This document shows, piece by piece, positions 1-48,270 of a stretch of DNA of 48,270 nucleotides (within the stretch, counting starts at the first letter, position 1; every line of letters begins with the position of its first letter). The stretch is from a virus: IMG/VR virus record IMGVR_UViG_3300036861_000152, positions 1 through 48,270 of that record; one strand, given 5' to 3'. Under the pieces are notes generated by a model. That model did not search any database, had not been told where the DNA came from, and saw only the letters and a list, made by a program, of their open reading frames with translations. Both the position numbers and the translations under genes were made by a program.

Positions 1-101
1 TGCTCGGCGAGAAGTGGGAAAGCATGGGCGGTAGCTGGGGCGGGAGATTTCTACGCCCTGATGGAAATCACTTTGGTTTGGAACACGAAGGAGTCCGTTA
101 A
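1..101 (+). CDS. M15 endolysin, 3' end (redundant copy)
   Basis: This is the C-terminal end of the peptidase whose complete gene is at 47889-48227. It includes the DGNHFGLEH motif with the last zinc-binding His of M15 peptidases. The stop TAA overlaps the ATG of the holin by one base (TAATG). It is partial only because the window opens inside the gene. Confidence 0.85.
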   Translation, partial: LGEKWESMGGSWGGRFLRPDGNHFGLEHEGVR

Positions 102-144
102 TGGCCCCGTTCATCCTCCCCCTGATCGCCATCGCCGAGAAAAT
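1..144. repeat. Terminal redundancy, left copy
   Basis: The first 144 bases recur at 48127-48270. The copies match over 126 bases, differ at positions 127 and 130 (C here, A in the other copy), then match to the end. Both differences fall in third codon positions of the holin gene and keep Ile and Ala. This indicates a circular or terminally redundant molecule assembled from a mixed population. It could be an assembly overlap rather than a physical terminal repeat. Confidence 0.9.
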
Positions 145-505
145 CTTCGACAAGGTAATCCCGGACAAAGCAGCAGCCGAGAAGGCGAAGCTCGAGATGG
201 CCGCTGCCCTCCAGTCTCAGGACTTCCAGCTCGCCATTGAGCAGATCAAGGTGAACGTGGAGGAGGCGAAATCTGCCAACTGGTTCGTGGCCGGCTGGCG
301 TCCCTGCGTGGGTTGGCTGGGAGCCTTCGCTCTCGGCTATGCGGCGATCTTTGAACCCATCGCCCGTTTCGTGTCCCTGGTGTTCTTCGACTACAAAGGC
401 CCGTTTCCCGCCCTCGATACAACGATCACCATGCAGATACTTTTCGGGATACTCGGTTTGGGCGCGTTTCGCACAGTAGAGAAGGTTCGCAAGAACGGCG
501 GATGA
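101..505 (+). CDS. Holin of the GTA 3-TM type
   Basis: A 134-residue protein. The N-terminus (1-60) is amphipathic and rich in Lys, Glu and Ala. The WFVAGWRPCVGW signature at about 65-76 leads into hydrophobic segments at about 70-95 and 108-122, and the protein ends in a basic tail. This layout matches the 'holin of 3TMs, for gene-transfer release' family, which permeabilises the inner membrane so that the endolysin reaches the peptidoglycan. It follows the M15 endolysin directly, with a one-base stop-start overlap. A second small membrane protein at 44582 could share or take over the role. Confidence 0.8.
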   Translation: MAPFILPLIAIAEKIFDKVIPDKAAAEKAKLEMAAALQSQDFQLAIEQIKVNVEEAKSANWFVAGWRPCVGWLGAFALGYAAIFEPIARFVSLVFFDYKGPFPALDTTITMQILFGILGLGAFRTVEKVRKNGG

Positions 506-696
506 ACGCTTCCGAAGTCAGGCAGCTTCTTCAAAAAGCGGTGCAGGAGGCCGGGTCGCAGGCGGCTTTCGCCAGAAAGAATGGCGTCATTCCCAGCCGG
601 GTCTCCTACGTCCTGAACGGCACCTTCAAGTGCCCGCCGACGGACATCCTGAATGCCTTGGGACTGAAGAAGGTTGTTCTGTTCGAGCCGAAATAG
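502..696 (+). CDS. Small helix-turn-helix protein (Cro/YdaS-like)
   Basis: A 64-residue protein whose ATG overlaps the holin stop (ATGA). Residues 12-45 have a helix-turn-helix pattern (GSQAAFARKNGVIPSRVSYVL) like YdaS/Cro-type DNA-binding proteins. It is the last plus-strand gene before the integrase, so it may regulate late genes or integration. It resembles the Cro-like protein at 12584 in size and fold. The target is unknown. Confidence 0.6.
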   Translation: MNASEVRQLLQKAVQEAGSQAAFARKNGVIPSRVSYVLNGTFKCPPTDILNALGLKKVVLFEPK

Positions 697-873
697 GGCA
701 GCGACAGGGCTGAAAACTAAAATAAGCGCTGGCCTTGTTTTAGCCTGACCCGTTTTAGCCCCGCAGGAGGGCTAAAAGTGACCATTTCCGGCACTATCTG
801 CCCTATACAGCCGAAGTGGACAGCCTAGGACAATCGGCTTAAACATCCTTCGTACAGTTCTGCAAGTACCTGA
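697..873. other. Candidate attP region
   Basis: A noncoding gap between the last late gene and the 3' end of the integrase. It contains the 9-mer GTTTTAGCC at 737-745 and again at 752-760, and an inverted copy (GGCTAAAA) at 770-777. Short direct and inverted repeats next to int are typical of arm-type integrase sites, and attP commonly lies here. No tRNA 3' end could be recognised, so the core site is not identified. Confidence 0.4.
753..777. terminator. Hairpin, possible bidirectional terminator
   Basis: A perfect 9-bp stem, TTTTAGCCC at 753-761 and GGGCTAAAA at 769-777, with a 7-base loop. It lies between two convergent transcription units (holin/HTH rightward, integrase leftward). The A and T runs are inside the stem and no long T tract follows, so the alternative is an integrase arm site. 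Confidence 0.4.
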
Positions 874-1845
874 TTATGCGTGTTTTCGCCTTTTGCCTGC
901 CCCATTCCTGCGCCGCGCGAGGCTCGGTAAGCGCCTGACAGCCTTCCGAAGATGCTTGAGCGACGAGCCGATATAGCGCGAAGTCATCGCCACATTCGAG
1001 TGGCCGAGCAAGTCTCTGATGTCGCCCAAGCCGGTGCCTCCCTGGAGCAGCCACGTTGCGTAGGAGCGGCGCAAATCGTGATACCTGATGTCTGGTAGCC
1101 CGGCGCGCTGGCGTGCGTCCTGGAAGCCCTTGGAGAGCGCTGTCGGGTGCAGGTCGAACGGGAAGCGCTTGGGGTTCAGCTCGTCTGGAATCGGGACTGT
1201 TCTGGGAAGCCCGGACTTCGTGTCCTTGAGGTAGATCGCCCCGTTTCGGAAGTGCGCCGGGGTGAGGCTTAGGATTTCCCCGCGTCGCAGCCCGGTCAGA
1301 AGCGCCCAGCGGATTGCTTCCCGGATCTCAGGCTTTGCCGACGCCATGAGCTTTTTGCCTTCGGCCGGCGTGACCCATTCGGTGCGACGTACTTCCCCGG
1401 GGAGAAGTTCGATCTTGGACCCGAGGTCATTTTCCAGCCATCGCCAACGTCGATAGGCGAGCTTCCCGACGCGCTTGAGTAGCGCAAGGCGTCGGTTAAT
1501 AGGAGCCGCAGCAAGTCCGCTATCAAAACCTGCTGCCTTAATTCGTTCTGCAACGTCAGGAATTTCCGTAAGGCTTTTCCCCCGGATGTGCGGGACAAGC
1601 GCCTTGACGAGCGAACGGTGGCCTTCCTGGCTTTTGAGCCTCGGGAGCTCATCCCTTATCCAGCGTCCGAAAGCTTCCTCGAGCGTGTAGGTAGGGGTAC
1701 GACCTGCCCGGGTGTCGTTGATCTGCCGGCGGATTGTGGCTTCGAGATACTGAGCGTCCGAACGAGTTGCGACAGTCTTGCTAATTCGGCGAAGTCCATG
1801 CTGGATTCGGACTTCCCAGCCGGCGCCGTGCCTTCTGATCGGCAT
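874..1845 (-). CDS. int: Tyrosine-type site-specific integrase
   Basis: A 323-residue tyrosine recombinase that would integrate the phage at attB. The catalytic set is visible: Arg in TGLRRGE (about 187), Lys in KDTKSG (about 210), HDLRR (His 256, Arg 259), LGHS (His 282) and the nucleophile Tyr 291 in TSRYIG. An N-terminal arm-binding part and a SAM-like core-binding domain (about 54-135) precede it. The start ATG has GGGAGGGG 11 bases upstream. The first 190 bases overlap the end of the xis-like gene in another frame. It is the last gene of the leftward early operon, next to the candidate attP. Confidence 0.95.
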   Translation of the reverse strand: MPIRRHGAGWEVRIQHGLRRISKTVATRSDAQYLEATIRRQINDTRAGRTPTYTLEEAFGRWIRDELPRLKSQEGHRSLVKALVPHIRGKSLTEIPDVAERIKAAGFDSGLAAAPINRRLALLKRVGKLAYRRWRWLENDLGSKIELLPGEVRRTEWVTPAEGKKLMASAKPEIREAIRWALLTGLRRGEILSLTPAHFRNGAIYLKDTKSGLPRTVPIPDELNPKRFPFDLHPTALSKGFQDARQRAGLPDIRYHDLRRSYATWLLQGGTGLGDIRDLLGHSNVAMTSRYIGSSLKHLRKAVRRLPSLARRRNGAGKRRKHA

Positions 1846-2000
1846 CTTTCTAAGTACCCCTCCCAGTCCGACGCCGCGATTCTAACGCTCCCCCGAACGC
1901 GGGTAGCCCGTAGCTTCCCGGCCAAGATCTCCCGCTTGATCGTGCGCGGTGAGACCCTGGCCTTGGCTGCGCACTCCTCGACGGTCAGGAGATTTTGCAT
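1656..2000 (-). CDS. Excisionase-like winged-HTH protein
   Basis: A 114-residue protein. Residues 1-55 form a MerR/excisionase-type helix-turn-helix (LLTVEECAAKARVSPRTIKR, then a GKLRATRVRGSVRI wing and a W near 46). Such small DNA-binding proteins next to int act as recombination directionality factors. The C-terminal 60 residues lie over the 5' end of int in a different frame and look low in complexity. The stop of the small upstream ORF is immediately before its ATG (TAGATG). Confidence 0.65.
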   Translation of the reverse strand: MQNLLTVEECAAKARVSPRTIKREILAGKLRATRVRGSVRIAASDWEGYLERCRSEGTAPAGKSESSMDFAELARLSQLVRTLSISKPQSAGRSTTPGQVVPLPTRSRKLSDAG

Positions 2001-2165
2001 CTAGTGAGCAAGTGGGCGGGCGGTGCTGGATTGCCAGCCGTGCGTTCGCTGCGCCAGGGCTTCACGCATCGCCCAACGCAGCCGCGTCCGCGTGACGCCG
2101 AGCCGCCCATGTTCCGTCGAGTTTGAGGCTTTGTTCTGAAACGATTTACTGCCGGAATCGCTCAT
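2001..2165 (-). CDS. Small basic hypothetical protein upstream of xis
   Basis: A 54-codon ORF (begins MSDSGSKSFQNK, ends STARPLAH) that ends directly against the ATG of the xis-like gene. It has no strong ribosome site, only a weak GAGCGAG. It is rich in Arg, Ser and Thr. I do not recognise it. The tight junction with xis argues for a real gene, but chance remains possible. An 11-bp inverted repeat is centred on its start codon. Confidence 0.35.
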   Translation of the reverse strand: MSDSGSKSFQNKASNSTEHGRLGVTRTRLRWAMREALAQRTHGWQSSTARPLAH

Positions 2166-2190
2166 TGCTCGCTCGCGGAAGTAAATCGTT
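2140..2190. repeat. 11-bp perfect inverted repeat, possible operator or recombinase site
   Basis: AACGATTTACT at 2140-2150 and AGTAAATCGTT at 2180-2190 are exact inverted copies around a 29-base centre, lying upstream of xis and int. The spacing is long for a recombinase core site and for a simple dimer operator. It would suit a looping protein or an RNA stem around the start codon at 2165. Confidence 0.5.
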
Positions 2191-2223
2191 GAGAATCAAC
2201 ATTGTCGATGGCTGCGGAGCGGG

Positions 2224-2451
2224 TCACTTCAGCCGCCAGATGCGCACCTTGTTTTTGCCGATCTTCCGGCTAGCGTAACTGCCTTTGCCCCACGCAGCAT
2301 GGGCGTACATCCCGACAGCGGCGGTATCTTTCAAGGGCAGGACGGCGCTCTCTCCCTTTTTCATGGTTCGGAGAAAGGCCGTGTACCCCTTGCTTTGGCC
2401 GGTTGCTGGTGGAATCGGAACTCCTTTTTCGATCTTCGTCTTGAAACTCAT
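2224..2451 (-). CDS. Small conserved-type phage protein
   Basis: A 75-residue protein (starts MSFKTKIEKGVPIPP) with a GGAGG ribosome site. The N-terminal IEKGVPIPP segment and the C-terminal KVRIWRLK strand resemble a small phage family (DUF7303-like) seen near early phage genes. The assignment is from memory of the pattern only, and no function is known. It is followed by the xis-int end of the operon. Confidence 0.6.
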   Translation of the reverse strand: MSFKTKIEKGVPIPPATGQSKGYTAFLRTMKKGESAVLPLKDTAAVGMYAHAAWGKGSYASRKIGKNKVRIWRLK

Positions 2452-2482
2452 CTATCCTCCGTCGAGTGTCCGACAGCGGCGC

Positions 2483-2806
2483 TCATCGCTTCACCGCTGA
2501 TCCGTTCTTGCGCTTGGCGGGGACGAACCCGAGTATGGTGCGCAGTTCCGTCTGAAACTCGCGGCGGAATTTCTTCCGCTGCTGTTCATCGAATGCTTTG
2601 GTCGGCTGGCCACCGAGAGAGGAGCCCTTGAACCGCTCCTCGACCGTTGACCAGCGCTGCTTGCACTTCAGGCACTCGTAGCGTCGGCGGATTCGCCCAT
2701 CGGACAGGGCTCGCGTGTCACGGCAACCGCCCCTGCCTTCGCACTTCGGGCAATTCTTTATGAAGCCTGACCCCAGCTTCTTTGAGATGTCGCGCGTAGC
2801 TGGCAT
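2483..2806 (-). CDS. NrdR-like zinc-ribbon protein lacking the ATP cone
   Basis: A 107-residue protein with a strong GGAGGAG site before the ATG. Residues 18-58 match the zinc ribbon of the repressor NrdR: CPKC, then DTRALSDGRIRRRYECLKCKQRW and an STVEER end. In NrdR this ribbon binds DNA and an ATP-cone domain follows. Here the rest is a short basic tail ending in KRKNGSAVKR, with no ATP cone. It could compete with host NrdR at ribonucleotide reductase promoters or be a general DNA-binding protein. Confidence 0.65.
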   Translation of the reverse strand: MPATRDISKKLGSGFIKNCPKCEGRGGCRDTRALSDGRIRRRYECLKCKQRWSTVEERFKGSSLGGQPTKAFDEQQRKKFRREFQTELRTILGFVPAKRKNGSAVKR

Positions 2807-2831
2807 CAAACTCCTCCGTTAGCGGAACTGT

Positions 2832-3119
2832 TCACGGTTGCGTCTGTTCTGGAAACGGCCAGCGAGAAGCGATCTCTGCTTCCATCGCTCTACGCCAAGA
2901 GCGCAACTGCATATTGATCGCCTGCTCCGCCATCGCGATTTCCTCTGCGTCCACCACGGAATCAGGTAGCTGCACGATGGCTTTCCCATGCTTCGTCGTC
3001 CAAACCATGTACATCATTGCCTCCTGGTTGACGCACCACCGGAAATGCCCGCCTTGCGCCCTGCACCAGTAACACCAGCGACTATTCGCCGAGTTCAGGG
3101 CTGAGGAGTTTCCGGTCAC
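2832..3119 (-). CDS. Small Cys/Trp-rich hypothetical protein, GTG start
   Basis: I choose the GTG at 3119, which overlaps the stop of the phosphoesterase gene as GTGA and gives 95 residues. The N-terminal third carries a CYWC-x8-WC pattern with a His between, suggestive of zinc binding. The rest is helical (AEEIAMAEQAINMQ). An internal ATG pair at 3017/3014 has a perfect AGGAGG and could make a 60-residue short form. Longer readings upstream are Arg-rich shadows of the phosphoesterase. Function unknown. Confidence 0.55.
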   Translation of the reverse strand: MTGNSSALNSANSRWCYWCRAQGGHFRWCVNQEAMMYMVWTTKHGKAIVQLPDSVVDAEEIAMAEQAINMQLRSWRRAMEAEIASRWPFPEQTQP

Positions 3120-3934
3120 GCCGCTTCCAGCTTCAGCGCGTCCGGGTAGGAAAGCCGGAAGCCGCTGGCGTTTCTGTGTCCGCCGCCGCCGTATTGCTTG
3201 GCGATGGCCGACACGTCGAGTCCTTCGTCGGTCGAGCGAAGGCTGAATACCCGGCCTCCCGGCGTGTCCCAGTAGCACCCGGCGAACGGCTCCCCCTTGG
3301 CGAGCAGATGACCGGCGTCGCTGGTGAGCGTGTAGGGCAGGTTGGCGATCGGCACGTTGTACCCGGCGATGTTCATGCGCCGCGTCACCACGCCGACCAG
3401 CTCGCGGATGTCCTTGAAGTGCTTGCGCTCGATAGCCTCGCCCTCCACGGCAAGCTGCCCGAGGTCAGCCGACATCAGGAAGTCCCACACCTTGAACTCG
3501 TAGGGGTAGGCGAATACCGACGCCTGGATCTCGCGGGTCTTACGCAGAGCAAAGCGCCACAGGTCGCGGTCCTCGACGTGCAGGAGCAGCGTGGGCGGCT
3601 CGTCCTTGGGGAAGTAGTGGTCCCAAGTGATGCGCGCCCCTGAACGGTTCATGTCGAACACGGACACCACGCCGGGAAGGTCTTTCAGGTCGGCCTCGGC
3701 GGTCTTGTGGTGATCGAGGATCAGGACGCTGGCGGCTTGCTCGCGCATGGCCTCGAGCACCGGGCGCTTGTAGGAGAAGTCCACCATGACCACGTCCCGG
3801 CCCTCGACGTTGGGCGGCGCGTCCTGATAGACGCCGGCATGGAAGTCCACGTCCTCGCCAAGCGCCTTGCGGACGACCCACGCCGAGGTAAAGCCATCGG
3901 CGCAGTTGCCGTGATAGATGCAGAGTTTCTTCAT
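3116..3934 (-). CDS. DHH-family phosphoesterase
   Basis: A 272-residue protein of the DHH/DHHA1 superfamily (close to COG2404-type phosphohydrolases). Metal motifs are in order: YHGNCADGFTSA (about 8-19), VDFSY (about 52), LDHHK (about 73-77), a later Asp in VEDRDLW (about 122), and the C-terminal GGGGHRNASGF (DHHA1, about 248-258). The family hydrolyses phosphodiester bonds in short RNAs or cyclic and linear dinucleotides, or phosphate esters. In the early operon it could recycle nucleotides or destroy a host signalling nucleotide. The substrate is not readable from sequence. Confidence 0.85.
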   Translation of the reverse strand: MKKLCIYHGNCADGFTSAWVVRKALGEDVDFHAGVYQDAPPNVEGRDVVMVDFSYKRPVLEAMREQAASVLILDHHKTAEADLKDLPGVVSVFDMNRSGARITWDHYFPKDEPPTLLLHVEDRDLWRFALRKTREIQASVFAYPYEFKVWDFLMSADLGQLAVEGEAIERKHFKDIRELVGVVTRRMNIAGYNVPIANLPYTLTSDAGHLLAKGEPFAGCYWDTPGGRVFSLRSTDEGLDVSAIAKQYGGGGHRNASGFRLSYPDALKLEAA

Positions 3935-3982
3935 ATTGTCCCTATGGTTAGTCGTGTAATACCGCGTCCAGAGGGCGGGAGT

Positions 3983-4156
3983 TCACGACTTGCGGCCCCA
4001 CTCGATGCACAGCCCGAAACCGAACGTGATCCAGTGGAAGCACATATCGAAGATTCGGCGGCGGTCGTTGAACGCTGCCGGACCCGTTGACACCACGATG
4101 GTCGGCAGCAGCCACACCATGCCGAAATGATCGGCGGTGTAGGGTTTCAGCTTCAC
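3983..4156 (-). CDS. Small membrane-associated hypothetical protein, GTG start
   Basis: A 57-codon ORF beginning at GTG with GAGAGGAG five bases upstream. It reads MKLKPYTADHFGMVWLLP... and ends ...GLCIEWGRKS. It has two hydrophobic stretches (about 12-24 and 40-52), suggesting a small inner-membrane protein. A longer overlapping frame at 3948-4220 has none of these marks. Function unknown. Confidence 0.6.
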   Translation of the reverse strand: MKLKPYTADHFGMVWLLPTIVVSTGPAAFNDRRRIFDMCFHWITFGFGLCIEWGRKS

Positions 4157-4356
4157 GGTTTCTCCTCTCTACTATCGCCTGCGGCGAACTGTATGGCTTC
4201 CTCCCGACTCGCGAAGACATGCTTCAACTCCGGTCCACCGATAAGGCGCTGCGGATTCCGCTTGTCGTATTCGCCCGTATAGACGGCATAGGTCGTCTTT
4301 CCGGTGAGCATGTCGGTGAGCGGGTAAACCTGGCTGACGCGCGTAATGGTTTCCAT
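4153..4356 (-). CDS. Small hypothetical protein
   Basis: A 67-residue protein starting METITRVSQVYPLTD. Its ATG overlaps the upstream stop as TAATG, which fixes the start, and its stop overlaps the next GTG. It has alternating strand-like segments (KTTYAVYTGEY) and a helix with an acidic end. No family recognised. Confidence 0.6.
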   Translation of the reverse strand: METITRVSQVYPLTDMLTGKTTYAVYTGEYDKRNPQRLIGGPELKHVFASREEAIQFAAGDSREEKP

Positions 4357-4907
4357 TATTTCGACTCCGAATAGTTCTGAGGTAGCGATTCGGCCTCGGC
4401 GGCGCGGTGAATCGCCGACAGCAAGCGCTCGACGGCATTCTGTCGGCACCAATAACGCATGTAGCCGAGCCGCATCAGTTGTTCGCGCTCGTCAGGGCGC
4501 AGCTTGCGGGCGCGTGGGTTGTCGGTTGGCTTCTGGACGACGCGGGCGATCTGACCGTCACTCTCCCAGCGCTGCCCGACCACAATTAGCCCGGCACCCT
4601 GCGGCAAGTCCTCGGGCTTGCACTTCTCCCACACGCTTGACGGCATGGCGTAGTAGAAGGCGCTGATGACCTCGTGCTGGCCGTTGACCTTGGCAAGCTG
4701 GTGTTTCCACTTCTCCCGGTCAGCGAGGAAGTCGCCTTTTGTCACCTTGATCTCGACCTCGGAGAGCCAGTCGGACGCGCTCAGGGCGACGAGATCGGCC
4801 TCGTGCGGCAGAAGGCCCCACGAGACATTCGGCACCACGACATAGCGGCGCCACGGGAAGACGTGGTTCGCCAAGGCGTAGGCCACGCTGTCCTCGGTGT
4901 GCTTCAC
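4356..4907 (-). CDS. MmcB-like PD-(D/E)XK protein
   Basis: I choose the GTG at 4907, just after the previous stop, giving 183 residues beginning with KHTEDSVAYAL. The central HEADLVALSASDWLSEVEIK (about 33-52) has the D...E-x-K layout of the PD-(D/E)XK fold. The following KGDFLADREKW and FYYAMP segments match MmcB-type DNA repair proteins, in which a surface/substrate description like this is usual. It probably acts on DNA. The frame stays open upstream to 5054, but that part overlaps the neighbouring gene. Confidence 0.65.
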   Translation of the reverse strand: MKHTEDSVAYALANHVFPWRRYVVVPNVSWGLLPHEADLVALSASDWLSEVEIKVTKGDFLADREKWKHQLAKVNGQHEVISAFYYAMPSSVWEKCKPEDLPQGAGLIVVGQRWESDGQIARVVQKPTDNPRARKLRPDEREQLMRLGYMRYWCRQNAVERLLSAIHRAAEAESLPQNYSESK

Positions 4908-4920
4908 ATGCTCTCGCTGT

Positions 4921-5532
4921 TCATAGTGGGCGAGGCAGCACGCCCATCGCGTAGAGGCATTCACCCGCCTCTTCGCACTGATCCGGGTCCGAGCATTTGC
5001 TTTTGTCATCGCATGCGAGCCGAACCGTCCGTCGCTCTTCCGGTGGTGGCGCATCTCGAAATTCGGCCAGCTTCTCCACCGTCCAACGGATGCAGTCGTC
5101 GGAGAACCCGCCGCGCGTCAGAACGATGCCGATTGCCGAAGCGGCATGCTGGTAGGCTTGCTCCTTAGTTGCGGACACCAGCGCGGTGGCTGGATTCTCT
5201 GTCGGCTGAGCCGTGTCCCGATCAAGCGGAGGGGACTCGCAGGGAGCCTGCGGCGCTGCATTCTTGAGCGACCTGACCGCCTGGTCGCAAAGCTTGTTGA
5301 ACGTGTGCCGCTCGACGCTTTGGTTCGGGAACCACGCCTTCAGGTGCGCGCGGGCGTCCTCTATCTCTCGGCGAGTCATCGGCGACGATGTTTCGCTCCG
5401 TGTGGCAGTGGACGGCGCAGCAACCGCAGGCTCCCTATCGGCCGTAGTGGACTCGCCCCTATCCGTCTCGGAAGAGCTGTCGGGGCTAACCTGCGGCGCT
5501 GCATGCGTCGAGTAGCTGTGGGTATTCGGCAT
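4921..5532 (-). CDS. Hypothetical protein with Ser/Thr-rich N-terminus
   Basis: A 203-residue protein with GAGGA before the ATG. The first 55 residues are disordered and rich in Ser, Thr and Pro. Two helical blocks follow (REIEDARAHLKAW, about 53-90, and KEQAYQHAASAIGI, about 120-160). A Cys-containing end (CDDKSKCSDPDQCEEAGEC) might bind metal. No family recognised. It is separated from the upstream gene by one base. Confidence 0.6.
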   Translation of the reverse strand: MPNTHSYSTHAAPQVSPDSSSETDRGESTTADREPAVAAPSTATRSETSSPMTRREIEDARAHLKAWFPNQSVERHTFNKLCDQAVRSLKNAAPQAPCESPPLDRDTAQPTENPATALVSATKEQAYQHAASAIGIVLTRGGFSDDCIRWTVEKLAEFRDAPPPEERRTVRLACDDKSKCSDPDQCEEAGECLYAMGVLPRPL

Positions 5533-5533
5533 C

Positions 5534-5830
5534 TCAGTCCTCCCCTAGTTGGTCGGCGAGCAAGGCGTCCATCTCCGCGCCGGACCTCGGCACGTCGGCT
5601 GTCAGCGGCCTCGTAGGCTTGACGTGGCGCATGCCGTAGTCGGTGACGAACAGGCGCTGCTCATCGCCGGATACAAGCCCGTTGGCGATCAGGTGCAGCC
5701 AGCTCGGCCATGATCCCCGCGAGGCCACCTTGCCACCAGCGACGATGCGGCTGTGCTTGTCGAGATAGCCGCTGCCGCCGTTGTCCACCAGCCAGCGCAG
5801 GTTGCGGTGTTGGGCTTCGGTGAGCTTCAT
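5534..5830 (-). CDS. Small winged-helix-like hypothetical protein
   Basis: A 98-residue protein starting MKLTEAQHRNLRWLVDNGG. The pattern of a helix, a small loop, a SWPSWLHLIANGLV recognition-like helix and an RLFVTDYGMRHV strand resembles winged-helix domains of phage proteins. Function unknown. It lies within the tightly packed leftward operon. Confidence 0.55.
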   Translation of the reverse strand: MKLTEAQHRNLRWLVDNGGSGYLDKHSRIVAGGKVASRGSWPSWLHLIANGLVSGDEQRLFVTDYGMRHVKPTRPLTADVPRSGAEMDALLADQLGED

Positions 5831-5862
5831 AGACCCCGAATATCCTCAGTCACTGCACCCAT

Positions 5863-6072
5863 TCAGACGGTGAACGCGCCGGCCTCGATCTCGATGTGCA
5901 GCCAGCCCACGGGCACGATGTGCAGCTTGCCGTCGCCGGTCTGGAGCCGATGCGTGCCGGACTCGCGGGCGAGAAAGTGCGTCACGTGCTCCAGCCGGAC
6001 GAGCTCGCCGCCGGGGAAGGTGTAGACGCGGGATTTTTCCGGCGGGGTAAGTTGCGTTAGTTCGACACTCAT
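5863..6072 (-). CDS. Small hypothetical protein, beta-rich
   Basis: A 69-residue protein (MSVELTQLTPPEKSRVYTFP). Its ATG overlaps the stop of the XF1762-like gene (ATGA), which decides the start against a longer upstream reading. It has alternating strands, for example ELVRLEHVTHFLAR and GWLHIEIEAGAF. No family recognised. Confidence 0.6.
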   Translation of the reverse strand: MSVELTQLTPPEKSRVYTFPGGELVRLEHVTHFLARESGTHRLQTGDGKLHIVPVGWLHIEIEAGAFTV

Positions 6073-6515
6073 GCTGCCTCCCAAAGTAGTTTTTGGCCTG
6101 CGACGGTTTCGGCGACATCTATGCGTGGGCGGCTCGCACGGCCCCATTGACCGCCCCCACGTTCGCCAATGCATTTCCAGCCCGCAGCGCGCAGGCTGGC
6201 GCCTCCCTCGGCGGGGAGGGTGTAGGTAATGAGCTTCCGGTAGCCGAGCGCCCTAGCGGCCCTCCAGGCGGCTCCGTAGAGCATGCTGCAAGCGTTACGA
6301 GCGCCGTCCGTGCAGACCCGGTTGACCTCCAGCGTCCAGCCATCGTCCAGCATCCTGGCGACAGGACGCCCGACCATCGCCACGCCGCGCACCTTGCCCT
6401 CCTTGTCGCTCACGGCGATGGAGAACTTGCAGCCCGGCATGGCCTTGTGGTGGCGGTGATACTCGGCCACGAAGGCGTTTGCCTCGGCGAAGTCGATGGG
6501 CGTCACGGTCAGCAT
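6069..6515 (-). CDS. XF1762-family (GNAT-like) phage protein
   Basis: A 148-residue protein. The N-terminus TPIDFAEANAFVAEYHRHH and the strands MVGRPVARMLDDG, LEVNRVCTDG and KLITYTLPAEGG match the XF1762 family, common in phages and resembling an acetyltransferase fold. LRAAGWKCIGERGGGQW near the C-terminus is characteristic. The substrate is unknown. It follows the SPFH gene after a short gap. Confidence 0.75.
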   Translation of the reverse strand: MLTVTPIDFAEANAFVAEYHRHHKAMPGCKFSIAVSDKEGKVRGVAMVGRPVARMLDDGWTLEVNRVCTDGARNACSMLYGAAWRAARALGYRKLITYTLPAEGGASLRAAGWKCIGERGGGQWGRASRPRIDVAETVAGQKLLWEAA

Positions 6516-6573
6516 TTACCCTTCGCCGTTCTCCCTGCTAAGCGGAAAATCGCCTGCCGGTCGCTTCTCGGTT

Positions 6574-7971
6574 TCAACGAACATTTTTCGCCTCGTCGCC
6601 TTTCCCGTTGATCTTCTTGAGGAGCGCAGCACCAGCGGGTGATTGCGCGAACGCTTCTGCCATCGCACCGAGCTGCGTTCCGCCCTTCGACGTGAAGAGG
6701 TCCATGACATTGGAGACACCGCTGATCGCGTCGCCGGTATTGGCGATGACCTTGATGTCGGCTTCCGCCAGCGCCTTCGCCTGCTCGATGCCGACAGCCT
6801 GATCCTTCTCGACCGTGCGGATGGTGACGAGGTAGGTCTGGTAGCCCTGGTTCTGGCCGATCTCCTTGGCGAGAGCGATCTGCGAATTGACCGGGGCCAT
6901 GAGGACCGCCTGCTCCGCCGCGCCCCGAGCCTTGCCTTCGACTTCCACGCCCTGCGCGTGCAGCTTGGCCTGCTCCAGATTGCCCTCGGCCACGAGGACC
7001 GTCTGCTGCTTCGTGCCCTCCGCCTTCACGATGTCAACCTGCTTCACGCCCTCGGCCTTGATGACCGTGGTCCGCTTCTCCTGCTCCGCGTTGACGAGTT
7101 GCACGTCGCGCGAAATCTCCGCCTGCCGCACCTGCTGCACCTGCACGACCATCATGTGCTTCTCGGCGGTGACTTTCTCCTGAGATTTGATCTCCTGCTG
7201 CGCTTGCTGGTTGGCGATGCCGACTTGCTTGTCCTTCTCGGCGGTGCGCTGGCCGACTTGCTGCTCGGCCTCTTGCTTGCGCATCAGGACTTCTCGCTGC
7301 GCCACGATCTCCGCCTCCTGCGCGGCCCGGATGTTCTCGGCGACGGCAATGCGGCTCTCGCGTTCGATCAGGGACTTTTTCTTCGCCATGATGTTGGCGA
7401 TGGCGCTGGAGCTTTGGGAGTCGCGGATGTCCATCAGTTCGATGTTCTTGACGTTCGTCACGCCCCAAGCCTTCAACTGCTCGTTGACGGCCTCGGTGAA
7501 CATCTCTCCGAACTTGGCGCGCTCCTCAAGAATGTGGTCGATCTCCGCCTTTGCCAGAATCGAGCGCGTGGCTCCTTGGAGGATGCCGTTCAACTGTTCA
7601 AGCAATTCGGAGAACGAATGGACACGCTGCGCCGCGATGTTGGAATCTTCGATGCGGAAGAAAGCCATGATGTCGATCACGAACGGGACGCGGCCCTTGT
7701 CGTATCCGGCGTAGTCCTTCAGATGCACGTCGAACACCGACACCGGAAGCGTGATCGTCTTGACGCCGATGATCGGAACCCACGCCGGCCACTTGTAGTA
7801 CGTGTTTCCGGCGTCCTGCCCCTTGCCGTAGGACACCGTGCGCTTGGCCGACTGCACGATATGCACGTCGTTCGTGGAGACCACGACGCGGAAGCAGACC
7901 GCGATCAGGACCGCTAGGACCATTACGACGGCAACCGCGCCGCCAGCGATGAGGATGAGTTGCATATTCAT
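6574..7971 (-). CDS. SPFH/flotillin-like membrane protein
   Basis: A 465-residue protein. A single N-terminal membrane helix (about 4-28) is followed by an SPFH/Band-7 domain (about 30-190, with SVFDVHLKDYAGYDKGR and a conserved AEIDHILEERAKFGEMF). A long Glu/Lys/Gln-rich coiled coil follows (about 190-330) with flotillin-type KAEG repeats (IKAEG, VKAEG, LVAEG), and it ends in an Ala/Gly-rich tail. Flotillins form large oligomeric membrane cages and microdomains. A GGGAG site lies 6 bases before the ATG. It is rare as phage cargo; a role in superinfection exclusion, membrane protection or protease control is inferred only from family biology. Confidence 0.85.
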   Translation of the reverse strand: MNMQLILIAGGAVAVVMVLAVLIAVCFRVVVSTNDVHIVQSAKRTVSYGKGQDAGNTYYKWPAWVPIIGVKTITLPVSVFDVHLKDYAGYDKGRVPFVIDIMAFFRIEDSNIAAQRVHSFSELLEQLNGILQGATRSILAKAEIDHILEERAKFGEMFTEAVNEQLKAWGVTNVKNIELMDIRDSQSSSAIANIMAKKKSLIERESRIAVAENIRAAQEAEIVAQREVLMRKQEAEQQVGQRTAEKDKQVGIANQQAQQEIKSQEKVTAEKHMMVVQVQQVRQAEISRDVQLVNAEQEKRTTVIKAEGVKQVDIVKAEGTKQQTVLVAEGNLEQAKLHAQGVEVEGKARGAAEQAVLMAPVNSQIALAKEIGQNQGYQTYLVTIRTVEKDQAVGIEQAKALAEADIKVIANTGDAISGVSNVMDLFTSKGGTQLGAMAEAFAQSPAGAALLKKINGKGDEAKNVR

Positions 7972-8031
7972 TCAAATCTCCCTATGAAAAGACAATATTC
8001 AATCTAGAATCAATCGTTTACCTAGAGCGAT

Positions 8032-8178
8032 TCATGGTTCCTGCCCTTCGGCCTCGATGATCCTTCTCTCGATCACTACCCAGTTCGACTTTAGAAGCTG
8101 ATCCTTCATGGCCGCTACCTCGATCAGCTCTTGCTCCCACATGAACCTCCAAGTCTTGTCCATCGCGCGGCGGAACAT
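8032..8178 (-). CDS. Severed or duplicated C-terminal fragment of the DUF1364 gene
   Basis: A 48-residue ORF starting MFRRAMDKTWRFMWEQELIE. Its first 22 residues closely match the last 22 of the DUF1364 protein upstream (MFRRAMERTWRYLWEYELIK), and it then continues for 26 residues to GQEP. Its ATG overlaps the stop of the HNH gene (TGATG). The nucleotide sequences of the two copies are much more diverged than the proteins. It looks like a 3' end left or carried in by HNH insertion. It may or may not be functional. Confidence 0.6.
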   Translation of the reverse strand: MFRRAMDKTWRFMWEQELIEVAAMKDQLLKSNWVVIERRIIEAEGQEP

Positions 8179-8633
8179 CACTTGTACCTCTCGCCGCGAA
8201 TTACCCGGCTCATCGCGCCGGTCGAGAATCCGAACTCGCGCGCTAAGACTCCGCACGTTTCTCCCGCGCCCGCACGGCGTCGGATCTTGGCAACCTGCTC
8301 TGCGGTCAGCTTCGCTCTGGGGCTGCGCTCTCCGCGTAGGTCATGGCTGCGGCCCTTTTGCACCATGTCGCTGGAATTGTCGGCGGCTGTCCCCAGGAAT
8401 AGATGGTCAATGCGCACACATGAGCGGGTATCGCATCGATGGCAGACGAGCATCCCGGTTGGGATTGGTCCGCACCATAGTTCCCACATCGCTCGATGCG
8501 CTAGGATGGCGCGGCCTTTGTTGCGAAGCTGGCCATAGCCGTTGTGGGTTTTGGCCCCAAGCCAAATAATGCAGCCGTCAGCAGCTTCGCTCGTGTGGTC
8601 CTTGAACGCCTGCAGGATGGTTTTAGGCAGCAT
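8178..8633 (-). CDS. HNH endonuclease, homing type
   Basis: A 151-residue protein. The HNH core is about 38-82: LAHRAMWELWCGPIPTG, then VCHRCDTRSCVRIDHLFLG. A C-terminal helix-turn-helix segment (SPRAKLTAEQVAKIRRR, then GVLAREFGFSTGAMSRV) is typical of free-standing homing endonucleases. It begins at the ATG overlapping the DUF1364 stop (TGATG) and ends against a duplicated DUF1364 tail. It probably nicks or cuts DNA of related phages to spread itself. Confidence 0.85.
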   Translation of the reverse strand: MLPKTILQAFKDHTSEAADGCIIWLGAKTHNGYGQLRNKGRAILAHRAMWELWCGPIPTGMLVCHRCDTRSCVRIDHLFLGTAADNSSDMVQKGRSHDLRGERSPRAKLTAEQVAKIRRRAGAGETCGVLAREFGFSTGAMSRVIRGERYK

Positions 8634-8947
8634 CACGCGACCTTGATAAGTTCATATTCCCAGAGGTAACGCCACGTCCGCTCCATGGCCCGCCTGAACA
8701 TCTCGGTTTTATCCTGGCGAGAATCTGTATAGAGCCCAGTCGGATCTTTCCCCTTGCCGTGGTCCAGAAAGTGGTGGCAACGAACGCAGAGGAACGCGAT
8801 GTAGCAGTCGTGGGAGGGATGCGCGAAGCCTCGGCCGTGTTCGTGGAGATTGGAATGGGCCGCTACCACGGTGTTGTCCTGTGCACCGCAGTTGGCGCAG
8901 GGCTTGTCCTTGGCGAGCCTAAGCAGCTTGTCGTTGCGGTAGGTCAC
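8633..8947 (-). CDS. DUF1364-like nuclease-fold protein, GTG start
   Basis: A 104-residue protein. The GTG at 8947 overlaps the exonuclease stop (GTGA) and is preferred over the longer reading. KPCANCGAQDNTVVAAHSN and CVRCHHFLDHGKG form a Cys/His metal site as in DUF1364 proteins of lambdoid phages, which sit among recombination genes and resemble HNH-fold resolvases. It ends with the FRRAMERTWRYLWEYEL helix. The HNH gene follows immediately. Confidence 0.65.
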   Translation of the reverse strand: MTYRNDKLLRLAKDKPCANCGAQDNTVVAAHSNLHEHGRGFAHPSHDCYIAFLCVRCHHFLDHGKGKDPTGLYTDSRQDKTEMFRRAMERTWRYLWEYELIKVA

Positions 8948-9582
8948 TTTGCCCTCGCCCTCAATTCCTTGTCGCATTCGTAGGCTTGCCTGAGACACAG
9001 GAAGTATTCCCATCCCACCGATAGGTCGCCCCACCATTTATGCGTGAAGTCTCCGTGCGTTTTGTCGAATCGCAGAAGATGAAACCCGCCCTCTATAGGT
9101 TGATCTGGGAAGTTCTCTTTCCAGAGCTGCCCGTAAGCAGCAAGTTGGGCGAGGTATTCCCCGTAAATCCCGTTTGAGGATTTCCAGTCGCCCATCGCCC
9201 GTTTAGATCCAAGCAGGATGGCGTCGAACGTGCCCCCGAATCGGTATTGCTCGGAGACAAGGGGCAACTCAGTGCGATCTACCGTCAGCTTTGTCTGTTC
9301 AGCCCACTCTAGGAACGCGCCAAAGGCTTTCTGTGCCCTCTCGATTACGGAGGGGTCTCCAGCCCAGGTAATCGGATTGCCCCGAACGTGGGCCTCTACA
9401 GCCCGATGCGCGAGGGTTCCTGCTGTAGCGGCAGCATCGCGCTCCTGCCTGAAATCCTTTCCGTCCCGGCCGCATTCCCACGCCCAGTGCATAAGGGGGC
9501 CGGCGTCTTTGAAGCGCCCGAGGACGGTAGTTACGGAAGGCACCCTAGTTCCGTCTTGCAGCCTGTAGATCGTGTGGGCCAA
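8944..9582 (-). CDS. PD-(D/E)XK exonuclease, RecB/Cas4-like, TTG start
   Basis: A 212-residue protein. The N-terminal YRLQDGTRVPSVTTVL is typical of phage RecB-like nucleases. Further motifs are GTLAHRAVEAH (about 55-65, motif I His), RFGGTFDAILLG (about 112-123, Asp), GDWKSSN (about 130-136, Lys) and YLAQLAAYGQLW (motif III). It probably resects DNA ends for phage recombination together with its neighbours. The only early start is a TTG directly after the upstream TAG (TAGTTG). Confidence 0.8.
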   Translation of the reverse strand: MAHTIYRLQDGTRVPSVTTVLGRFKDAGPLMHWAWECGRDGKDFRQERDAAATAGTLAHRAVEAHVRGNPITWAGDPSVIERAQKAFGAFLEWAEQTKLTVDRTELPLVSEQYRFGGTFDAILLGSKRAMGDWKSSNGIYGEYLAQLAAYGQLWKENFPDQPIEGGFHLLRFDKTHGDFTHKWWGDLSVGWEYFLCLRQAYECDKELRARAK

Positions 9583-9981
9583 CTACGCCAATTCCACGAA
9601 GGCTTGCTTGGCAGCAGCCGCCCAGAGCTTGATGTGCGCCGGGTCGGTGATAAGGCCCGCCTGGATCGCATGGGCAACCTGATTGCTGACGAAGTTGCTC
9701 CAGACGGGCGCAGCACCAGCAGGCGGCAAGCTCGGGGCGCGAGGCGTCCCTACTTGGCCGTCAGAGACGCTCGGCATCCCTGCCTGCGGCGCTGCGCTTC
9801 CGTTCACAAGCTTGTAGGAGTCAATCCACTTCCCATAGTCCCCATCCGAGACTTCTGCCTCGATGGTCGTCCCGGCCTTGATGCCGGAGTCTTTCTTCGC
9901 GCCGTACCACTCGCCACTGGCTTTGACCCGCAGGGACTTCCCGCTCTTGGCGGTGGTGACGTTTTCAACCGTGAGTTGCAT
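9583..9981 (-). CDS. Hypothetical protein, possible OB-fold ssDNA-binding type
   Basis: A 132-residue protein with an AGGA site before the ATG. The first 60 residues are strand-rich (MQLTVENVTTAKSGKSL, then KWIDSYKLV) and suggest a small barrel. A Pro/Ala/Gly linker follows, then a helical C-terminus (SNFVSNQVAHAIQAG). Directly upstream of a RecB-like exonuclease, a single-strand-binding or recombination accessory role is plausible but not shown by a family match. Confidence 0.5.
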   Translation of the reverse strand: MQLTVENVTTAKSGKSLRVKASGEWYGAKKDSGIKAGTTIEAEVSDGDYGKWIDSYKLVNGSAAPQAGMPSVSDGQVGTPRAPSLPPAGAAPVWSNFVSNQVAHAIQAGLITDPAHIKLWAAAAKQAFVELA

Positions 9982-10282
9982 CGCCGTTTCCTTTCAGTGA
10001 TTCTTGAAGAGCGAAGCCTCTCGCTCCGGTTTCCATGGCCAGTACCCGCATGCTCTGCAGGGAAACGCCCTTAGCAACGCACTCGCTGAGGGCTTCGTGG
10101 AGCTTGTCCTCGCGCTCGATTTGCAGGGCGTTTTCGTAGGCGGCGTCTTCGTCCTGCCCACGGTCGAAGCCGCCGTACAGGTCTGCAATCTGGTCTTCTC
10201 TTTCCATGGCAAGCCTCTCAAGTTTGCGGATTGATTCGGTCAGTTCTTTCAGTACGTCGAGTGGTTCGATCTTCGGGATCAT
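9965..10282 (-). CDS. Helical hypothetical protein
   Basis: A 105-residue protein starting MIPKIEPLDVLKELTESIRKL. The ATG overlaps the previous stop (ATGA). It is mostly charged helix and probably a coiled coil over residues 8-35. Its end overlaps the next gene by 17 bases. No family recognised. Confidence 0.6.
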   Translation of the reverse strand: MIPKIEPLDVLKELTESIRKLERLAMEREDQIADLYGGFDRGQDEDAAYENALQIEREDKLHEALSECVAKGVSLQSMRVLAMETGARGFALQESLKGNGDATHG

Positions 10283-10632
10283 CGGCTCACCGTCTTGACT
10301 TTGAAATCCATGTCTGGGAGACACTTGACGTACCACTTCATCTCTCCCGCGCCTTTCTGGGCGATCCAGGCGCTATCGCATCCCAAGGGATGGGCAAGCC
10401 TCATTACTTCGGTAGCTTCAAGCCCTGTCTGGACCCTTTCTTCCTTGGCCAGGGCTTCTGCTTCCAAAGCATCGGCGTAGTCGAAAGAACCCAGAACGAA
10501 GAAGGAAGCGGCAACGACCGCCAGCAGCAGGGGCGTCTTGATGTCGGTCTCGTACTCTTCGGTATCGAGCAAGAGATCCATGCGCCGCTTCATCTGGTCT
10601 ACCTCTACGGACGTGAAGGGTTCGTTATTCAC
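10279..10632 (-). CDS. Hypothetical membrane protein, GTG start
   Basis: A 117-residue protein starting from GTG 8 bases inside the end of the upstream gene. It has an N-terminal charged helix and one hydrophobic segment (LLLAVVAASFFVLGSF, about 35-50), then an acidic helix (DYADALEAEALAKEERV) and a strand-rich C-terminus. Probably a single-pass inner-membrane protein of unknown role. Confidence 0.55.
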   Translation of the reverse strand: MNNEPFTSVEVDQMKRRMDLLLDTEEYETDIKTPLLLAVVAASFFVLGSFDYADALEAEALAKEERVQTGLEATEVMRLAHPLGCDSAWIAQKGAGEMKWYVKCLPDMDFKVKTVSR

Positions 10633-10882
10633 CGCGGGCCTTGAGCATCGCGTCGGCGTACTTGTATGCGGCTTTCGCCGTCGCTGTTACGTGGTCGAAT
10701 TCTTCTTTGGCGAATCGGGCGTTTTCCGCGAAGGCTTCATATTGCGGGATGAGTATCGACAGCGCCTGCGACGCGAAGTAGTCGCGCAGAGACATGCCGA
10801 GAAACTCATCCAGCGGTTCCTTGACCCAGTTACCGTCAATCGAATGTAGAGCCGGGAATGCTGGTCCGCCGTCTTTATTCAT
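10625..10882 (-). CDS. Conserved phage protein of the DGGPAFP/GMSLRDYFA type
   Basis: An 85-residue protein. The N-terminal NKDGGPAFPALHSIDGNW and GMSLRDYFASQAL are a well-known phage signature of unknown function. The ATG at 10882 overlaps the outer membrane protein stop (ATGA). A four-residue longer reading is possible. Confidence 0.75.
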   Translation of the reverse strand: MNKDGGPAFPALHSIDGNWVKEPLDEFLGMSLRDYFASQALSILIPQYEAFAENARFAKEEFDHVTATAKAAYKYADAMLKARGE

Positions 10883-11598
10883 TCCCATTTCCACTGATAC
10901 CCGAAGGTTGTTTGAACAAGCGGCCCGCCGATCAGTCCAACATAGAGCGGGTTTTGCTCCGCGTTGGATGCGTAGACCGCGCTATATCTCCTGACATGAA
11001 GAAACCAGCCCGAGTATTCGGCGGTGAGCCCCATCAAAGTCGTGGTGTGATTCCCCCGCGCCATGTCCCAGGTGTATTGCTGCTGATGGCCTGGGGGACA
11101 GTTGGTGCAGGTTCCGTGTGCGGGATGCTCTCCGAAGACGAACCACCAGGACCTGTAGTGAAGGGCTCCTACTTCCCCGCCGAGAGTCAATCCGCCGAAC
11201 TTCCGCTCAACGACTGCACTTAGGGATGCCCCGTAAGCTCCCCCAGTTTGTCTGTAAAGCCCTACACAGCCAGAACCCGTCAGGAGGTTGCAGTTTTCCC
11301 CGGTGGGATAGGAATTGGCTTCTTCATCCAGGACTGGGGCTTTAGTCGTTGCTTTGGGTCTTCCCAAGTCATTCCAGCCCAACCGCCAGCCGATCTTGTA
11401 AGACCCGATACCGAAGGGCGTGCTGGAAAGAGCCACCGACCCACAGGGCACTTTCAGATTGAAGGAGGATTCATAGCCCTCCTTCCACCAGGAGCCATCA
11501 GGGGAGTGGCCGTAGCGGCAGGAGCCACCGGTAATTTCGACGCGCTGCGCAAAGGCAACGCTCGAAAAAAGGCAAAGGGCGAAGAGGAATTTATTCAT
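10879..11598 (-). CDS. Outer membrane beta-barrel-like protein with signal peptide
   Basis: A 239-residue protein. It starts with a clear Sec signal (MNKFLFALCLFSSVAFA, cleavage before QRVEI). Alternating amphipathic strands with Trp/Tyr girdles follow (GSYKIGWRLGWNDLG, YSGWFLHVRRYSAVY), and it ends with a strand closing on aromatic residues (FGYQWKWE), as barrel proteins do. Cysteines at several sites could form disulfides. It is carried in the early/lysogenic operon, so surface conversion or receptor masking is plausible. Confidence 0.7.
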   Translation of the reverse strand: MNKFLFALCLFSSVAFAQRVEITGGSCRYGHSPDGSWWKEGYESSFNLKVPCGSVALSSTPFGIGSYKIGWRLGWNDLGRPKATTKAPVLDEEANSYPTGENCNLLTGSGCVGLYRQTGGAYGASLSAVVERKFGGLTLGGEVGALHYRSWWFVFGEHPAHGTCTNCPPGHQQQYTWDMARGNHTTTLMGLTAEYSGWFLHVRRYSAVYASNAEQNPLYVGLIGGPLVQTTFGYQWKWE

Positions 11599-11935
11599 CG
11601 CGGGCTTTCTTGATGGCGGCGCTCAGTTGCTCCTCAAGACTTTCCGATAGCTCTGCGAGGAAGGTGTCGTGCGCCTTAAAGACGGCTTCGCAAGCGGCCA
11701 GCAGATCGGGCGCGGCGGCGATCAGTCGGGCATTCGCTTCCAAACCGGGGACAAGGGCTAAGCCGCAAGAAGCCGGATGATCTACGCCGACCTCCCAGCA
11801 CCGTTCGACGCCGAACAGGCTGGCCGCATCCTCATGGGCATCTCGGAATGACCACGGCCCCGGCGTGTGCGATGCACGAGGCTCGCTTGCGCTTTGCGAG
11901 CCGCTGTCGGTCTTCTTCACGGTGGAATCACTCAT
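11591..11935 (-). CDS. Conserved phage protein of the TPGPW/ANARLIAAAPDLL type
   Basis: A 114-residue protein. HTPGPWSFRD and EANARLIAAAPDLLAACEAV are a widespread phage signature of unknown function. The ATG lies inside the last codons of the tiny upstream gene (GATGAGTGA), which selects this start over a longer one at 11974. Its end overlaps the signal peptide region of the next gene. Confidence 0.75.
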   Translation of the reverse strand: MSDSTVKKTDSGSQSASEPRASHTPGPWSFRDAHEDAASLFGVERCWEVGVDHPASCGLALVPGLEANARLIAAAPDLLAACEAVFKAHDTFLAELSESLEEQLSAAIKKARDE

Positions 11936-12023
11936 CGCGCACCTGTTTCCCGTAATGCTTTTGAGCGTGGGCAAGGGCTAGCCAGCCGCAGATGAAGCCG
12001 AGAACGAATCCGAGGAAGAGCAT
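11928..12023 (-). CDS. Tiny membrane peptide, first gene of the leftward operon
   Basis: A 31-codon ORF, MLFLGFVLGFICGWLALAHA and a basic tail. It is one hydrophobic helix with a charged end. It lies about 44 bases downstream of the predicted leftward promoter start and its stop overlaps the next ATG. An AGGA ribosome site sits in the loop of a 7-bp hairpin just upstream. Probably a small inner-membrane peptide. Confidence 0.6.
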   Translation of the reverse strand: MLFLGFVLGFICGWLALAHAQKHYGKQVRDE

Positions 12024-12024
12024 G

Positions 12025-12045
12025 GTTCTAGTCCTGTTCTAGAAC
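12025..12045 (-). promoter_or_regulatory. Leader hairpin with ribosome site in the loop
   Basis: On the minus strand GTTCTAG and CTAGAAC pair around the 7-base loop AACAGGA, which contains the AGGA of the tiny membrane gene. The sequence also contains the 10-bp palindrome GTTCTAGAAC, so a protein operator is an alternative. Confidence 0.4.
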
Positions 12046-12073
12046 TACGATGTGTAGTCGCGCATTAGGACGA

Positions 12074-12102
12074 ACTATAGGCGCGCCTAACAAAACTGTC
12101 AA
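12074..12102 (-). promoter_or_regulatory. Leftward early promoter (PL-like)
   Basis: On the minus strand TTGACA (12102-12097), a 17-base spacer and TATAGT (12079-12074) make a near-consensus sigma-70 promoter. It drives the leftward operon down to int. Operator copies overlap the spacer, the -10 and the -35. The rightward promoter has the identical two boxes and spacing. Confidence 0.8.
12077..12090. promoter_or_regulatory. Operator O1
   Basis: ATAGGCGCGCCTAA, containing the perfect 12-bp palindrome TAGGCGCGCCTA (12078-12089). It lies between the -10 and -35 of the leftward promoter. Related 14-mers occur at 12102, 12534 and 12559. Confidence 0.7.
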
Positions 12103-12115
12103 TAGCGGTGCCTAA
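12102..12115. promoter_or_regulatory. Operator O2
   Basis: ATAGCGGTGCCTAA, matching O1 at 11 of 14 bases. It abuts the -35 of the leftward promoter, just as O4 abuts the rightward -35. The surroundings CTGTCAATAG...GAACG or TAACG are shared with O4. Confidence 0.65.
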
Positions 12116-12188
12116 CGTTTCGCAAAATATTTATCCGAATTGCCCAAAAGAGGGCATCCGTCACGTCGGGGTTTGGCTTACAGCAGGC

Positions 12189-12527
12189 TTACTTTTTCTG
12201 GCTGTTCTTGAGGGCGCGGGCGGCGGCGATGAGGGCTTGCTGGTTCTGGCTGTCGAGCTGGTCGAAAACTTCGTGGAGGTCGTCTAAAAGGTCCACGGTG
12301 CCCTTCTTGGTGGGCTTCAGGATCTCCCTCATAGGTATGCCCAGTGCTGCGGCAACGCGCATAAGAGTGTCTGCCTTCGGTTTTTTTGTCACCTGGTGCT
12401 CCAGGGCCCACAGACTTGGCTGTTTGAGCCCTGATCTCCTCGCTAGTTCCGCCATGCTCCAACCCTTAGCTTTTCGGAGCAAGGTAATTTTGCCGCCGTC
12501 ATATCCCATTAGCGAATCGTGCGTCAT
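12189..12527 (-). CDS. CI-like XRE-family repressor
   Basis: A 112-residue protein. An XRE helix-turn-helix spans about 12-65 (ITLLRKAKGWSMAELARRSG, then KQPSLWALE and ADTLMRVAAALGIPM), followed by an acidic linker and a helical tail (NQQALIAAARALKNSQKK). There is no LexA/CI cleavage domain, so induction must work by another route. The second ATG, at 12509, gives a version starting MGYDGGK and is equally possible. The gene lies between two mirrored promoters with shared operators. Confidence 0.85.
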   Translation of the reverse strand: MTHDSLMGYDGGKITLLRKAKGWSMAELARRSGLKQPSLWALEHQVTKKPKADTLMRVAAALGIPMREILKPTKKGTVDLLDDLHEVFDQLDSQNQQALIAAARALKNSQKK

Positions 12528-12533
12528 CGAGCG

Positions 12534-12547
12534 TTCGGCGTGCCTAT
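12534..12547. promoter_or_regulatory. Operator O4
   Basis: The reverse strand reads ATAGGCACGCCGAA, 12 of 14 identical to O1. It meets the -35 of the rightward promoter and lies upstream of the repressor start, so it may also control repressor transcription. Confidence 0.65.
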
Positions 12548-12575
12548 TGACAGGGCCGTTAGAGGTGCCTATAGT
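12547..12575 (+). promoter_or_regulatory. Rightward early promoter (PR-like)
   Basis: TTGACA at 12547-12552, a 17-base spacer and TATAGT at 12570-12575. Initiation would fall near 12582, only about two bases before the Cro-like ATG at 12584, so the first message would be practically leaderless. Operator O3 fills the spacer and part of the -10. Confidence 0.8.
12559..12572. promoter_or_regulatory. Operator O3
   Basis: The reverse strand reads ATAGGCACCTCTAA, matching O1 at 11 of 14 bases. It overlaps the spacer and -10 of the rightward promoter, so binding would block transcription of the Cro-like gene and replication genes. Confidence 0.7.
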
Positions 12576-12583
12576 TGCGGCTA

Positions 12584-12784
12584 ATGACGTACGAGGAATT
12601 GATCACGCATTACGGCTCCCAAGCGGAAGCCGCGCGGGCTCTGGGTCTAAAACCCCCATCTATACACGAATGGAAGGCCGCGACAATCCCCTACGAGCGC
12701 CAATGCCAGATCCAGATCGCCACTGGCGGCAGGTTAACAGCGCGCCGCCGGGACGATGCGAGATGGCCGCGCAGGGCCGCATGA
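12584..12784 (+). CDS. Cro/YdaS-like DNA-binding protein
   Basis: A 66-residue protein. MTYEELITHYGSQAEAARAL and LKPPSIHEWKAATIP form the helix-turn-helix seen in small Cro-type and YdaS proteins, with a basic tail. It is first behind the rightward promoter and diverges from the repressor, the normal cro position. A TTG at 12575 would lie inside the -10 box, so I use the ATG. It has no ribosome site, in line with a leaderless message. Confidence 0.75.
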   Translation: MTYEELITHYGSQAEAARALGLKPPSIHEWKAATIPYERQCQIQIATGGRLTARRRDDARWPRRAA

Positions 12785-12984
12785 GCATCGAATTAAAGCC
12801 GGTGCAGGTTCGGTTGAACGATGAGGCATATCGCGCCCTTGTGGTGGTCGCAAAGGTCAACGACCAGGATCTCGGCGAGGCCGCGAGGATCATCGTGACA
12901 GAGGCTCTGCTGGGTAAAAGTCACGCGATAAAGGTATTGGCTGAGCGTTTCACGCAAGCGACAAGAACAGGAAACGAGCGGTAA
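12781..12984 (+). CDS. Ribbon-helix-helix-like small protein (cII position)
   Basis: A 67-residue protein with ATG overlapping the previous stop (ATGA). KPVQVRLNDEAYRALVVVAK followed by LGEAARIIVTEALLG fits a ribbon-helix-helix (CopG/Arc-like) DNA-binding fold. It is second in the rightward operon and could be a second regulator, as cII is in lambda. No direct family match. Confidence 0.55.
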   Translation: MSIELKPVQVRLNDEAYRALVVVAKVNDQDLGEAARIIVTEALLGKSHAIKVLAERFTQATRTGNER

Positions 12985-13004
12985 GTAAAGTCAAGCAGTA
13001 CTAA

Positions 13005-13190
13005 CGGATAAACCGCCGACAAATGATCGGCGGAGACAAAGAAGGTTTTTCGGGATGGCGGGGCACAGAATCAACGGGCGACGGGAACTCCCTGCGAGGT
13101 TCCCCATGACCTCCTCCTCGAAGTCGGCTCGCAAAGTAACTTCGTCGCCCACCATTTGCCGCCTGCGCGTTTCTTCGCTGCGGGCTTTTC
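13005..13190 (+). ncRNA. Structured noncoding leader between switch and replication genes
   Basis: No coding frame of note. It has several hairpins: CCGCCGA/TCGGCGG (13013-13019 with 13027-13033), GGGAAC/GTTCCC further on, and CGAAGT/ACTTCG. It ends at the strong terminator 13191-13222. This could be an antitermination (put- or nut-like) element in the nascent RNA or a small RNA. Confidence 0.4.
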
Positions 13191-13222
13191 AGGCCGGACC
13201 CCCTACCGGCCTTTCTTTTTTT
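13191..13222 (+). terminator. Rho-independent terminator (tR1 position)
   Basis: AGGCCGG (13191-13197) pairs with CCGGCCT (13206-13212) around an 8-base loop, followed by a run of T with one C to 13222. It lies upstream of the replication gene, so downstream genes need readthrough or their own promoter. Confidence 0.85.
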
Positions 13223-13237
13223 CCGTGTGGCTAATCG

Positions 13238-13876
13238 GTGGACTATCTCCGCGTGAAGAACTGGTCTGAATTTCAGCACTACAAGGACCGGAATCCTCCT
13301 TGGATCAAACTTCACCGGACTCTTCTAGACGATTATGAATTTTCATGCTTGCAAGATGCTAGCAAAGCGCACCTGATCCTCATTTGGCTGTTCGCAAGCC
13401 AGAGAGATGGCCTAATTCCGAACCAGCCGAAGTTTCTGAAGATGAAACTCGGGCTCGACAAGGAGCCTAACCTGAAATGGTTTATAGATCATGGGCTACT
13501 GGTTGTGGAGCAAGACGCTAGCAAGACGCTAGCAGCACGCTTGCAAGATGCTCCTCTAGAAGAGGAGAGGAGAGAAGAGAATAATAAAAACACTGTCGGT
13601 CTAAAGCCCGACGCCCTGCAGGTACTCAGTTTTCTAAATGAGAAAACCGGTCGCAACTACGAGCCGGTAGCTGCAAACCTCCGGTTGATAGAGGCCCGCC
13701 TTAAAGGCGGCTCTACGGTTGAGGATTGCCGGGCGGTGATTGCCAAGAAATGCCGGGAGTGGGGGGCGGATGCAAGGATGCGCGCCTATCTGCGACCGGC
13801 GACACTTTTTAACGACACCAAATTCGCTCAGTACAAAGGCGAGCTAGCGAGCGCGAATGCTGACAGCGTGTCCTGA
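13238..13876 (+). CDS. Replication initiator-like protein with phage C-terminal domain
   Basis: A 212-residue protein from GTG. The N-terminal part (1-90) is winged-helix-like (VKNWSEFQHYKDRNPPWIKL). The C-terminus (about 128-205: VLSFLNEKTGRNYEPV, then LRPATLFNDTKFAQY) matches the conserved phage C-terminal domain found in replisome organiser proteins. By position it corresponds to lambda O and should recruit the host helicase at the origin. The gene itself contains iteron-like repeats and a purine-rich tract. Confidence 0.75.
   Translation: MDYLRVKNWSEFQHYKDRNPPWIKLHRTLLDDYEFSCLQDASKAHLILIWLFASQRDGLIPNQPKFLKMKLGLDKEPNLKWFIDHGLLVVEQDASKTLAARLQDAPLEEERREENNKNTVGLKPDALQVLSFLNEKTGRNYEPVAANLRLIEARLKGGSTVEDCRAVIAKKCREWGADARMRAYLRPATLFNDTKFAQYKGELASANADSVS
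13351..13600. other. Candidate replication origin inside the initiator gene
   Basis: The 14-mer GCAAGATGCTAGCA or GCAAGACGCTAGCA occurs at 13351-13364, 13510-13523 and 13521-13534, with a partial copy at 13543-13552. TGCTTGCAAGATGCT-like context surrounds the first and last copies. A strand-asymmetric purine-rich and then AT-rich tract follows at about 13557-13595. Iterons inside the initiator gene followed by such a tract is the lambda ori plan. Confidence 0.55.
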
Positions 13877-14210
13877 TTGCGGATCAAGCCTAGGCCGTGG
13901 TGCGAGCAAATGTCGTTGCGGCTGGAAGGCTTCAGCGGCTTATCTATCGGCCCCCAAGGCCAATTGCGCCTACGTTGGTTGTCTGATTCCGGCTCTTCTT
14001 CGAAAAAGGGTTGAAACCGGATGGGCGAATTTCTGCGAATACCACTACATCCAGGATCACACACAGAGGGCCGCTAAGTGGTGTGAGGACAACGGATTGC
14101 ACACGACGCAGCAGAAGATCGAGTTTTGCAGAAGGATGGCCGGGACGCTATTCAGACCAATTCCAAAAGACCGCGAACCAGGACAGGACGATGAGGAGTT
14201 GGCGGCATGA
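13857..14210 (+). CDS. Zinc-finger hypothetical protein
   Basis: A 117-residue protein. CPDCGSSLGRGASKCRCGW is an N-terminal zinc ribbon. A second Cys/His set (CAYVGC, then FCEYHY) follows at about 38-63, before a helical, acidic C-terminus. It overlaps the end of the replication gene by 20 bases. It may load helicase or bind DNA in the lambda P position, but I do not recognise a family. Confidence 0.6.
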   Translation: MLTACPDCGSSLGRGASKCRCGWKASAAYLSAPKANCAYVGCLIPALLRKRVETGWANFCEYHYIQDHTQRAAKWCEDNGLHTTQQKIEFCRRMAGTLFRPIPKDREPGQDDEELAA

Positions 14211-14401
14211 CTGGCTGGCTGCAACCACTAACCCCAACTCAATTCAGTGCGCTTCCCATGAAGAAGACCGGTCGTCCGTTGGTGCGCATCAAGTACAAGG
14301 GCGTGAGGTACAAGAGCATTTCCGAGTGTGCGCAGGCTCACGGCTATTCCGTTTCTCACATGCGCAAGATCCTGAGCAGGAGAAAACGCGCGCGTGATTA
14401 A
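14207..14401 (+). CDS. Small NUMOD-like/HTH protein
   Basis: A 64-residue protein with ATG overlapping the previous stop. RIKYKGVRYKSISECAQAHG followed by YSVSHMRKIL resembles the NUMOD1 or helix-turn-helix module that accompanies homing endonucleases, but no nuclease domain is attached. It has a very basic C-terminus. It may be a stand-alone DNA-binding peptide. Confidence 0.5.
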   Translation: MTGWLQPLTPTQFSALPMKKTGRPLVRIKYKGVRYKSISECAQAHGYSVSHMRKILSRRKRARD

Positions 14402-14422
14402 CGCCTATCGAGGAGCAACGAC

Positions 14423-14713
14423 ATGTGGATAAATAGAAAAGAGTGGAGAGACCTCAAAGCCGAAGTTGCCGAGCTGAGGCGGCAGCATGAATCGCACGTC
14501 GTGGATGTCTGTAACTTCATTGTCTATGACCCGGTAGCGCTTAAGCAGCGGCGGGACTTCGGCGATTTTTACAGCCCAATCCCCAAGCAGCGCATCGCAG
14601 TCAGGACCGTGGTGGAACGCATTCTAGACAAGCTAGGCATGGAGTTGGTATATGTCGAAGGCCAGCCTGCCCGCGTGAATGTGCAGGCCAAAGTTAAAAC
14701 GCCTCGTGACTAA
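14423..14713 (+). CDS. Hypothetical protein with N-terminal coiled coil
   Basis: A 96-residue protein with a GGAG site before the ATG. It starts MWINRKEWRDLKAEVAELRR, a short coiled coil, then has a helical region (RIAVRTVVERILDKLGMEL) and a basic tail. No family recognised. It lies just before ninB. Confidence 0.55.
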   Translation: MWINRKEWRDLKAEVAELRRQHESHVVDVCNFIVYDPVALKQRRDFGDFYSPIPKQRIAVRTVVERILDKLGMELVYVEGQPARVNVQAKVKTPRD

Positions 14714-14715
14714 AG

Positions 14716-15096
14716 ATGGCCGCGTTTAGGAGCTTCATCATCACTGACGATCTTCAAAGGCAGAGGCTCAAGCAGTACCTCGACCGAAGACCGCTGCCAT
14801 TTCAGGCCGAGATCGGAGACCCGCGAGAGCAGAGGACGCTCGCGCAAAATTCTAGGCTCTGGGCGCTGCACCAGCTTGCCGCCGCAGCCACGGGGCATAC
14901 CCCGGACGAGCTGCACGACATGATGTTGTGCAAGTTTTTTGGCACGAAGGAAATTCAAGTCGGCCCGATGATCCGCATGGTGCCGGCGAAAAGATCAAGC
15001 ACCAGGGAGAAGCAGGAGTTCAGAGAGTTTTTGGAAAACGTTGAAAATTTCTATGCCGCCGAGCTTGGCGTCTGGCTGGGCAATGAGGCCGCTTAA
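14716..15096 (+). CDS. ninB: NinB recombination protein
   Basis: A 126-residue protein. RTLAQNSRLWALHQLAAAAT (about 40-59) and the C-terminal MVPAKRSSTREKQEFREFLE with a final helix are the NinB signature. NinB binds DNA and helps phage recombination in the RecF/Red-type pathways, and can stand in for host RecFOR. Its position after the replication genes matches the lambda nin region. Confidence 0.85.
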   Translation: MAAFRSFIITDDLQRQRLKQYLDRRPLPFQAEIGDPREQRTLAQNSRLWALHQLAAAATGHTPDELHDMMLCKFFGTKEIQVGPMIRMVPAKRSSTREKQEFREFLENVENFYAAELGVWLGNEAA

Positions 15097-15113
15097 ACCG
15101 AAAGGAGTTAACG

Positions 15114-15461
15114 ATGAAAATGTTTCGACAGGGTGATGTGTTGCTGATTGAAGTAAAGAGCATCCCGAAGAAGGCGAAGGACGTAACGCCGGCTGATCGC
15201 ATCGTCTTGGCGTATGGTGAGGTGACTGGTCATGCCCACGCTTTTTACCCCGAGGTCGTCGAGCGTCACAGGGGCCTCGTGGAGAAGGTGCTTGTGGCTG
15301 ACAAGCCGAAATTGAAGGCCAAGCTGTGGGATGCTGGCGCTGAACGCTTCCTGCAAGTGGTCGAGAAGACAGCCCTTCGTCATGAAGAACACGCGGCCAT
15401 CGAAGTCCCGCCGGGCATGGCGTCCATGTTCCTGAATACGTCATTAAGGAGCCGGAGCTAA
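15114..15461 (+). CDS. Conserved RQGDVLL/GEVTGHAH protein, C-terminus altered
   Basis: A 115-residue protein with AAGGAG before the ATG. MFRQGDVLLIEVKSIPKKAK, LAYGEVTGHAHAFY and TALRHEEHAAIEVPPG are hallmarks of a small phage/plasmid family usually encoded just before a DUF6745 protein. The expected tail after VPPG (an Arg/Glu-rich end) is replaced by MASMFLNTSLRSRS, while another frame opens here with a recognisable DUF6745 segment. This looks like a deletion fusion of two genes. Confidence 0.65.
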   Translation: MKMFRQGDVLLIEVKSIPKKAKDVTPADRIVLAYGEVTGHAHAFYPEVVERHRGLVEKVLVADKPKLKAKLWDAGAERFLQVVEKTALRHEEHAAIEVPPGMASMFLNTSLRSRS

Positions 15462-15790
15462 TCAATCCTCGGGCTATTGACGAAGAGCAAAACCTGGAAA
15501 TCCGGCGCGTGATGATTGAGCGATACGGAGTCCAGCGCTATATCGCCAATTGCGGGGCTGATCTCATTAATAGGGACGAATTGGGCGAGTTGTATGGCAA
15601 GGACGAGGCCCCGGATAGCCCTGGTGAGCCGTTGCGGTTTGTGAAGGTGAAAAATTCAACAGCCGAGCCGGACGGCACGTTCAAGGATTATTTCATCCGC
15701 GTCCCGCCAATCACAAAAACCCCGCAGGAGGGTATTGCGTGGACGTTCGGCCTTGATGGCAAAACTTATGCGCCTGAGATTCAGACGTGA
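15395..15790 (+). pseudogene. DUF6745 C-terminal remnant
   Basis: The frame is open from about 15390 and reads HGVHVPEYVIKEPELINPRA, then IRRVMIERYGVQRYIANCGA, and ends with IRVPPITKTPQEGIAWTFGL. This matches the C-terminal part of DUF6745 proteins as I remember them. There is no normal start before the GTG at 15509; a product from there would be 93 residues (MIERYGVQ onward). It is probably a truncated gene, possibly still translated from 15509. It ends at the nuclease gene, GTGA. Confidence 0.5.
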
Positions 15791-16194
15791 AAGGGCTAAG
15801 ACTCACCGAGGACGATCTAAAGCAGATCCAAGCCCGAGCCGATCACCGGAAGATCAAAACGCACATTCTCGACAAGAAAGACGCCCCCAAATTCCTGGTT
15901 CAAATCCTGATGAAGGATGTAAAAGACGCGGGACTTCCAGAACCAGTCGTCGAGCATCGTTTCCACGATGTCAGAAAGTGGAGGTTCGATCTTGCTTGGA
16001 TTGAAGACAAGGTTGCTCTTGAAGTCGAGGGCGGGATCTGGACGCAAGGCAGGCATTCCCGCGGCGTCGGGATGGAGGCCGACATGGAGAAATACAACAC
16101 CGCGCAGCTCATGGGTTGGACTGTTCTTCGCTATTCGACGGGGCAGATAAAGCAGGGAAAGCCCATCGAAGATTTGAAGAGGGCGCTCGCCTGA
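15787..16194 (+). CDS. Small PD-(D/E)XK endonuclease
   Basis: A 135-residue protein from GTG (overlap GTGA). VEHRFHDVRKWRFDLAW followed by VALEVEGGIWTQGRHSRG gives the D-x(n)-E-x-E core of Vsr/DUF559-like or resolvase-like nucleases, and EKYNTAQLMGWTVLRYS is the usual last motif. In the nin-like region it may act as a Holliday junction resolvase or a general endonuclease. Confidence 0.8.
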   Translation: MKGLRLTEDDLKQIQARADHRKIKTHILDKKDAPKFLVQILMKDVKDAGLPEPVVEHRFHDVRKWRFDLAWIEDKVALEVEGGIWTQGRHSRGVGMEADMEKYNTAQLMGWTVLRYSTGQIKQGKPIEDLKRALA

Positions 16195-16835
16195 AACTCT
16201 TCACAGGCTACGATCCTCGAGAGACTGAGGGCTGGCATAAGTTCGCCCAGTCGCTGATTGATACCTCTCCCGGTATTGGCCTAACCCCAATTCGGGACGA
16301 TCAGGCAGACGGGACTAATGCCTTTACCTATGCCAGATTCAGAATCCCCAAGCTTTGCAACTGGGGAGGTTGGGCGTGTTTCGTTGATGGCTGCGACATG
16401 CTTTTAAGGGCGAACATCAAAGAGCTATTCGATCTTAGAAACCCGGGTTATGCGGTCCAGGTCGTCAAGCACGACTACAAAACGAAACACGCGAGGAAGT
16501 ACGTCGGGACCGAGATGGAAGCCGAAAACCACGATTACCCGCGAAAGAACTGGTCGAGCGTGATCCTGTGGAACTGCGGGCATATCGCGCACTTCAAAAA
16601 CAGACAGAGGATGAGCACGACAGACGGCAAGTTCCTGCACAGGTTCGGATGGCTGGACGATGAACAGATAGGGGAATTGCCTGTCGAATGGAACTGGCTT
16701 TGCGATGAATACGGGGAGAATCCCGAGGCGAAGCTTTTGCACTGGACAGCCGGGGGGCCGTTTCTCCCGCATTACGCAAATTCTCCAATGTCGGCTCATT
16801 GGCATGAATACGAAGGAGTATATGGATCAAGTTGA
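16191..16835 (+). CDS. Glycosyltransferase, apparent CTG start
   Basis: 214 residues if read from CTG at 16191, which overlaps the previous stop as CTGA and has GAAGAGGG upstream. The predicted N-terminus (M)KLFTGYDPRETEGW is the classic start of GT-A fold phage glycosyltransferases, and ACFVDGCDMLLRANIKELF carries the acidic DxxD-type donor site. No ATG, GTG or TTG occurs near. Such an enzyme in the early region could modify host surface sugar or DNA. Acceptor unknown. Confidence 0.7.
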   Translation: MKLFTGYDPRETEGWHKFAQSLIDTSPGIGLTPIRDDQADGTNAFTYARFRIPKLCNWGGWACFVDGCDMLLRANIKELFDLRNPGYAVQVVKHDYKTKHARKYVGTEMEAENHDYPRKNWSSVILWNCGHIAHFKNRQRMSTTDGKFLHRFGWLDDEQIGELPVEWNWLCDEYGENPEAKLLHWTAGGPFLPHYANSPMSAHWHEYEGVYGSS

Positions 16836-17043
16836 CACCGTTCTGGCGTCGTCCAACATCGGCTTCGCCATCGCCACCTTTAAAGCTTTCATGGAGCCGC
16901 CGGGTGTAGGCGACAAGCAGGTGTACGAGGCTTTGCGACGATTAGAGGAGGCGCTGGAAATCGTCAGCGAGTACGAGCGCAGCCAGCAGGTGACGATATC
17001 GCCTATTAACGTCGATGAACTCTTGCGGAACGTGCCTAAGTGA
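16822..17043 (+). CDS. Small helical hypothetical protein
   Basis: A 73-residue protein from the ATG that follows AAGGAG (MDQVDTVLASSNIGFAIATF). An upstream ATG at 16804 is an alternative. It is mostly helix (ALRRLEEALEIVSEYERSQQ). No family recognised. Confidence 0.5.
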   Translation: MDQVDTVLASSNIGFAIATFKAFMEPPGVGDKQVYEALRRLEEALEIVSEYERSQQVTISPINVDELLRNVPK

Positions 17044-17285
17044 TCCGCAGCGGCAAATCCCCGAATAGCGACGCAACGACTGAGGTCACGATCTACACGA
17101 TGTTCGGCCATATCGTCACCGAGACTCGGATGCGCCCGGAAGGCGACCGAATCATCGGTGAGGGCCGCTGCTGGCATTACGACGCCGACGGCTTGCTGTT
17201 CAAGGACACCGGCTGGCAGCCGACCGGATCCGTGGCTTATTGGCCCAAGGATGAGCCGCGCCCTTGGTGGAAGTTCTGGGCATGA
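17040..17285 (+). CDS. Small hypothetical protein, GTG start
   Basis: An 81-residue protein. The GTG overlaps the upstream stop (GTGA), with an internal ATG at 17100 as alternative. It is strand-rich (TEVTIYTMFGHIVTETRM) with a Trp-rich end (PRPWWKFWA). Unknown. Confidence 0.5.
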   Translation: MIRSGKSPNSDATTEVTIYTMFGHIVTETRMRPEGDRIIGEGRCWHYDADGLLFKDTGWQPTGSVAYWPKDEPRPWWKFWA

Positions 17286-17458
17286 AGCTTTGGATCGGGA
17301 TAGGAATACTGTTGGTGCTGGTCGGCTTGCTGTTTTTTGTCCACGTCATACAGCACGGGCTAGTCGCAGCCTTGATCGTGTGGGCAATTGCCCTCTGCGG
17401 CTGCGGCTTGATAGGCGTGGCTGCATGGTGCATCGCCACTTCTGACGATGAGAGTTAA
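17282..17458 (+). CDS. Small membrane protein with two TM helices
   Basis: A 58-residue protein with ATG overlapping the previous stop. It has two hydrophobic helices (about 3-23, WIGIGILLVLVGLLFFV; and about 28-53, LVAALIVWAIALCGCGLIGV). It could be a small inner-membrane effector or pinholin-like protein, though it is in the early operon. Confidence 0.6.
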   Translation: MKLWIGIGILLVLVGLLFFVHVIQHGLVAALIVWAIALCGCGLIGVAAWCIATSDDES

Positions 17459-17678
17459 CTGGGCGCTGATCATAGCCGAGCTCAAAGCGGCCGGCTGCTC
17501 GAGATACCGGGTGAGCAAACTCCTCGGGGTTGCAGACGCCACCGCAAAGAATTGGGCGAGAGGCGGAGAGCCAGGTCATGAGCTTGGTTGTGCCTTGCTG
17601 AAACTGCACGGCGAGATTACTGCTAAGGCTCGCGCTACCGAAGAGATGGAATCTCCTGTAATGTCGAAATGTGGGTAA
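17448..17678 (+). CDS. Helix-turn-helix protein, end of rightward early operon
   Basis: A 76-residue protein. ALIIAELKAAGCSRYRVSKL and GVADATAKNWARGGEPGHEL form a helix-turn-helix with a conserved W. This is the position of late regulators (lambda Q) just ahead of a terminator and the late genes, so a role in late gene control is possible. It overlaps the preceding gene by 11 bases. Confidence 0.55.
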   Translation: MRVNWALIIAELKAAGCSRYRVSKLLGVADATAKNWARGGEPGHELGCALLKLHGEITAKARATEEMESPVMSKCG

Positions 17679-17704
17679 TAAGAGCGCTCTAGCGCCGCCC
17701 CCTT

Positions 17705-17732
17705 CCGGCATCTTCTCGGATGCCGGTTTTTT
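17705..17732 (+). terminator. Rho-independent terminator before late genes
   Basis: CCGGCAT (17705-17711) pairs with ATGCCGG (17720-17726), then TTTTTT. It separates the early rightward operon from the terminase genes. A short frame that runs across it (17671-17901) is not credible as a gene. Confidence 0.85.
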
Positions 17733-17897
17733 CTCAGGTTGGTGCAGAGAGGGATACTGGTCCGAGGGCACTTTGCTCAATGGCAAAGACGGCAGGACAG
17801 TCAACCTCACGAAATTCCTGCTCCACAAGCCACAGGAAGCCCCACAGCGAACGCTAGTCCCCCGGTGGCGGTACATCCCAGTTCTTACGGAGCGCGT

Positions 17898-18503
17898 GTG
17901 AGCGAGGTTTTGCTAAAGCACTCGAGGATGCCGCGCAAGCTGTCGAGGCGGACGCTGCGCAGGCGGGAAGAACAGGCGATCGGCGGTGTGCAAGCCCTAA
18001 GCGAGGTGAGCCCGCAGGCGGTCATAGAGCGTTACATCGCCGGCGAAAAGATCAGGAAGATGGCAACGCAGTACGGGGTGAGCGATATAGCCTTGTACGC
18101 ATTTCTCCTCAGGCACGTTCCAGAGGAATGGATAAACGCCCAGAGAGCCAGGGCCTTCGCCATGAAAGAACGTGGGGAGGATGAGCTAGAGCGCCCGACC
18201 GACCCGCTCTACCTTAGCGCCTCGCGGGAGAAGATCAGGGCTGGCCAATGGGATTTAGAGCGAGTGATGCGTAAGCATTACGGTAGGGACGAGCAGAACA
18301 TCAATATCAACTTCGGCGATCTCGGCGACCGTCTTAGGAGAGCGAGGGAAAGAATTCAAGTCCTTGAACGTCAAGGAAGCAGCGCGCTCAGCCTTGAGGT
18401 CGCGCCTGCGCACGAGGACGAGCAGCTTGGGAATCGGAGCCGGGTCGTTGCGCTCGAGCCACGTCAAGTTCCCGACATCGCCGACTCTACCCCCAACCCC
18501 TAG
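17898..18503 (+). CDS. terS: Terminase small subunit
   Basis: 201 residues from GTG. A helix-turn-helix spans about 50-80 (VIERYIAGEKIRKMATQYG, then VSDIALYAFLLRHVP). PLYLSASREKIRAGQWDLER and VMRKHYGRDEQNININ match phage terminase small subunits, which bind pac/cos DNA and present it to the large subunit. The longer frame back to 17739 lacks structure and crosses the region after the terminator. The 219-base gap in front shows no clear promoter. Confidence 0.8.
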   Translation: MSEVLLKHSRMPRKLSRRTLRRREEQAIGGVQALSEVSPQAVIERYIAGEKIRKMATQYGVSDIALYAFLLRHVPEEWINAQRARAFAMKERGEDELERPTDPLYLSASREKIRAGQWDLERVMRKHYGRDEQNININFGDLGDRLRRARERIQVLERQGSSALSLEVAPAHEDEQLGNRSRVVALEPRQVPDIADSTPNP

Positions 18504-18603
18504 TAGGTTTCGCACACCCTCCGCTAAATGTCGCGTAACCCCTTGATCCCACAGCGCTCGAACACAATAGTTATATATGTTAAATAGCGCGCAAACAACA
18601 AAC
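18504..18603. other. AT-rich gap after terS
   Basis: The 100 bases after terS include an AT-rich island (TTATATATGTTAAATA at 18571-18586) in an otherwise GC-rich genome. A weak promoter (TTGATC at 18543 with TAGTTA at 18568, spacer 19) can be drawn but is not convincing. It might be a late promoter or a packaging site. Confidence 0.3.
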
Positions 18604-18708
18604 ATGCCGAGGGACCCATTCGATTCAATCCTGGGTCTCAGCTCGGTCCGGACCCGCCGGGAGGCTCCAGCCGTCAGTGGAACGGGTATGGGTAAGGACG
18701 TGAGCTAA
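18604..18708 (+). CDS. Possible tiny protein
   Basis: A 34-codon ORF (MPRDPFDSILGLSSVRTRRE...) whose TAA overlaps the next ATG (TAATG). It has no ribosome site. The junction favours a gene, the length does not. Confidence 0.3.
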   Translation: MPRDPFDSILGLSSVRTRREAPAVSGTGMGKDVS

Positions 18709-19043
18709 TGCTGCAGGTACAAGCCGAGTGCGTTTGCGGAAAAAAATTCTGGCCTGCGCAGGCATGGATTCACAACGCCTGTGCGACTAACTACGCATCT
18801 AACGCGGCGACGACAGCATCTAACGCTGCATCTAACGAATCTGGTCTCCGGCGTGTCCCGTCTGGGGTAAGCGAGAGTCGAGTCAACGGGGCGCAAAAGA
18901 GCAGCGCTGGCCTGAACAGCGCAGACGACCTAAGTAGCGCCAGACCGAAGCAACGCTGGTCCCGAGAGGCTTACAACGCCTTCCAGCGGGAGTACATGAG
19001 GGTGTGGCGAAAGAATAAAAAAATTTCTCGTGCGGCAGGATGA
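18708..19043 (+). CDS. Hypothetical protein with CxC finger and SNAA repeats
   Basis: A 111-residue protein. The N-terminus CVCGKKFWPAQAWIHNAC may bind zinc. A low-complexity Ala/Asn/Ser region (about 28-45) comes from three copies of the DNA 10-mer GCATCTAACG. A basic C-terminus with a RWSREAYNAFQREYMRVWRK motif, common in small phage proteins, suggests DNA binding. It lies between terS and terL. Confidence 0.55.
   Translation: MLQVQAECVCGKKFWPAQAWIHNACATNYASNAATTASNAASNESGLRRVPSGVSESRVNGAQKSSAGLNSADDLSSARPKQRWSREAYNAFQREYMRVWRKNKKISRAAG
18795..18837. repeat. Three direct repeats GCATCTAACG
   Basis: Exact 10-mers at 18795-18804, 18816-18825 and 18828-18837, between the two terminase genes. 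They encode the SNAA-type repeats but may also be a terminase-binding element. Confidence 0.6.
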
Positions 19044-19054
19044 GGGGGGGGTGC

Positions 19055-19231
19055 GTGCCCTCGGTAAGTAAGAAGCGGGCGAGGTTCATGGCTGCGGCTG
19101 CTCACGACTCGGGGTTTGCGAGGAAGGCGGGGATAGATCAGGAAGTGGCGCAGGAGTTCAACAACGCCGACAGGAGAAAGAAGGCTCTGGCGAATATCAG
19201 GAAGCGGAGGGCCAGGGCTCGGAATTTCTAG
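19055..19231 (+). CDS. Small conserved phage protein (PSxSKKxARxMxAAAH type)
   Basis: 58 residues from GTG after a GGGGGGG ribosome site (an ATG at 19040 is the alternative). The pattern PSVSKKRARFMAAAAHDSGF followed by ARKAGIDQEVAQEFNNAD is a frequent small phage protein near terminases. Very basic C-terminus. Function unknown. Confidence 0.65.
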   Translation: MPSVSKKRARFMAAAAHDSGFARKAGIDQEVAQEFNNADRRKKALANIRKRRARARNF

Positions 19232-19258
19232 AAAAATTTAGAGCCGGCGTAAGACCGG

Positions 19259-19354
19259 ATGAGACTGCCCAAAAAGTCGTTGTACCTGAGAATCAACCGA
19301 CGGAAGAAGCCGCCCAGAAGAGCGGTGGTCCGCCATGACCCTATTAAGCCTTGA
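19259..19354 (+). CDS. Possible tiny basic peptide
   Basis: A 31-codon ORF (MRLPKKSLYLRINRRKKPPR...) with 13 Arg/Lys residues and no ribosome site. It overlaps the start of the next small gene. Listed because the gap is otherwise empty; chance is likely. Confidence 0.18.
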   Translation: MRLPKKSLYLRINRRKKPPRRAVVRHDPIKP

Positions 19355-19511
19355 GATAGGGAAGACCGATTACGGGCGCTCGAAAGGCGTCTGGATCGTA
19401 TTTCTTTGTCTGCGCCTCGGGTTGTGGCGTAGGGATAAGTGGTGTTTTGAAGGCTCGCTCTTCTTTGGCTGGCCCCCGGTTAGTTGGTTTCTGACGTGGC
19501 CCAAGCCTTAA
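19335..19511 (+). CDS. Small Trp-rich hypothetical protein
   Basis: A 58-codon ORF (MTLLSLEIGKTDYGRSKGVW...) with GGTGG before the ATG. It has two hydrophobic, Trp-rich stretches (VWIVFLCLRLGLW; FFGWPPVSWFLTWP). It overlaps the terL start by up to 28 bases. Possibly a small membrane-associated phage protein. Confidence 0.5.
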   Translation: MTLLSLEIGKTDYGRSKGVWIVFLCLRLGLWRRDKWCFEGSLFFGWPPVSWFLTWPKP

Positions 19512-20926
19512 AGAAGGACCCGAACGATGAATTGCAGGCGGCGTGCGAGCGCTTTGCCGATGATCCTCTTGGGTACACGCTTTTCATGTACGACTGGGAG
19601 AACGGTCAGCTAAAGGACTGGAAAGGCCCTGACTGGTGGCACCGGGAAGTCTTCCAGGAGATCAAGGACTATCTCGAGGGACCCGATGTTTCCCCGCTAT
19701 GCATAGCTGTAGCGAGTGGGCACGGGGCGGCGAAGACCGCCTTTGTCGCTTGGGTCATCAAGTGGTTCATGAGCTGCAGACCCCATCCCCAGGTTGTTTG
19801 CACGGCGAACACCGAGACGCAGTTGAACACGAAGACCTGGAGGGAGCTTGCGAAGTGGCACAAGCTTTCCGCTGACCGGGATTGGTTCGAGTGGACTGCG
19901 ACGACGTATTACCTGAAAGCTCACCCGGAGACCTGGAAGGCGAACGCGATCCCGTGGTCGGAAAACAATACCGAGGCCTTCGCCGGGACGCACGAAGAGA
20001 GCGTCCTTGTTGTCTTCGATGAAGCCTCCAAGATTTCGGACAAGATTTTCGAGGTCACGGACGGGATTTTTACAACCGAGAAAAACATCTGGCTCGTCTT
20101 TGGGAACGGGACGAGGAACGTGGGTCGTTTTTACGACTGCTTCCACAAACTCAAAGGCAAACCCTGGAAGACGTGGCAGATCGACAGTCGAAAGTGTCAG
20201 GCAGCTAATGCCGAGTATTTGAACAGGCTGATCGAGCAGTACGGCGGAGAAAACACCGATCAGGCGAGGGTGCGGGTTTTGGGCGAGTTCCCCAAAACAG
20301 CCACTCGACAGCTTATTTCGACCGACGCCGTGGAGAAGTGCCAGAAGCACCAGACCGAGGGCCATGAATTTCTTCCCAAGCTGATGGGAGTGGATATAGC
20401 GAGGTTCGGCGAAAACTCATCCACGATCTGCTTGAGGCAGGGGCGCAAGGTTTTTCCGGTGGAGGTTTTGCCGAAGATGGACTTGATGCAGACCGCCCAC
20501 CACGTAGCAGACGCGATCAAAAGAGAAAGACCTCTTCAAGTCTTTGTTGATGGTTCGGGTATTGGGGCCGGGGTTGTCGATCGTCTGCGGCAGCTCAACT
20601 TCTCGGTGGTTGATGTGAACGGTGGCAACCAGTCCCTTAACCCTAGGTTCCTCAACAAGCGAGTCGAGATGTGGTGGGAGATGAAAGAGGCCATCGAGGG
20701 GCTTATAGAGCTGCCTGCGGATGGACGCTTGAAAGAAGAGCTGACCTCGCCCGAATACGATTACACCGACAAGGGAAGGATTCGGCTGGAGAGAAAAAGC
20801 GACTTGATGGAGAAGTACGGGTTTTCTCCTGACAGGGCCGATGCTTTGGCCCTGACTTACGCCTACCCGATCGCCGATTTCGAAGAAGCCGGGATGCAAC
20901 TGGATCCGCCGGCATACCAAGACTAG
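19484..20926 (+). CDS. terL: Terminase large subunit
   Basis: A 480-residue packaging motor. The ATPase has Walker A SGHGAAKT (about 78-85, Ala where Gly usually precedes Lys) and Walker B VLVVFDEAS (about 174-182). The nuclease has GVDIARFG (about 302), FVDGSGIG (about 354) and SPDRADALALTYA (about 448), giving the expected acidic residues. The start is TTG at 19484 or GTG at 19496; neither has a clear ribosome site. It cuts concatemers and fills the prohead through the portal. Confidence 0.95.
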   Translation: MVSDVAQALKKDPNDELQAACERFADDPLGYTLFMYDWENGQLKDWKGPDWWHREVFQEIKDYLEGPDVSPLCIAVASGHGAAKTAFVAWVIKWFMSCRPHPQVVCTANTETQLNTKTWRELAKWHKLSADRDWFEWTATTYYLKAHPETWKANAIPWSENNTEAFAGTHEESVLVVFDEASKISDKIFEVTDGIFTTEKNIWLVFGNGTRNVGRFYDCFHKLKGKPWKTWQIDSRKCQAANAEYLNRLIEQYGGENTDQARVRVLGEFPKTATRQLISTDAVEKCQKHQTEGHEFLPKLMGVDIARFGENSSTICLRQGRKVFPVEVLPKMDLMQTAHHVADAIKRERPLQVFVDGSGIGAGVVDRLRQLNFSVVDVNGGNQSLNPRFLNKRVEMWWEMKEAIEGLIELPADGRLKEELTSPEYDYTDKGRIRLERKSDLMEKYGFSPDRADALALTYAYPIADFEEAGMQLDPPAYQD

Positions 20927-20936
20927 GAGAAGACGA

Positions 20937-21110
20937 ATGTCCACTTCGACCCAACCCCCATCCAGCAAGCAGGTAGACCTCTCCGCCGAGATCAAGAAAA
21001 TCTGGGGCCAGGAGTGGAACAAGCCCGAGACGAGCTATGAGTTCTCCGGCAGGAAGTTCGAGCTGAGGACCGGCGATGCAGCCATCTACGCAACCTCGCC
21101 CGACTTCTGA
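20937..21110 (+). CDS. Small hypothetical protein after terL
   Basis: A 57-codon ORF with GGAGA before the ATG (MSTSTQPPSSKQVDLSAEIK...). It has a disordered N-terminus, then a helix and strands (YEFSGRKFELRTG). The strong ribosome site and tight spacing on both sides support it. Unknown. Confidence 0.65.
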   Translation: MSTSTQPPSSKQVDLSAEIKKIWGQEWNKPETSYEFSGRKFELRTGDAAIYATSPDF

Positions 21111-21123
21111 GATTGAGGTCCTG

Positions 21124-21237
21124 GTGATCTGGTATTGCCGCGGGTGCAAAAACTCGGTGGAGGTTCTTGTTCACCCGGAAGCTCAGACGGTGAGTTGCCC
21201 CAACTGCCAAACCGAAAAAGACAGGCACAAGTTTTGA
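21124..21237 (+). CDS. Small zinc-ribbon protein, GTG start
   Basis: A 37-codon ORF from GTG with GAGGT four bases upstream. It reads MIWYCRGCKNSVEVLVHPEA, then VSCPNCQTEKDRHKF. Two CxxC pairs make a minimal zinc ribbon. Its stop overlaps the next TTG start (TTGA). Confidence 0.65.
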   Translation: MIWYCRGCKNSVEVLVHPEAQTVSCPNCQTEKDRHKF

Positions 21238-21704
21238 GAGATCTCCCGGGAATAGTTCGATACGCCAAAGGCGCGACCCAAGCCCAGTACGACGAGGCGA
21301 GGGCGATCCTTGAGGCTTTGGATTTCGCCTATCCGGATCATCCATGGTCGGTCGAACTCTCCGGGGACGAAACCGGAGGTCGGGTTTTCATCAGGCATCT
21401 CGCTTTCCAGGGCAATTACGGAATGAACGTCCGGCACAACAAGAAAGACGCCGCGTTTTATTCATCGAGCGCTTTCAAGAGAGAAGTTATTTTGAGAGCG
21501 GGCGAGTGGCTGGAGCGCATGGGAATCCCCAGGGGGCGTTACGAAACCGACTATCCTTTGGTCAAGACTGCGGATGGCGTCCCGCAAAAACCCGCGGCAA
21601 ATGTAGACGCGGTTATTCAGACCTCAGATTTTGAAGTGAGAGAAACCCCCCGACCGCAGGCCCTAAAACAAAAAGAAAAATCATGGCCGACTTCCTCGAC
21701 CTAG
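21234..21704 (+). CDS. Hypothetical protein upstream of portal, TTG start
   Basis: 156 residues from the TTG that overlaps the zinc-ribbon stop (TTGA). It starts LRDLPGIVRYAKGATQAQYD, with a helix, then strands (GGRVFIRHLAFQGNYGMNV) and KREVILRAGEWLERMGIP. The tail is low complexity. It overlaps the portal start by 22 bases. It may be a packaging or head accessory protein. Confidence 0.55.
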   Translation: MRDLPGIVRYAKGATQAQYDEARAILEALDFAYPDHPWSVELSGDETGGRVFIRHLAFQGNYGMNVRHNKKDAAFYSSSAFKREVILRAGEWLERMGIPRGRYETDYPLVKTADGVPQKPAANVDAVIQTSDFEVRETPRPQALKQKEKSWPTSST

Positions 21705-23923
21705 CGCAGCAAGCATATGAGGCGTCGTCGGCCTTCCTGGACGCTAATCACAGGTCCGACATTGATTACAGCCTCAAGGCTTTCAGAAACGAGCATGCGG
21801 CGGGGTCCAAGTATTTGAGCGCTGAGTATGCCTCTCGTTCGAGACTTTTCAGGCCGAAGACCCGCTCGGTAATCCGCAAGAACGAAGCTGCTGGAGCGGT
21901 GGCTTTGTTCAGCAACATGGACGTTGTGAACATCACTCCAGGAAACCCGGACGACGTGATGTCGGTTGCTTCGGCCGAAGCCTTGAAGGAAATCCTCGAG
22001 TACCGTCTTTCCAGAACCATTCCTGCTTTCCCCTTGGTGATGGGCGCGCTTCAGGACGCGCAGACAGTAGGGATGGTTTGCTCATATCAGTATTGGGAGT
22101 TCGAGAAAAGGGGCGGAAGAGTAATCAAGGACAAGCCCTGCATTGATCTAAGACCGATCGAAAACATCCGAATTGACGGTGGAGCTAACTGGCTAGATCC
22201 GGTGGGAACGAGCCCGTATTTCTGCGACATTATCCCCATGTACGTGTGTCAGGTCAGGGGAATGATGAACAACAGGGACGAAAAGACCAACGCCCCGCAG
22301 TGGAAGAAATACGAGGACTCGGTGATTCTGCGGGCTCGCCCCGACGTGATGGACAGCACGAGAAAGGCGCGTCTTGGAAAGCAGCAAGACCCCTACGATG
22401 AAACCACTGGTATCAAGGACTTCGACATCGTTTGGGTGATGCGCTGGTTCATGCGCGATTCGCTGAACGACGATTACGCCTACTACACGCTCGGCACCGA
22501 AGAGCTGCTCACCGATGCAAAACCCCTGGAGGAAGTCTACTTCCACGGGAAAAGACCTTATGTGATGGGCTACTCGATCCTCGAGACCCATCGCGTGATG
22601 AAGACGAGCATGCCGGTGCTCGTCAGGTCTTTGCAGCAGGAAACAAACGAAATCGCAAACCAGCGCATCGACAACGTGAAATTCGTCCTCAACAAGCGCT
22701 GGATGGTCGCAAGAGGAAGGCAGGTAGACGTAAATTCGCTCGTCCGCAACGTTCCGGGCGGCGTGACTCTCGTCACAGATCCCAAGACTGACGTTCAGGA
22801 GTCCAATTGGCCCGATGTCACCAGCTCTGCTTACGTTGAGCAGGATCGTTTGAACGCAGACTTTGACGACGTGGCCGGGAATTTCTCTCCCAACACCAAG
22901 TTTGCGAACAAGGGCACGAACGATACGTTGGGCGGAACGCGGATGGCTGCCCAAGGTGCGGGGATGATGACAGACTACCTTTTGCGCACGTTCATCGAGA
23001 CCTGGTACGAGCCCATGCTAAGGCAACTGGTGCTCCTCGAGCAGTATTACGAGACCGATGAAGTCGTTTTGTCGGTGTGCGCGAACAAGGCGAGGCTTTT
23101 CCCGCGTTTTGGGTTGTCCAGGATCACGGACGATCTTTTGATGAACGAGGTCAACGTCTGCGTGAACGTCGGGATGGGGTCGAGTAATCCTAATGAAAGG
23201 TTCCAGAAGTTCGTCATCACCGCCCAGACTGCACGTCAACTGGTGCTGAACGCCCCGCCGGGTTTCAACGTGAAGGAGGAGCTGAAGGAGCTTTATTCAA
23301 ACGCGGGGTTCAGGGACGGGGAGAGATTCTTCCCCGGCAAAGAAGACCCGAGGCTGGTACAGGCGATGCAGATGGTCCAGCAGCTTCAGCAGCAGCTCAA
23401 GGGTAAGCTGCTGGAGCTGCAATCTACAGCCGAGGTTGAGCGGCAGAAGCTTCTTTCCAACGAGCGGGTGAAGGGGGCGGAGATCCGCGTGAATGCGGCG
23501 CGTATCGACGGAGACCTTGCCGTAAAAAGAGCGGAGTTGGAACTGAAGCGGCTGGAGATTCTGAAGGATTCGACGCCGGATTTAGCCGAAGAAATCGACG
23601 CCCCGATCGATGCGGCAATCGAAAAAGTGCAAAGCCTGATCGCCATGCACGCCGTAAAGATCAACGGTGCCCTGGAGGTTGACAAGGCGAAGCGCGAAGC
23701 AAAAGCCGAGGTCAGCGACGCCAAGGCGAAGACCGCGCAAGCAGAAACACAAACCAAGATGGCCGAGACCACGGCTACTCGCATCGAGGCGTCGAACAAG
23801 CAGTTGATGGACGGCGTGAATCAGATTCTCCAAGGCATAGCGGCCCTCGGCGCGCAGAAAAAGCGGATTACGCTGCTCAAGAAGGACGGGCAAACAGTTG
23901 GAGCTGATGTATTGCCTGCGTAA
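21683..23923 (+). CDS. Portal protein (P22/podovirus-like)
   Basis: A 746-residue protein. After the helical N-terminus come RLFRPKTRSVIRKNEAAGAV, the middle VMRWFMRDSLND and long helical blocks (QETNEIANQRIDNVKFVLNK) typical of podovirus portals. Residues 540-746 are a long Lys/Glu/Gln-rich helix, the barrel-type C-terminal extension (EVERQKLLSNERVKGAEIRV, KREAKAEVSDAKAKTAQAET). It forms the dodecameric DNA gate. Its position after terL supports the call. Confidence 0.85.
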   Translation: MADFLDLAQQAYEASSAFLDANHRSDIDYSLKAFRNEHAAGSKYLSAEYASRSRLFRPKTRSVIRKNEAAGAVALFSNMDVVNITPGNPDDVMSVASAEALKEILEYRLSRTIPAFPLVMGALQDAQTVGMVCSYQYWEFEKRGGRVIKDKPCIDLRPIENIRIDGGANWLDPVGTSPYFCDIIPMYVCQVRGMMNNRDEKTNAPQWKKYEDSVILRARPDVMDSTRKARLGKQQDPYDETTGIKDFDIVWVMRWFMRDSLNDDYAYYTLGTEELLTDAKPLEEVYFHGKRPYVMGYSILETHRVMKTSMPVLVRSLQQETNEIANQRIDNVKFVLNKRWMVARGRQVDVNSLVRNVPGGVTLVTDPKTDVQESNWPDVTSSAYVEQDRLNADFDDVAGNFSPNTKFANKGTNDTLGGTRMAAQGAGMMTDYLLRTFIETWYEPMLRQLVLLEQYYETDEVVLSVCANKARLFPRFGLSRITDDLLMNEVNVCVNVGMGSSNPNERFQKFVITAQTARQLVLNAPPGFNVKEELKELYSNAGFRDGERFFPGKEDPRLVQAMQMVQQLQQQLKGKLLELQSTAEVERQKLLSNERVKGAEIRVNAARIDGDLAVKRAELELKRLEILKDSTPDLAEEIDAPIDAAIEKVQSLIAMHAVKINGALEVDKAKREAKAEVSDAKAKTAQAETQTKMAETTATRIEASNKQLMDGVNQILQGIAALGAQKKRITLLKKDGQTVGADVLPA

Positions 23924-25304
23924 CTTCATTGTTGCGCTTCTAATGCCAGCCACGATAAGCCACGCGCTGTCGATGACTACGCCGGATGATTCGGCGTATG
24001 AAAACCAGCCTCAGCACTGGAACTCTGCGCACGCAGTCACATTCAGTGTATCGGCGACGGAGATTTCAGGGCTGTTCAGCAACGCCAATGGAATCTCATT
24101 TGGGTTAAGCGAAAGTTCTATAACTGCCAGTCACAACGCCCTGACGACGGCAATGGCGTCGAACAGAGGGAGTGATTTTGTCCAAGCTACAGCAGCGTTT
24201 GCCGGGACTAGTGCCTCCGGGACGATAGCCAGTAACGGGATCTCCGTCAGTATCGGCCCGTACATCACGACAGCGATGGCCTCGAATAGAGGCTCTGACT
24301 TCGTGCAGGCGAACGCGGGTTTTGCAGGAACAAGCGCCTCTGGAACGATTGCCAGCAATGGAATTTCGGTAAGCATCGGGCCGTATATCACCACGGCTGC
24401 TTTATCGAATCACTCGCACGGCAACCCGACGCTAGCGCTGACGAACTTGTCTGGCACTACGGCGAGCGCCAGCGACGGATTAACGCTTTCTCTGTCGGCG
24501 GCTGCGCCCGGTGGCGGAGCGAACCAGTCTTTTTATATGTGGCCGGATGAGATTCAAAACTCCTCTGCCTATCAATGTCAGCAATCGACTTCGCACGTCC
24601 AGCCCGTGTATCTCCCGTTCCCGATGTCGGTCAGCTACATAAGGCTTCCGGTGACGATGTCGTGTGTGGGGAGCATGGCGTCCATCGCTACGGCGGCGAA
24701 CGTAACGCGCGGCATGACCATGAGTTCGACATGCAACGTCGGGTTCTACACGCAAGGGACAGGCGCAAGTTCTCGCAGCCTTGTTTCGTATGCGACGGGT
24801 TCCGCCTCTTGGGTCCAGCAAGCGACCTATATGGCGGCCGGGACGGGATCGCGCTGGAGTTCCGGACACACGATCTCGTTCCCGCAGGAAGGCGGGAACA
24901 CGAATTTCACGTCGTCCGCAGGCACAACGCTGACGAACGTCACGATCAATTCTACGCAGCTTAGCGACTTCACTGGCCTGCGCTTCATGGATATTCCGTT
25001 TGCAACATCGCTTGCAGCGGGCGCGTACTGGTTCATGTTCGGCTGTAGCACTTCGGGGTCCAGCAGCGGCACGGCCAACGTCTCGACGTTGCGCATTCTC
25101 GCGAGCAATTTCGCTGCTACGCAGGTAAACCAGGCGTTCAATGTGATGGGAGTCGCAACAAACAGCAGCAACCATTTCCGGCAGGGCTTGGGAAGCTGGA
25201 CGACGAACACCATCGGTACGATTCCAGCCTCAATCGCGTTAGGGAATATTTCGACCAGCGCGTCGAACCCGATCATGCCGTTCCAGTTGATCAGGCAGGC
25301 ATGA
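23907..25304 (+). CDS. Ser/Thr-rich virion or tail-fibre-like protein with tandem repeats
   Basis: About 465 residues. I use the ATG at 23907 (TTGGAG just upstream); ATGs at 23943 and 23973 are also possible, as the first 25 residues overlap the portal end. MTTPDDSAYENQPQHWNSAH opens a surface-protein type frequent in uncultured phages. Two 41-residue repeats (TTAMASNRGSDFVQA...ISVSIGPYI) follow, then a large strand-rich C-terminal domain. More than a quarter of residues are Ser or Thr. It probably projects from the virion. Confidence 0.6.
   Translation: MYCLRNFIVALLMPATISHALSMTTPDDSAYENQPQHWNSAHAVTFSVSATEISGLFSNANGISFGLSESSITASHNALTTAMASNRGSDFVQATAAFAGTSASGTIASNGISVSIGPYITTAMASNRGSDFVQANAGFAGTSASGTIASNGISVSIGPYITTAALSNHSHGNPTLALTNLSGTTASASDGLTLSLSAAAPGGGANQSFYMWPDEIQNSSAYQCQQSTSHVQPVYLPFPMSVSYIRLPVTMSCVGSMASIATAANVTRGMTMSSTCNVGFYTQGTGASSRSLVSYATGSASWVQQATYMAAGTGSRWSSGHTISFPQEGGNTNFTSSAGTTLTNVTINSTQLSDFTGLRFMDIPFATSLAAGAYWFMFGCSTSGSSSGTANVSTLRILASNFAATQVNQAFNVMGVATNSSNHFRQGLGSWTTNTIGTIPASIALGNISTSASNPIMPFQLIRQA
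24144..24389 (+). repeat. Two tandem 123-bp repeats
   Basis: Units begin at 24144 and 24267. They encode nearly identical 41-residue blocks but differ at many third codon positions, so the duplication is old and kept by protein selection or diversified by recombination. Confidence 0.8.
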
Positions 25305-26011
25305 AGATCATTGTGCAGGAATCGAGCGGCCGGCATAACGCGGATCTCACGAAGACGCGGGGCCGTTTGCTCCAAGGCGGATCTTGGAAGAAGCAGAGGG
25401 TGGTGGAGATCGTCCCTGCGGCGGACACGATTGCAGCCGAGGTCTATTACAACCATCGACAGCTCTACTACCCGCCGAATAACGGTATTTACCGGATGCT
25501 CGCATTGGGCGATGAAGTCGGGATTGCCTATTCAAATGCGATTGAATGGGTACTGGAGAATCCAGAACTTTCAAAGTGGGAATACATCCTGACGCTGGAA
25601 CACGATAACGGCCCCCCGGCGGACGGTGTGATCCGCCTTATCGAGCGCATGGAGCAGCACCCAGAATATTCCTGCATCGGCGGACTCTACTTCACCAAAG
25701 GCGAGGGCGGGGTCGCTCAGATATGGGGCGACATTAAAGACCCCTGCGTCAATTTCAGACCGCAGCTACCAGATCCTGCTGGTGGGCTGGTGGAATGCTA
25801 CGGAACAGGAATGGGCTTCAATCTCTTCCGGCTTGCAATGTTCAAAGACTCCAGGCTGAGAAAGCCGTGGTTCAAGACGGAGAAGCATAACGGGGTCGCC
25901 ACGCAAGATTTATATGCATGGGGAGATTTCAGGAAGTACGGCTACCGCTGCGCGATTGATTGCTCGGTGAAGGTGGGGCACTTCGACAGCAACACGAAAA
26001 CTTGGTGGTGA
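25301..26011 (+). CDS. Glycosyltransferase-like protein
   Basis: A 236-residue protein with ATG overlapping the previous stop (ATGA). VVEIVPAADTIAAEVYYNHR, ILTLEHDNGPPADGVIRLIE (a donor-site EHDN), CIGGLYFTKGEG and CYGTGMGFNLFR fit a GT-A fold glycosyltransferase of the GT2/Anp1-like kind. It sits immediately after a Ser/Thr-rich virion gene and before a methyltransferase, so modification of virion protein or of a glycan is inferred. Confidence 0.7.
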   Translation: MKIIVQESSGRHNADLTKTRGRLLQGGSWKKQRVVEIVPAADTIAAEVYYNHRQLYYPPNNGIYRMLALGDEVGIAYSNAIEWVLENPELSKWEYILTLEHDNGPPADGVIRLIERMEQHPEYSCIGGLYFTKGEGGVAQIWGDIKDPCVNFRPQLPDPAGGLVECYGTGMGFNLFRLAMFKDSRLRKPWFKTEKHNGVATQDLYAWGDFRKYGYRCAIDCSVKVGHFDSNTKTWW

Positions 26012-26554
26012 ATGGCAAAGCCAAAGCTAAAAATAATTGAGGAGACGAAGCCGCTCAAGCTTGATCTTGGCTGCGGCAAGAATCCGCGTGCTGGATTCAT
26101 CGGCGTCGATTGCCGAGACTTCGGGCAGGAAATCACCACGGACTTACGGCAGAAATGGCCTTGGAAAAATGGGTCCGTGGAGGAGGTCCACGCCTCCCAT
26201 TTTCTGGAGCACCTGACAGGACACGAGCGCGTGCATTTCTTTAACGAGCTGTACCGCGTGCTTATAGATGGCGGGAAGGCGACCATTGTAGTGCCGCACT
26301 GGTCTAGTGAGAGAGCTTACGGAGATCCGACCCACCAATGGCCTCCGGTGGTGTTCTTTGCGTTTTACTACTTGAATAAAGAGTGGAGGGCGCAAAACGC
26401 TCCGCACAGTGGTTATGAGTGCAATTTCGAGGCTACGGGCGGCAATCAAATAGGCCCCCCGTGGACACTGCGGAGTCAGGAAGCCCAAGCCTTCGCTCAA
26501 GCTCATTACACAAACGTATCTACTGACTTGGTCTGCACTGTAATTAAGCGCTGA
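26012..26554 (+). CDS. SAM-dependent methyltransferase
   Basis: A 180-residue class I methyltransferase. Motif I is LKLDLGCGKNPRAGFIGVD (about 18-37), with VHASHFLEHLTGHERVHFFN and LIDGGKATIVVPH as post-motifs, as in methyltransferases acting on glycans and small molecules. Its ATG is adjacent to the glycosyltransferase stop. Confidence 0.8.
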   Translation: MAKPKLKIIEETKPLKLDLGCGKNPRAGFIGVDCRDFGQEITTDLRQKWPWKNGSVEEVHASHFLEHLTGHERVHFFNELYRVLIDGGKATIVVPHWSSERAYGDPTHQWPPVVFFAFYYLNKEWRAQNAPHSGYECNFEATGGNQIGPPWTLRSQEAQAFAQAHYTNVSTDLVCTVIKR

Positions 26555-26958
26555 TGGCGATTCTAGGCTACCAAGTAACCAACTCGGCCTACCAGGGCAA
26601 TTTCGCCTTTCAGGGGAGCGTGGATGTTGCCGCGACGACTACCGGCGGCGGCGGTTCGAGGAGAAAGCTAAGACGCAGACGACCGAAATACTGGAGCGAG
26701 TCTCTAGAGCCGGCGGCGCGGGAAGTCATCATCGTATTGGCGGCGGAGCAAGTAGAGAACCCAGTCCATGATCAGGAGCGCGTTGCGCAACTGGAAAGCG
26801 CCCTAGCCAGGAAGAACATCGCTCTGGATGGGGCGCTGATCGCAGCCCTGGAAGCAGAGCGCGAGCGCCTTATAGGAATCGAGGTAGCGAAATATCTCCA
26901 AAGGCTCATGGAACGAGAGGATGAAGATTTGCTCTTGGTATTGGCCGAGGCGTTGTGA
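26554..26958 (+). CDS. Hypothetical structural-region protein
   Basis: A 134-residue protein with start overlapping the previous stop (TGATG). The N-terminus MAILGYQVTNSAYQGNFAFQ is typical of small phage structural-region proteins. A Gly and Arg rich linker (GGGGSRRKLRRRR) and a helical acidic C-terminus follow. Unknown. Confidence 0.55.
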   Translation: MAILGYQVTNSAYQGNFAFQGSVDVAATTTGGGGSRRKLRRRRPKYWSESLEPAAREVIIVLAAEQVENPVHDQERVAQLESALARKNIALDGALIAALEAERERLIGIEVAKYLQRLMEREDEDLLLVLAEAL

Positions 26959-27245
26959 GCGAGAGAGACAGGGGTGAATTGATAGCCGAGGCGTTAATCG
27001 GCGATGAGGCTAAAAAGTTCAAGGAAAGCGATCTCGGGAAATGTTTGACAGGGATGGCTTTGCAGGAGTCGCAGTTGGCGATGGAAGCGCTGGCGACTGT
27101 GAACCCGACCGATTCCAATGCAATCGAGAGGTTGCAGAACCGCGTGTCGTTGGGCAAGCAGTTCCCGGCATTTATTGACGAGTTAATAGAACGGGGCAAT
27201 CAAGCCCTGCTGGAGTGGAAACAAAGCCATGAGACGCAGAACTGA
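26955..27245 (+). CDS. Hypothetical protein upstream of scaffold, GTG start
   Basis: 96 residues from GTG (GTGA). Helical throughout (SERDRGELIAEALIGDEAKK; ALATVNPTDSNAIERLQNRV). No family recognised. It overlaps the scaffold start by 17 bases. Confidence 0.55.
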   Translation: MSERDRGELIAEALIGDEAKKFKESDLGKCLTGMALQESQLAMEALATVNPTDSNAIERLQNRVSLGKQFPAFIDELIERGNQALLEWKQSHETQN

Positions 27246-28350
27246 ACAAGCCGCCGACAGAGCGGCAGCGCAAGCATCGGAAGCCGCCCGAGTCCTGCAG
27301 CAGCGCAGCCAGGAATCCAAGACGGAAAAGGTAGAGCCCGTCAAGGTTGAACCTCCCAAGGTTGAACCCGCCAAGGTAGAGCCGACTCCTGAGGTAGAGA
27401 AATCTCTCGGGCCAAAGGTCATTACGCGGCGCAACGCTCGCCGGGAAGACGTTCTAGATGAGATTCGCCAGAGCAGGGGGGAACCGAAGGAAGAAGCCGA
27501 AACAAAGGAGCCGCCGAAAGAGCCTGAAATCACCGAACCCAAGGTTGAGACAGAGACCGCTCCGGAGGCCGTACAGCCAGCTCCAGAAGCCCCCAAGACC
27601 GTCAAGCAGATCGTGGATGGGGAGGAGCATGAAGTTCCCCAGAGCGAAGTAGATGAAGCCGGAGGGGCTCAGGCATGGAGGATTGCGCGAGCCCAGGAAA
27701 ACCGCCTCAAGAAGATGAACGAGGCGAACACTGAGGCGAAGCAGCGCGAGGAACGTATTGCCAAGATTGCCGAAGCAGTCCTCCAGCGGCAGCAGCCTCA
27801 ACAACCTTCAGTTACCGATCAGCAGTTCATCGCCGAGCGCATCGACAAGGTTCGATTTGGAACCCCGGAAGAAGCCGCCACCGCTCAACTGGAGATCATG
27901 CAGCGCATCAACAAGCCGGTGGACCAGAATGCTTTGTTGGGTCAGGTGCTCTCGGCAGTGGATCGCAAACAAGCCGCTGCCGATTTCATGAAGGAATATC
28001 CCGAGGTAGCGGCGAATCGATTACTGCTAAAGCTAGCGGTAACTTTGGAGCATGAGGAGCTAGCGAACGCGAGAAAGTCTGGTCAAGCTATTGACTGGCG
28101 CAGCCTTTACAGTAAAATCGGGAACCAAGTTAGAAGCGTTGCTCCCGCGCGGCAATCCCAGCCCCAGGCAACGCCAGCGACAAGCGGCAATCCCAGCCAG
28201 GCGTCCGAGAGAGAAGCGCGTAAGGCTTCGATAACCGTTCTTCCGACTGCTTCTTCGGCTCGCGCCGAGTTGCCGAAGGAAGAAAAACCGGAGACCCGCG
28301 AAGAATCCCTCAATCGAATGAGGAAAGCGCGAGGTCAGCAGCCGCAATAA
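27229..28350 (+). CDS. Scaffolding-like protein
   Basis: A 373-residue protein, very charged and helical, with KVEP repeats (about 30-52) and Pro/Glu-rich stretches. The C-terminal part has a dimer-like helix (FMKEYPEVAANRLLLKLAVT) and a basic end (ESLNRMRKARGQQPQ). Composition and position directly before the coat gene match phage scaffolding proteins, which shape the prohead. It has no protease motif. Confidence 0.7.
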   Translation: MRRRTEQAADRAAAQASEAARVLQQRSQESKTEKVEPVKVEPPKVEPAKVEPTPEVEKSLGPKVITRRNARREDVLDEIRQSRGEPKEEAETKEPPKEPEITEPKVETETAPEAVQPAPEAPKTVKQIVDGEEHEVPQSEVDEAGGAQAWRIARAQENRLKKMNEANTEAKQREERIAKIAEAVLQRQQPQQPSVTDQQFIAERIDKVRFGTPEEAATAQLEIMQRINKPVDQNALLGQVLSAVDRKQAAADFMKEYPEVAANRLLLKLAVTLEHEELANARKSGQAIDWRSLYSKIGNQVRSVAPARQSQPQATPATSGNPSQASEREARKASITVLPTASSARAELPKEEKPETREESLNRMRKARGQQPQ

Positions 28351-28359
28351 GGAGAAAAA

Positions 28360-29352
28360 ATGGCTGGGCAACTATTTGTCACAAACTCACTTGGGGGTTT
28401 CTATTCGGCCCTCAACCTGAGCAAAGAACTGCGGATGGGGGTGCAAGCGACCTCCAAGTTCCGACAGTTCGCGGACGTTCGCGATGCGTTCGCCAAAGTC
28501 CAGAGGAGCGGGCAGACCTTTACGTGGGACGGCGTCCCGATGCTCGCTCGCGCTAACCGGGCATTGACGGAAACGAACACCATTCCGCAGGGAAACCACA
28601 CCATCTATCAATCGACTCTCACGATGCTCGAGCGTGGTTACAGCGTTCCCTACACGGGTTTCGTGGAAGCTCTTGCGATGGTCTCGGTGAGACAGCCGAT
28701 CATGAAGGTGCTGAAGTACGACGCGATGGTGGACATTGACTGTGCAGTACATGCGCAGTTCAACAACACCGCGGTCCGTGCGGCCTCTACCGGGACTGGC
28801 GTCAACGTCACGCTGACCTCGAACAGCTCCGCAACTCTCACCGTGACCGACAACATCGGCCAAGTGCAGTGGCGTTCTGTCGTGGATCAGATGAAGGGAA
28901 GAAACATTCCCTTCTACGATGGCAAGTCTTATTGGGCCATCGCCCGCCCTGCGGGTCTTCGTCTCATGAAAAACCAACTGGAAGCGGTGCATCAATACAC
29001 CGAGACCGGCCTGGACATGATCATGAATAACGAGATCGGCCGCTACGAGGATACGAGGGTCGTAGAGCAGACCGTCGTTCCTACTGGTGGGGCGACGGAC
29101 TCGACCACGTTCAACGCCTTCACCGACACCGGGGACGCATGGAATACCGGCGGCGACTGGGTGTTTTTCTTCGGCGAGGACACCGTTTGCGAGGCTGTCC
29201 ACACCGAAGAGGAAATCCGGGCCAAGAACCCGGATGACTACGGTCGATCCAAGGGCGTCGCGTGGTATGCGCTTCTCGGTTATGGAATCACGCACAACGA
29301 TTCCAACAACCTCGCGCAGACCCGGATCGTGAAGTTCGACTCGGCGTCGTAA
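28360..29352 (+). CDS. Major capsid protein
   Basis: 330 residues after a GGAG site. MAGQLFVTNSLGGFYSALNL, FRQFADVRDAFAKVQRSGQT, WIDGVP-like WDGVPMLARANRALTETNTI, and the C-terminal VAWYALLGYGITHNDSNNLA match coat proteins of the N4 gp56/P22-type HK97 fold. Likely the main shell subunit. Location after the scaffold supports this. Confidence 0.8.
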   Translation: MAGQLFVTNSLGGFYSALNLSKELRMGVQATSKFRQFADVRDAFAKVQRSGQTFTWDGVPMLARANRALTETNTIPQGNHTIYQSTLTMLERGYSVPYTGFVEALAMVSVRQPIMKVLKYDAMVDIDCAVHAQFNNTAVRAASTGTGVNVTLTSNSSATLTVTDNIGQVQWRSVVDQMKGRNIPFYDGKSYWAIARPAGLRLMKNQLEAVHQYTETGLDMIMNNEIGRYEDTRVVEQTVVPTGGATDSTTFNAFTDTGDAWNTGGDWVFFFGEDTVCEAVHTEEEIRAKNPDDYGRSKGVAWYALLGYGITHNDSNNLAQTRIVKFDSAS

Positions 29353-29492
29353 AGAGTAAGCGGGGCTTCCTCCGCGAGATGGGATTGACGCCTGGCAAGG
29401 AGCCTGCCGGGGCGTAAAACACAATGACGGCCTTCCCCGTCAATTGAAAAAGAAGATCCTAGCCGGGAGGCGGCGAAGGACGGAGAAGAGAA
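29353..29492. other. Gap after coat gene with a small hairpin
   Basis: 140 bases with no convincing gene. TGACGG and CCGTCA pair around CCTTCC near 29422-29441, possibly slowing transcription or protecting the coat mRNA. GAGAAG near 29485 is the ribosome site for the next gene. Confidence 0.4.
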
Positions 29493-29906
29493 ATGCCCGC
29501 AATTGATTTCAGTTACGACCATCCGAACTACACGATCATCCGGCAGTCGTGCCACTCTGCGGCGACCACCACCGCAATAGCGGCGCAGCCCGGCTTGACC
29601 TTCCGGTCTCGCGTGGCCTGCGTAGTGACGCAGATTACCGCCATTCTCGGCGGGACGGTTTCGACCACCACACTCATCATCACGCTGCTTTTCAACAATT
29701 CCGTAGCAGCGCTGCTGACGCTGGAGGAGTCGATTAACCAAACGATCGGGACGTTCACGCTTGGGGCTAACTACACCCTGACGAGCTTTACCGATCGGTT
29801 CGAGGTCGGAGTGGGTGCTGGAGCTTCTGCGCCGTACATCACGGTGTCCTACGAATACCGCATCGTGCCCGGCTCGACGTTCAGCCTTGCCTCGGCGATT
29901 GCGTAA
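29493..29906 (+). CDS. Small virion/decoration-like protein
   Basis: A 137-residue, strand-rich protein (YTIIRQSCHSAATTTAIAAQ; IGTFTLGANYTLTSFTDRFE) with many Thr, Ser and Ala. It directly follows the coat gene. A head decoration or fibre subunit is likely from position and composition. No family match. Confidence 0.55.
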   Translation: MPAIDFSYDHPNYTIIRQSCHSAATTTAIAAQPGLTFRSRVACVVTQITAILGGTVSTTTLIITLLFNNSVAALLTLEESINQTIGTFTLGANYTLTSFTDRFEVGVGAGASAPYITVSYEYRIVPGSTFSLASAIA

Positions 29907-29914
29907 CTAGGCTT

Positions 29915-29938
29915 CCCTCCTCCAGAAATGGGGGAGGG
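29915..29938 (+). terminator. Stable GAAA-tetraloop hairpin
   Basis: CCCTCCTCCA (29915-29924), GAAA loop and TGGGGGAGGG (29929-29938), a 10-bp stem with one G-U pair. Only two T follow, so it is probably a weak terminator or mRNA stabiliser between head genes and the sugar-modification genes. Confidence 0.55.
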
Positions 29939-29963
29939 TTAACCCCCAATAAGAGGGGTAGCG

Positions 29964-31469
29964 ATGCAAGAACAAGCGGTTGAAAAACCGCCGGTACAGA
30001 TTCAAGCCCAGATCGCAAGGGCCGCAGATCCCGCCGAGCTGGACGCTTGGTATCGGGAGCATGGTTTACAACCGGACAAAGACGGCATCTTTGCCGAGAT
30101 GCCTTATGGAGCGCCCCCTGTCAGCAGGGAGCACATCCTCGAGCAAGTGGCGGCGAACGCTTTACGCCACGACGTTCCGAATCTTCACCCTCGGGAATAC
30201 ACGCCGAAGATCATGGTGTACGTCGGCGGCGGGCCGACTCTCAGGGATCATCTCGATGAGATCAAGCGCAAATGCGAAGACGAGGCTTATGAGGTCTACA
30301 CGTCGAATGCGACGTGCAGGTTTATAACCTCTAAAGGCATCAAGCCGGATTTTCACCTGATTCTAGATCCGACTGAGCGCAAGGTCAGGGACTTGGATTA
30401 TGAGGAAGACGTTCCGCTAGTCCTGGGTCTTCAGTGCCATCCTAAGCTTTTCGAGAGAGCGAAAGACAAGGGCGTCAAGGTCTACAAGTTCTTGGCGGCT
30501 TCGGTTACGGGAGCTGATGGAAAGTCGGATAAAGAAGCTGCGCAAGCCGCATTGACAAAGGAAGACTCCCAACTGATGGGTATTGGCGGGGGTTCGATGT
30601 GCGGGACGAGGATGATCTATTTCGCCGTGGCGATGGGCTATAGACGCCTGGAGTTCTACGGGGTTGACGGCAGCGTGGACATGAAGGATGGGCTTGTCCG
30701 CTGTTATGCCTATAACAAGCCGCGGGGCGAAAATATCCTGGAGACGACGGCCGAGAACGGAAAGAAGTTTTACACAACCATGTCTTTGGCGAGGCAGGGA
30801 GAAGAGCTAGTTCTTCTCCTTGACCAGATGCCGGGCTTGGATGTCGAGATATACGGCGACTCTCTGATGGCGAATCATCTCGCCCTCTATAGGGAATTAA
30901 GAAAACCACACCCTTGGTGCATCACTCCCGAGTACCTTGAACTTCAGCGCCAGATGCACGAGGAATACGGTGCTAGTTACGGGCAGGTCGGCAAGTACCA
31001 CGCGCCCAGGGTCTTCATGGCGGCTGCGCAGGTGCTGCGAAAAGTCGGCCGGTGCCGGGTTCTCGACTATGGGGCTGGCAAGGGGGCGCTTTGCAAAGCG
31101 ATCGCACAAGCGTTCCCGGAAGTTCCGGGGATCAGCTATCACGAGTATGACCCCTGCGTGCCGGGAATCGACAGTCCACCGTTGCCGGCCGAGGTCGTGT
31201 TCTGCGGGGATGTAATGGAGCACGTAGAACCGGAGTGCGTCGATACCGTTTTGCGCCATATCCGCGACCTGACGAAAGAAGTGGCGATTTTCATCATTTC
31301 CCTGTCAGAGGCCGGGAAAAAGCTTGCGGACGGCAGGAACGCGCACATCAGCCTGCACGGGGCTGATTGGTGGAGGTCATACCTCAAGAAATATTTCTTG
31401 GTCGTTGAGCACCAACTGGAGCCCGCTGTACATGCTTTGGTCGCGGTGTGCGTGAGATTGCCGAGATGA
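29964..31469 (+). CDS. DUF115/MptE-like domain fused to methyltransferase
   Basis: A 501-residue protein with two domains. Residues about 75-270 (KIMVYVGGGPTLRDHLDEIK, NATCRFITSKGIKPDFHLIL, MGIGGGSMCGTRMIYFAVAM) match DUF115, the fold of MptE and of Maf flagellin glycosylation proteins. Residues about 340-500 are a class I methyltransferase (CRVLDYGAGKGALCKAIAQA, VVFCGDVMEHVEPECV). The combination suggests transfer or decoration of a charged sugar. GAGGGGTAGCG precedes the ATG. Confidence 0.75.
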   Translation: MQEQAVEKPPVQIQAQIARAADPAELDAWYREHGLQPDKDGIFAEMPYGAPPVSREHILEQVAANALRHDVPNLHPREYTPKIMVYVGGGPTLRDHLDEIKRKCEDEAYEVYTSNATCRFITSKGIKPDFHLILDPTERKVRDLDYEEDVPLVLGLQCHPKLFERAKDKGVKVYKFLAASVTGADGKSDKEAAQAALTKEDSQLMGIGGGSMCGTRMIYFAVAMGYRRLEFYGVDGSVDMKDGLVRCYAYNKPRGENILETTAENGKKFYTTMSLARQGEELVLLLDQMPGLDVEIYGDSLMANHLALYRELRKPHPWCITPEYLELQRQMHEEYGASYGQVGKYHAPRVFMAAAQVLRKVGRCRVLDYGAGKGALCKAIAQAFPEVPGISYHEYDPCVPGIDSPPLPAEVVFCGDVMEHVEPECVDTVLRHIRDLTKEVAIFIISLSEAGKKLADGRNAHISLHGADWWRSYLKKYFLVVEHQLEPAVHALVAVCVRLPR

Positions 31470-32134
31470 GGGTCATCGCTTTTGCCTATGCGGATGCAAT
31501 TCCCAGATTGACCCCGATCTACAGGGGTCTTGCGGAAGACCTGGTATCCAACATCAAGGCCGTGATGCCGGGAACCAAGATCGTTCACGTCGCGGACGAA
31601 ACGACGCATCCGATTCCGGGGGCGGAAGTCTTGCGGGTGAAGCGTGACGTGCCGTTGATGACGTGGCACATGCGCTGCCACAAAGAGGCCCAAAGCCTTG
31701 GGGATGAGGTCCTATTCACTGAGCCGGATGTTCGCTTCCGCGCCGATATTCTCGATGTGTTCGACGATCCGGACTTCGATATAGCGGTGACGGAAAGAGA
31801 AGTCGATTCGACTTGGACCATTGATGGCCGCAAAGTCCTTCTCTCGGCCGTAGCGCCCTATACCCTCGGGACGACCTTTTCGCGCAGCGCCAAGTTCTGG
31901 GAGGAAGTAACGGCTCATTGCGCGACTCTCGGGCAAGCCGAACAGCACTGGCTGGGAGACATGCTTTCGCTGTGGGCGATCATGCAGACCGGGCGCTACA
32001 AGGTGAAGGTGATTCCAGGCCCTATCTACAACCACATCCCCTGCTCTCGGGAGGACTCCTGCGATGTGAAGGTGCTCCACTACAAGGGGATGCGCAAGGA
32101 ATGGTTGTTTAGAGGCATGAGAGAAGCCGCATGA
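31466..32134 (+). CDS. Glycosyltransferase-like protein
   Basis: 222 residues from the ATG overlapping the previous stop (ATGA). MRVIAFAYADAIPRLTPIYR and DEVLFTEPDVRFRADILDVF (acidic donor site EPDV) and VTEREVDSTW suit a GT-A type enzyme. The C-terminus VIPGPIYNHIPCSRED and VLHYKGMRKEW (a His loop) are typical too. Part of the same coupled cassette. Confidence 0.65.
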   Translation: MRVIAFAYADAIPRLTPIYRGLAEDLVSNIKAVMPGTKIVHVADETTHPIPGAEVLRVKRDVPLMTWHMRCHKEAQSLGDEVLFTEPDVRFRADILDVFDDPDFDIAVTEREVDSTWTIDGRKVLLSAVAPYTLGTTFSRSAKFWEEVTAHCATLGQAEQHWLGDMLSLWAIMQTGRYKVKVIPGPIYNHIPCSREDSCDVKVLHYKGMRKEWLFRGMREAA

Positions 32135-32772
32135 AGAAGGTAAACGGCGGCGCGTGGATTCCTGACGACGAAGAAGACAGGGTAATGCTCGGGGCCGGGG
32201 TCAAGTATCAATCCAACAAGCTTTTAGCGGCGTTGCCTTACTGCAAGCGGGCGAGAACGGCTATTGATGCTGGCGCGCATTGCGGTCTGTGGACGGTCCA
32301 GCTCGCTCAATATTTCGAGAGAGTGGAGGCCTTCGAGCCCCTTCAAAGACATATCGAGTGCTGGAAGAAAAACGCCTCGTGGAAGCTGACTAACCACCTT
32401 CATGAAGTAGCCCTCGGAGAAAAAGACAGTTCCTGCGGCATGCACCTTGTCGAGCGCATGTCAGCCAGAAGCCACGTTAACGGCGGCAGTGAATACAAGA
32501 TGAATCGCCTTGATGATTATGAATTTGAAAATGTGGACTTCATCAAGGTCGATGTCGAGGGCTACGAGCTATTCGTTTTGAAGGGGGCGGAACAAACGCT
32601 ATTGAAATACAAGCCCTGCGTAGTAGTGGAGCAGAAACCGCATCACGGAGGGAAGTACGGCCTTTCGGACACGGCTGCGGTTGATTATCTGAAGTCTTTG
32701 GGCGCAGAAGTGCGCGCGGAGATCGTCGGCGATTTCATTATGAGTTGGCACGCGCCGGAATTGAAGTCGTGA
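32131..32772 (+). CDS. FkbM-family methyltransferase
   Basis: A 213-residue protein. AIDAGAHCGLWTVQLAQYFE (motif I, about 44-63), VEAFEPLQRHIECWKKN and FIKVDVEGYELFVLKGAEQT (the FkbM hallmark) are clear. FkbM enzymes O-methylate sugars and polyketides. Start and end overlap the neighbours by four bases (ATGA, GTGA). Confidence 0.85.
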   Translation: MKKVNGGAWIPDDEEDRVMLGAGVKYQSNKLLAALPYCKRARTAIDAGAHCGLWTVQLAQYFERVEAFEPLQRHIECWKKNASWKLTNHLHEVALGEKDSSCGMHLVERMSARSHVNGGSEYKMNRLDDYEFENVDFIKVDVEGYELFVLKGAEQTLLKYKPCVVVEQKPHHGGKYGLSDTAAVDYLKSLGAEVRAEIVGDFIMSWHAPELKS

Positions 32773-34502
32773 CCTGGAGCATCGAAAAAAGCCAAGGCAA
32801 CGAATCCCGGCACGTCGTTTGGGATCTGGTGCCCTACATGAGAGGCGAGGCCTTGGATCTTGGCTGCGGCCCCTACAAGGCACTGCCGCACTTTATCGGC
32901 ATTGACTCCTGCAAGGACACCGATATTTTCGGAATCCAGATGCGCCCGGACATGAAGCGGGATGTCACGAAACTTCCCGGACTCGCCTCCGGGCACTATG
33001 ACTGCGTTTACAGCTCGCACACCCTGGAGCACGTTGAGGACCATGTAGCGACGCTCCGGGAATGGTGGAGGCTTGTAAAAGTAGGCGGGTATCTGTGCTT
33101 GTATCTCCCCCATGCGGATTTTTACCCGCGGTGCAAGGGAAAGGAAGAATGGGACGAGTGGTGCAAGGAGCATCCGCCGGCAGAGTTCGCCAGTTCAGCC
33201 GCGGCGGTGGAAGCCTTTGCTAACGAACGAAGGTCTAAGGGGTTGACCAAGATCGGCGAGATTTACGCGGGGACCCCATTCGCCAACCCGGACCACAAGA
33301 GCGATTTTCTCCCGTCCGACATCATCAACGCGATGAAGAAGATCGGCGGTGGGTTTGATCTTGTGGAGAACGAAGAACGAAACGAGGGAGATGAATACTC
33401 CTTCTGGCAGGTCTACAAGAAGATTACCAGCGGTATCAAGGAAAGCTGGAAAGAGCCGAAACCAGCGAAGACCTGCGCGGTCATCCGTTACGGAGCCCAG
33501 GGCGATCACATCATTAGCTCGAGCATCTACCCCTGGTTAAAAGAGCAGGGCTATCACATCACGCTCTACTGCCAAACAGGACTAGGTTATGAAGTGGTGA
33601 AGCACGATCCCCATATCGACCGCTTCATCCTTCAGGAGAGGGACGCCGTTCCCCCTCAGTTTCTAGGGGAGTTTTGGGGACACGAGAAGAAGAAGTACGA
33701 CAAGTGGGTCAACCTTTGCGAGTCTGTAGAGGGCACGCTTTTGGCATGTCCTGACCGGGTGCAGTACGAATGGCCGAACCATTTGAGGGCGAAGTATCTG
33801 GACAGGAATTACCTTGAGTGGACCCACGAGTTGGCGGAAGTCCCGCCTCCGTATAGACCAAAGTTCTATTCAACGGAAACAGAGAAAACGTGGGCGAGGC
33901 AGCAGGCGGCGAAGTTCGGAAAGAGAAACGTCCTGTGGTCTCTGGCCGGCAGCTCCGGCCATAAAGTGTGGCCGCACGTAGATGCAATCATCGCTGGGTT
34001 GATGCTCCAGTATCCCGACGTTCATGTGGTAACGGTCGGGGATGAGGCTTGCGAACTGCTTGAGCAGGGCTGGGGGCGAGAGCCGAGGGTTCATTGCCGC
34101 TCTGGAAAGTGGAGAATCAGGGAGTCTCTTGCTTTTGCGGAAGTCGCAGACTTGATCATCGGGACGGAGACCGGGCTTTTGAATGCCGCCGGGTCCATGG
34201 ACGCTCACAAGATCATCACACTCTCGCACTCGAGCGAAAATATGCTCACCCGCCACTGGGTAAATACGACGGTTCTTAAGCAACCAGATGGTATTGGTTG
34301 CTCCAAGAGATGGACCGAGAATGGTGGGGCCTGCAGGCAATTGCACGGCGGCAATGGATTTGATCCTTGGAAAGACTGCCCCAAACATGAAGGTGAAGGG
34401 GTTGCTCTATGCCAGTACCACGTCGGTCCTGAAATGATGTGGGGAGCGGTAGAGCGGGTCTTGGGAAAGCCGAACGTAATTCCGATCAGGAAAGCAGCAT
34501 GA
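32769..34502 (+). CDS. Methyltransferase fused to GT9-like glycosyltransferase, GTG start
   Basis: 577 residues from GTG. Residues 20-215 are a class I methyltransferase (EALDLGCGPYKALPHFIGID, SSHTLEHVEDHVATLREWWR). Residues about 235-560 look like GT9/heptosyltransferase-type transferases (TCAVIRYGAQGDHIISSSIY at the start, VLWSLAGSSGHKVWP, and the donor site ADLIIGTETGLLNAAGSM). A Cys-rich insertion near the end (CSKRWTENGGAC, DCPKHEGEGVALC) is unusual. It could add and methylate a sugar. Confidence 0.8.
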   Translation: MTWSIEKSQGNESRHVVWDLVPYMRGEALDLGCGPYKALPHFIGIDSCKDTDIFGIQMRPDMKRDVTKLPGLASGHYDCVYSSHTLEHVEDHVATLREWWRLVKVGGYLCLYLPHADFYPRCKGKEEWDEWCKEHPPAEFASSAAAVEAFANERRSKGLTKIGEIYAGTPFANPDHKSDFLPSDIINAMKKIGGGFDLVENEERNEGDEYSFWQVYKKITSGIKESWKEPKPAKTCAVIRYGAQGDHIISSSIYPWLKEQGYHITLYCQTGLGYEVVKHDPHIDRFILQERDAVPPQFLGEFWGHEKKKYDKWVNLCESVEGTLLACPDRVQYEWPNHLRAKYLDRNYLEWTHELAEVPPPYRPKFYSTETEKTWARQQAAKFGKRNVLWSLAGSSGHKVWPHVDAIIAGLMLQYPDVHVVTVGDEACELLEQGWGREPRVHCRSGKWRIRESLAFAEVADLIIGTETGLLNAAGSMDAHKIITLSHSSENMLTRHWVNTTVLKQPDGIGCSKRWTENGGACRQLHGGNGFDPWKDCPKHEGEGVALCQYHVGPEMMWGAVERVLGKPNVIPIRKAA

Positions 34503-34526
34503 CAAAAATAAGAATGGGAGAAACCC

Positions 34527-35510
34527 ATCAGTACATCGGGCTCTTGGGACTTTAGCCTCACCGCAGCCCAGATCATCGCGGCGGCGTATGAGGATCTTGG
34601 TGTCATTGCACCAGGGGGAACTGTCGCCTCCGCAGATTCAACGATGGCGCTGCGGCGTCTCAACATGCTCGTCAAGCAGTGGCAGGGAAATTCCGACCTC
34701 GCTCCCGGGCTCAAGATTCACACCAGGCAACGGGTAACGCTCTTCCTCGCTGTTGGTCAGCAGAACTATCTTGTTGGTCCTGCATCCACCGACGCCCGAG
34801 CAACAACCCAATACGGCAGGACGACTGTCAGCTCGGCCTACGCAAGCGGCACGAGCCTGTCCGTAACCGCCCTGACCGATACGACGACTTACCCCGGAAC
34901 GACGGTGACGATGACCGCCTCGGACATCATCGGTGTGGAGTTGAACGATGGGACGATCGGATGGACAACGATTAGCGCCGCGGCTTCCAGCCCCATCACG
35001 TTAGCTGCGGGTCTCGGTGGAGCTGCGGCGGCAGGCAAATACGTCTGGTGGTTCACATCAAGGGCTCAGAGATTTCCGCTGATCGAGTCGGCGGTCCTCA
35101 GAAATTCCAGCCTCGACGATACGCCGCTCGCCGTCTATACAGATGTCAGGGACTATGAGCTGGGAATTGCCGACAAATACTCGGATGGCCAGCCGTCCGC
35201 GATTCTGGTCGAGCCGCTACGAATTGCGACGCGGGTTATCTGCAATTCCCAACCGACCGATATAACGAGCCAGGTCCTCATGACCGTCCTTTACCCGGCC
35301 GAGGACTACGACGCCACCAGTGACGACATAGCTTTCCCGCAGGAATGGTTCGCGGCGCTGTCGTGGGAGCTTGCTCTGAGGCTTGCTCCCGCCAAAGGAA
35401 GGCCATGGACTCCGGAGATGGACATGAACCATAAGACGGCGCTGGCGATGGCGCGGTCTGTGAATCCAGAGAACTGCACGCTCTACTTTCAAGGCAGCGG
35501 TGTGATCTAG
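34527..35510 (+). CDS. gp4-like head completion protein, apparent ATC start
   Basis: 327 residues if read from 34527. STSGSWDFSLTAAQIIAAAY and STMALRRLNMLVKQWQGNSD are the P22 gp4-type N-terminus, and PLRIATRVI... to the end matches too. gp4 plugs the portal after packaging. The frame has no ATG, GTG or TTG before 34644, which would cut off the conserved start. GGGAG lies 6 bases before an ATC at 34527. Either ATC initiates or a G-to-C change at 34529 damaged an ATG. Confidence 0.7.
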   Translation: MSTSGSWDFSLTAAQIIAAAYEDLGVIAPGGTVASADSTMALRRLNMLVKQWQGNSDLAPGLKIHTRQRVTLFLAVGQQNYLVGPASTDARATTQYGRTTVSSAYASGTSLSVTALTDTTTYPGTTVTMTASDIIGVELNDGTIGWTTISAAASSPITLAAGLGGAAAAGKYVWWFTSRAQRFPLIESAVLRNSSLDDTPLAVYTDVRDYELGIADKYSDGQPSAILVEPLRIATRVICNSQPTDITSQVLMTVLYPAEDYDATSDDIAFPQEWFAALSWELALRLAPAKGRPWTPEMDMNHKTALAMARSVNPENCTLYFQGSGVI

Positions 35511-35522
35511 CGATCTCAGAAG

Positions 35523-35536
35523 ACAAATAACAAGAG
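35523..35536 (+). repeat. 14-bp direct repeat ACAAATAACAAGAG, copy 1
   Basis: Exact match to 44555-44568. Both copies lie a few bases before a start codon (HNH gene here, holin candidate there) and include a weak AAGAG ribosome-site-like end. Confidence 0.6.
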
Positions 35537-35541
35537 CCAAA

Positions 35542-36030
35542 ATGGCCACTACAGAGCAACAAAGGGCAGCACACAAGAAATGGTTCTCCAAGGACCCGGA
35601 GAAAGCTCGCGCGATCATCCGAGAAATCAGTAGGCGGTACAGGGCCAAGCACTCGGAGAAGGTTCGGCAAAAAGACCGAGAACGCGGTGCCGCAAAGATG
35701 GCGAAATACAGAGAGAAGTACCCGGAAAGAGTAAAGGCGTACTACGAAGCAAACATACATCGATGGCATGCACAGACCGCTAGGCGCAGGGCTTCAAAAT
35801 CGAATGCGACGCCAGTCTGGGCCGATAAGGCAAAGATTGCAGAGTTCTATCGGATAGCGGCGGAAAAGACTCGCGCGACTGGCATGTCGTGGGAAGTGGA
35901 CCACATCGTGCCGTTGCATAGCAAGTTTGTTTGCGGGCTGCATGTTGAAAACAACCTTCAAGTCATTCCGGCCACCGTGAATAGGGTCAAGTTCAATAAG
36001 TGGTGGCCTGATATGCCGGAGGGCATTTAA
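35542..36030 (+). CDS. HNH endonuclease in the virion region
   Basis: A 162-residue protein. The N-terminal 80 residues are a basic helical DNA-binding arm with repeated EK/YR blocks. The C-terminus has WEVDHIVPLHSKFVCGLHVE and NNLQVIPATVNRVKFNKWWP, a classical HNH (His-Asn-His) site. A free-standing homing type nuclease inserted between two virion genes; it may have brought the ACAAATAACAAGAG leader. Confidence 0.85.
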   Translation: MATTEQQRAAHKKWFSKDPEKARAIIREISRRYRAKHSEKVRQKDRERGAAKMAKYREKYPERVKAYYEANIHRWHAQTARRRASKSNATPVWADKAKIAEFYRIAAEKTRATGMSWEVDHIVPLHSKFVCGLHVENNLQVIPATVNRVKFNKWWPDMPEGI

Positions 36031-36990
36031 GTGGCGACGCAAACCTATACCGACGGCGTCTCACTGACCGCTGCGGCGGAGTTTAATCTTTTCGACTCGG
36101 CTGCTTATGCGGTCCTCTCTTCTGTAAGCGGGACCAACACCATCACTGCGACTGGGCCAGCTAATTACACATATGCCGCCACGCGACCGGCCATCTTTTT
36201 CGTGCCAGCAAACACGAACACTGCCGCGACGACGATCAACATCACGCCATCCGGTGGCGCTGCTCTAGGAGCGAGAAATATTTTCTGGAATGGCGCGGCA
36301 TGCGTCGGCGGCGAGTTGCGCCAGAACGTACCAGCGGCGCTGATCGATGATGGCACGCGGTTCCACATCATCGCCAATGGATTCGGCGCGCCGTTTCTGG
36401 ATACCTATGCGATTGTCGAAGGATCAGCGGATTCCACCAAGAAAGTCCGGTTTGAAGTTGATGGTCTAACCACCGCAACTACCAGAGTAATCACGCCGCC
36501 GGATAAAAACATCAACCTCGGAATCACGCTCGGCACTTCCACAAGCGCCTCTGGAACCGCCGTTGATTTCACGTCCATTCCGTCTGGTGTATCGCGCATC
36601 ACGATCATGCTCTTTGCCGTGTCCACGAACGGCACCAGCAGAGTGATCGTGCAACTGGGCGATGGTGGCGGCGTGGAGACTGCCGGGTATAGCCAGCGCT
36701 CCCACAAGCTGACCGCAGGGACAATCGACGACGCCACGACAGCCTTCGGCATTTACAACGCCCCCGGCGCGACGGATGCCATGTATGGGCAAATCATCCT
36801 GAATCGGGTTACGTCAAGCCATGACTGGGTGATGAGCAGCACCATCATCAACATCACCGCGACGACCGATACCAACATCGGCGGCGGTCACAAGCAGACC
36901 TCGGCGGAATTGGATCGAGTCCGTATCACGATGGCGAACGGCACCGATACCTTCGACGCTGGCACGATCAACATCTCCTATGAGTTTTAA
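36031..36990 (+). CDS. Tail fibre-type protein, GTG start
   Basis: A 319-residue protein. The N-terminal MATQTYTDGVSLTAAAEFNL block and TTATTRVITPPDKNINLG are phage fibre shaft patterns. The C-terminus (GTSTSASGTAVDFTSIPSGV, RVIVQLGDGGGVETAGYSQR) is a widespread phage tip module. Probably part of the tail appendage. Confidence 0.65.
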   Translation: MATQTYTDGVSLTAAAEFNLFDSAAYAVLSSVSGTNTITATGPANYTYAATRPAIFFVPANTNTAATTINITPSGGAALGARNIFWNGAACVGGELRQNVPAALIDDGTRFHIIANGFGAPFLDTYAIVEGSADSTKKVRFEVDGLTTATTRVITPPDKNINLGITLGTSTSASGTAVDFTSIPSGVSRITIMLFAVSTNGTSRVIVQLGDGGGVETAGYSQRSHKLTAGTIDDATTAFGIYNAPGATDAMYGQIILNRVTSSHDWVMSSTIINITATTDTNIGGGHKQTSAELDRVRITMANGTDTFDAGTINISYEF

Positions 36991-37317
36991 GTGGACCGCA
37001 TCGAATCAAACGTGCTGACCGGAGAGTCGACCCTCGTCACTCTGACGCAGGCCGAGGTCGATGAAGCCAACGCGCGCACGGCCGCTATGGAGGCAGTGGA
37101 GGCCCCGATCAGGGCTCGGCTCTCGACCGACGCCCAGGAATGCACGTCCTGTCGTCTCGACTCCACGATCATGAACCTAGTCAACCAGACCAAGGCCGAG
37201 TGGCTGACGTGGGCATCGAACAATTTCCCGACGCTGACCGCCGCTGAGAAAACCCGGCTCGGCAATCTCTTCTGGGTGGTGGCGCTAGGCGTGCGCAGGG
37301 AAGTGCGCTATGGCTGA
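36991..37317 (+). CDS. Small hypothetical protein after fibre gene, GTG start
   Basis: 108 residues from GTG directly after the fibre stop. Helical (LTQAEVDEANARTAAMEAVE; MNLVNQTKAEWLTWASNNFP). By position a fibre assembly or baseplate-like accessory. No match recognised. It converges with the minus-strand methyltransferase, one base apart. Confidence 0.5.
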   Translation: MDRIESNVLTGESTLVTLTQAEVDEANARTAAMEAVEAPIRARLSTDAQECTSCRLDSTIMNLVNQTKAEWLTWASNNFPTLTAAEKTRLGNLFWVVALGVRREVRYG

Positions 37318-37318
37318 A

Positions 37319-38041
37319 CTACAGGCGGAACTTATGCCATACATCGCCGTGCTGGATACGCCACGGCTGGCGAGGCTCGCACAACAATTCGCCGCAGGCT
37401 TCAAAGAAGCCCACATTGCGCACCGGATCGTAGCGCACGCGGCCCGGCAGCACGCTCTCGCAGGCGAGCTGCGTACTGAATTTCTGGTCAATGAGGGCGA
37501 CGACCCACTTCTTCGGCCGCTGGCGCAGATAAAAGAGGATGTCAAGGCAGGCGCCCTTCGATCCGTCCGCGAGGATTTCGGTCGGCCCGTCCACGAAAAA
37601 GAGATCAGCATCCGGAATCTCGGCATCGTAGCGAACGCCGCGGATGCCGTCGAAAGCCGCTTCGACAGCCTCGGCGTGAACGGCGGTCACTGGCAGTTCG
37701 CGGATCAGTGGCAAGAGGTCGCGGTGGTAGGAATCAATCGCCTCGAAGGTGACGAGATGCCCTCCGGTTTGCTTGAGGGCATGGCCGAGTACGACCGAGG
37801 ACTTGCCGGACCCGAACTCCACTACGACGCGCGGCTTGTGCAGCAGCACGTAGCGGTGCAGGAGCATGTAGTCGGTGAGATCGGCTCCCGTGCTGCAGGA
37901 GCCGTCAAGGTCTACGCCCAGCCCTCTGATGTAGATGGCAGCGAGAGATTCGTTCTCGGCGATGGCGTCTCGGAACGTGGCGCGGCTTTGCCATCGGCGC
38001 GTGATCTCGTAGCGCAGCCGCCTTTCTATGCGAGCAAGCAT
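37319..38041 (-). CDS. SAM methyltransferase on the opposite strand
   Basis: 240 residues from the ATG at 38041 (a GTG at 38059 would add six). Motif I RVVVEFGSGKSSVVLGHALK (about 75-94), GGHLVTFEAIDSYHRDLLPL and DADLFFVDGP (about 145-154) mark a class I methyltransferase with an FkbM- or Mcf-like acidic site. It fills exactly the space between two plus-strand virion genes. The plus-strand frame over the same bases (37310-38056) lacks such motifs. An inserted cargo gene is likely; its promoter would lie inside the next gene. Confidence 0.75.
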   Translation of the reverse strand: MLARIERRLRYEITRRWQSRATFRDAIAENESLAAIYIRGLGVDLDGSCSTGADLTDYMLLHRYVLLHKPRVVVEFGSGKSSVVLGHALKQTGGHLVTFEAIDSYHRDLLPLIRELPVTAVHAEAVEAAFDGIRGVRYDAEIPDADLFFVDGPTEILADGSKGACLDILFYLRQRPKKWVVALIDQKFSTQLACESVLPGRVRYDPVRNVGFFEACGELLCEPRQPWRIQHGDVWHKFRL

Positions 38042-38059
38042 GCTCGACGAGCCTAGCAC

Positions 38060-39562
38060 ATGAGTTCGTACAAGATCCCGCTTGCAGGCCCCTACACCAG
38101 CCGGGTGTCAGCGGTGAATGCTTCAAACTCAACCTCCGGTTATGTGGGGGTCGGCATCGTCGGCCTGATGATCGTCGGCCAGTCCACGCAGGCGACCGAC
38201 AAGGATGCGCGCTATATCAACTGCTTCGTGCAGACCGTCACCGACACCATCACCGGGGCGAAGAAGGTCGATACCGTCAAGCGCCCTGGATTCGGCACGC
38301 AGAGCACGCCAGCCAGCGGGCAAAAGGGCTACTCCGTCATGGTCTGGACCGGAAATGGCGCAGGGACCAGCGTTATCTCCGCGTTTGGCGAGACGAACTC
38401 CACTATCTACAACGGGACGACAAGCCTTGGGGCGATAACCGGCCAATCGCGCGATCTCACGGAGACCAGCATCAACGGAACCGCGACGATCGCAGTCACA
38501 AGCTCCGATAACACCGGCTGGTATGCGGACTCGGGGTCCATGACCGAGATCACTGATACAGACTGGCCCGGCGATACGGAAACGATCGCCGGCTCGTTCG
38601 CACACCTTGACGGCTTCGCGCTCGTGATGACTACGCGCCCCCGGCTCTGGTCCTCTGACGTGAACAGCATCACCGCATGGACTGCGAACAACTTCGGCGC
38701 GGTCAACGCCTACCCGGACGTTGGCGTAGGAGCAATCCGGTGGAAAAACTTCATCATGGCGTTCTGCCGGCAGCATTTGGAGTTCTGGTATAACGCCGGC
38801 CTGTCGCCGTTTCCGCTCGCTCGAGCTGCAGCAATGACGACAAAGGTCGGCGCGGTATCAGCGACCGCCATCGCGCGCATCGCCGACACCATTTTCTGGT
38901 GCGGGACAACCCCGGAAGGCGGGATGTCGATTTTCCAGTGGGACGGCACCCTGTCTCGCGTCTCTTCCTCGGAAGTCGAGGCGATCATGATCCTTGCCGG
39001 GGCGTCGAATATCAGCCTTACGACGATCCGGCACTTCGGGCGTTCGTTCGTGCTGGTGCGCGCTGGGCCGACGACGAGTGCCTACTGCATCGAGGAGAAG
39101 TTCTGGTTCGAGTACAACTCGACTACGCCGCTCTGGTACAAGTGCGCCTCCGTAATGATCGGCGGGACGCAGGTCAACTACGCCGTGAGCAATGTTTCAA
39201 CGAGCGGCAAGGTGTATTTGCAAAACCATGCCTCGCTTGTATTCACTGACGACACAGTGGCGTACACGGCGCGCATCCAGACTGGACCGGAGGATGCGGG
39301 GACCGATAACACCAAGTTCTATCACGATCTCAGCGTTGTGGCCGACGTGGAGAGCTCGACATCCACACTCACAATTGCTGTCAGTGACGACGATTACGCC
39401 ACCTACACGACCCTGGGGACGGTGGACCTCTCCGGCACGCGCCCGTTGAAGCTTACCGGCCTGGGGTCGGCGAGACGTAGAGCATGGGCGCTTACGCATT
39501 CGGCGAATACCCCGATGAGGCTGCACAGGGCCGAGGGCAACCTGACGGTAGGTAACGTGTGA
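38060..39562 (+). CDS. gp10-like packaged DNA stabilisation/tail hub protein
   Basis: A 500-residue protein. MIVGQSTQATDKDARYINCF and VKRPGFGTQ, GWYADSG... and the FQWDGTLSRVSSSEVEAIMI block match P22 gp10-like proteins, which form the tail hub below gp4. Its last strands (LTGLGSARRRAWALTHSANT) are typical. It should assemble beneath gp4 in the short tail. Confidence 0.8.
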   Translation: MSSYKIPLAGPYTSRVSAVNASNSTSGYVGVGIVGLMIVGQSTQATDKDARYINCFVQTVTDTITGAKKVDTVKRPGFGTQSTPASGQKGYSVMVWTGNGAGTSVISAFGETNSTIYNGTTSLGAITGQSRDLTETSINGTATIAVTSSDNTGWYADSGSMTEITDTDWPGDTETIAGSFAHLDGFALVMTTRPRLWSSDVNSITAWTANNFGAVNAYPDVGVGAIRWKNFIMAFCRQHLEFWYNAGLSPFPLARAAAMTTKVGAVSATAIARIADTIFWCGTTPEGGMSIFQWDGTLSRVSSSEVEAIMILAGASNISLTTIRHFGRSFVLVRAGPTTSAYCIEEKFWFEYNSTTPLWYKCASVMIGGTQVNYAVSNVSTSGKVYLQNHASLVFTDDTVAYTARIQTGPEDAGTDNTKFYHDLSVVADVESSTSTLTIAVSDDDYATYTTLGTVDLSGTRPLKLTGLGSARRRAWALTHSANTPMRLHRAEGNLTVGNV

Positions 39563-39954
39563 ATGCGCTCGACAACCTGCAAATCGACACGAAGTCGTTT
39601 TCCTACCGCGATCTCCTTTCGCTCGACCAGTGGGATTCATTCGTGGTCGCGGTCAGTCTTACCGTGGTCGGGACCCCCACATACACCGGGCGCTATCGCA
39701 TCGTCGGGAAGCAATGCTTCTTCCAGGTCTCGCTGGTGTCGAGTACCTCGATCGCTTCAACGGCTGGAACGCACTACATCACGCTGCCGATTACCGCTGC
39801 CGGTATCGGTGGAGTCGCAACGATGACGAACGATACGACTAACGTCGCCGTTGGGGTGTGCCATATCGACGTGGCGACCAGCCGCTGCTATGTCCCGACG
39901 CAAGCGGCGAGCGGGAGCACGTTCACTGTTTGCGGTTGGTTCGAGATTGGATAA
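39559..39954 (+). CDS. Small virion protein, GTG start
   Basis: 131 residues with GTG overlapping the previous stop (GTGA). Strand-rich with Ser/Thr (VVGTPTYTGRYRIVGKQCFF; STAGTHYITLPITAAGIGGV). It resembles fibre-tip or decoration domains. It sits between the tail hub and ejection genes. Confidence 0.55.
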   Translation: MNALDNLQIDTKSFSYRDLLSLDQWDSFVVAVSLTVVGTPTYTGRYRIVGKQCFFQVSLVSSTSIASTAGTHYITLPITAAGIGGVATMTNDTTNVAVGVCHIDVATSRCYVPTQAASGSTFTVCGWFEIG

Positions 39955-39966
39955 GGAATAAGAAAA

Positions 39967-41667
39967 ATGGCATTGGACCCGAGCAACGACCTAAGCCAGT
40001 GGGGCCGCTATGGCAGCACTGGTTACTGGATCAACCTTAGCAACGACTCCATCATCAGCGACGCTGAATATCAGCGCATGGTGGCCGAGGCGAACGCGGC
40101 CAACCCGACGGCCAACTGGGTCGATGATTTTTCGAGCGGTTTGCGCAACCTCAGCACCGGGGAGACCATCCGCGATGCTTACACGGAATCTACTGGTGGA
40201 ATGCCGGGGGCGCTCGACGAAAGCAAGCTAGCGCAATACGGGATTCAGCCTGACCAAATTCAGAGCGGATATTGGGACATCAACTCGCCGTTTTGGCAGA
40301 ACCGTTACGACCCCTCAAAGACGCATTGGCTGCAAGTAGTCGCCGAGAACCCAAATCCTCAGATCCTTGAGCGGCTCGCTAGCTCTGGGTATTTCGATCG
40401 CTTCCCAAGCTTCCACGATCAGGCCGACTGGGCGCGGCTGCAAGCGCAGTTCGGCACCGACCAGAACCAGGGCGGTCTATGGGGGAACAGTCCAGCAGAA
40501 TGGTTGGGACAGACTATTGCCGCCAATCAGGACACTGAGTCGAGCAATAGGGCGACGCAAAATACATGGGCGGCGTCGGTGGCGCTGGCTCCGCTCCTTT
40601 GGTATGCCGGGGCATCAGCCGCGGGGGCCGCAGGTGGTGGGACGACCGGAGCCGCAGTCGGCGGGGCTACTGCTGGTGGCCTTGCAGGAGCGGGCAACGC
40701 CGCGATCAACAGCGAGAACGTCGGCGAAGGAGCGCTGAAGGGGGCCGTCATCGGCGGCGCGAGCGGAGCTGCGGGCGGATATCTGAACGGCGCGGTATCA
40801 GGCACCCCGACTGATGGAACGACTGACGGCTTGTCGCAATACCCGCAGTACGCGCAGACGAACACCGGGACGGCGACAGACTTCACTTACGACGCTCAAA
40901 CGCCGCTCATGCCTGCCGCTCAACCTGCGCAAGATCCGACCTTCAGCGGGACTCTCACTCAAACCTCGCCCTACGCATACGAGAATTTGGGCAATATCGA
41001 AGCCTTCGGTTCTGCTCCGCCGCAAGCTTATAGCGGGCCTATCAATAGCAACTTCACCCCAACGAACGCCCAGACAAATCCACAGACTGGAGCCATGCAA
41101 ACAGCGGGCGGGGCCGCTGCAGGAACCGCCCTCTCGCGCATCCTCGACGGCACCGCTTCGACTGCTGACTACTTGAGTCTCCTCGGCACGGGTGCCGCTA
41201 CGGGCCTAGGTATTTACGGGGCGAACCAGCAGGCGAAGTCGCTGGAACAGCTCACCGCGCAATACATGGCGATGGGCGCTCCATCTAGGGCAAGGTACGA
41301 GACGAGCTTCCTCCCTGGATTCTCGATGGCGAACGAGCCCGGATATCAAGACGCCCTCGACCAGACGACGAAATCATTCCTGCACAAGGCGTCGATTGCC
41401 GGGAATCCGGCAGACAGCCCCAACGCCTGGACGCAGACCCTGCGAGACGTGAATGCTGGTTTTGCATACCCAGCATTACAGGACTATCGCCGGATGAATG
41501 CCAATGCTGGGGGTCTGTCGAGGTTCGCCGACGCCGCTCCTGGGGTCGCTACCGGGGCCATCGGAGCCCAGAAGGGCGTCTATGACGCTGTGGGTTATGG
41601 ACTGGGGAATGTTTTTAACCCGCCCACGACTCTCGAGCAGTTGCTAAAACAAATGAGAACGACATGA
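39967..41667 (+). CDS. DNA ejection protein 1 (gp7-like position)
   Basis: 566 residues. A globular N-terminus is followed by a long Ala/Gly-rich hydrophobic stretch (about 195-260: ALAPLLWYAGASAAGAAGGG, TTGAAVGGATAGGLAGAGNA) able to insert into membranes. The C-terminus has the NFTPTNAQ... and QDALDQTTKSFLHKASIAGN blocks of podovirus internal proteins. Probably ejected with the DNA to form a channel. Confidence 0.65.
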   Translation: MALDPSNDLSQWGRYGSTGYWINLSNDSIISDAEYQRMVAEANAANPTANWVDDFSSGLRNLSTGETIRDAYTESTGGMPGALDESKLAQYGIQPDQIQSGYWDINSPFWQNRYDPSKTHWLQVVAENPNPQILERLASSGYFDRFPSFHDQADWARLQAQFGTDQNQGGLWGNSPAEWLGQTIAANQDTESSNRATQNTWAASVALAPLLWYAGASAAGAAGGGTTGAAVGGATAGGLAGAGNAAINSENVGEGALKGAVIGGASGAAGGYLNGAVSGTPTDGTTDGLSQYPQYAQTNTGTATDFTYDAQTPLMPAAQPAQDPTFSGTLTQTSPYAYENLGNIEAFGSAPPQAYSGPINSNFTPTNAQTNPQTGAMQTAGGAAAGTALSRILDGTASTADYLSLLGTGAATGLGIYGANQQAKSLEQLTAQYMAMGAPSRARYETSFLPGFSMANEPGYQDALDQTTKSFLHKASIAGNPADSPNAWTQTLRDVNAGFAYPALQDYRRMNANAGGLSRFADAAPGVATGAIGAQKGVYDAVGYGLGNVFNPPTTLEQLLKQMRTT

Positions 41668-42659
41668 GCGCGCTGGATAACGTACCCGGACTCGCGGGAT
41701 ATCTGCAAGCGCAGCAGCAGAACCAGGCGCAGGGGCTTGGGCAGTTGCAGCAGGCCGGTCTCGTTCTCGGACTTCAGGACACGCTGAGAAAGCAGGCGCA
41801 GGAGCAAGCCTTCCGTTCTGGACTTAGACCCGACATGACCCAAGACGAGCTGGCGATGCACGCAGCGCGATTTGCTGGCCCGGAAAAGGTGATGGATATA
41901 CAGCAAAAATCTCTTGATCGCCGTGAGGCAGCTAAGGAAAGGGCATTGCAATTCGCTCAGACTATTGATCTTAAACAACAGGCTTTAGATCAACAAAAAT
42001 CCGCTTTTGAACAACGCACCGAAGACGCGCAGGCGCGACAGAGTTTCAATGAATGGTACAAATCCCAGTCTCTGGTCTTGCAAAAGCAGAACGCTGCTGT
42101 CAATGAGGAGCTTAAACGCCTCGGTCTGCAAATCTCCTCGGATAAGGTCAATTCGGCCAGCGCCAATCAATTACAAAGACAAACCCAGATGCTTGGGACG
42201 GCTCTTGAGAGAGCCAACCTGCCGGAAGCGGACGCGACCCTGAGAGCAGTAGAAGGTGCGCTCACCAAGAATCCGAAGATCGCGGAATATCTGAGCGGGC
42301 CGAAGTCTCTCCTGCCGGATCTTGCGGTCGATCAGGACGTGAGGGAGGGAAGACAGGCTTTCCAAAAGTTATTCAACATCACGTTGAAGAATAGATCCGG
42401 TGCAGCGGTCACGAATCAGGAGCTAGAAAGACTCAAGCAGGAATTTGCCACCGGAGCGCTCAAGACCCCGGAGCAATTGAAAGCCGCCGTGAATCAGGCG
42501 AGAAACATCATTAGCCAGCACTACCGGGCGGTAGCTTCTGGCTTTGGACCGGACGCCCTCAATTCTTACAACGCCAACATGCGCGAGATGGGCGGGACTC
42601 CTTTACTGGAGCCGGGACAGGCACAACCAAAGGGCGCTGATCCCCTCGGGATTCGATGA
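41664..42659 (+). CDS. DNA ejection protein 2 (gp20-like position)
   Basis: 331 residues with ATG overlapping the previous stop. Mostly coiled-coil helix rich in Gln and Ala (YLQAQQQNQAQGLGQLQQAG; DLKQQALDQQKSAFEQRTED). Similar proteins are ejected before the genome in P22-like phages. A short C-terminus ends GADPLGIR. Confidence 0.6.
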   Translation: MSALDNVPGLAGYLQAQQQNQAQGLGQLQQAGLVLGLQDTLRKQAQEQAFRSGLRPDMTQDELAMHAARFAGPEKVMDIQQKSLDRREAAKERALQFAQTIDLKQQALDQQKSAFEQRTEDAQARQSFNEWYKSQSLVLQKQNAAVNEELKRLGLQISSDKVNSASANQLQRQTQMLGTALERANLPEADATLRAVEGALTKNPKIAEYLSGPKSLLPDLAVDQDVREGRQAFQKLFNITLKNRSGAAVTNQELERLKQEFATGALKTPEQLKAAVNQARNIISQHYRAVASGFGPDALNSYNANMREMGGTPLLEPGQAQPKGADPLGIR

Positions 42660-44548
42660 ACATTCAGGAAGTGCGCCAGCAGTATCCGCAATATAACGAC
42701 CTCTCCGATGAGCAGTTGGCGAAGGGGCTGCATGCGAAGTTCTATTCGGATATGTCCTATGACCAGTTCTCCGCGAAGATCGGTCTAGGCAAGCAAGAGG
42801 CCGGTGTGTTGGGCGTAGCAGCCGAAGCCGCCAAGGGTCTAGCCCGTGGCGCATCGGATACGGCGGGGATGATCCCGAGAGGGATAGGTGGTCTTATCGC
42901 TGGTCCGGCGGGTAGCGAGCTGGCCGGTAGGGCGGTAGATTTTCTGGCTGGACCTTCTAGGTCTCTAGTCCCTCGAAAGTCCCAGAACGAAGCCGAGAAG
43001 ATGGCGGCTACCGGAGGGGAAATCGCCGGAGCAGTAATCGCCGGAGGCCCCGGAAACACTCTAAGACAGGCTGCGGTGAATACGCTCTTGCCCGCCGCTG
43101 GTGGCGTTATTGGAGAGCAAGTCGCAGGCGATACCGGAAAACTCGTGGGGGCCTTAACGCCGACCGCGCTACAAGCTGGAGCCAGTCCTCTACTGCAAAA
43201 AGCGAAGGAAGCCATAGCCGACCGCGTGGCCCCGAGAGTTGCAGCGTTCAGGCAAGCGGGGGCAGAACCATCGGTAGGACAGGCTACCGAGTTCAACTTT
43301 GTCCAGGGCTTCGAGAATCTTCTTTCCAAGTTCCCCGGCGGGCAGGGGATATTCAGGAAGTTCTCCGAGAACCAGACCAAGCAACTCGGCGAAACAGCGA
43401 AGACCGGCGTTTCATCCGAGGATGCGGGGCGGGCCATCGAGAAGGGAGTTACCGGCTTCCTCGCGCGTACCAAAGAGACATGGAAACAGCTCGACGAGCA
43501 GGTGGCGGCGAAGATTCCGCAAGGCTCTGCTTTCCAGCCGGCGAACACGGTAAAAGCTTTGGATGAATTGACGGCTCCTGTTGCCGGCGCTGAGAAAACG
43601 ACCGGAGCCCTAGTCAATCCGAAGGTTGCCGAGATTCGCGCAAATATTGCCGAGGACTTGAAAGCCAATAACGGCCAGATGCCTTTCGAGGCGATCAGGG
43701 CACTAAGAACAAAAGTCGGCTCGATGCTCGATGAGTCGATTGTCAGCGGAGTCCCGCAGGGCGAGTTAAAGCGGCTCTATGGGGCTCTCTCTAAAGACTT
43801 GGAGGCCGCTGCCAATCAAGCGGGGGCAGGGAAAGAGTTTGCGCGGCAAAACGACTTCTACCGCTCACGCATGGAGCGTATCGAGGGCACGCTTGAGCGC
43901 GTGCTAGGCAAGACCCCCGAGGAAACCTTCGCCAAGTTCATGCCGAAAGACGCGAATCAGGCTACTACTGTCCGCGCGACGATGCGAAGCCTTGATCCGG
44001 AACAAAGGAAGGTCGTTCAAGAAGCCGTTGTTAATAGACTTGGTAGAGCAACACCCGGAAAGCAGAACGAGGCTGGGGATGTGTTTTCTCCCGAAACTTT
44101 CCTTACCAACTGGAACAAGCTTTCTCCGGGTGCCAAGCAACAACTTTTCTCAGATCCGGCAGTCAGTAAGAACATGGACGCTCTAGCGTCTGTTTCTGAA
44201 AACCTCCGCACCGGAGCCAAGGTATTCGCAAATCCATCCGGTACTGCTGGAGCTGCGGCCCCGATGGGAATCGGCTATCTCGCGGCTCGTGGGGCTGTCA
44301 GTGCTGTTACCGGAGATATCGGTGGGGCTGCATATCACCTCGGGACTGCCGGTGCCCTGATGGGCGGGGCTTCGATCGGCGCGAAGATGCTGACGAGCCC
44401 CAAAGTCGTTGAGTGGCTCGCCCAGTACCCAAAGGTTGCTCCTGAAGCCGCAGCCATGCATCTCGCAAGGCTCGGCGTGATCTATAACGAAACCAAAGAC
44501 GAAGCCCTTAAGGGCGAACTAGCGCAGTTCATAAACAGCGTGAAATAG
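42656..44548 (+). CDS. DNA ejection protein 3 (gp16-like position)
   Basis: A 630-residue protein. N-terminal QEVRQQYPQYNDLSDEQLAK and YDQFSAKIG match the start of podovirus internal virion proteins. Gly/Ala-rich amphipathic blocks (about 45-170: ARGASDTAGMIPRGIGGLIA) and a hydrophobic C-terminal stretch (about 520-570) fit membrane penetration. Three consecutive large genes of this kind are the P22 gp7/20/16 layout. Confidence 0.65.
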   Translation: MNIQEVRQQYPQYNDLSDEQLAKGLHAKFYSDMSYDQFSAKIGLGKQEAGVLGVAAEAAKGLARGASDTAGMIPRGIGGLIAGPAGSELAGRAVDFLAGPSRSLVPRKSQNEAEKMAATGGEIAGAVIAGGPGNTLRQAAVNTLLPAAGGVIGEQVAGDTGKLVGALTPTALQAGASPLLQKAKEAIADRVAPRVAAFRQAGAEPSVGQATEFNFVQGFENLLSKFPGGQGIFRKFSENQTKQLGETAKTGVSSEDAGRAIEKGVTGFLARTKETWKQLDEQVAAKIPQGSAFQPANTVKALDELTAPVAGAEKTTGALVNPKVAEIRANIAEDLKANNGQMPFEAIRALRTKVGSMLDESIVSGVPQGELKRLYGALSKDLEAAANQAGAGKEFARQNDFYRSRMERIEGTLERVLGKTPEETFAKFMPKDANQATTVRATMRSLDPEQRKVVQEAVVNRLGRATPGKQNEAGDVFSPETFLTNWNKLSPGAKQQLFSDPAVSKNMDALASVSENLRTGAKVFANPSGTAGAAAPMGIGYLAARGAVSAVTGDIGGAAYHLGTAGALMGGASIGAKMLTSPKVVEWLAQYPKVAPEAAAMHLARLGVIYNETKDEALKGELAQFINSVK

Positions 44549-44554
44549 AACCCC

Positions 44555-44568
44555 ACAAATAACAAGAG
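44555..44568 (+). repeat. 14-bp direct repeat ACAAATAACAAGAG, copy 2
   Basis: Exact copy of 35523-35536, here just before the holin candidate. Confidence 0.6.
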
Positions 44569-44581
44569 GCGCACACCGCCC

Positions 44582-44764
44582 ATGAAGCTAGAACAAATCC
44601 AGCAGGTAGCCGACGCCACTCCTACGTGGGCGAACTGGCTGATTATCGGCGGCAGTTGGGCCGTCTCGATTTTACAACCACTTGCTTTGCTCGTGACCGT
44701 CGCATGGGGCGGGCTTCAAATCTTTTCATGGTGGGAGAAACGCAGGAAAAAACGAAAGGAGTAG
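44582..44764 (+). CDS. Small membrane protein, second holin candidate
   Basis: A 60-residue protein with hydrophobic helices (about 19-32, WLIIGGSWAVSIL, and 33-48, ALLVTVAWGGLQIF) and a very basic C-terminus (WWEKRRKKRKE). Small size, TM content and charged tail suit a class II holin. It sits after the ejection genes and before an outer membrane protein. It may instead anchor a complex. Confidence 0.55.
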   Translation: MKLEQIQQVADATPTWANWLIIGGSWAVSILQPLALLVTVAWGGLQIFSWWEKRRKKRKE

Positions 44765-44766
44765 CT

Positions 44767-45210
44767 ATGGATGACAAAGAACACTGCTACCACGACTTCG
44801 ACAAGCAGGAGCTAACGATCCTGAACAAGTGGTTCTGGGCGTTCGTCATCTTCTGTGTTGGGTTATTTCTCTGGTCACTACCGAAGCTCGCCAAGGCTGA
44901 AGAAATCCCCGTCCACGTCATCGAGCATCACCAGGGCGTGAAGATGAGACTCCTTCCCGGCCCCTGCGTCGATCCGGTGTCACTCGCAATGATCGCGGAC
45001 GCCCCCCCGCAGTTCAAAGACGGCTGGAAGGCGATCTCGAGCCAGTGGCGCATGAATGGCGGTAACTGGCAGGAGTTCGCTGGCTGCTGGTTAGAAGTAG
45101 ACAAAGCCGGAATCGGCACTCCGGAGAACGTGATGCTGCTCCTTTTTTCCGATGGAGCGGTGGTGCAGCTCCTCAAGAGCGAATTGCTCGGAAATCGCCC
45201 CGGTGCGTAG
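44767..45210 (+). CDS. Membrane-anchored periplasmic hypothetical protein
   Basis: 147 residues from the ATG after AAAGGAG. A cytoplasmic N-terminus, one TM helix (about 25-45, FWAFVIFCVGLFLWSLP) and a soluble part (EEIPVHVIEHHQGVKMRLLP, then CWLEVDKAGIGTPENVMLLL). Could be spanin-like or an accessory of lysis. Unknown. It overlaps the next gene by 8 bases. Confidence 0.5.
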   Translation: MDDKEHCYHDFDKQELTILNKWFWAFVIFCVGLFLWSLPKLAKAEEIPVHVIEHHQGVKMRLLPGPCVDPVSLAMIADAPPQFKDGWKAISSQWRMNGGNWQEFAGCWLEVDKAGIGTPENVMLLLFSDGAVVQLLKSELLGNRPGA

Positions 45211-45658
45211 CCTAATCGTGCTAGCCCTGAGCACGTTAGCCATATCTAACAGTGTAGCGGCCGAGACGTGGCTGGTCGGCTCCATCGCCAGCTACCACCT
45301 CCAGCGAGACAAGGATTACTGCGAGTTCAACCCTGGAATCGGCGTCGAGCACGACATCGCCAAGAACACCAGAGCCGTCATCGGGCAGTACAACAATAGC
45401 TTCTGTCTCCCCAGTGCGTACCTTGGGATCAGCTATACGCCGCTGACGCTCGGTAACTTCAGGCTCGGCTCTGCCTTCATCGCGGTAAGCGGTTACGGCG
45501 ACGCGATCAAGAAGAAGAACGAGCAGCAGGACATTCTGTTGGCCCCGCTGGGCGTGATCTCGTATGAGCGCGGCAAGTACGGGGTGAATCTCGTACTGGT
45601 TCCTCCGCATGGGGACTTCAAGGGAGCCATGGGGGTTCAGGTCAAGGTGAAGTTTTGA
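45203..45658 (+). CDS. Outer membrane beta-barrel-like protein, late
   Basis: 151 residues from GTG. The signal peptide RSLIVLALSTLAISNSVAA, cleavage before ETWLVG, is clear. Strands with NPGIGVEHDIA, AVIGQYNNSFCLPSAYLGIS and a final GVQVKVKF strand match a family of phage-encoded barrel proteins. A role in late surface change, lysis or superinfection control is open. It is a second such protein beside that at 10879. Confidence 0.65.
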   Translation: MRSLIVLALSTLAISNSVAAETWLVGSIASYHLQRDKDYCEFNPGIGVEHDIAKNTRAVIGQYNNSFCLPSAYLGISYTPLTLGNFRLGSAFIAVSGYGDAIKKKNEQQDILLAPLGVISYERGKYGVNLVLVPPHGDFKGAMGVQVKVKF

Positions 45659-45831
45659 GGCTCACCTCTGCCGAGAAGATTGTGGACCAGTTAGACGGAG
45701 CAACGATAGTCAGTGTGTACGTTGAAGATGATACCGGAATGCACATTTGTTTTCAGGACGGCAGGACGTTAATCATCGCTGGGGCATTCGCTCTCAGTCT
45801 CATGCGGATAGAAACGGCGAGGCTCCATTGA
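45655..45831 (+). CDS. Small hypothetical protein, TTG start
   Basis: 58 codons from the TTG overlapping the previous stop (TTGA). It reads MRLTSAEKIVDQLDGATIVS, then TGMHICFQDGRTLIIAGAFA. A compact alpha-beta domain is likely. Its stop overlaps the next TTG (TTGA) as well. Confidence 0.6.
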   Translation: MRLTSAEKIVDQLDGATIVSVYVEDDTGMHICFQDGRTLIIAGAFALSLMRIETARLH

Positions 45832-46097
45832 GGTATCCGGTGGTCGAGGTAACTTGGGACGACGCCACGGCCCTCGATGGCTGGTCCTCGGGGAGCGAGG
45901 AAATCAAGCCCTGCCTCGTGCTCTCGGTCGGGTTCCTGGTCAAGAAGACCAAGACGCATATCGTCCTCGCGCAAGACATCGCTCCTGACGGCGATCTATG
46001 CGGACGCGGGCAAATCCCGAGGGGGATGGTCAAGCGAATAAAGGTGCTCAAGAAAAAAGATGCCAGCTCCCGCGTACCGCGTAGACGAAAAGCTTAA
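45828..46097 (+). CDS. Small hypothetical protein with TTG start
   Basis: 89 residues from the TTG in TTGA. LRYPVVEVTWDDATALDGWS and PCLVLSVGFLVKKTKTHIVL are a common phage pattern for a beta-rich protein of unknown role. A longer upstream frame (from 45747) is a shadow of its neighbour. Confidence 0.6.
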   Translation: MRYPVVEVTWDDATALDGWSSGSEEIKPCLVLSVGFLVKKTKTHIVLAQDIAPDGDLCGRGQIPRGMVKRIKVLKKKDASSRVPRRRKA

Positions 46098-47238
46098 AGA
46101 GTACGCAACGCTAGCCCAACAGCGAGCTATAGACGCTGTTAATCAATATGGCAGCTATCGCAGGGCGGCGAAGTCGCTAGGAGTTAATTACAGCACTGTG
46201 CAGCAGGCCGTCACCGCCGCCAAGAACTCGGCGGCTCGCCGAGGCTACGCCCCCAAGCATGACCTGACGCACGAGGTTCCAAGCCCGTTCGTTGTCAAAG
46301 GCGTTTCTACCCTCTATGACGAGTCGGGGGCTCTAAGACTTCAGTGGGTGAAGTCCAAGCTGGACGACGCGAAAGCCGAAGAAGCAATTCGAGAATTTGT
46401 CGAATGGCTCGTCAAAGACGCTAAAGGTCTTGCACCTTCAATTCCCGCTCCGAAGCATTCCGTTGACGATCTACTCGCGGTGTACCCGATGGGCGATCCA
46501 CATTTCGGCATGTACGCATGGGCGGCTGAGACAGGCGATGACTTCGACACTGAGATAGCAGAGAAGCTGACCTGCGCAGCGATTGATCGTCTCGTGGATA
46601 GCGCCCCTCCAGCCGATACCGCTCTTATCCTGGAGCTTGGCGACTTCTTCCACGCCGATGATTCATCGAACCTTACCCCTACGCATGGCTTCGCTCTTGA
46701 CGTAGATACCCGCTGGGCAAAGGTGATGCAGATAGGACTTAGGGCGATGGTCTACGTCGTCAAGCGGGCTGCTGAAAAGCACAAGAAGGTCATCGTCAGA
46801 ATAAAGCGCGGGAACCACGACCCGCATTCGAGCTTCGCCCTTGCTCTTGCCTTGGATGCTTACTTCCACGGTCAGGAGCGCATCAAGGTCGATCTATCCC
46901 CCGCCGTTCACTGGTATTACCGTTTCGGGAAAGTCCTCATCGGAAGCACCCACGGCGACACCACGAAGATGAAGGACATGCCGGGAATCATGGCGGCTGA
47001 TCGTCCTGAAGATTGGGGGCAGACCAAGTTCCGCTACTGGTACGCCGGACACATTCACCACATAGAGGTCAAAGAGTTTCCCGGTGTGGTGGTCGAGTAT
47101 TTCAGGACCTTGGCAGCGAGAGACGCCTATAACGCCGGCCACGGCTACAGAGCCGGGAGGGATATGCGCTGCATTGTTCATCACAAAGACTACGGAGAAG
47201 TGGAGCGGCACAGATGCGATGTGGCGATGATCCAATGA
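46060..47238 (+). CDS. HTH-metallophosphoesterase
   Basis: 392 residues. An N-terminal HTH (NQYGSYRRAAKSLGVNYSTV, about 27-46) precedes a calcineurin-like phosphoesterase: YPMGDPHFG (about 142), ELGDFFHADD (about 192), RIKRGNHDPH (about 249), GSTHGD (about 296), YAGHIHH (about 330). These two-metal enzymes cut phosphodiesters. The HTH could target it to phage DNA. Late location suggests a role in lysis-time nucleic acid processing or protection. Confidence 0.8.
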   Translation: MPAPAYRVDEKLKEYATLAQQRAIDAVNQYGSYRRAAKSLGVNYSTVQQAVTAAKNSAARRGYAPKHDLTHEVPSPFVVKGVSTLYDESGALRLQWVKSKLDDAKAEEAIREFVEWLVKDAKGLAPSIPAPKHSVDDLLAVYPMGDPHFGMYAWAAETGDDFDTEIAEKLTCAAIDRLVDSAPPADTALILELGDFFHADDSSNLTPTHGFALDVDTRWAKVMQIGLRAMVYVVKRAAEKHKKVIVRIKRGNHDPHSSFALALALDAYFHGQERIKVDLSPAVHWYYRFGKVLIGSTHGDTTKMKDMPGIMAADRPEDWGQTKFRYWYAGHIHHIEVKEFPGVVVEYFRTLAARDAYNAGHGYRAGRDMRCIVHHKDYGEVERHRCDVAMIQ

Positions 47239-47582
47239 AGTTCATCTATCTCGCCTCGCCCTACTCGCATCCAGATCATGAAGTGCGGGAAGCACGCTAC
47301 CGTGCCGCTTGTCGCAAGGCCGCTCAGTACGCGCGAAAGGGCATCGCGGTTTTCGCCCCCATCGTGCATTCCCATCCGCTCGTGCCATACATGGATGCGG
47401 CGCAATGCATGGACTTCGACCTTTGGATGAAACTCGACTTGCCGCTCCTGAAAGCCGCCGACGAGTTGCACATCCTTTGCATTGATGGCTGGCGCGCATC
47501 TCGAGGCGTAACGCGGGAAGTGGAGTTCGCTACGCAGATCGGCGTCCCAGTCAAACAGGTCTTCCTAGACGTGGAGCCATGA
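47235..47582 (+). CDS. DUF1937 nucleoside deoxyribosyltransferase-like protein
   Basis: 115 residues from the ATG overlapping the previous stop. MKFIYLASPYSHPDHEVREA and the middle ADELHILCIDGWRASRGVTR plus EVEFATQIGVPV are the DUF1937 pattern, related to nucleoside 2-deoxyribosyltransferases. It may act on nucleotides or NAD-like molecules. Confidence 0.8.
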   Translation: MKFIYLASPYSHPDHEVREARYRAACRKAAQYARKGIAVFAPIVHSHPLVPYMDAAQCMDFDLWMKLDLPLLKAADELHILCIDGWRASRGVTREVEFATQIGVPVKQVFLDVEP

Positions 47583-47583
47583 C

Positions 47584-47892
47584 ATGCCGGTCGAGATGGT
47601 GGAAATGAACATCCTCGAAGAAGCGAACAGCCTCGTTCACGGCGATCGGAACAAGGACTACAAGCACCCGCACGTTGATTACTCCTGCACTGCGGCTATG
47701 TGGCGCGCATTAATCCAGCGCCGCTATGGGGTAGACGTGCCGATCACTCCTGACTTTGCCTGCCTGCTCATGATCGCCGTCAAGTTGTCCCGCGAAGCCG
47801 GGAAACACAAACGAGACAACCTCGTGGACGCGGCAGGCTACGCCGAGTGTGCCTCGTGGTGCTTGGAATATGAGCAGGAGCAGACGAAGTGA
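47584..47892 (+). CDS. MazG-like/DUF6378 protein
   Basis: 102 residues. HGDRNKDYKHPHVDYSCTAA, MWRALIQRRYGVDVPITPDF and AVKLSREAGKHKRDNLVDAA, with GYAECASW, match the DUF6378 MazG-like nucleotide pyrophosphohydrolase fold, which may clear altered nucleotides. It is translationally coupled to the endolysin (GTGA). Confidence 0.7.
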   Translation: MPVEMVEMNILEEANSLVHGDRNKDYKHPHVDYSCTAAMWRALIQRRYGVDVPITPDFACLLMIAVKLSREAGKHKRDNLVDAAGYAECASWCLEYEQEQTK

Positions 47893-48227
47893 CCCTCGGC
47901 GATAAGCAACGCCGCTTCACCCTCATGGTCTCCGAGCTGATCCGCTGGGCCTATGACCACGGCATGGAACTGACCTTCGGGGACGCCTACCGCTCTCCAG
48001 AGCAAGCCGCCTGGAACGCCAAGAACGGCGCCGGCATCACGAACAGCCTGCACACCATCCGCCTCGCCGTTGACCTGAATCTCTTCAAAGACGGCGTGTA
48101 CCAGAAAGACACTTCAGCGTACCAATTGCTCGGCGAGAAGTGGGAAAGCATGGGCGGTAGCTGGGGCGGGAGATTTCTACGCCCTGATGGAAATCACTTT
48201 GGTTTGGAACACGAAGGAGTCCGTTAA
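47889..48227 (+). CDS. M15-family endolysin
   Basis: 112 residues from GTG. TFGDAYRSPEQAAWNAKNG, GITNSLHTIRLAVDLNLF (the HxxxxxxxD zinc motif) and DGNHFGLEH are the L-alanyl-D-glutamate or D,D-peptidase (VanY/M15C) signature. It cuts peptidoglycan. Its end and the holin are repeated at the left end of the window, consistent with a circular map. Confidence 0.85.
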   Translation: MTLGDKQRRFTLMVSELIRWAYDHGMELTFGDAYRSPEQAAWNAKNGAGITNSLHTIRLAVDLNLFKDGVYQKDTSAYQLLGEKWESMGGSWGGRFLRPDGNHFGLEHEGVR

Positions 48228-48270
48228 TGGCCCCGTTCATCCTCCCCCTGATAGCAATCGCCGAGAAAAT
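48127..48270. repeat. Terminal redundancy, right copy
   Basis: This is the right-hand copy of the 144-base terminal repeat. It spans the last 34 codons of the endolysin, including its stop, and the first codons of the holin. The two base differences from the left copy are at 48253 and 48256. Confidence 0.9.
48227..48270 (+). CDS. Holin of GTA 3-TM type, 5' end (redundant copy)
   Basis: The first 14 codons of the holin, complete at 101-505. The two synonymous differences between the copies are here at 48253 and 48256. Confidence 0.85.
   Translation, partial: MAPFILPLIAIAEK

Follow-up and report, generated by a model that had tools for sequence, protein, structure and literature searches.

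What do sugar and methyl transferase genes act upon when they stand among the head genes of an uncultured phage? The window considered here (the whole analysed stretch of 48,270 nucleotides) had been described in an earlier note as holding six such genes, in two coupled blocks, with the scaffold and coat genes between them. Gene calls and domain searches agreed with this description: all six genes were present, those inside each block overlap (ATGA, GTGA or TGATG) or abut, and a scaffold-like gene and the coat gene lie between the blocks. A further glycosyltransferase-like gene at 16116-16835, GT0, had been overlooked. The head genes that frame the cassette are the following:

27229..28350, plus strand: scaffold-like protein, assigned by synteny with the coat across 83 loci, without a family match of its own
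28360..29352, plus strand: major coat protein (phrog_1357, major head protein, 6.6e-15)
34644..35510, plus strand: adaptor-like head protein at the far end of the cassette interval (phrog_12985; synteny)

The coat also matched the N4-gp56 family TIGR04387 at 1e-8, under that model's cut-off. The gene order of the phage is P22-like. A promoter and terminator scan of the window gave counts near or under those of shuffled sequence, and where related coats occur in cultured phages (Vibrio, E. coli), the coat-adaptor interval has no annotated counterpart of the cassette.

We consider it likely that these genes are expressed late and work in the cytoplasm to glycosylate virion proteins of the phage itself, with the Ser/Thr-rich acceptor gene directly 5' of the enzymes. 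When the pattern was searched for in other phages, its clusters recurred in many of them, as two separate units plus a core enzyme. Since they recur in so many other phages, the arrangement goes beyond chance.

A repeat fibre, GT1 and MT1 travel together

The first unit, unit A, consists of three genes:

23898..25304, plus strand: Ser/Thr-rich (27%) repeat fibre, proposed acceptor of unit A
25301..26011, plus strand: GT1, glycosyltransferase of GT-A fold (predicted structure)
26012..26554, plus strand: MT1, SAM methyltransferase and partner of GT1 (PF08241, 3.8e-5)

The start of GT1 overlaps the fibre stop through an ATGA. In a Pfam search the GT1 sequence alone gave no match; its predicted fold is GT-A, and E100-x-D102 is invariant in the family. 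Compared with solved structures, the GT1 model came closest to viral STIV A197 (Z 19.0, rmsd 2.4), followed by LH3 (collagen glycosyltransferases) and Mimivirus R699.

A fibre homologue lies 5' of GT1 in 53 of 64 dereplicated loci and MT1 lies 3' of it in 61 of 65, while a coat homologue is found within 12 genes of GT1 in only 3/65. The trio of fibre, GT1 and MT1 stays together in phages whose backbones are unrelated. Because the window fibre as scan query gave one locus and the fibre alignment contained no conserved stretch, the repeat motif was used as fibre query; in this reverse search GT1 was within three genes in all 13 testable loci. The fibre alignment is of low complexity, and homology is based on the repeats and a weakly conserved C-terminus. 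The gene 5' of GT1 is Ser/Thr-rich in 52/64 loci (p=4e-22). Viral contigs contain at least 299 stretches related to GT1, and a scan of 84,980 species genomes returned 3 loci, all on uncultured-bacterium contigs that give no clue to the host. An apparent fibre-GT1 fusion in L113 and L274 was discarded as a frameshift artefact, the fibre C-terminus going out of frame ahead of the GT1 start.

In the system that we propose, GT1 would move a host-supplied nucleotide sugar onto Ser/Thr residues of the repeat fibre, and MT1 would then methylate this sugar.

A Maf-like fusion follows a small protein behind the coat

The second unit, unit B, begins 3' of the coat gene:

29493..29906, plus strand: o137, Ser/Thr-rich (25%) protein of 137 aa, proposed acceptor of unit B
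29914..29938, plus strand: strong hairpin separating o137 from the enzyme genes
29964..31469, plus strand: MptE-MT, fusion of an MptE/DUF115 (Maf-like) glycosyltransferase domain with a methyltransferase (PF01973 1.1e-17, PF13489 4.2e-8)
31466..32134 (ORF from 31448), plus strand: GT2, nucleotide-diphospho-sugar transferase-like (PF03407 2.8e-4, just under cut-off)
32131..32772, plus strand: FkbM family methyltransferase (PF05050 1.6e-12, TIGR01444 1.4e-19)

The true start of GT2 is probably 31466, which gives an ATGA overlap. With o137 and the fibre, the very Ser/Thr-rich virion proteins that had been claimed as neighbours of the cassette are indeed there; o137 is possibly a decoration protein, and a scan with it returned its known relative only. 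MptE-MT comes after o137 in 9 of 10 dereplicated loci, and the hairpin is present in 8/9 o137-type junctions versus 0/23 other gaps. It may be an attenuator or a processing site.

Maf flagellin glycosyltransferases (DUF115/PF01973) carry out cytoplasmic O-glycosylation of flagellin, and 5mu5 is a Magnetospirillum structure of this kind. PF01973 is above cut-off in MptE-MT and present in 18/18 relatives, and the MptE profile matches 5mu5 (E 1.6e-7, 169 profile positions). The relation to Maf drawn in the earlier note thus holds; the link to nonulosonic acids is an association of the family only. Both systems share the PF01973 domain and a position next to the gene of a Ser/Thr-rich surface protein, whereas here the enzyme is phage-borne, fused to a methyltransferase, and would have an acceptor other than flagellin, no flagellin gene being present. 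To our knowledge, a Maf-type transferase has not been tied to phage virions before. MptE-MT gave no match in plasmids. The gene 5' of it is Ser/Thr-rich in 20 of 28 loci (p=8e-10).

The overlooked gene may be connected with this unit:

16116..16835, plus strand: GT0, GT8-like glycosyltransferase (PF01501 in 10/16 family members, best 3.8e-5)

Structural matches of GT0 were WbbM and GT8 structures. In other phages it is the usual neighbour of MptE-MT, within three genes in 17/30 loci, and it probably belongs to the same system as the cassette. For unit B we propose that the Maf-like fusion would initiate a glycan on o137, which GT2 and FkbM, perhaps with GT0, would lengthen and methyl-cap.

When a Ser/Thr-rich upstream neighbour was tested for in FkbM, GT0, portal, scaffold and GT9, no enrichment was obtained. 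Two enzyme families, GT1 and MptE-MT, are set apart by such a neighbour; gene neighbourhood as such does not establish which protein an enzyme acts on.

MT-GT9 is constant in a variable interval

The last gene of the cassette is the following:

32769..34502 (ORF from 32745), plus strand: methyltransferase-GT9 fusion, MT-GT9 (PF08241; synteny)

Its true start is probably the GTG at 32769, which gives a GTGA overlap and agrees with the family start. The window copy of the GT9 domain PF01075 is sub-threshold (0.033), and 16/19 relatives match, the best at 2.6e-10. The GT9 model aligned with GT9 transferase structures at Z 20-24 (Z 24.2 with 3tov), and scored higher with the LPS heptosyltransferase WaaF (Z 23.3) than with the protein heptosyltransferase TibC (Z 20.1). 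The GT-B/GT9 fold is common to MT-GT9, TibC/BAHT (PMC4358343) and WaaC/WaaF. Unlike BAHT, which has an N-terminal beta-barrel, MT-GT9 has a methyltransferase in that position: a TibC-type barrel is absent, TibC aligns from residue 93, and there is no autotransporter here. Near the C-terminus the family has four invariant cysteines (C519, C530, C545, C556), as many as the TibC iron finger but differently spaced (C339/342/358/370; PMC4358343).

In 33/33 loci of the clade, methyltransferase and GT9 lie in the coat-adaptor interval (GT9: 12/12 dereplicated), and the pair was found in none of 50,697 phage records. Between coat and MT-GT9, 30 of 36 dereplicated loci have a Ser/Thr-rich ORF, compared with 34% of windows of equal size (p=1e-9); the gene directly 5' of GT9 is Ser/Thr-rich in only 6/35. 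MT-GT9 is a core enzyme of the clade's head operon; the sugar that it would attach is probably heptose-like and O-methylated, with a Ser/Thr-rich protein of the head or tail as acceptor.

That the head-gene vicinity is merely a permissive insertion site, gathering cargo of unrelated functions, seems to us quite improbable. The coat-adaptor interval does vary in length and content, but MT-GT9 is invariant inside it; GT1-MT1 is located elsewhere in other phages, but the order fibre-GT1-MT1 is retained on differing backbones. The restriction of the Ser/Thr-rich neighbour to two enzyme families and the recurrence of hairpins at the o137 junction only also speak against a chance collection.

Virion proteins are the favoured target

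The earlier note had preferred virion proteins to host DNA or envelope, and the comparative evidence argues for the same choice. Enzyme genes and Ser/Thr-rich virion genes form translationally coupled pairs that recur in unrelated phages, GT1 is nearest to viral STIV A197 and then to protein (collagen) glycosyltransferases, the DUF115 domain matches a Maf flagellin glycosyltransferase, and no GtrA, nucleotide-sugar epimerase, NTP-transferase or thymidylate-synthase/hydroxymethylase families were found. Virion proteins are therefore favoured.

The enzymes could instead act, in late infection, on a glycan of the host surface (LPS or capsule), blocking superinfection or re-adsorption to debris, the fibres travelling with enzymes that mask their own receptor. 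We judge this unlikely. GT9 is nearest to LPS heptosyltransferases, selection could act jointly on receptor-binding fibres and on enzymes that modify the receptor, and the phage has an integrase. However, family searches found neither the GtrA flippase-like membrane protein (PF04138) of Gtr-type serotype conversion nor nucleotide-sugar synthesis genes, and the enzymes are coupled through 4-nt overlaps within the late operon, not placed beside the integrase. MptE-MT also pairs with a small post-coat protein, an unlikely receptor binder, and GT1 resembles protein glycosyltransferases.

Glycosylation or methylation of phage DNA in T-even style has very little probability in our view. The thymidylate synthase family hydroxymethylase (PF00303) of T-even-type DNA glucosylation was not found, these late genes go with genes for Ser/Thr-rich proteins, and no match to DNA-glycosyltransferase families was obtained, although phage DNA glycosyltransferases exist, the phage has several methyltransferases, and a nucleoside-deoxyribosyltransferase-like gene (DUF1937) lies at 47214-47582.

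If the virion is the target, surface masking, stability or avoidance of receptors on debris might be the benefit. On balance, we also lean towards the view that uncultured phages swap portable "self-glycosylating" units (fibre or decoration protein, dedicated glycosyltransferase and methyltransferase), and that one virion can hold at least two of them, one Maf-type, plus the clade-specific MT-GT9.

Comparison with known systems and implications

Few systems are documented in which phage proteins are glycosylated. Virion glycosylation in mycobacteriophages is reportedly treated by Freeman et al. 2023 (Cell Host Microbe 31:1216). GT1 shares 16% identity with STIV A197, its nearest solved structure, over the aligned part, and STIV is an archaeal virus; we know of no methyltransferase partner of A197. 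This viral GT-A enzyme is thought to glycosylate the coat B345 with a host donor (PMC10551542). In mycobacteriophages, one account describes phage-encoded glycosyltransferases and a methyltransferase whose targets are proteins of the capsid and the tail tube (PMC11600133), and two accounts place these systems in actinobacterial siphoviruses, with three tandem glycosyltransferases 3' of an O-methyltransferase (PMC11600133, PMC13313380). Glycosyltransferases and a methyltransferase among virion genes are seen here too, as far as the genes tell. By description, this phage is set apart by its P22-like order, its Maf-like and GT9 enzymes, and the coupling of enzymes to separate Ser/Thr-rich proteins; GT1 and MT-GT9 gave no match in mycobacteriophage records.

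If the pairing rule holds, the neighbour gene would show which protein an uncharacterised viral glycosyltransferase modifies, and would provide small enzyme-substrate pairs. Sugar-coated fibres and head proteins would then be common in uncultured phages, affecting adsorption, stability and recognition, and Maf-type and GT9 enzymes would be extended to phage virion proteins.

A methyltransferase outside the cassette

The earlier note had added one further methyltransferase:

37319..38059, minus strand: PF13578-like methyltransferase (PF13578 8.4e-4, under cut-off)

This candidate was dropped from the cassette: it is antisense to the late operon, hence not co-transcribed with it, and its segment has a GC content of 62.5% versus about 56%. 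It is probably a later insert.

Genome layout and gene content of the cassette

The virus record in IMG/VR comprises 48,270 bases and is probably a complete genome of about 48.1 kb, since its ends (1-144 and 48127-48270) repeat over 144 bases at 98.6% identity. Gene order is P22-like, with integrase, terminase, portal, fibre, scaffold-like, coat, adaptor-like and head-closure genes followed by a likely injection-protein block. Features referred to here are:

874-1845, minus strand: integrase
16116-16835: GT0, glycosyltransferase-like (GT8-like), overlooked by the earlier note
head-closure gene: phrog_578

The leftward gene block also encodes an SPFH/Band 7 membrane-type protein (6574-7971, minus strand; PF01145, 1.8e-17), unusual for a phage of this size. 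A DHH/DHHA1 phosphoesterase-like gene lies at 3116-3934 (minus strand), and a DUF1937/nucleoside 2-deoxyribosyltransferase-like gene (47214-47582) near a lysis-type peptidase (47889-48227).

The six sugar and methyl transferase genes that the earlier note had put forward as a possible virion glycosylation system are all present with the claimed domains, except that GT1 has no family match of its own and GT2 falls just under the PF03407 cut-off. In the first block, the fibre gene and GT1 overlap by ATGA, GT1 and the methyltransferase gene MT1 abut, and TGATG follows MT1; the junctions of the second block are, in order, ATGA, ATGA and GTGA. Genes inside each block are translationally coupled, and the overlaps in the second block point to 31466 and 32769 as likely starts of GT2 and of MT-GT9, the methyltransferase-GT9 fusion gene. 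The seventh methyltransferase (37319-38059), which sits between late genes, is antisense (minus strand), lies in a GC-richer segment and is not counted in the cassette; it is likely a recent acquisition.

Mycobacteriophages are an established case of virion glycosylation by phage-encoded enzymes (Freeman et al. 2023, cited through PMC11600133), and the phenomenon is therefore already known in kind. To our knowledge, with partial coverage of the literature, three features are new: the proposed portable substrate-enzyme units, the link of a Maf-type enzyme with virion proteins, and a GT9 core gene in an uncultured clade.

A Ser/Thr-rich fibre travels with GT1 and MT1

Relatives of GT1 occurred in at least 299 viral stretches, of which 80 were kept; elsewhere, only three loci were found in the species-genome collection and only three annotated phage records, all of one type, ordered large ORF, methyltransferase, GT1, methyltransferase. 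Among 79 GT1 loci, homologues of the Ser/Thr-rich repeat fibre were present in 74 and homologues of MT1 in 78. After dereplication, 53/64 loci had the fibre no more than three genes upstream of GT1, and 61/65 had MT1 no more than three genes downstream. Coat and portal homologues were within 12 genes of GT1 in 3/65 and 5/65 loci, respectively. In the reverse test, with the fibre repeat motif as bait and scoring loci with sequence beyond the fibre, GT1 was within three genes of the fibre in 13/13 loci (12 contigs; two shared with the GT1 set); in one of them, L274, a frameshift joins GT1 to the fibre. Were the cassette site a mere insertion hotspot, the gene order kept across different backbones would be left unexplained.

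The predicted model of GT1 (pLDDT 85) has a GT-A fold and comes nearest in structure to STIV A197 (Z 19.0), followed by the glycosyltransferase domain of LH3, by Mimivirus R699 and by ColGalT1. A197, an essential protein of STIV, has been proposed as the enzyme that glycosylates the viral coat protein (PMC10551542).

A Maf-like fusion follows Ser/Thr-rich genes

The MptE/DUF115-methyltransferase fusion is present in about 30 dereplicated loci, and the profile of its family hits 5mu5, a structure of Maf, with an E-value of 1.6e-7; PF01973 is the core domain of Maf (PMC11339370). A Ser/Thr-rich gene lies directly upstream of the fusion in 20/28 loci (p=8e-10) and of GT1 in 52/64 (p=4e-22), p-values to be read as indicative, given that related phages do not supply wholly independent neighbours. 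No such enrichment was found at FkbM, GT0, GT9, portal or scaffold. Where the locus carries a coat gene, this upstream partner is o137, the Ser/Thr-rich gene after coat, and the fusion follows o137 in 9 of 10 dereplicated cases; other phages have a long Ser-rich fibre there, whose gene in several cases overlaps the fusion by 1-4 bases.

A strong hairpin separates o137 from the fusion (29914-29938 in the window) in 8/9 loci, the surrounding sequence being otherwise different or unrelated, and in 0/23 comparison gaps of like length from the same loci. At this junction in L002, a locus of another phage, the hairpin (9936-9997) is a canonical intrinsic terminator. We infer that it would keep expression of the enzymes below that of coat and o137.

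GT0 commonly adjoins the MptE-methyltransferase gene in other phages (17/30 dereplicated loci). In many phages, L203 and L206 among them, GT0 is instead found with a separate methyltransferase (MT3) that resembles the fusion's C-terminal half; an MT3 homologue lies within three genes of GT0 in 42/49 loci, a figure partly due to selection.

MT-GT9 as core enzyme of the head operon

Outside the window, MT and GT9 homologues lie between coat and adaptor in 33/33 loci that have both, fused in most and separate in the remainder. Several of these loci are near-duplicates; under stricter dereplication, loci with the adaptor had GT9 in 12/12 and MT in 11/12. No annotated counterpart was found in cultured relatives of the coat, nor any match to the protein among 50,697 phage records.

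The GT9 part of the predicted model (pLDDT 85) matches known GT9 enzymes, namely 3tov (Z 24.2), WaaF (23.3), WaaC (21.1) and TibC (20.1), and the N-terminal half matches SAM methyltransferases. The family has invariant G-D (D254), H-K (K407) and E-T-G motifs, which in heptosyltransferases correspond to the catalytic Asp and to residues that bind the nucleotide. There are also four invariant cysteines, reminiscent of the TibC iron finger (PMC4358343), but their spacing and the N-terminal domain differ.

The main rival to virion glycosylation is serotype conversion or receptor masking, which is less likely overall but more credible for GT9 than for the other enzymes. Against it stand the late, coupled placement of the cassette, the absence of GtrA and sugar-nucleotide genes, which were looked for in the window, and the predicted folds of protein-glycosyltransferase type. 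Modification of DNA by the cassette is unlikely.

For virion glycosylation, the acceptor protein of MT-GT9 is the least certain part. In 30/36 dereplicated loci, against a background of 34%, the interval from coat to the MT-GT9 gene contains a Ser/Thr-rich ORF, which is usually the one next to coat. In L017, a locus of another phage, two GT9 genes stand either side of a separate methyltransferase (343, 201 and 346 aa), an arrangement which shows that the core enzyme has been duplicated and split.
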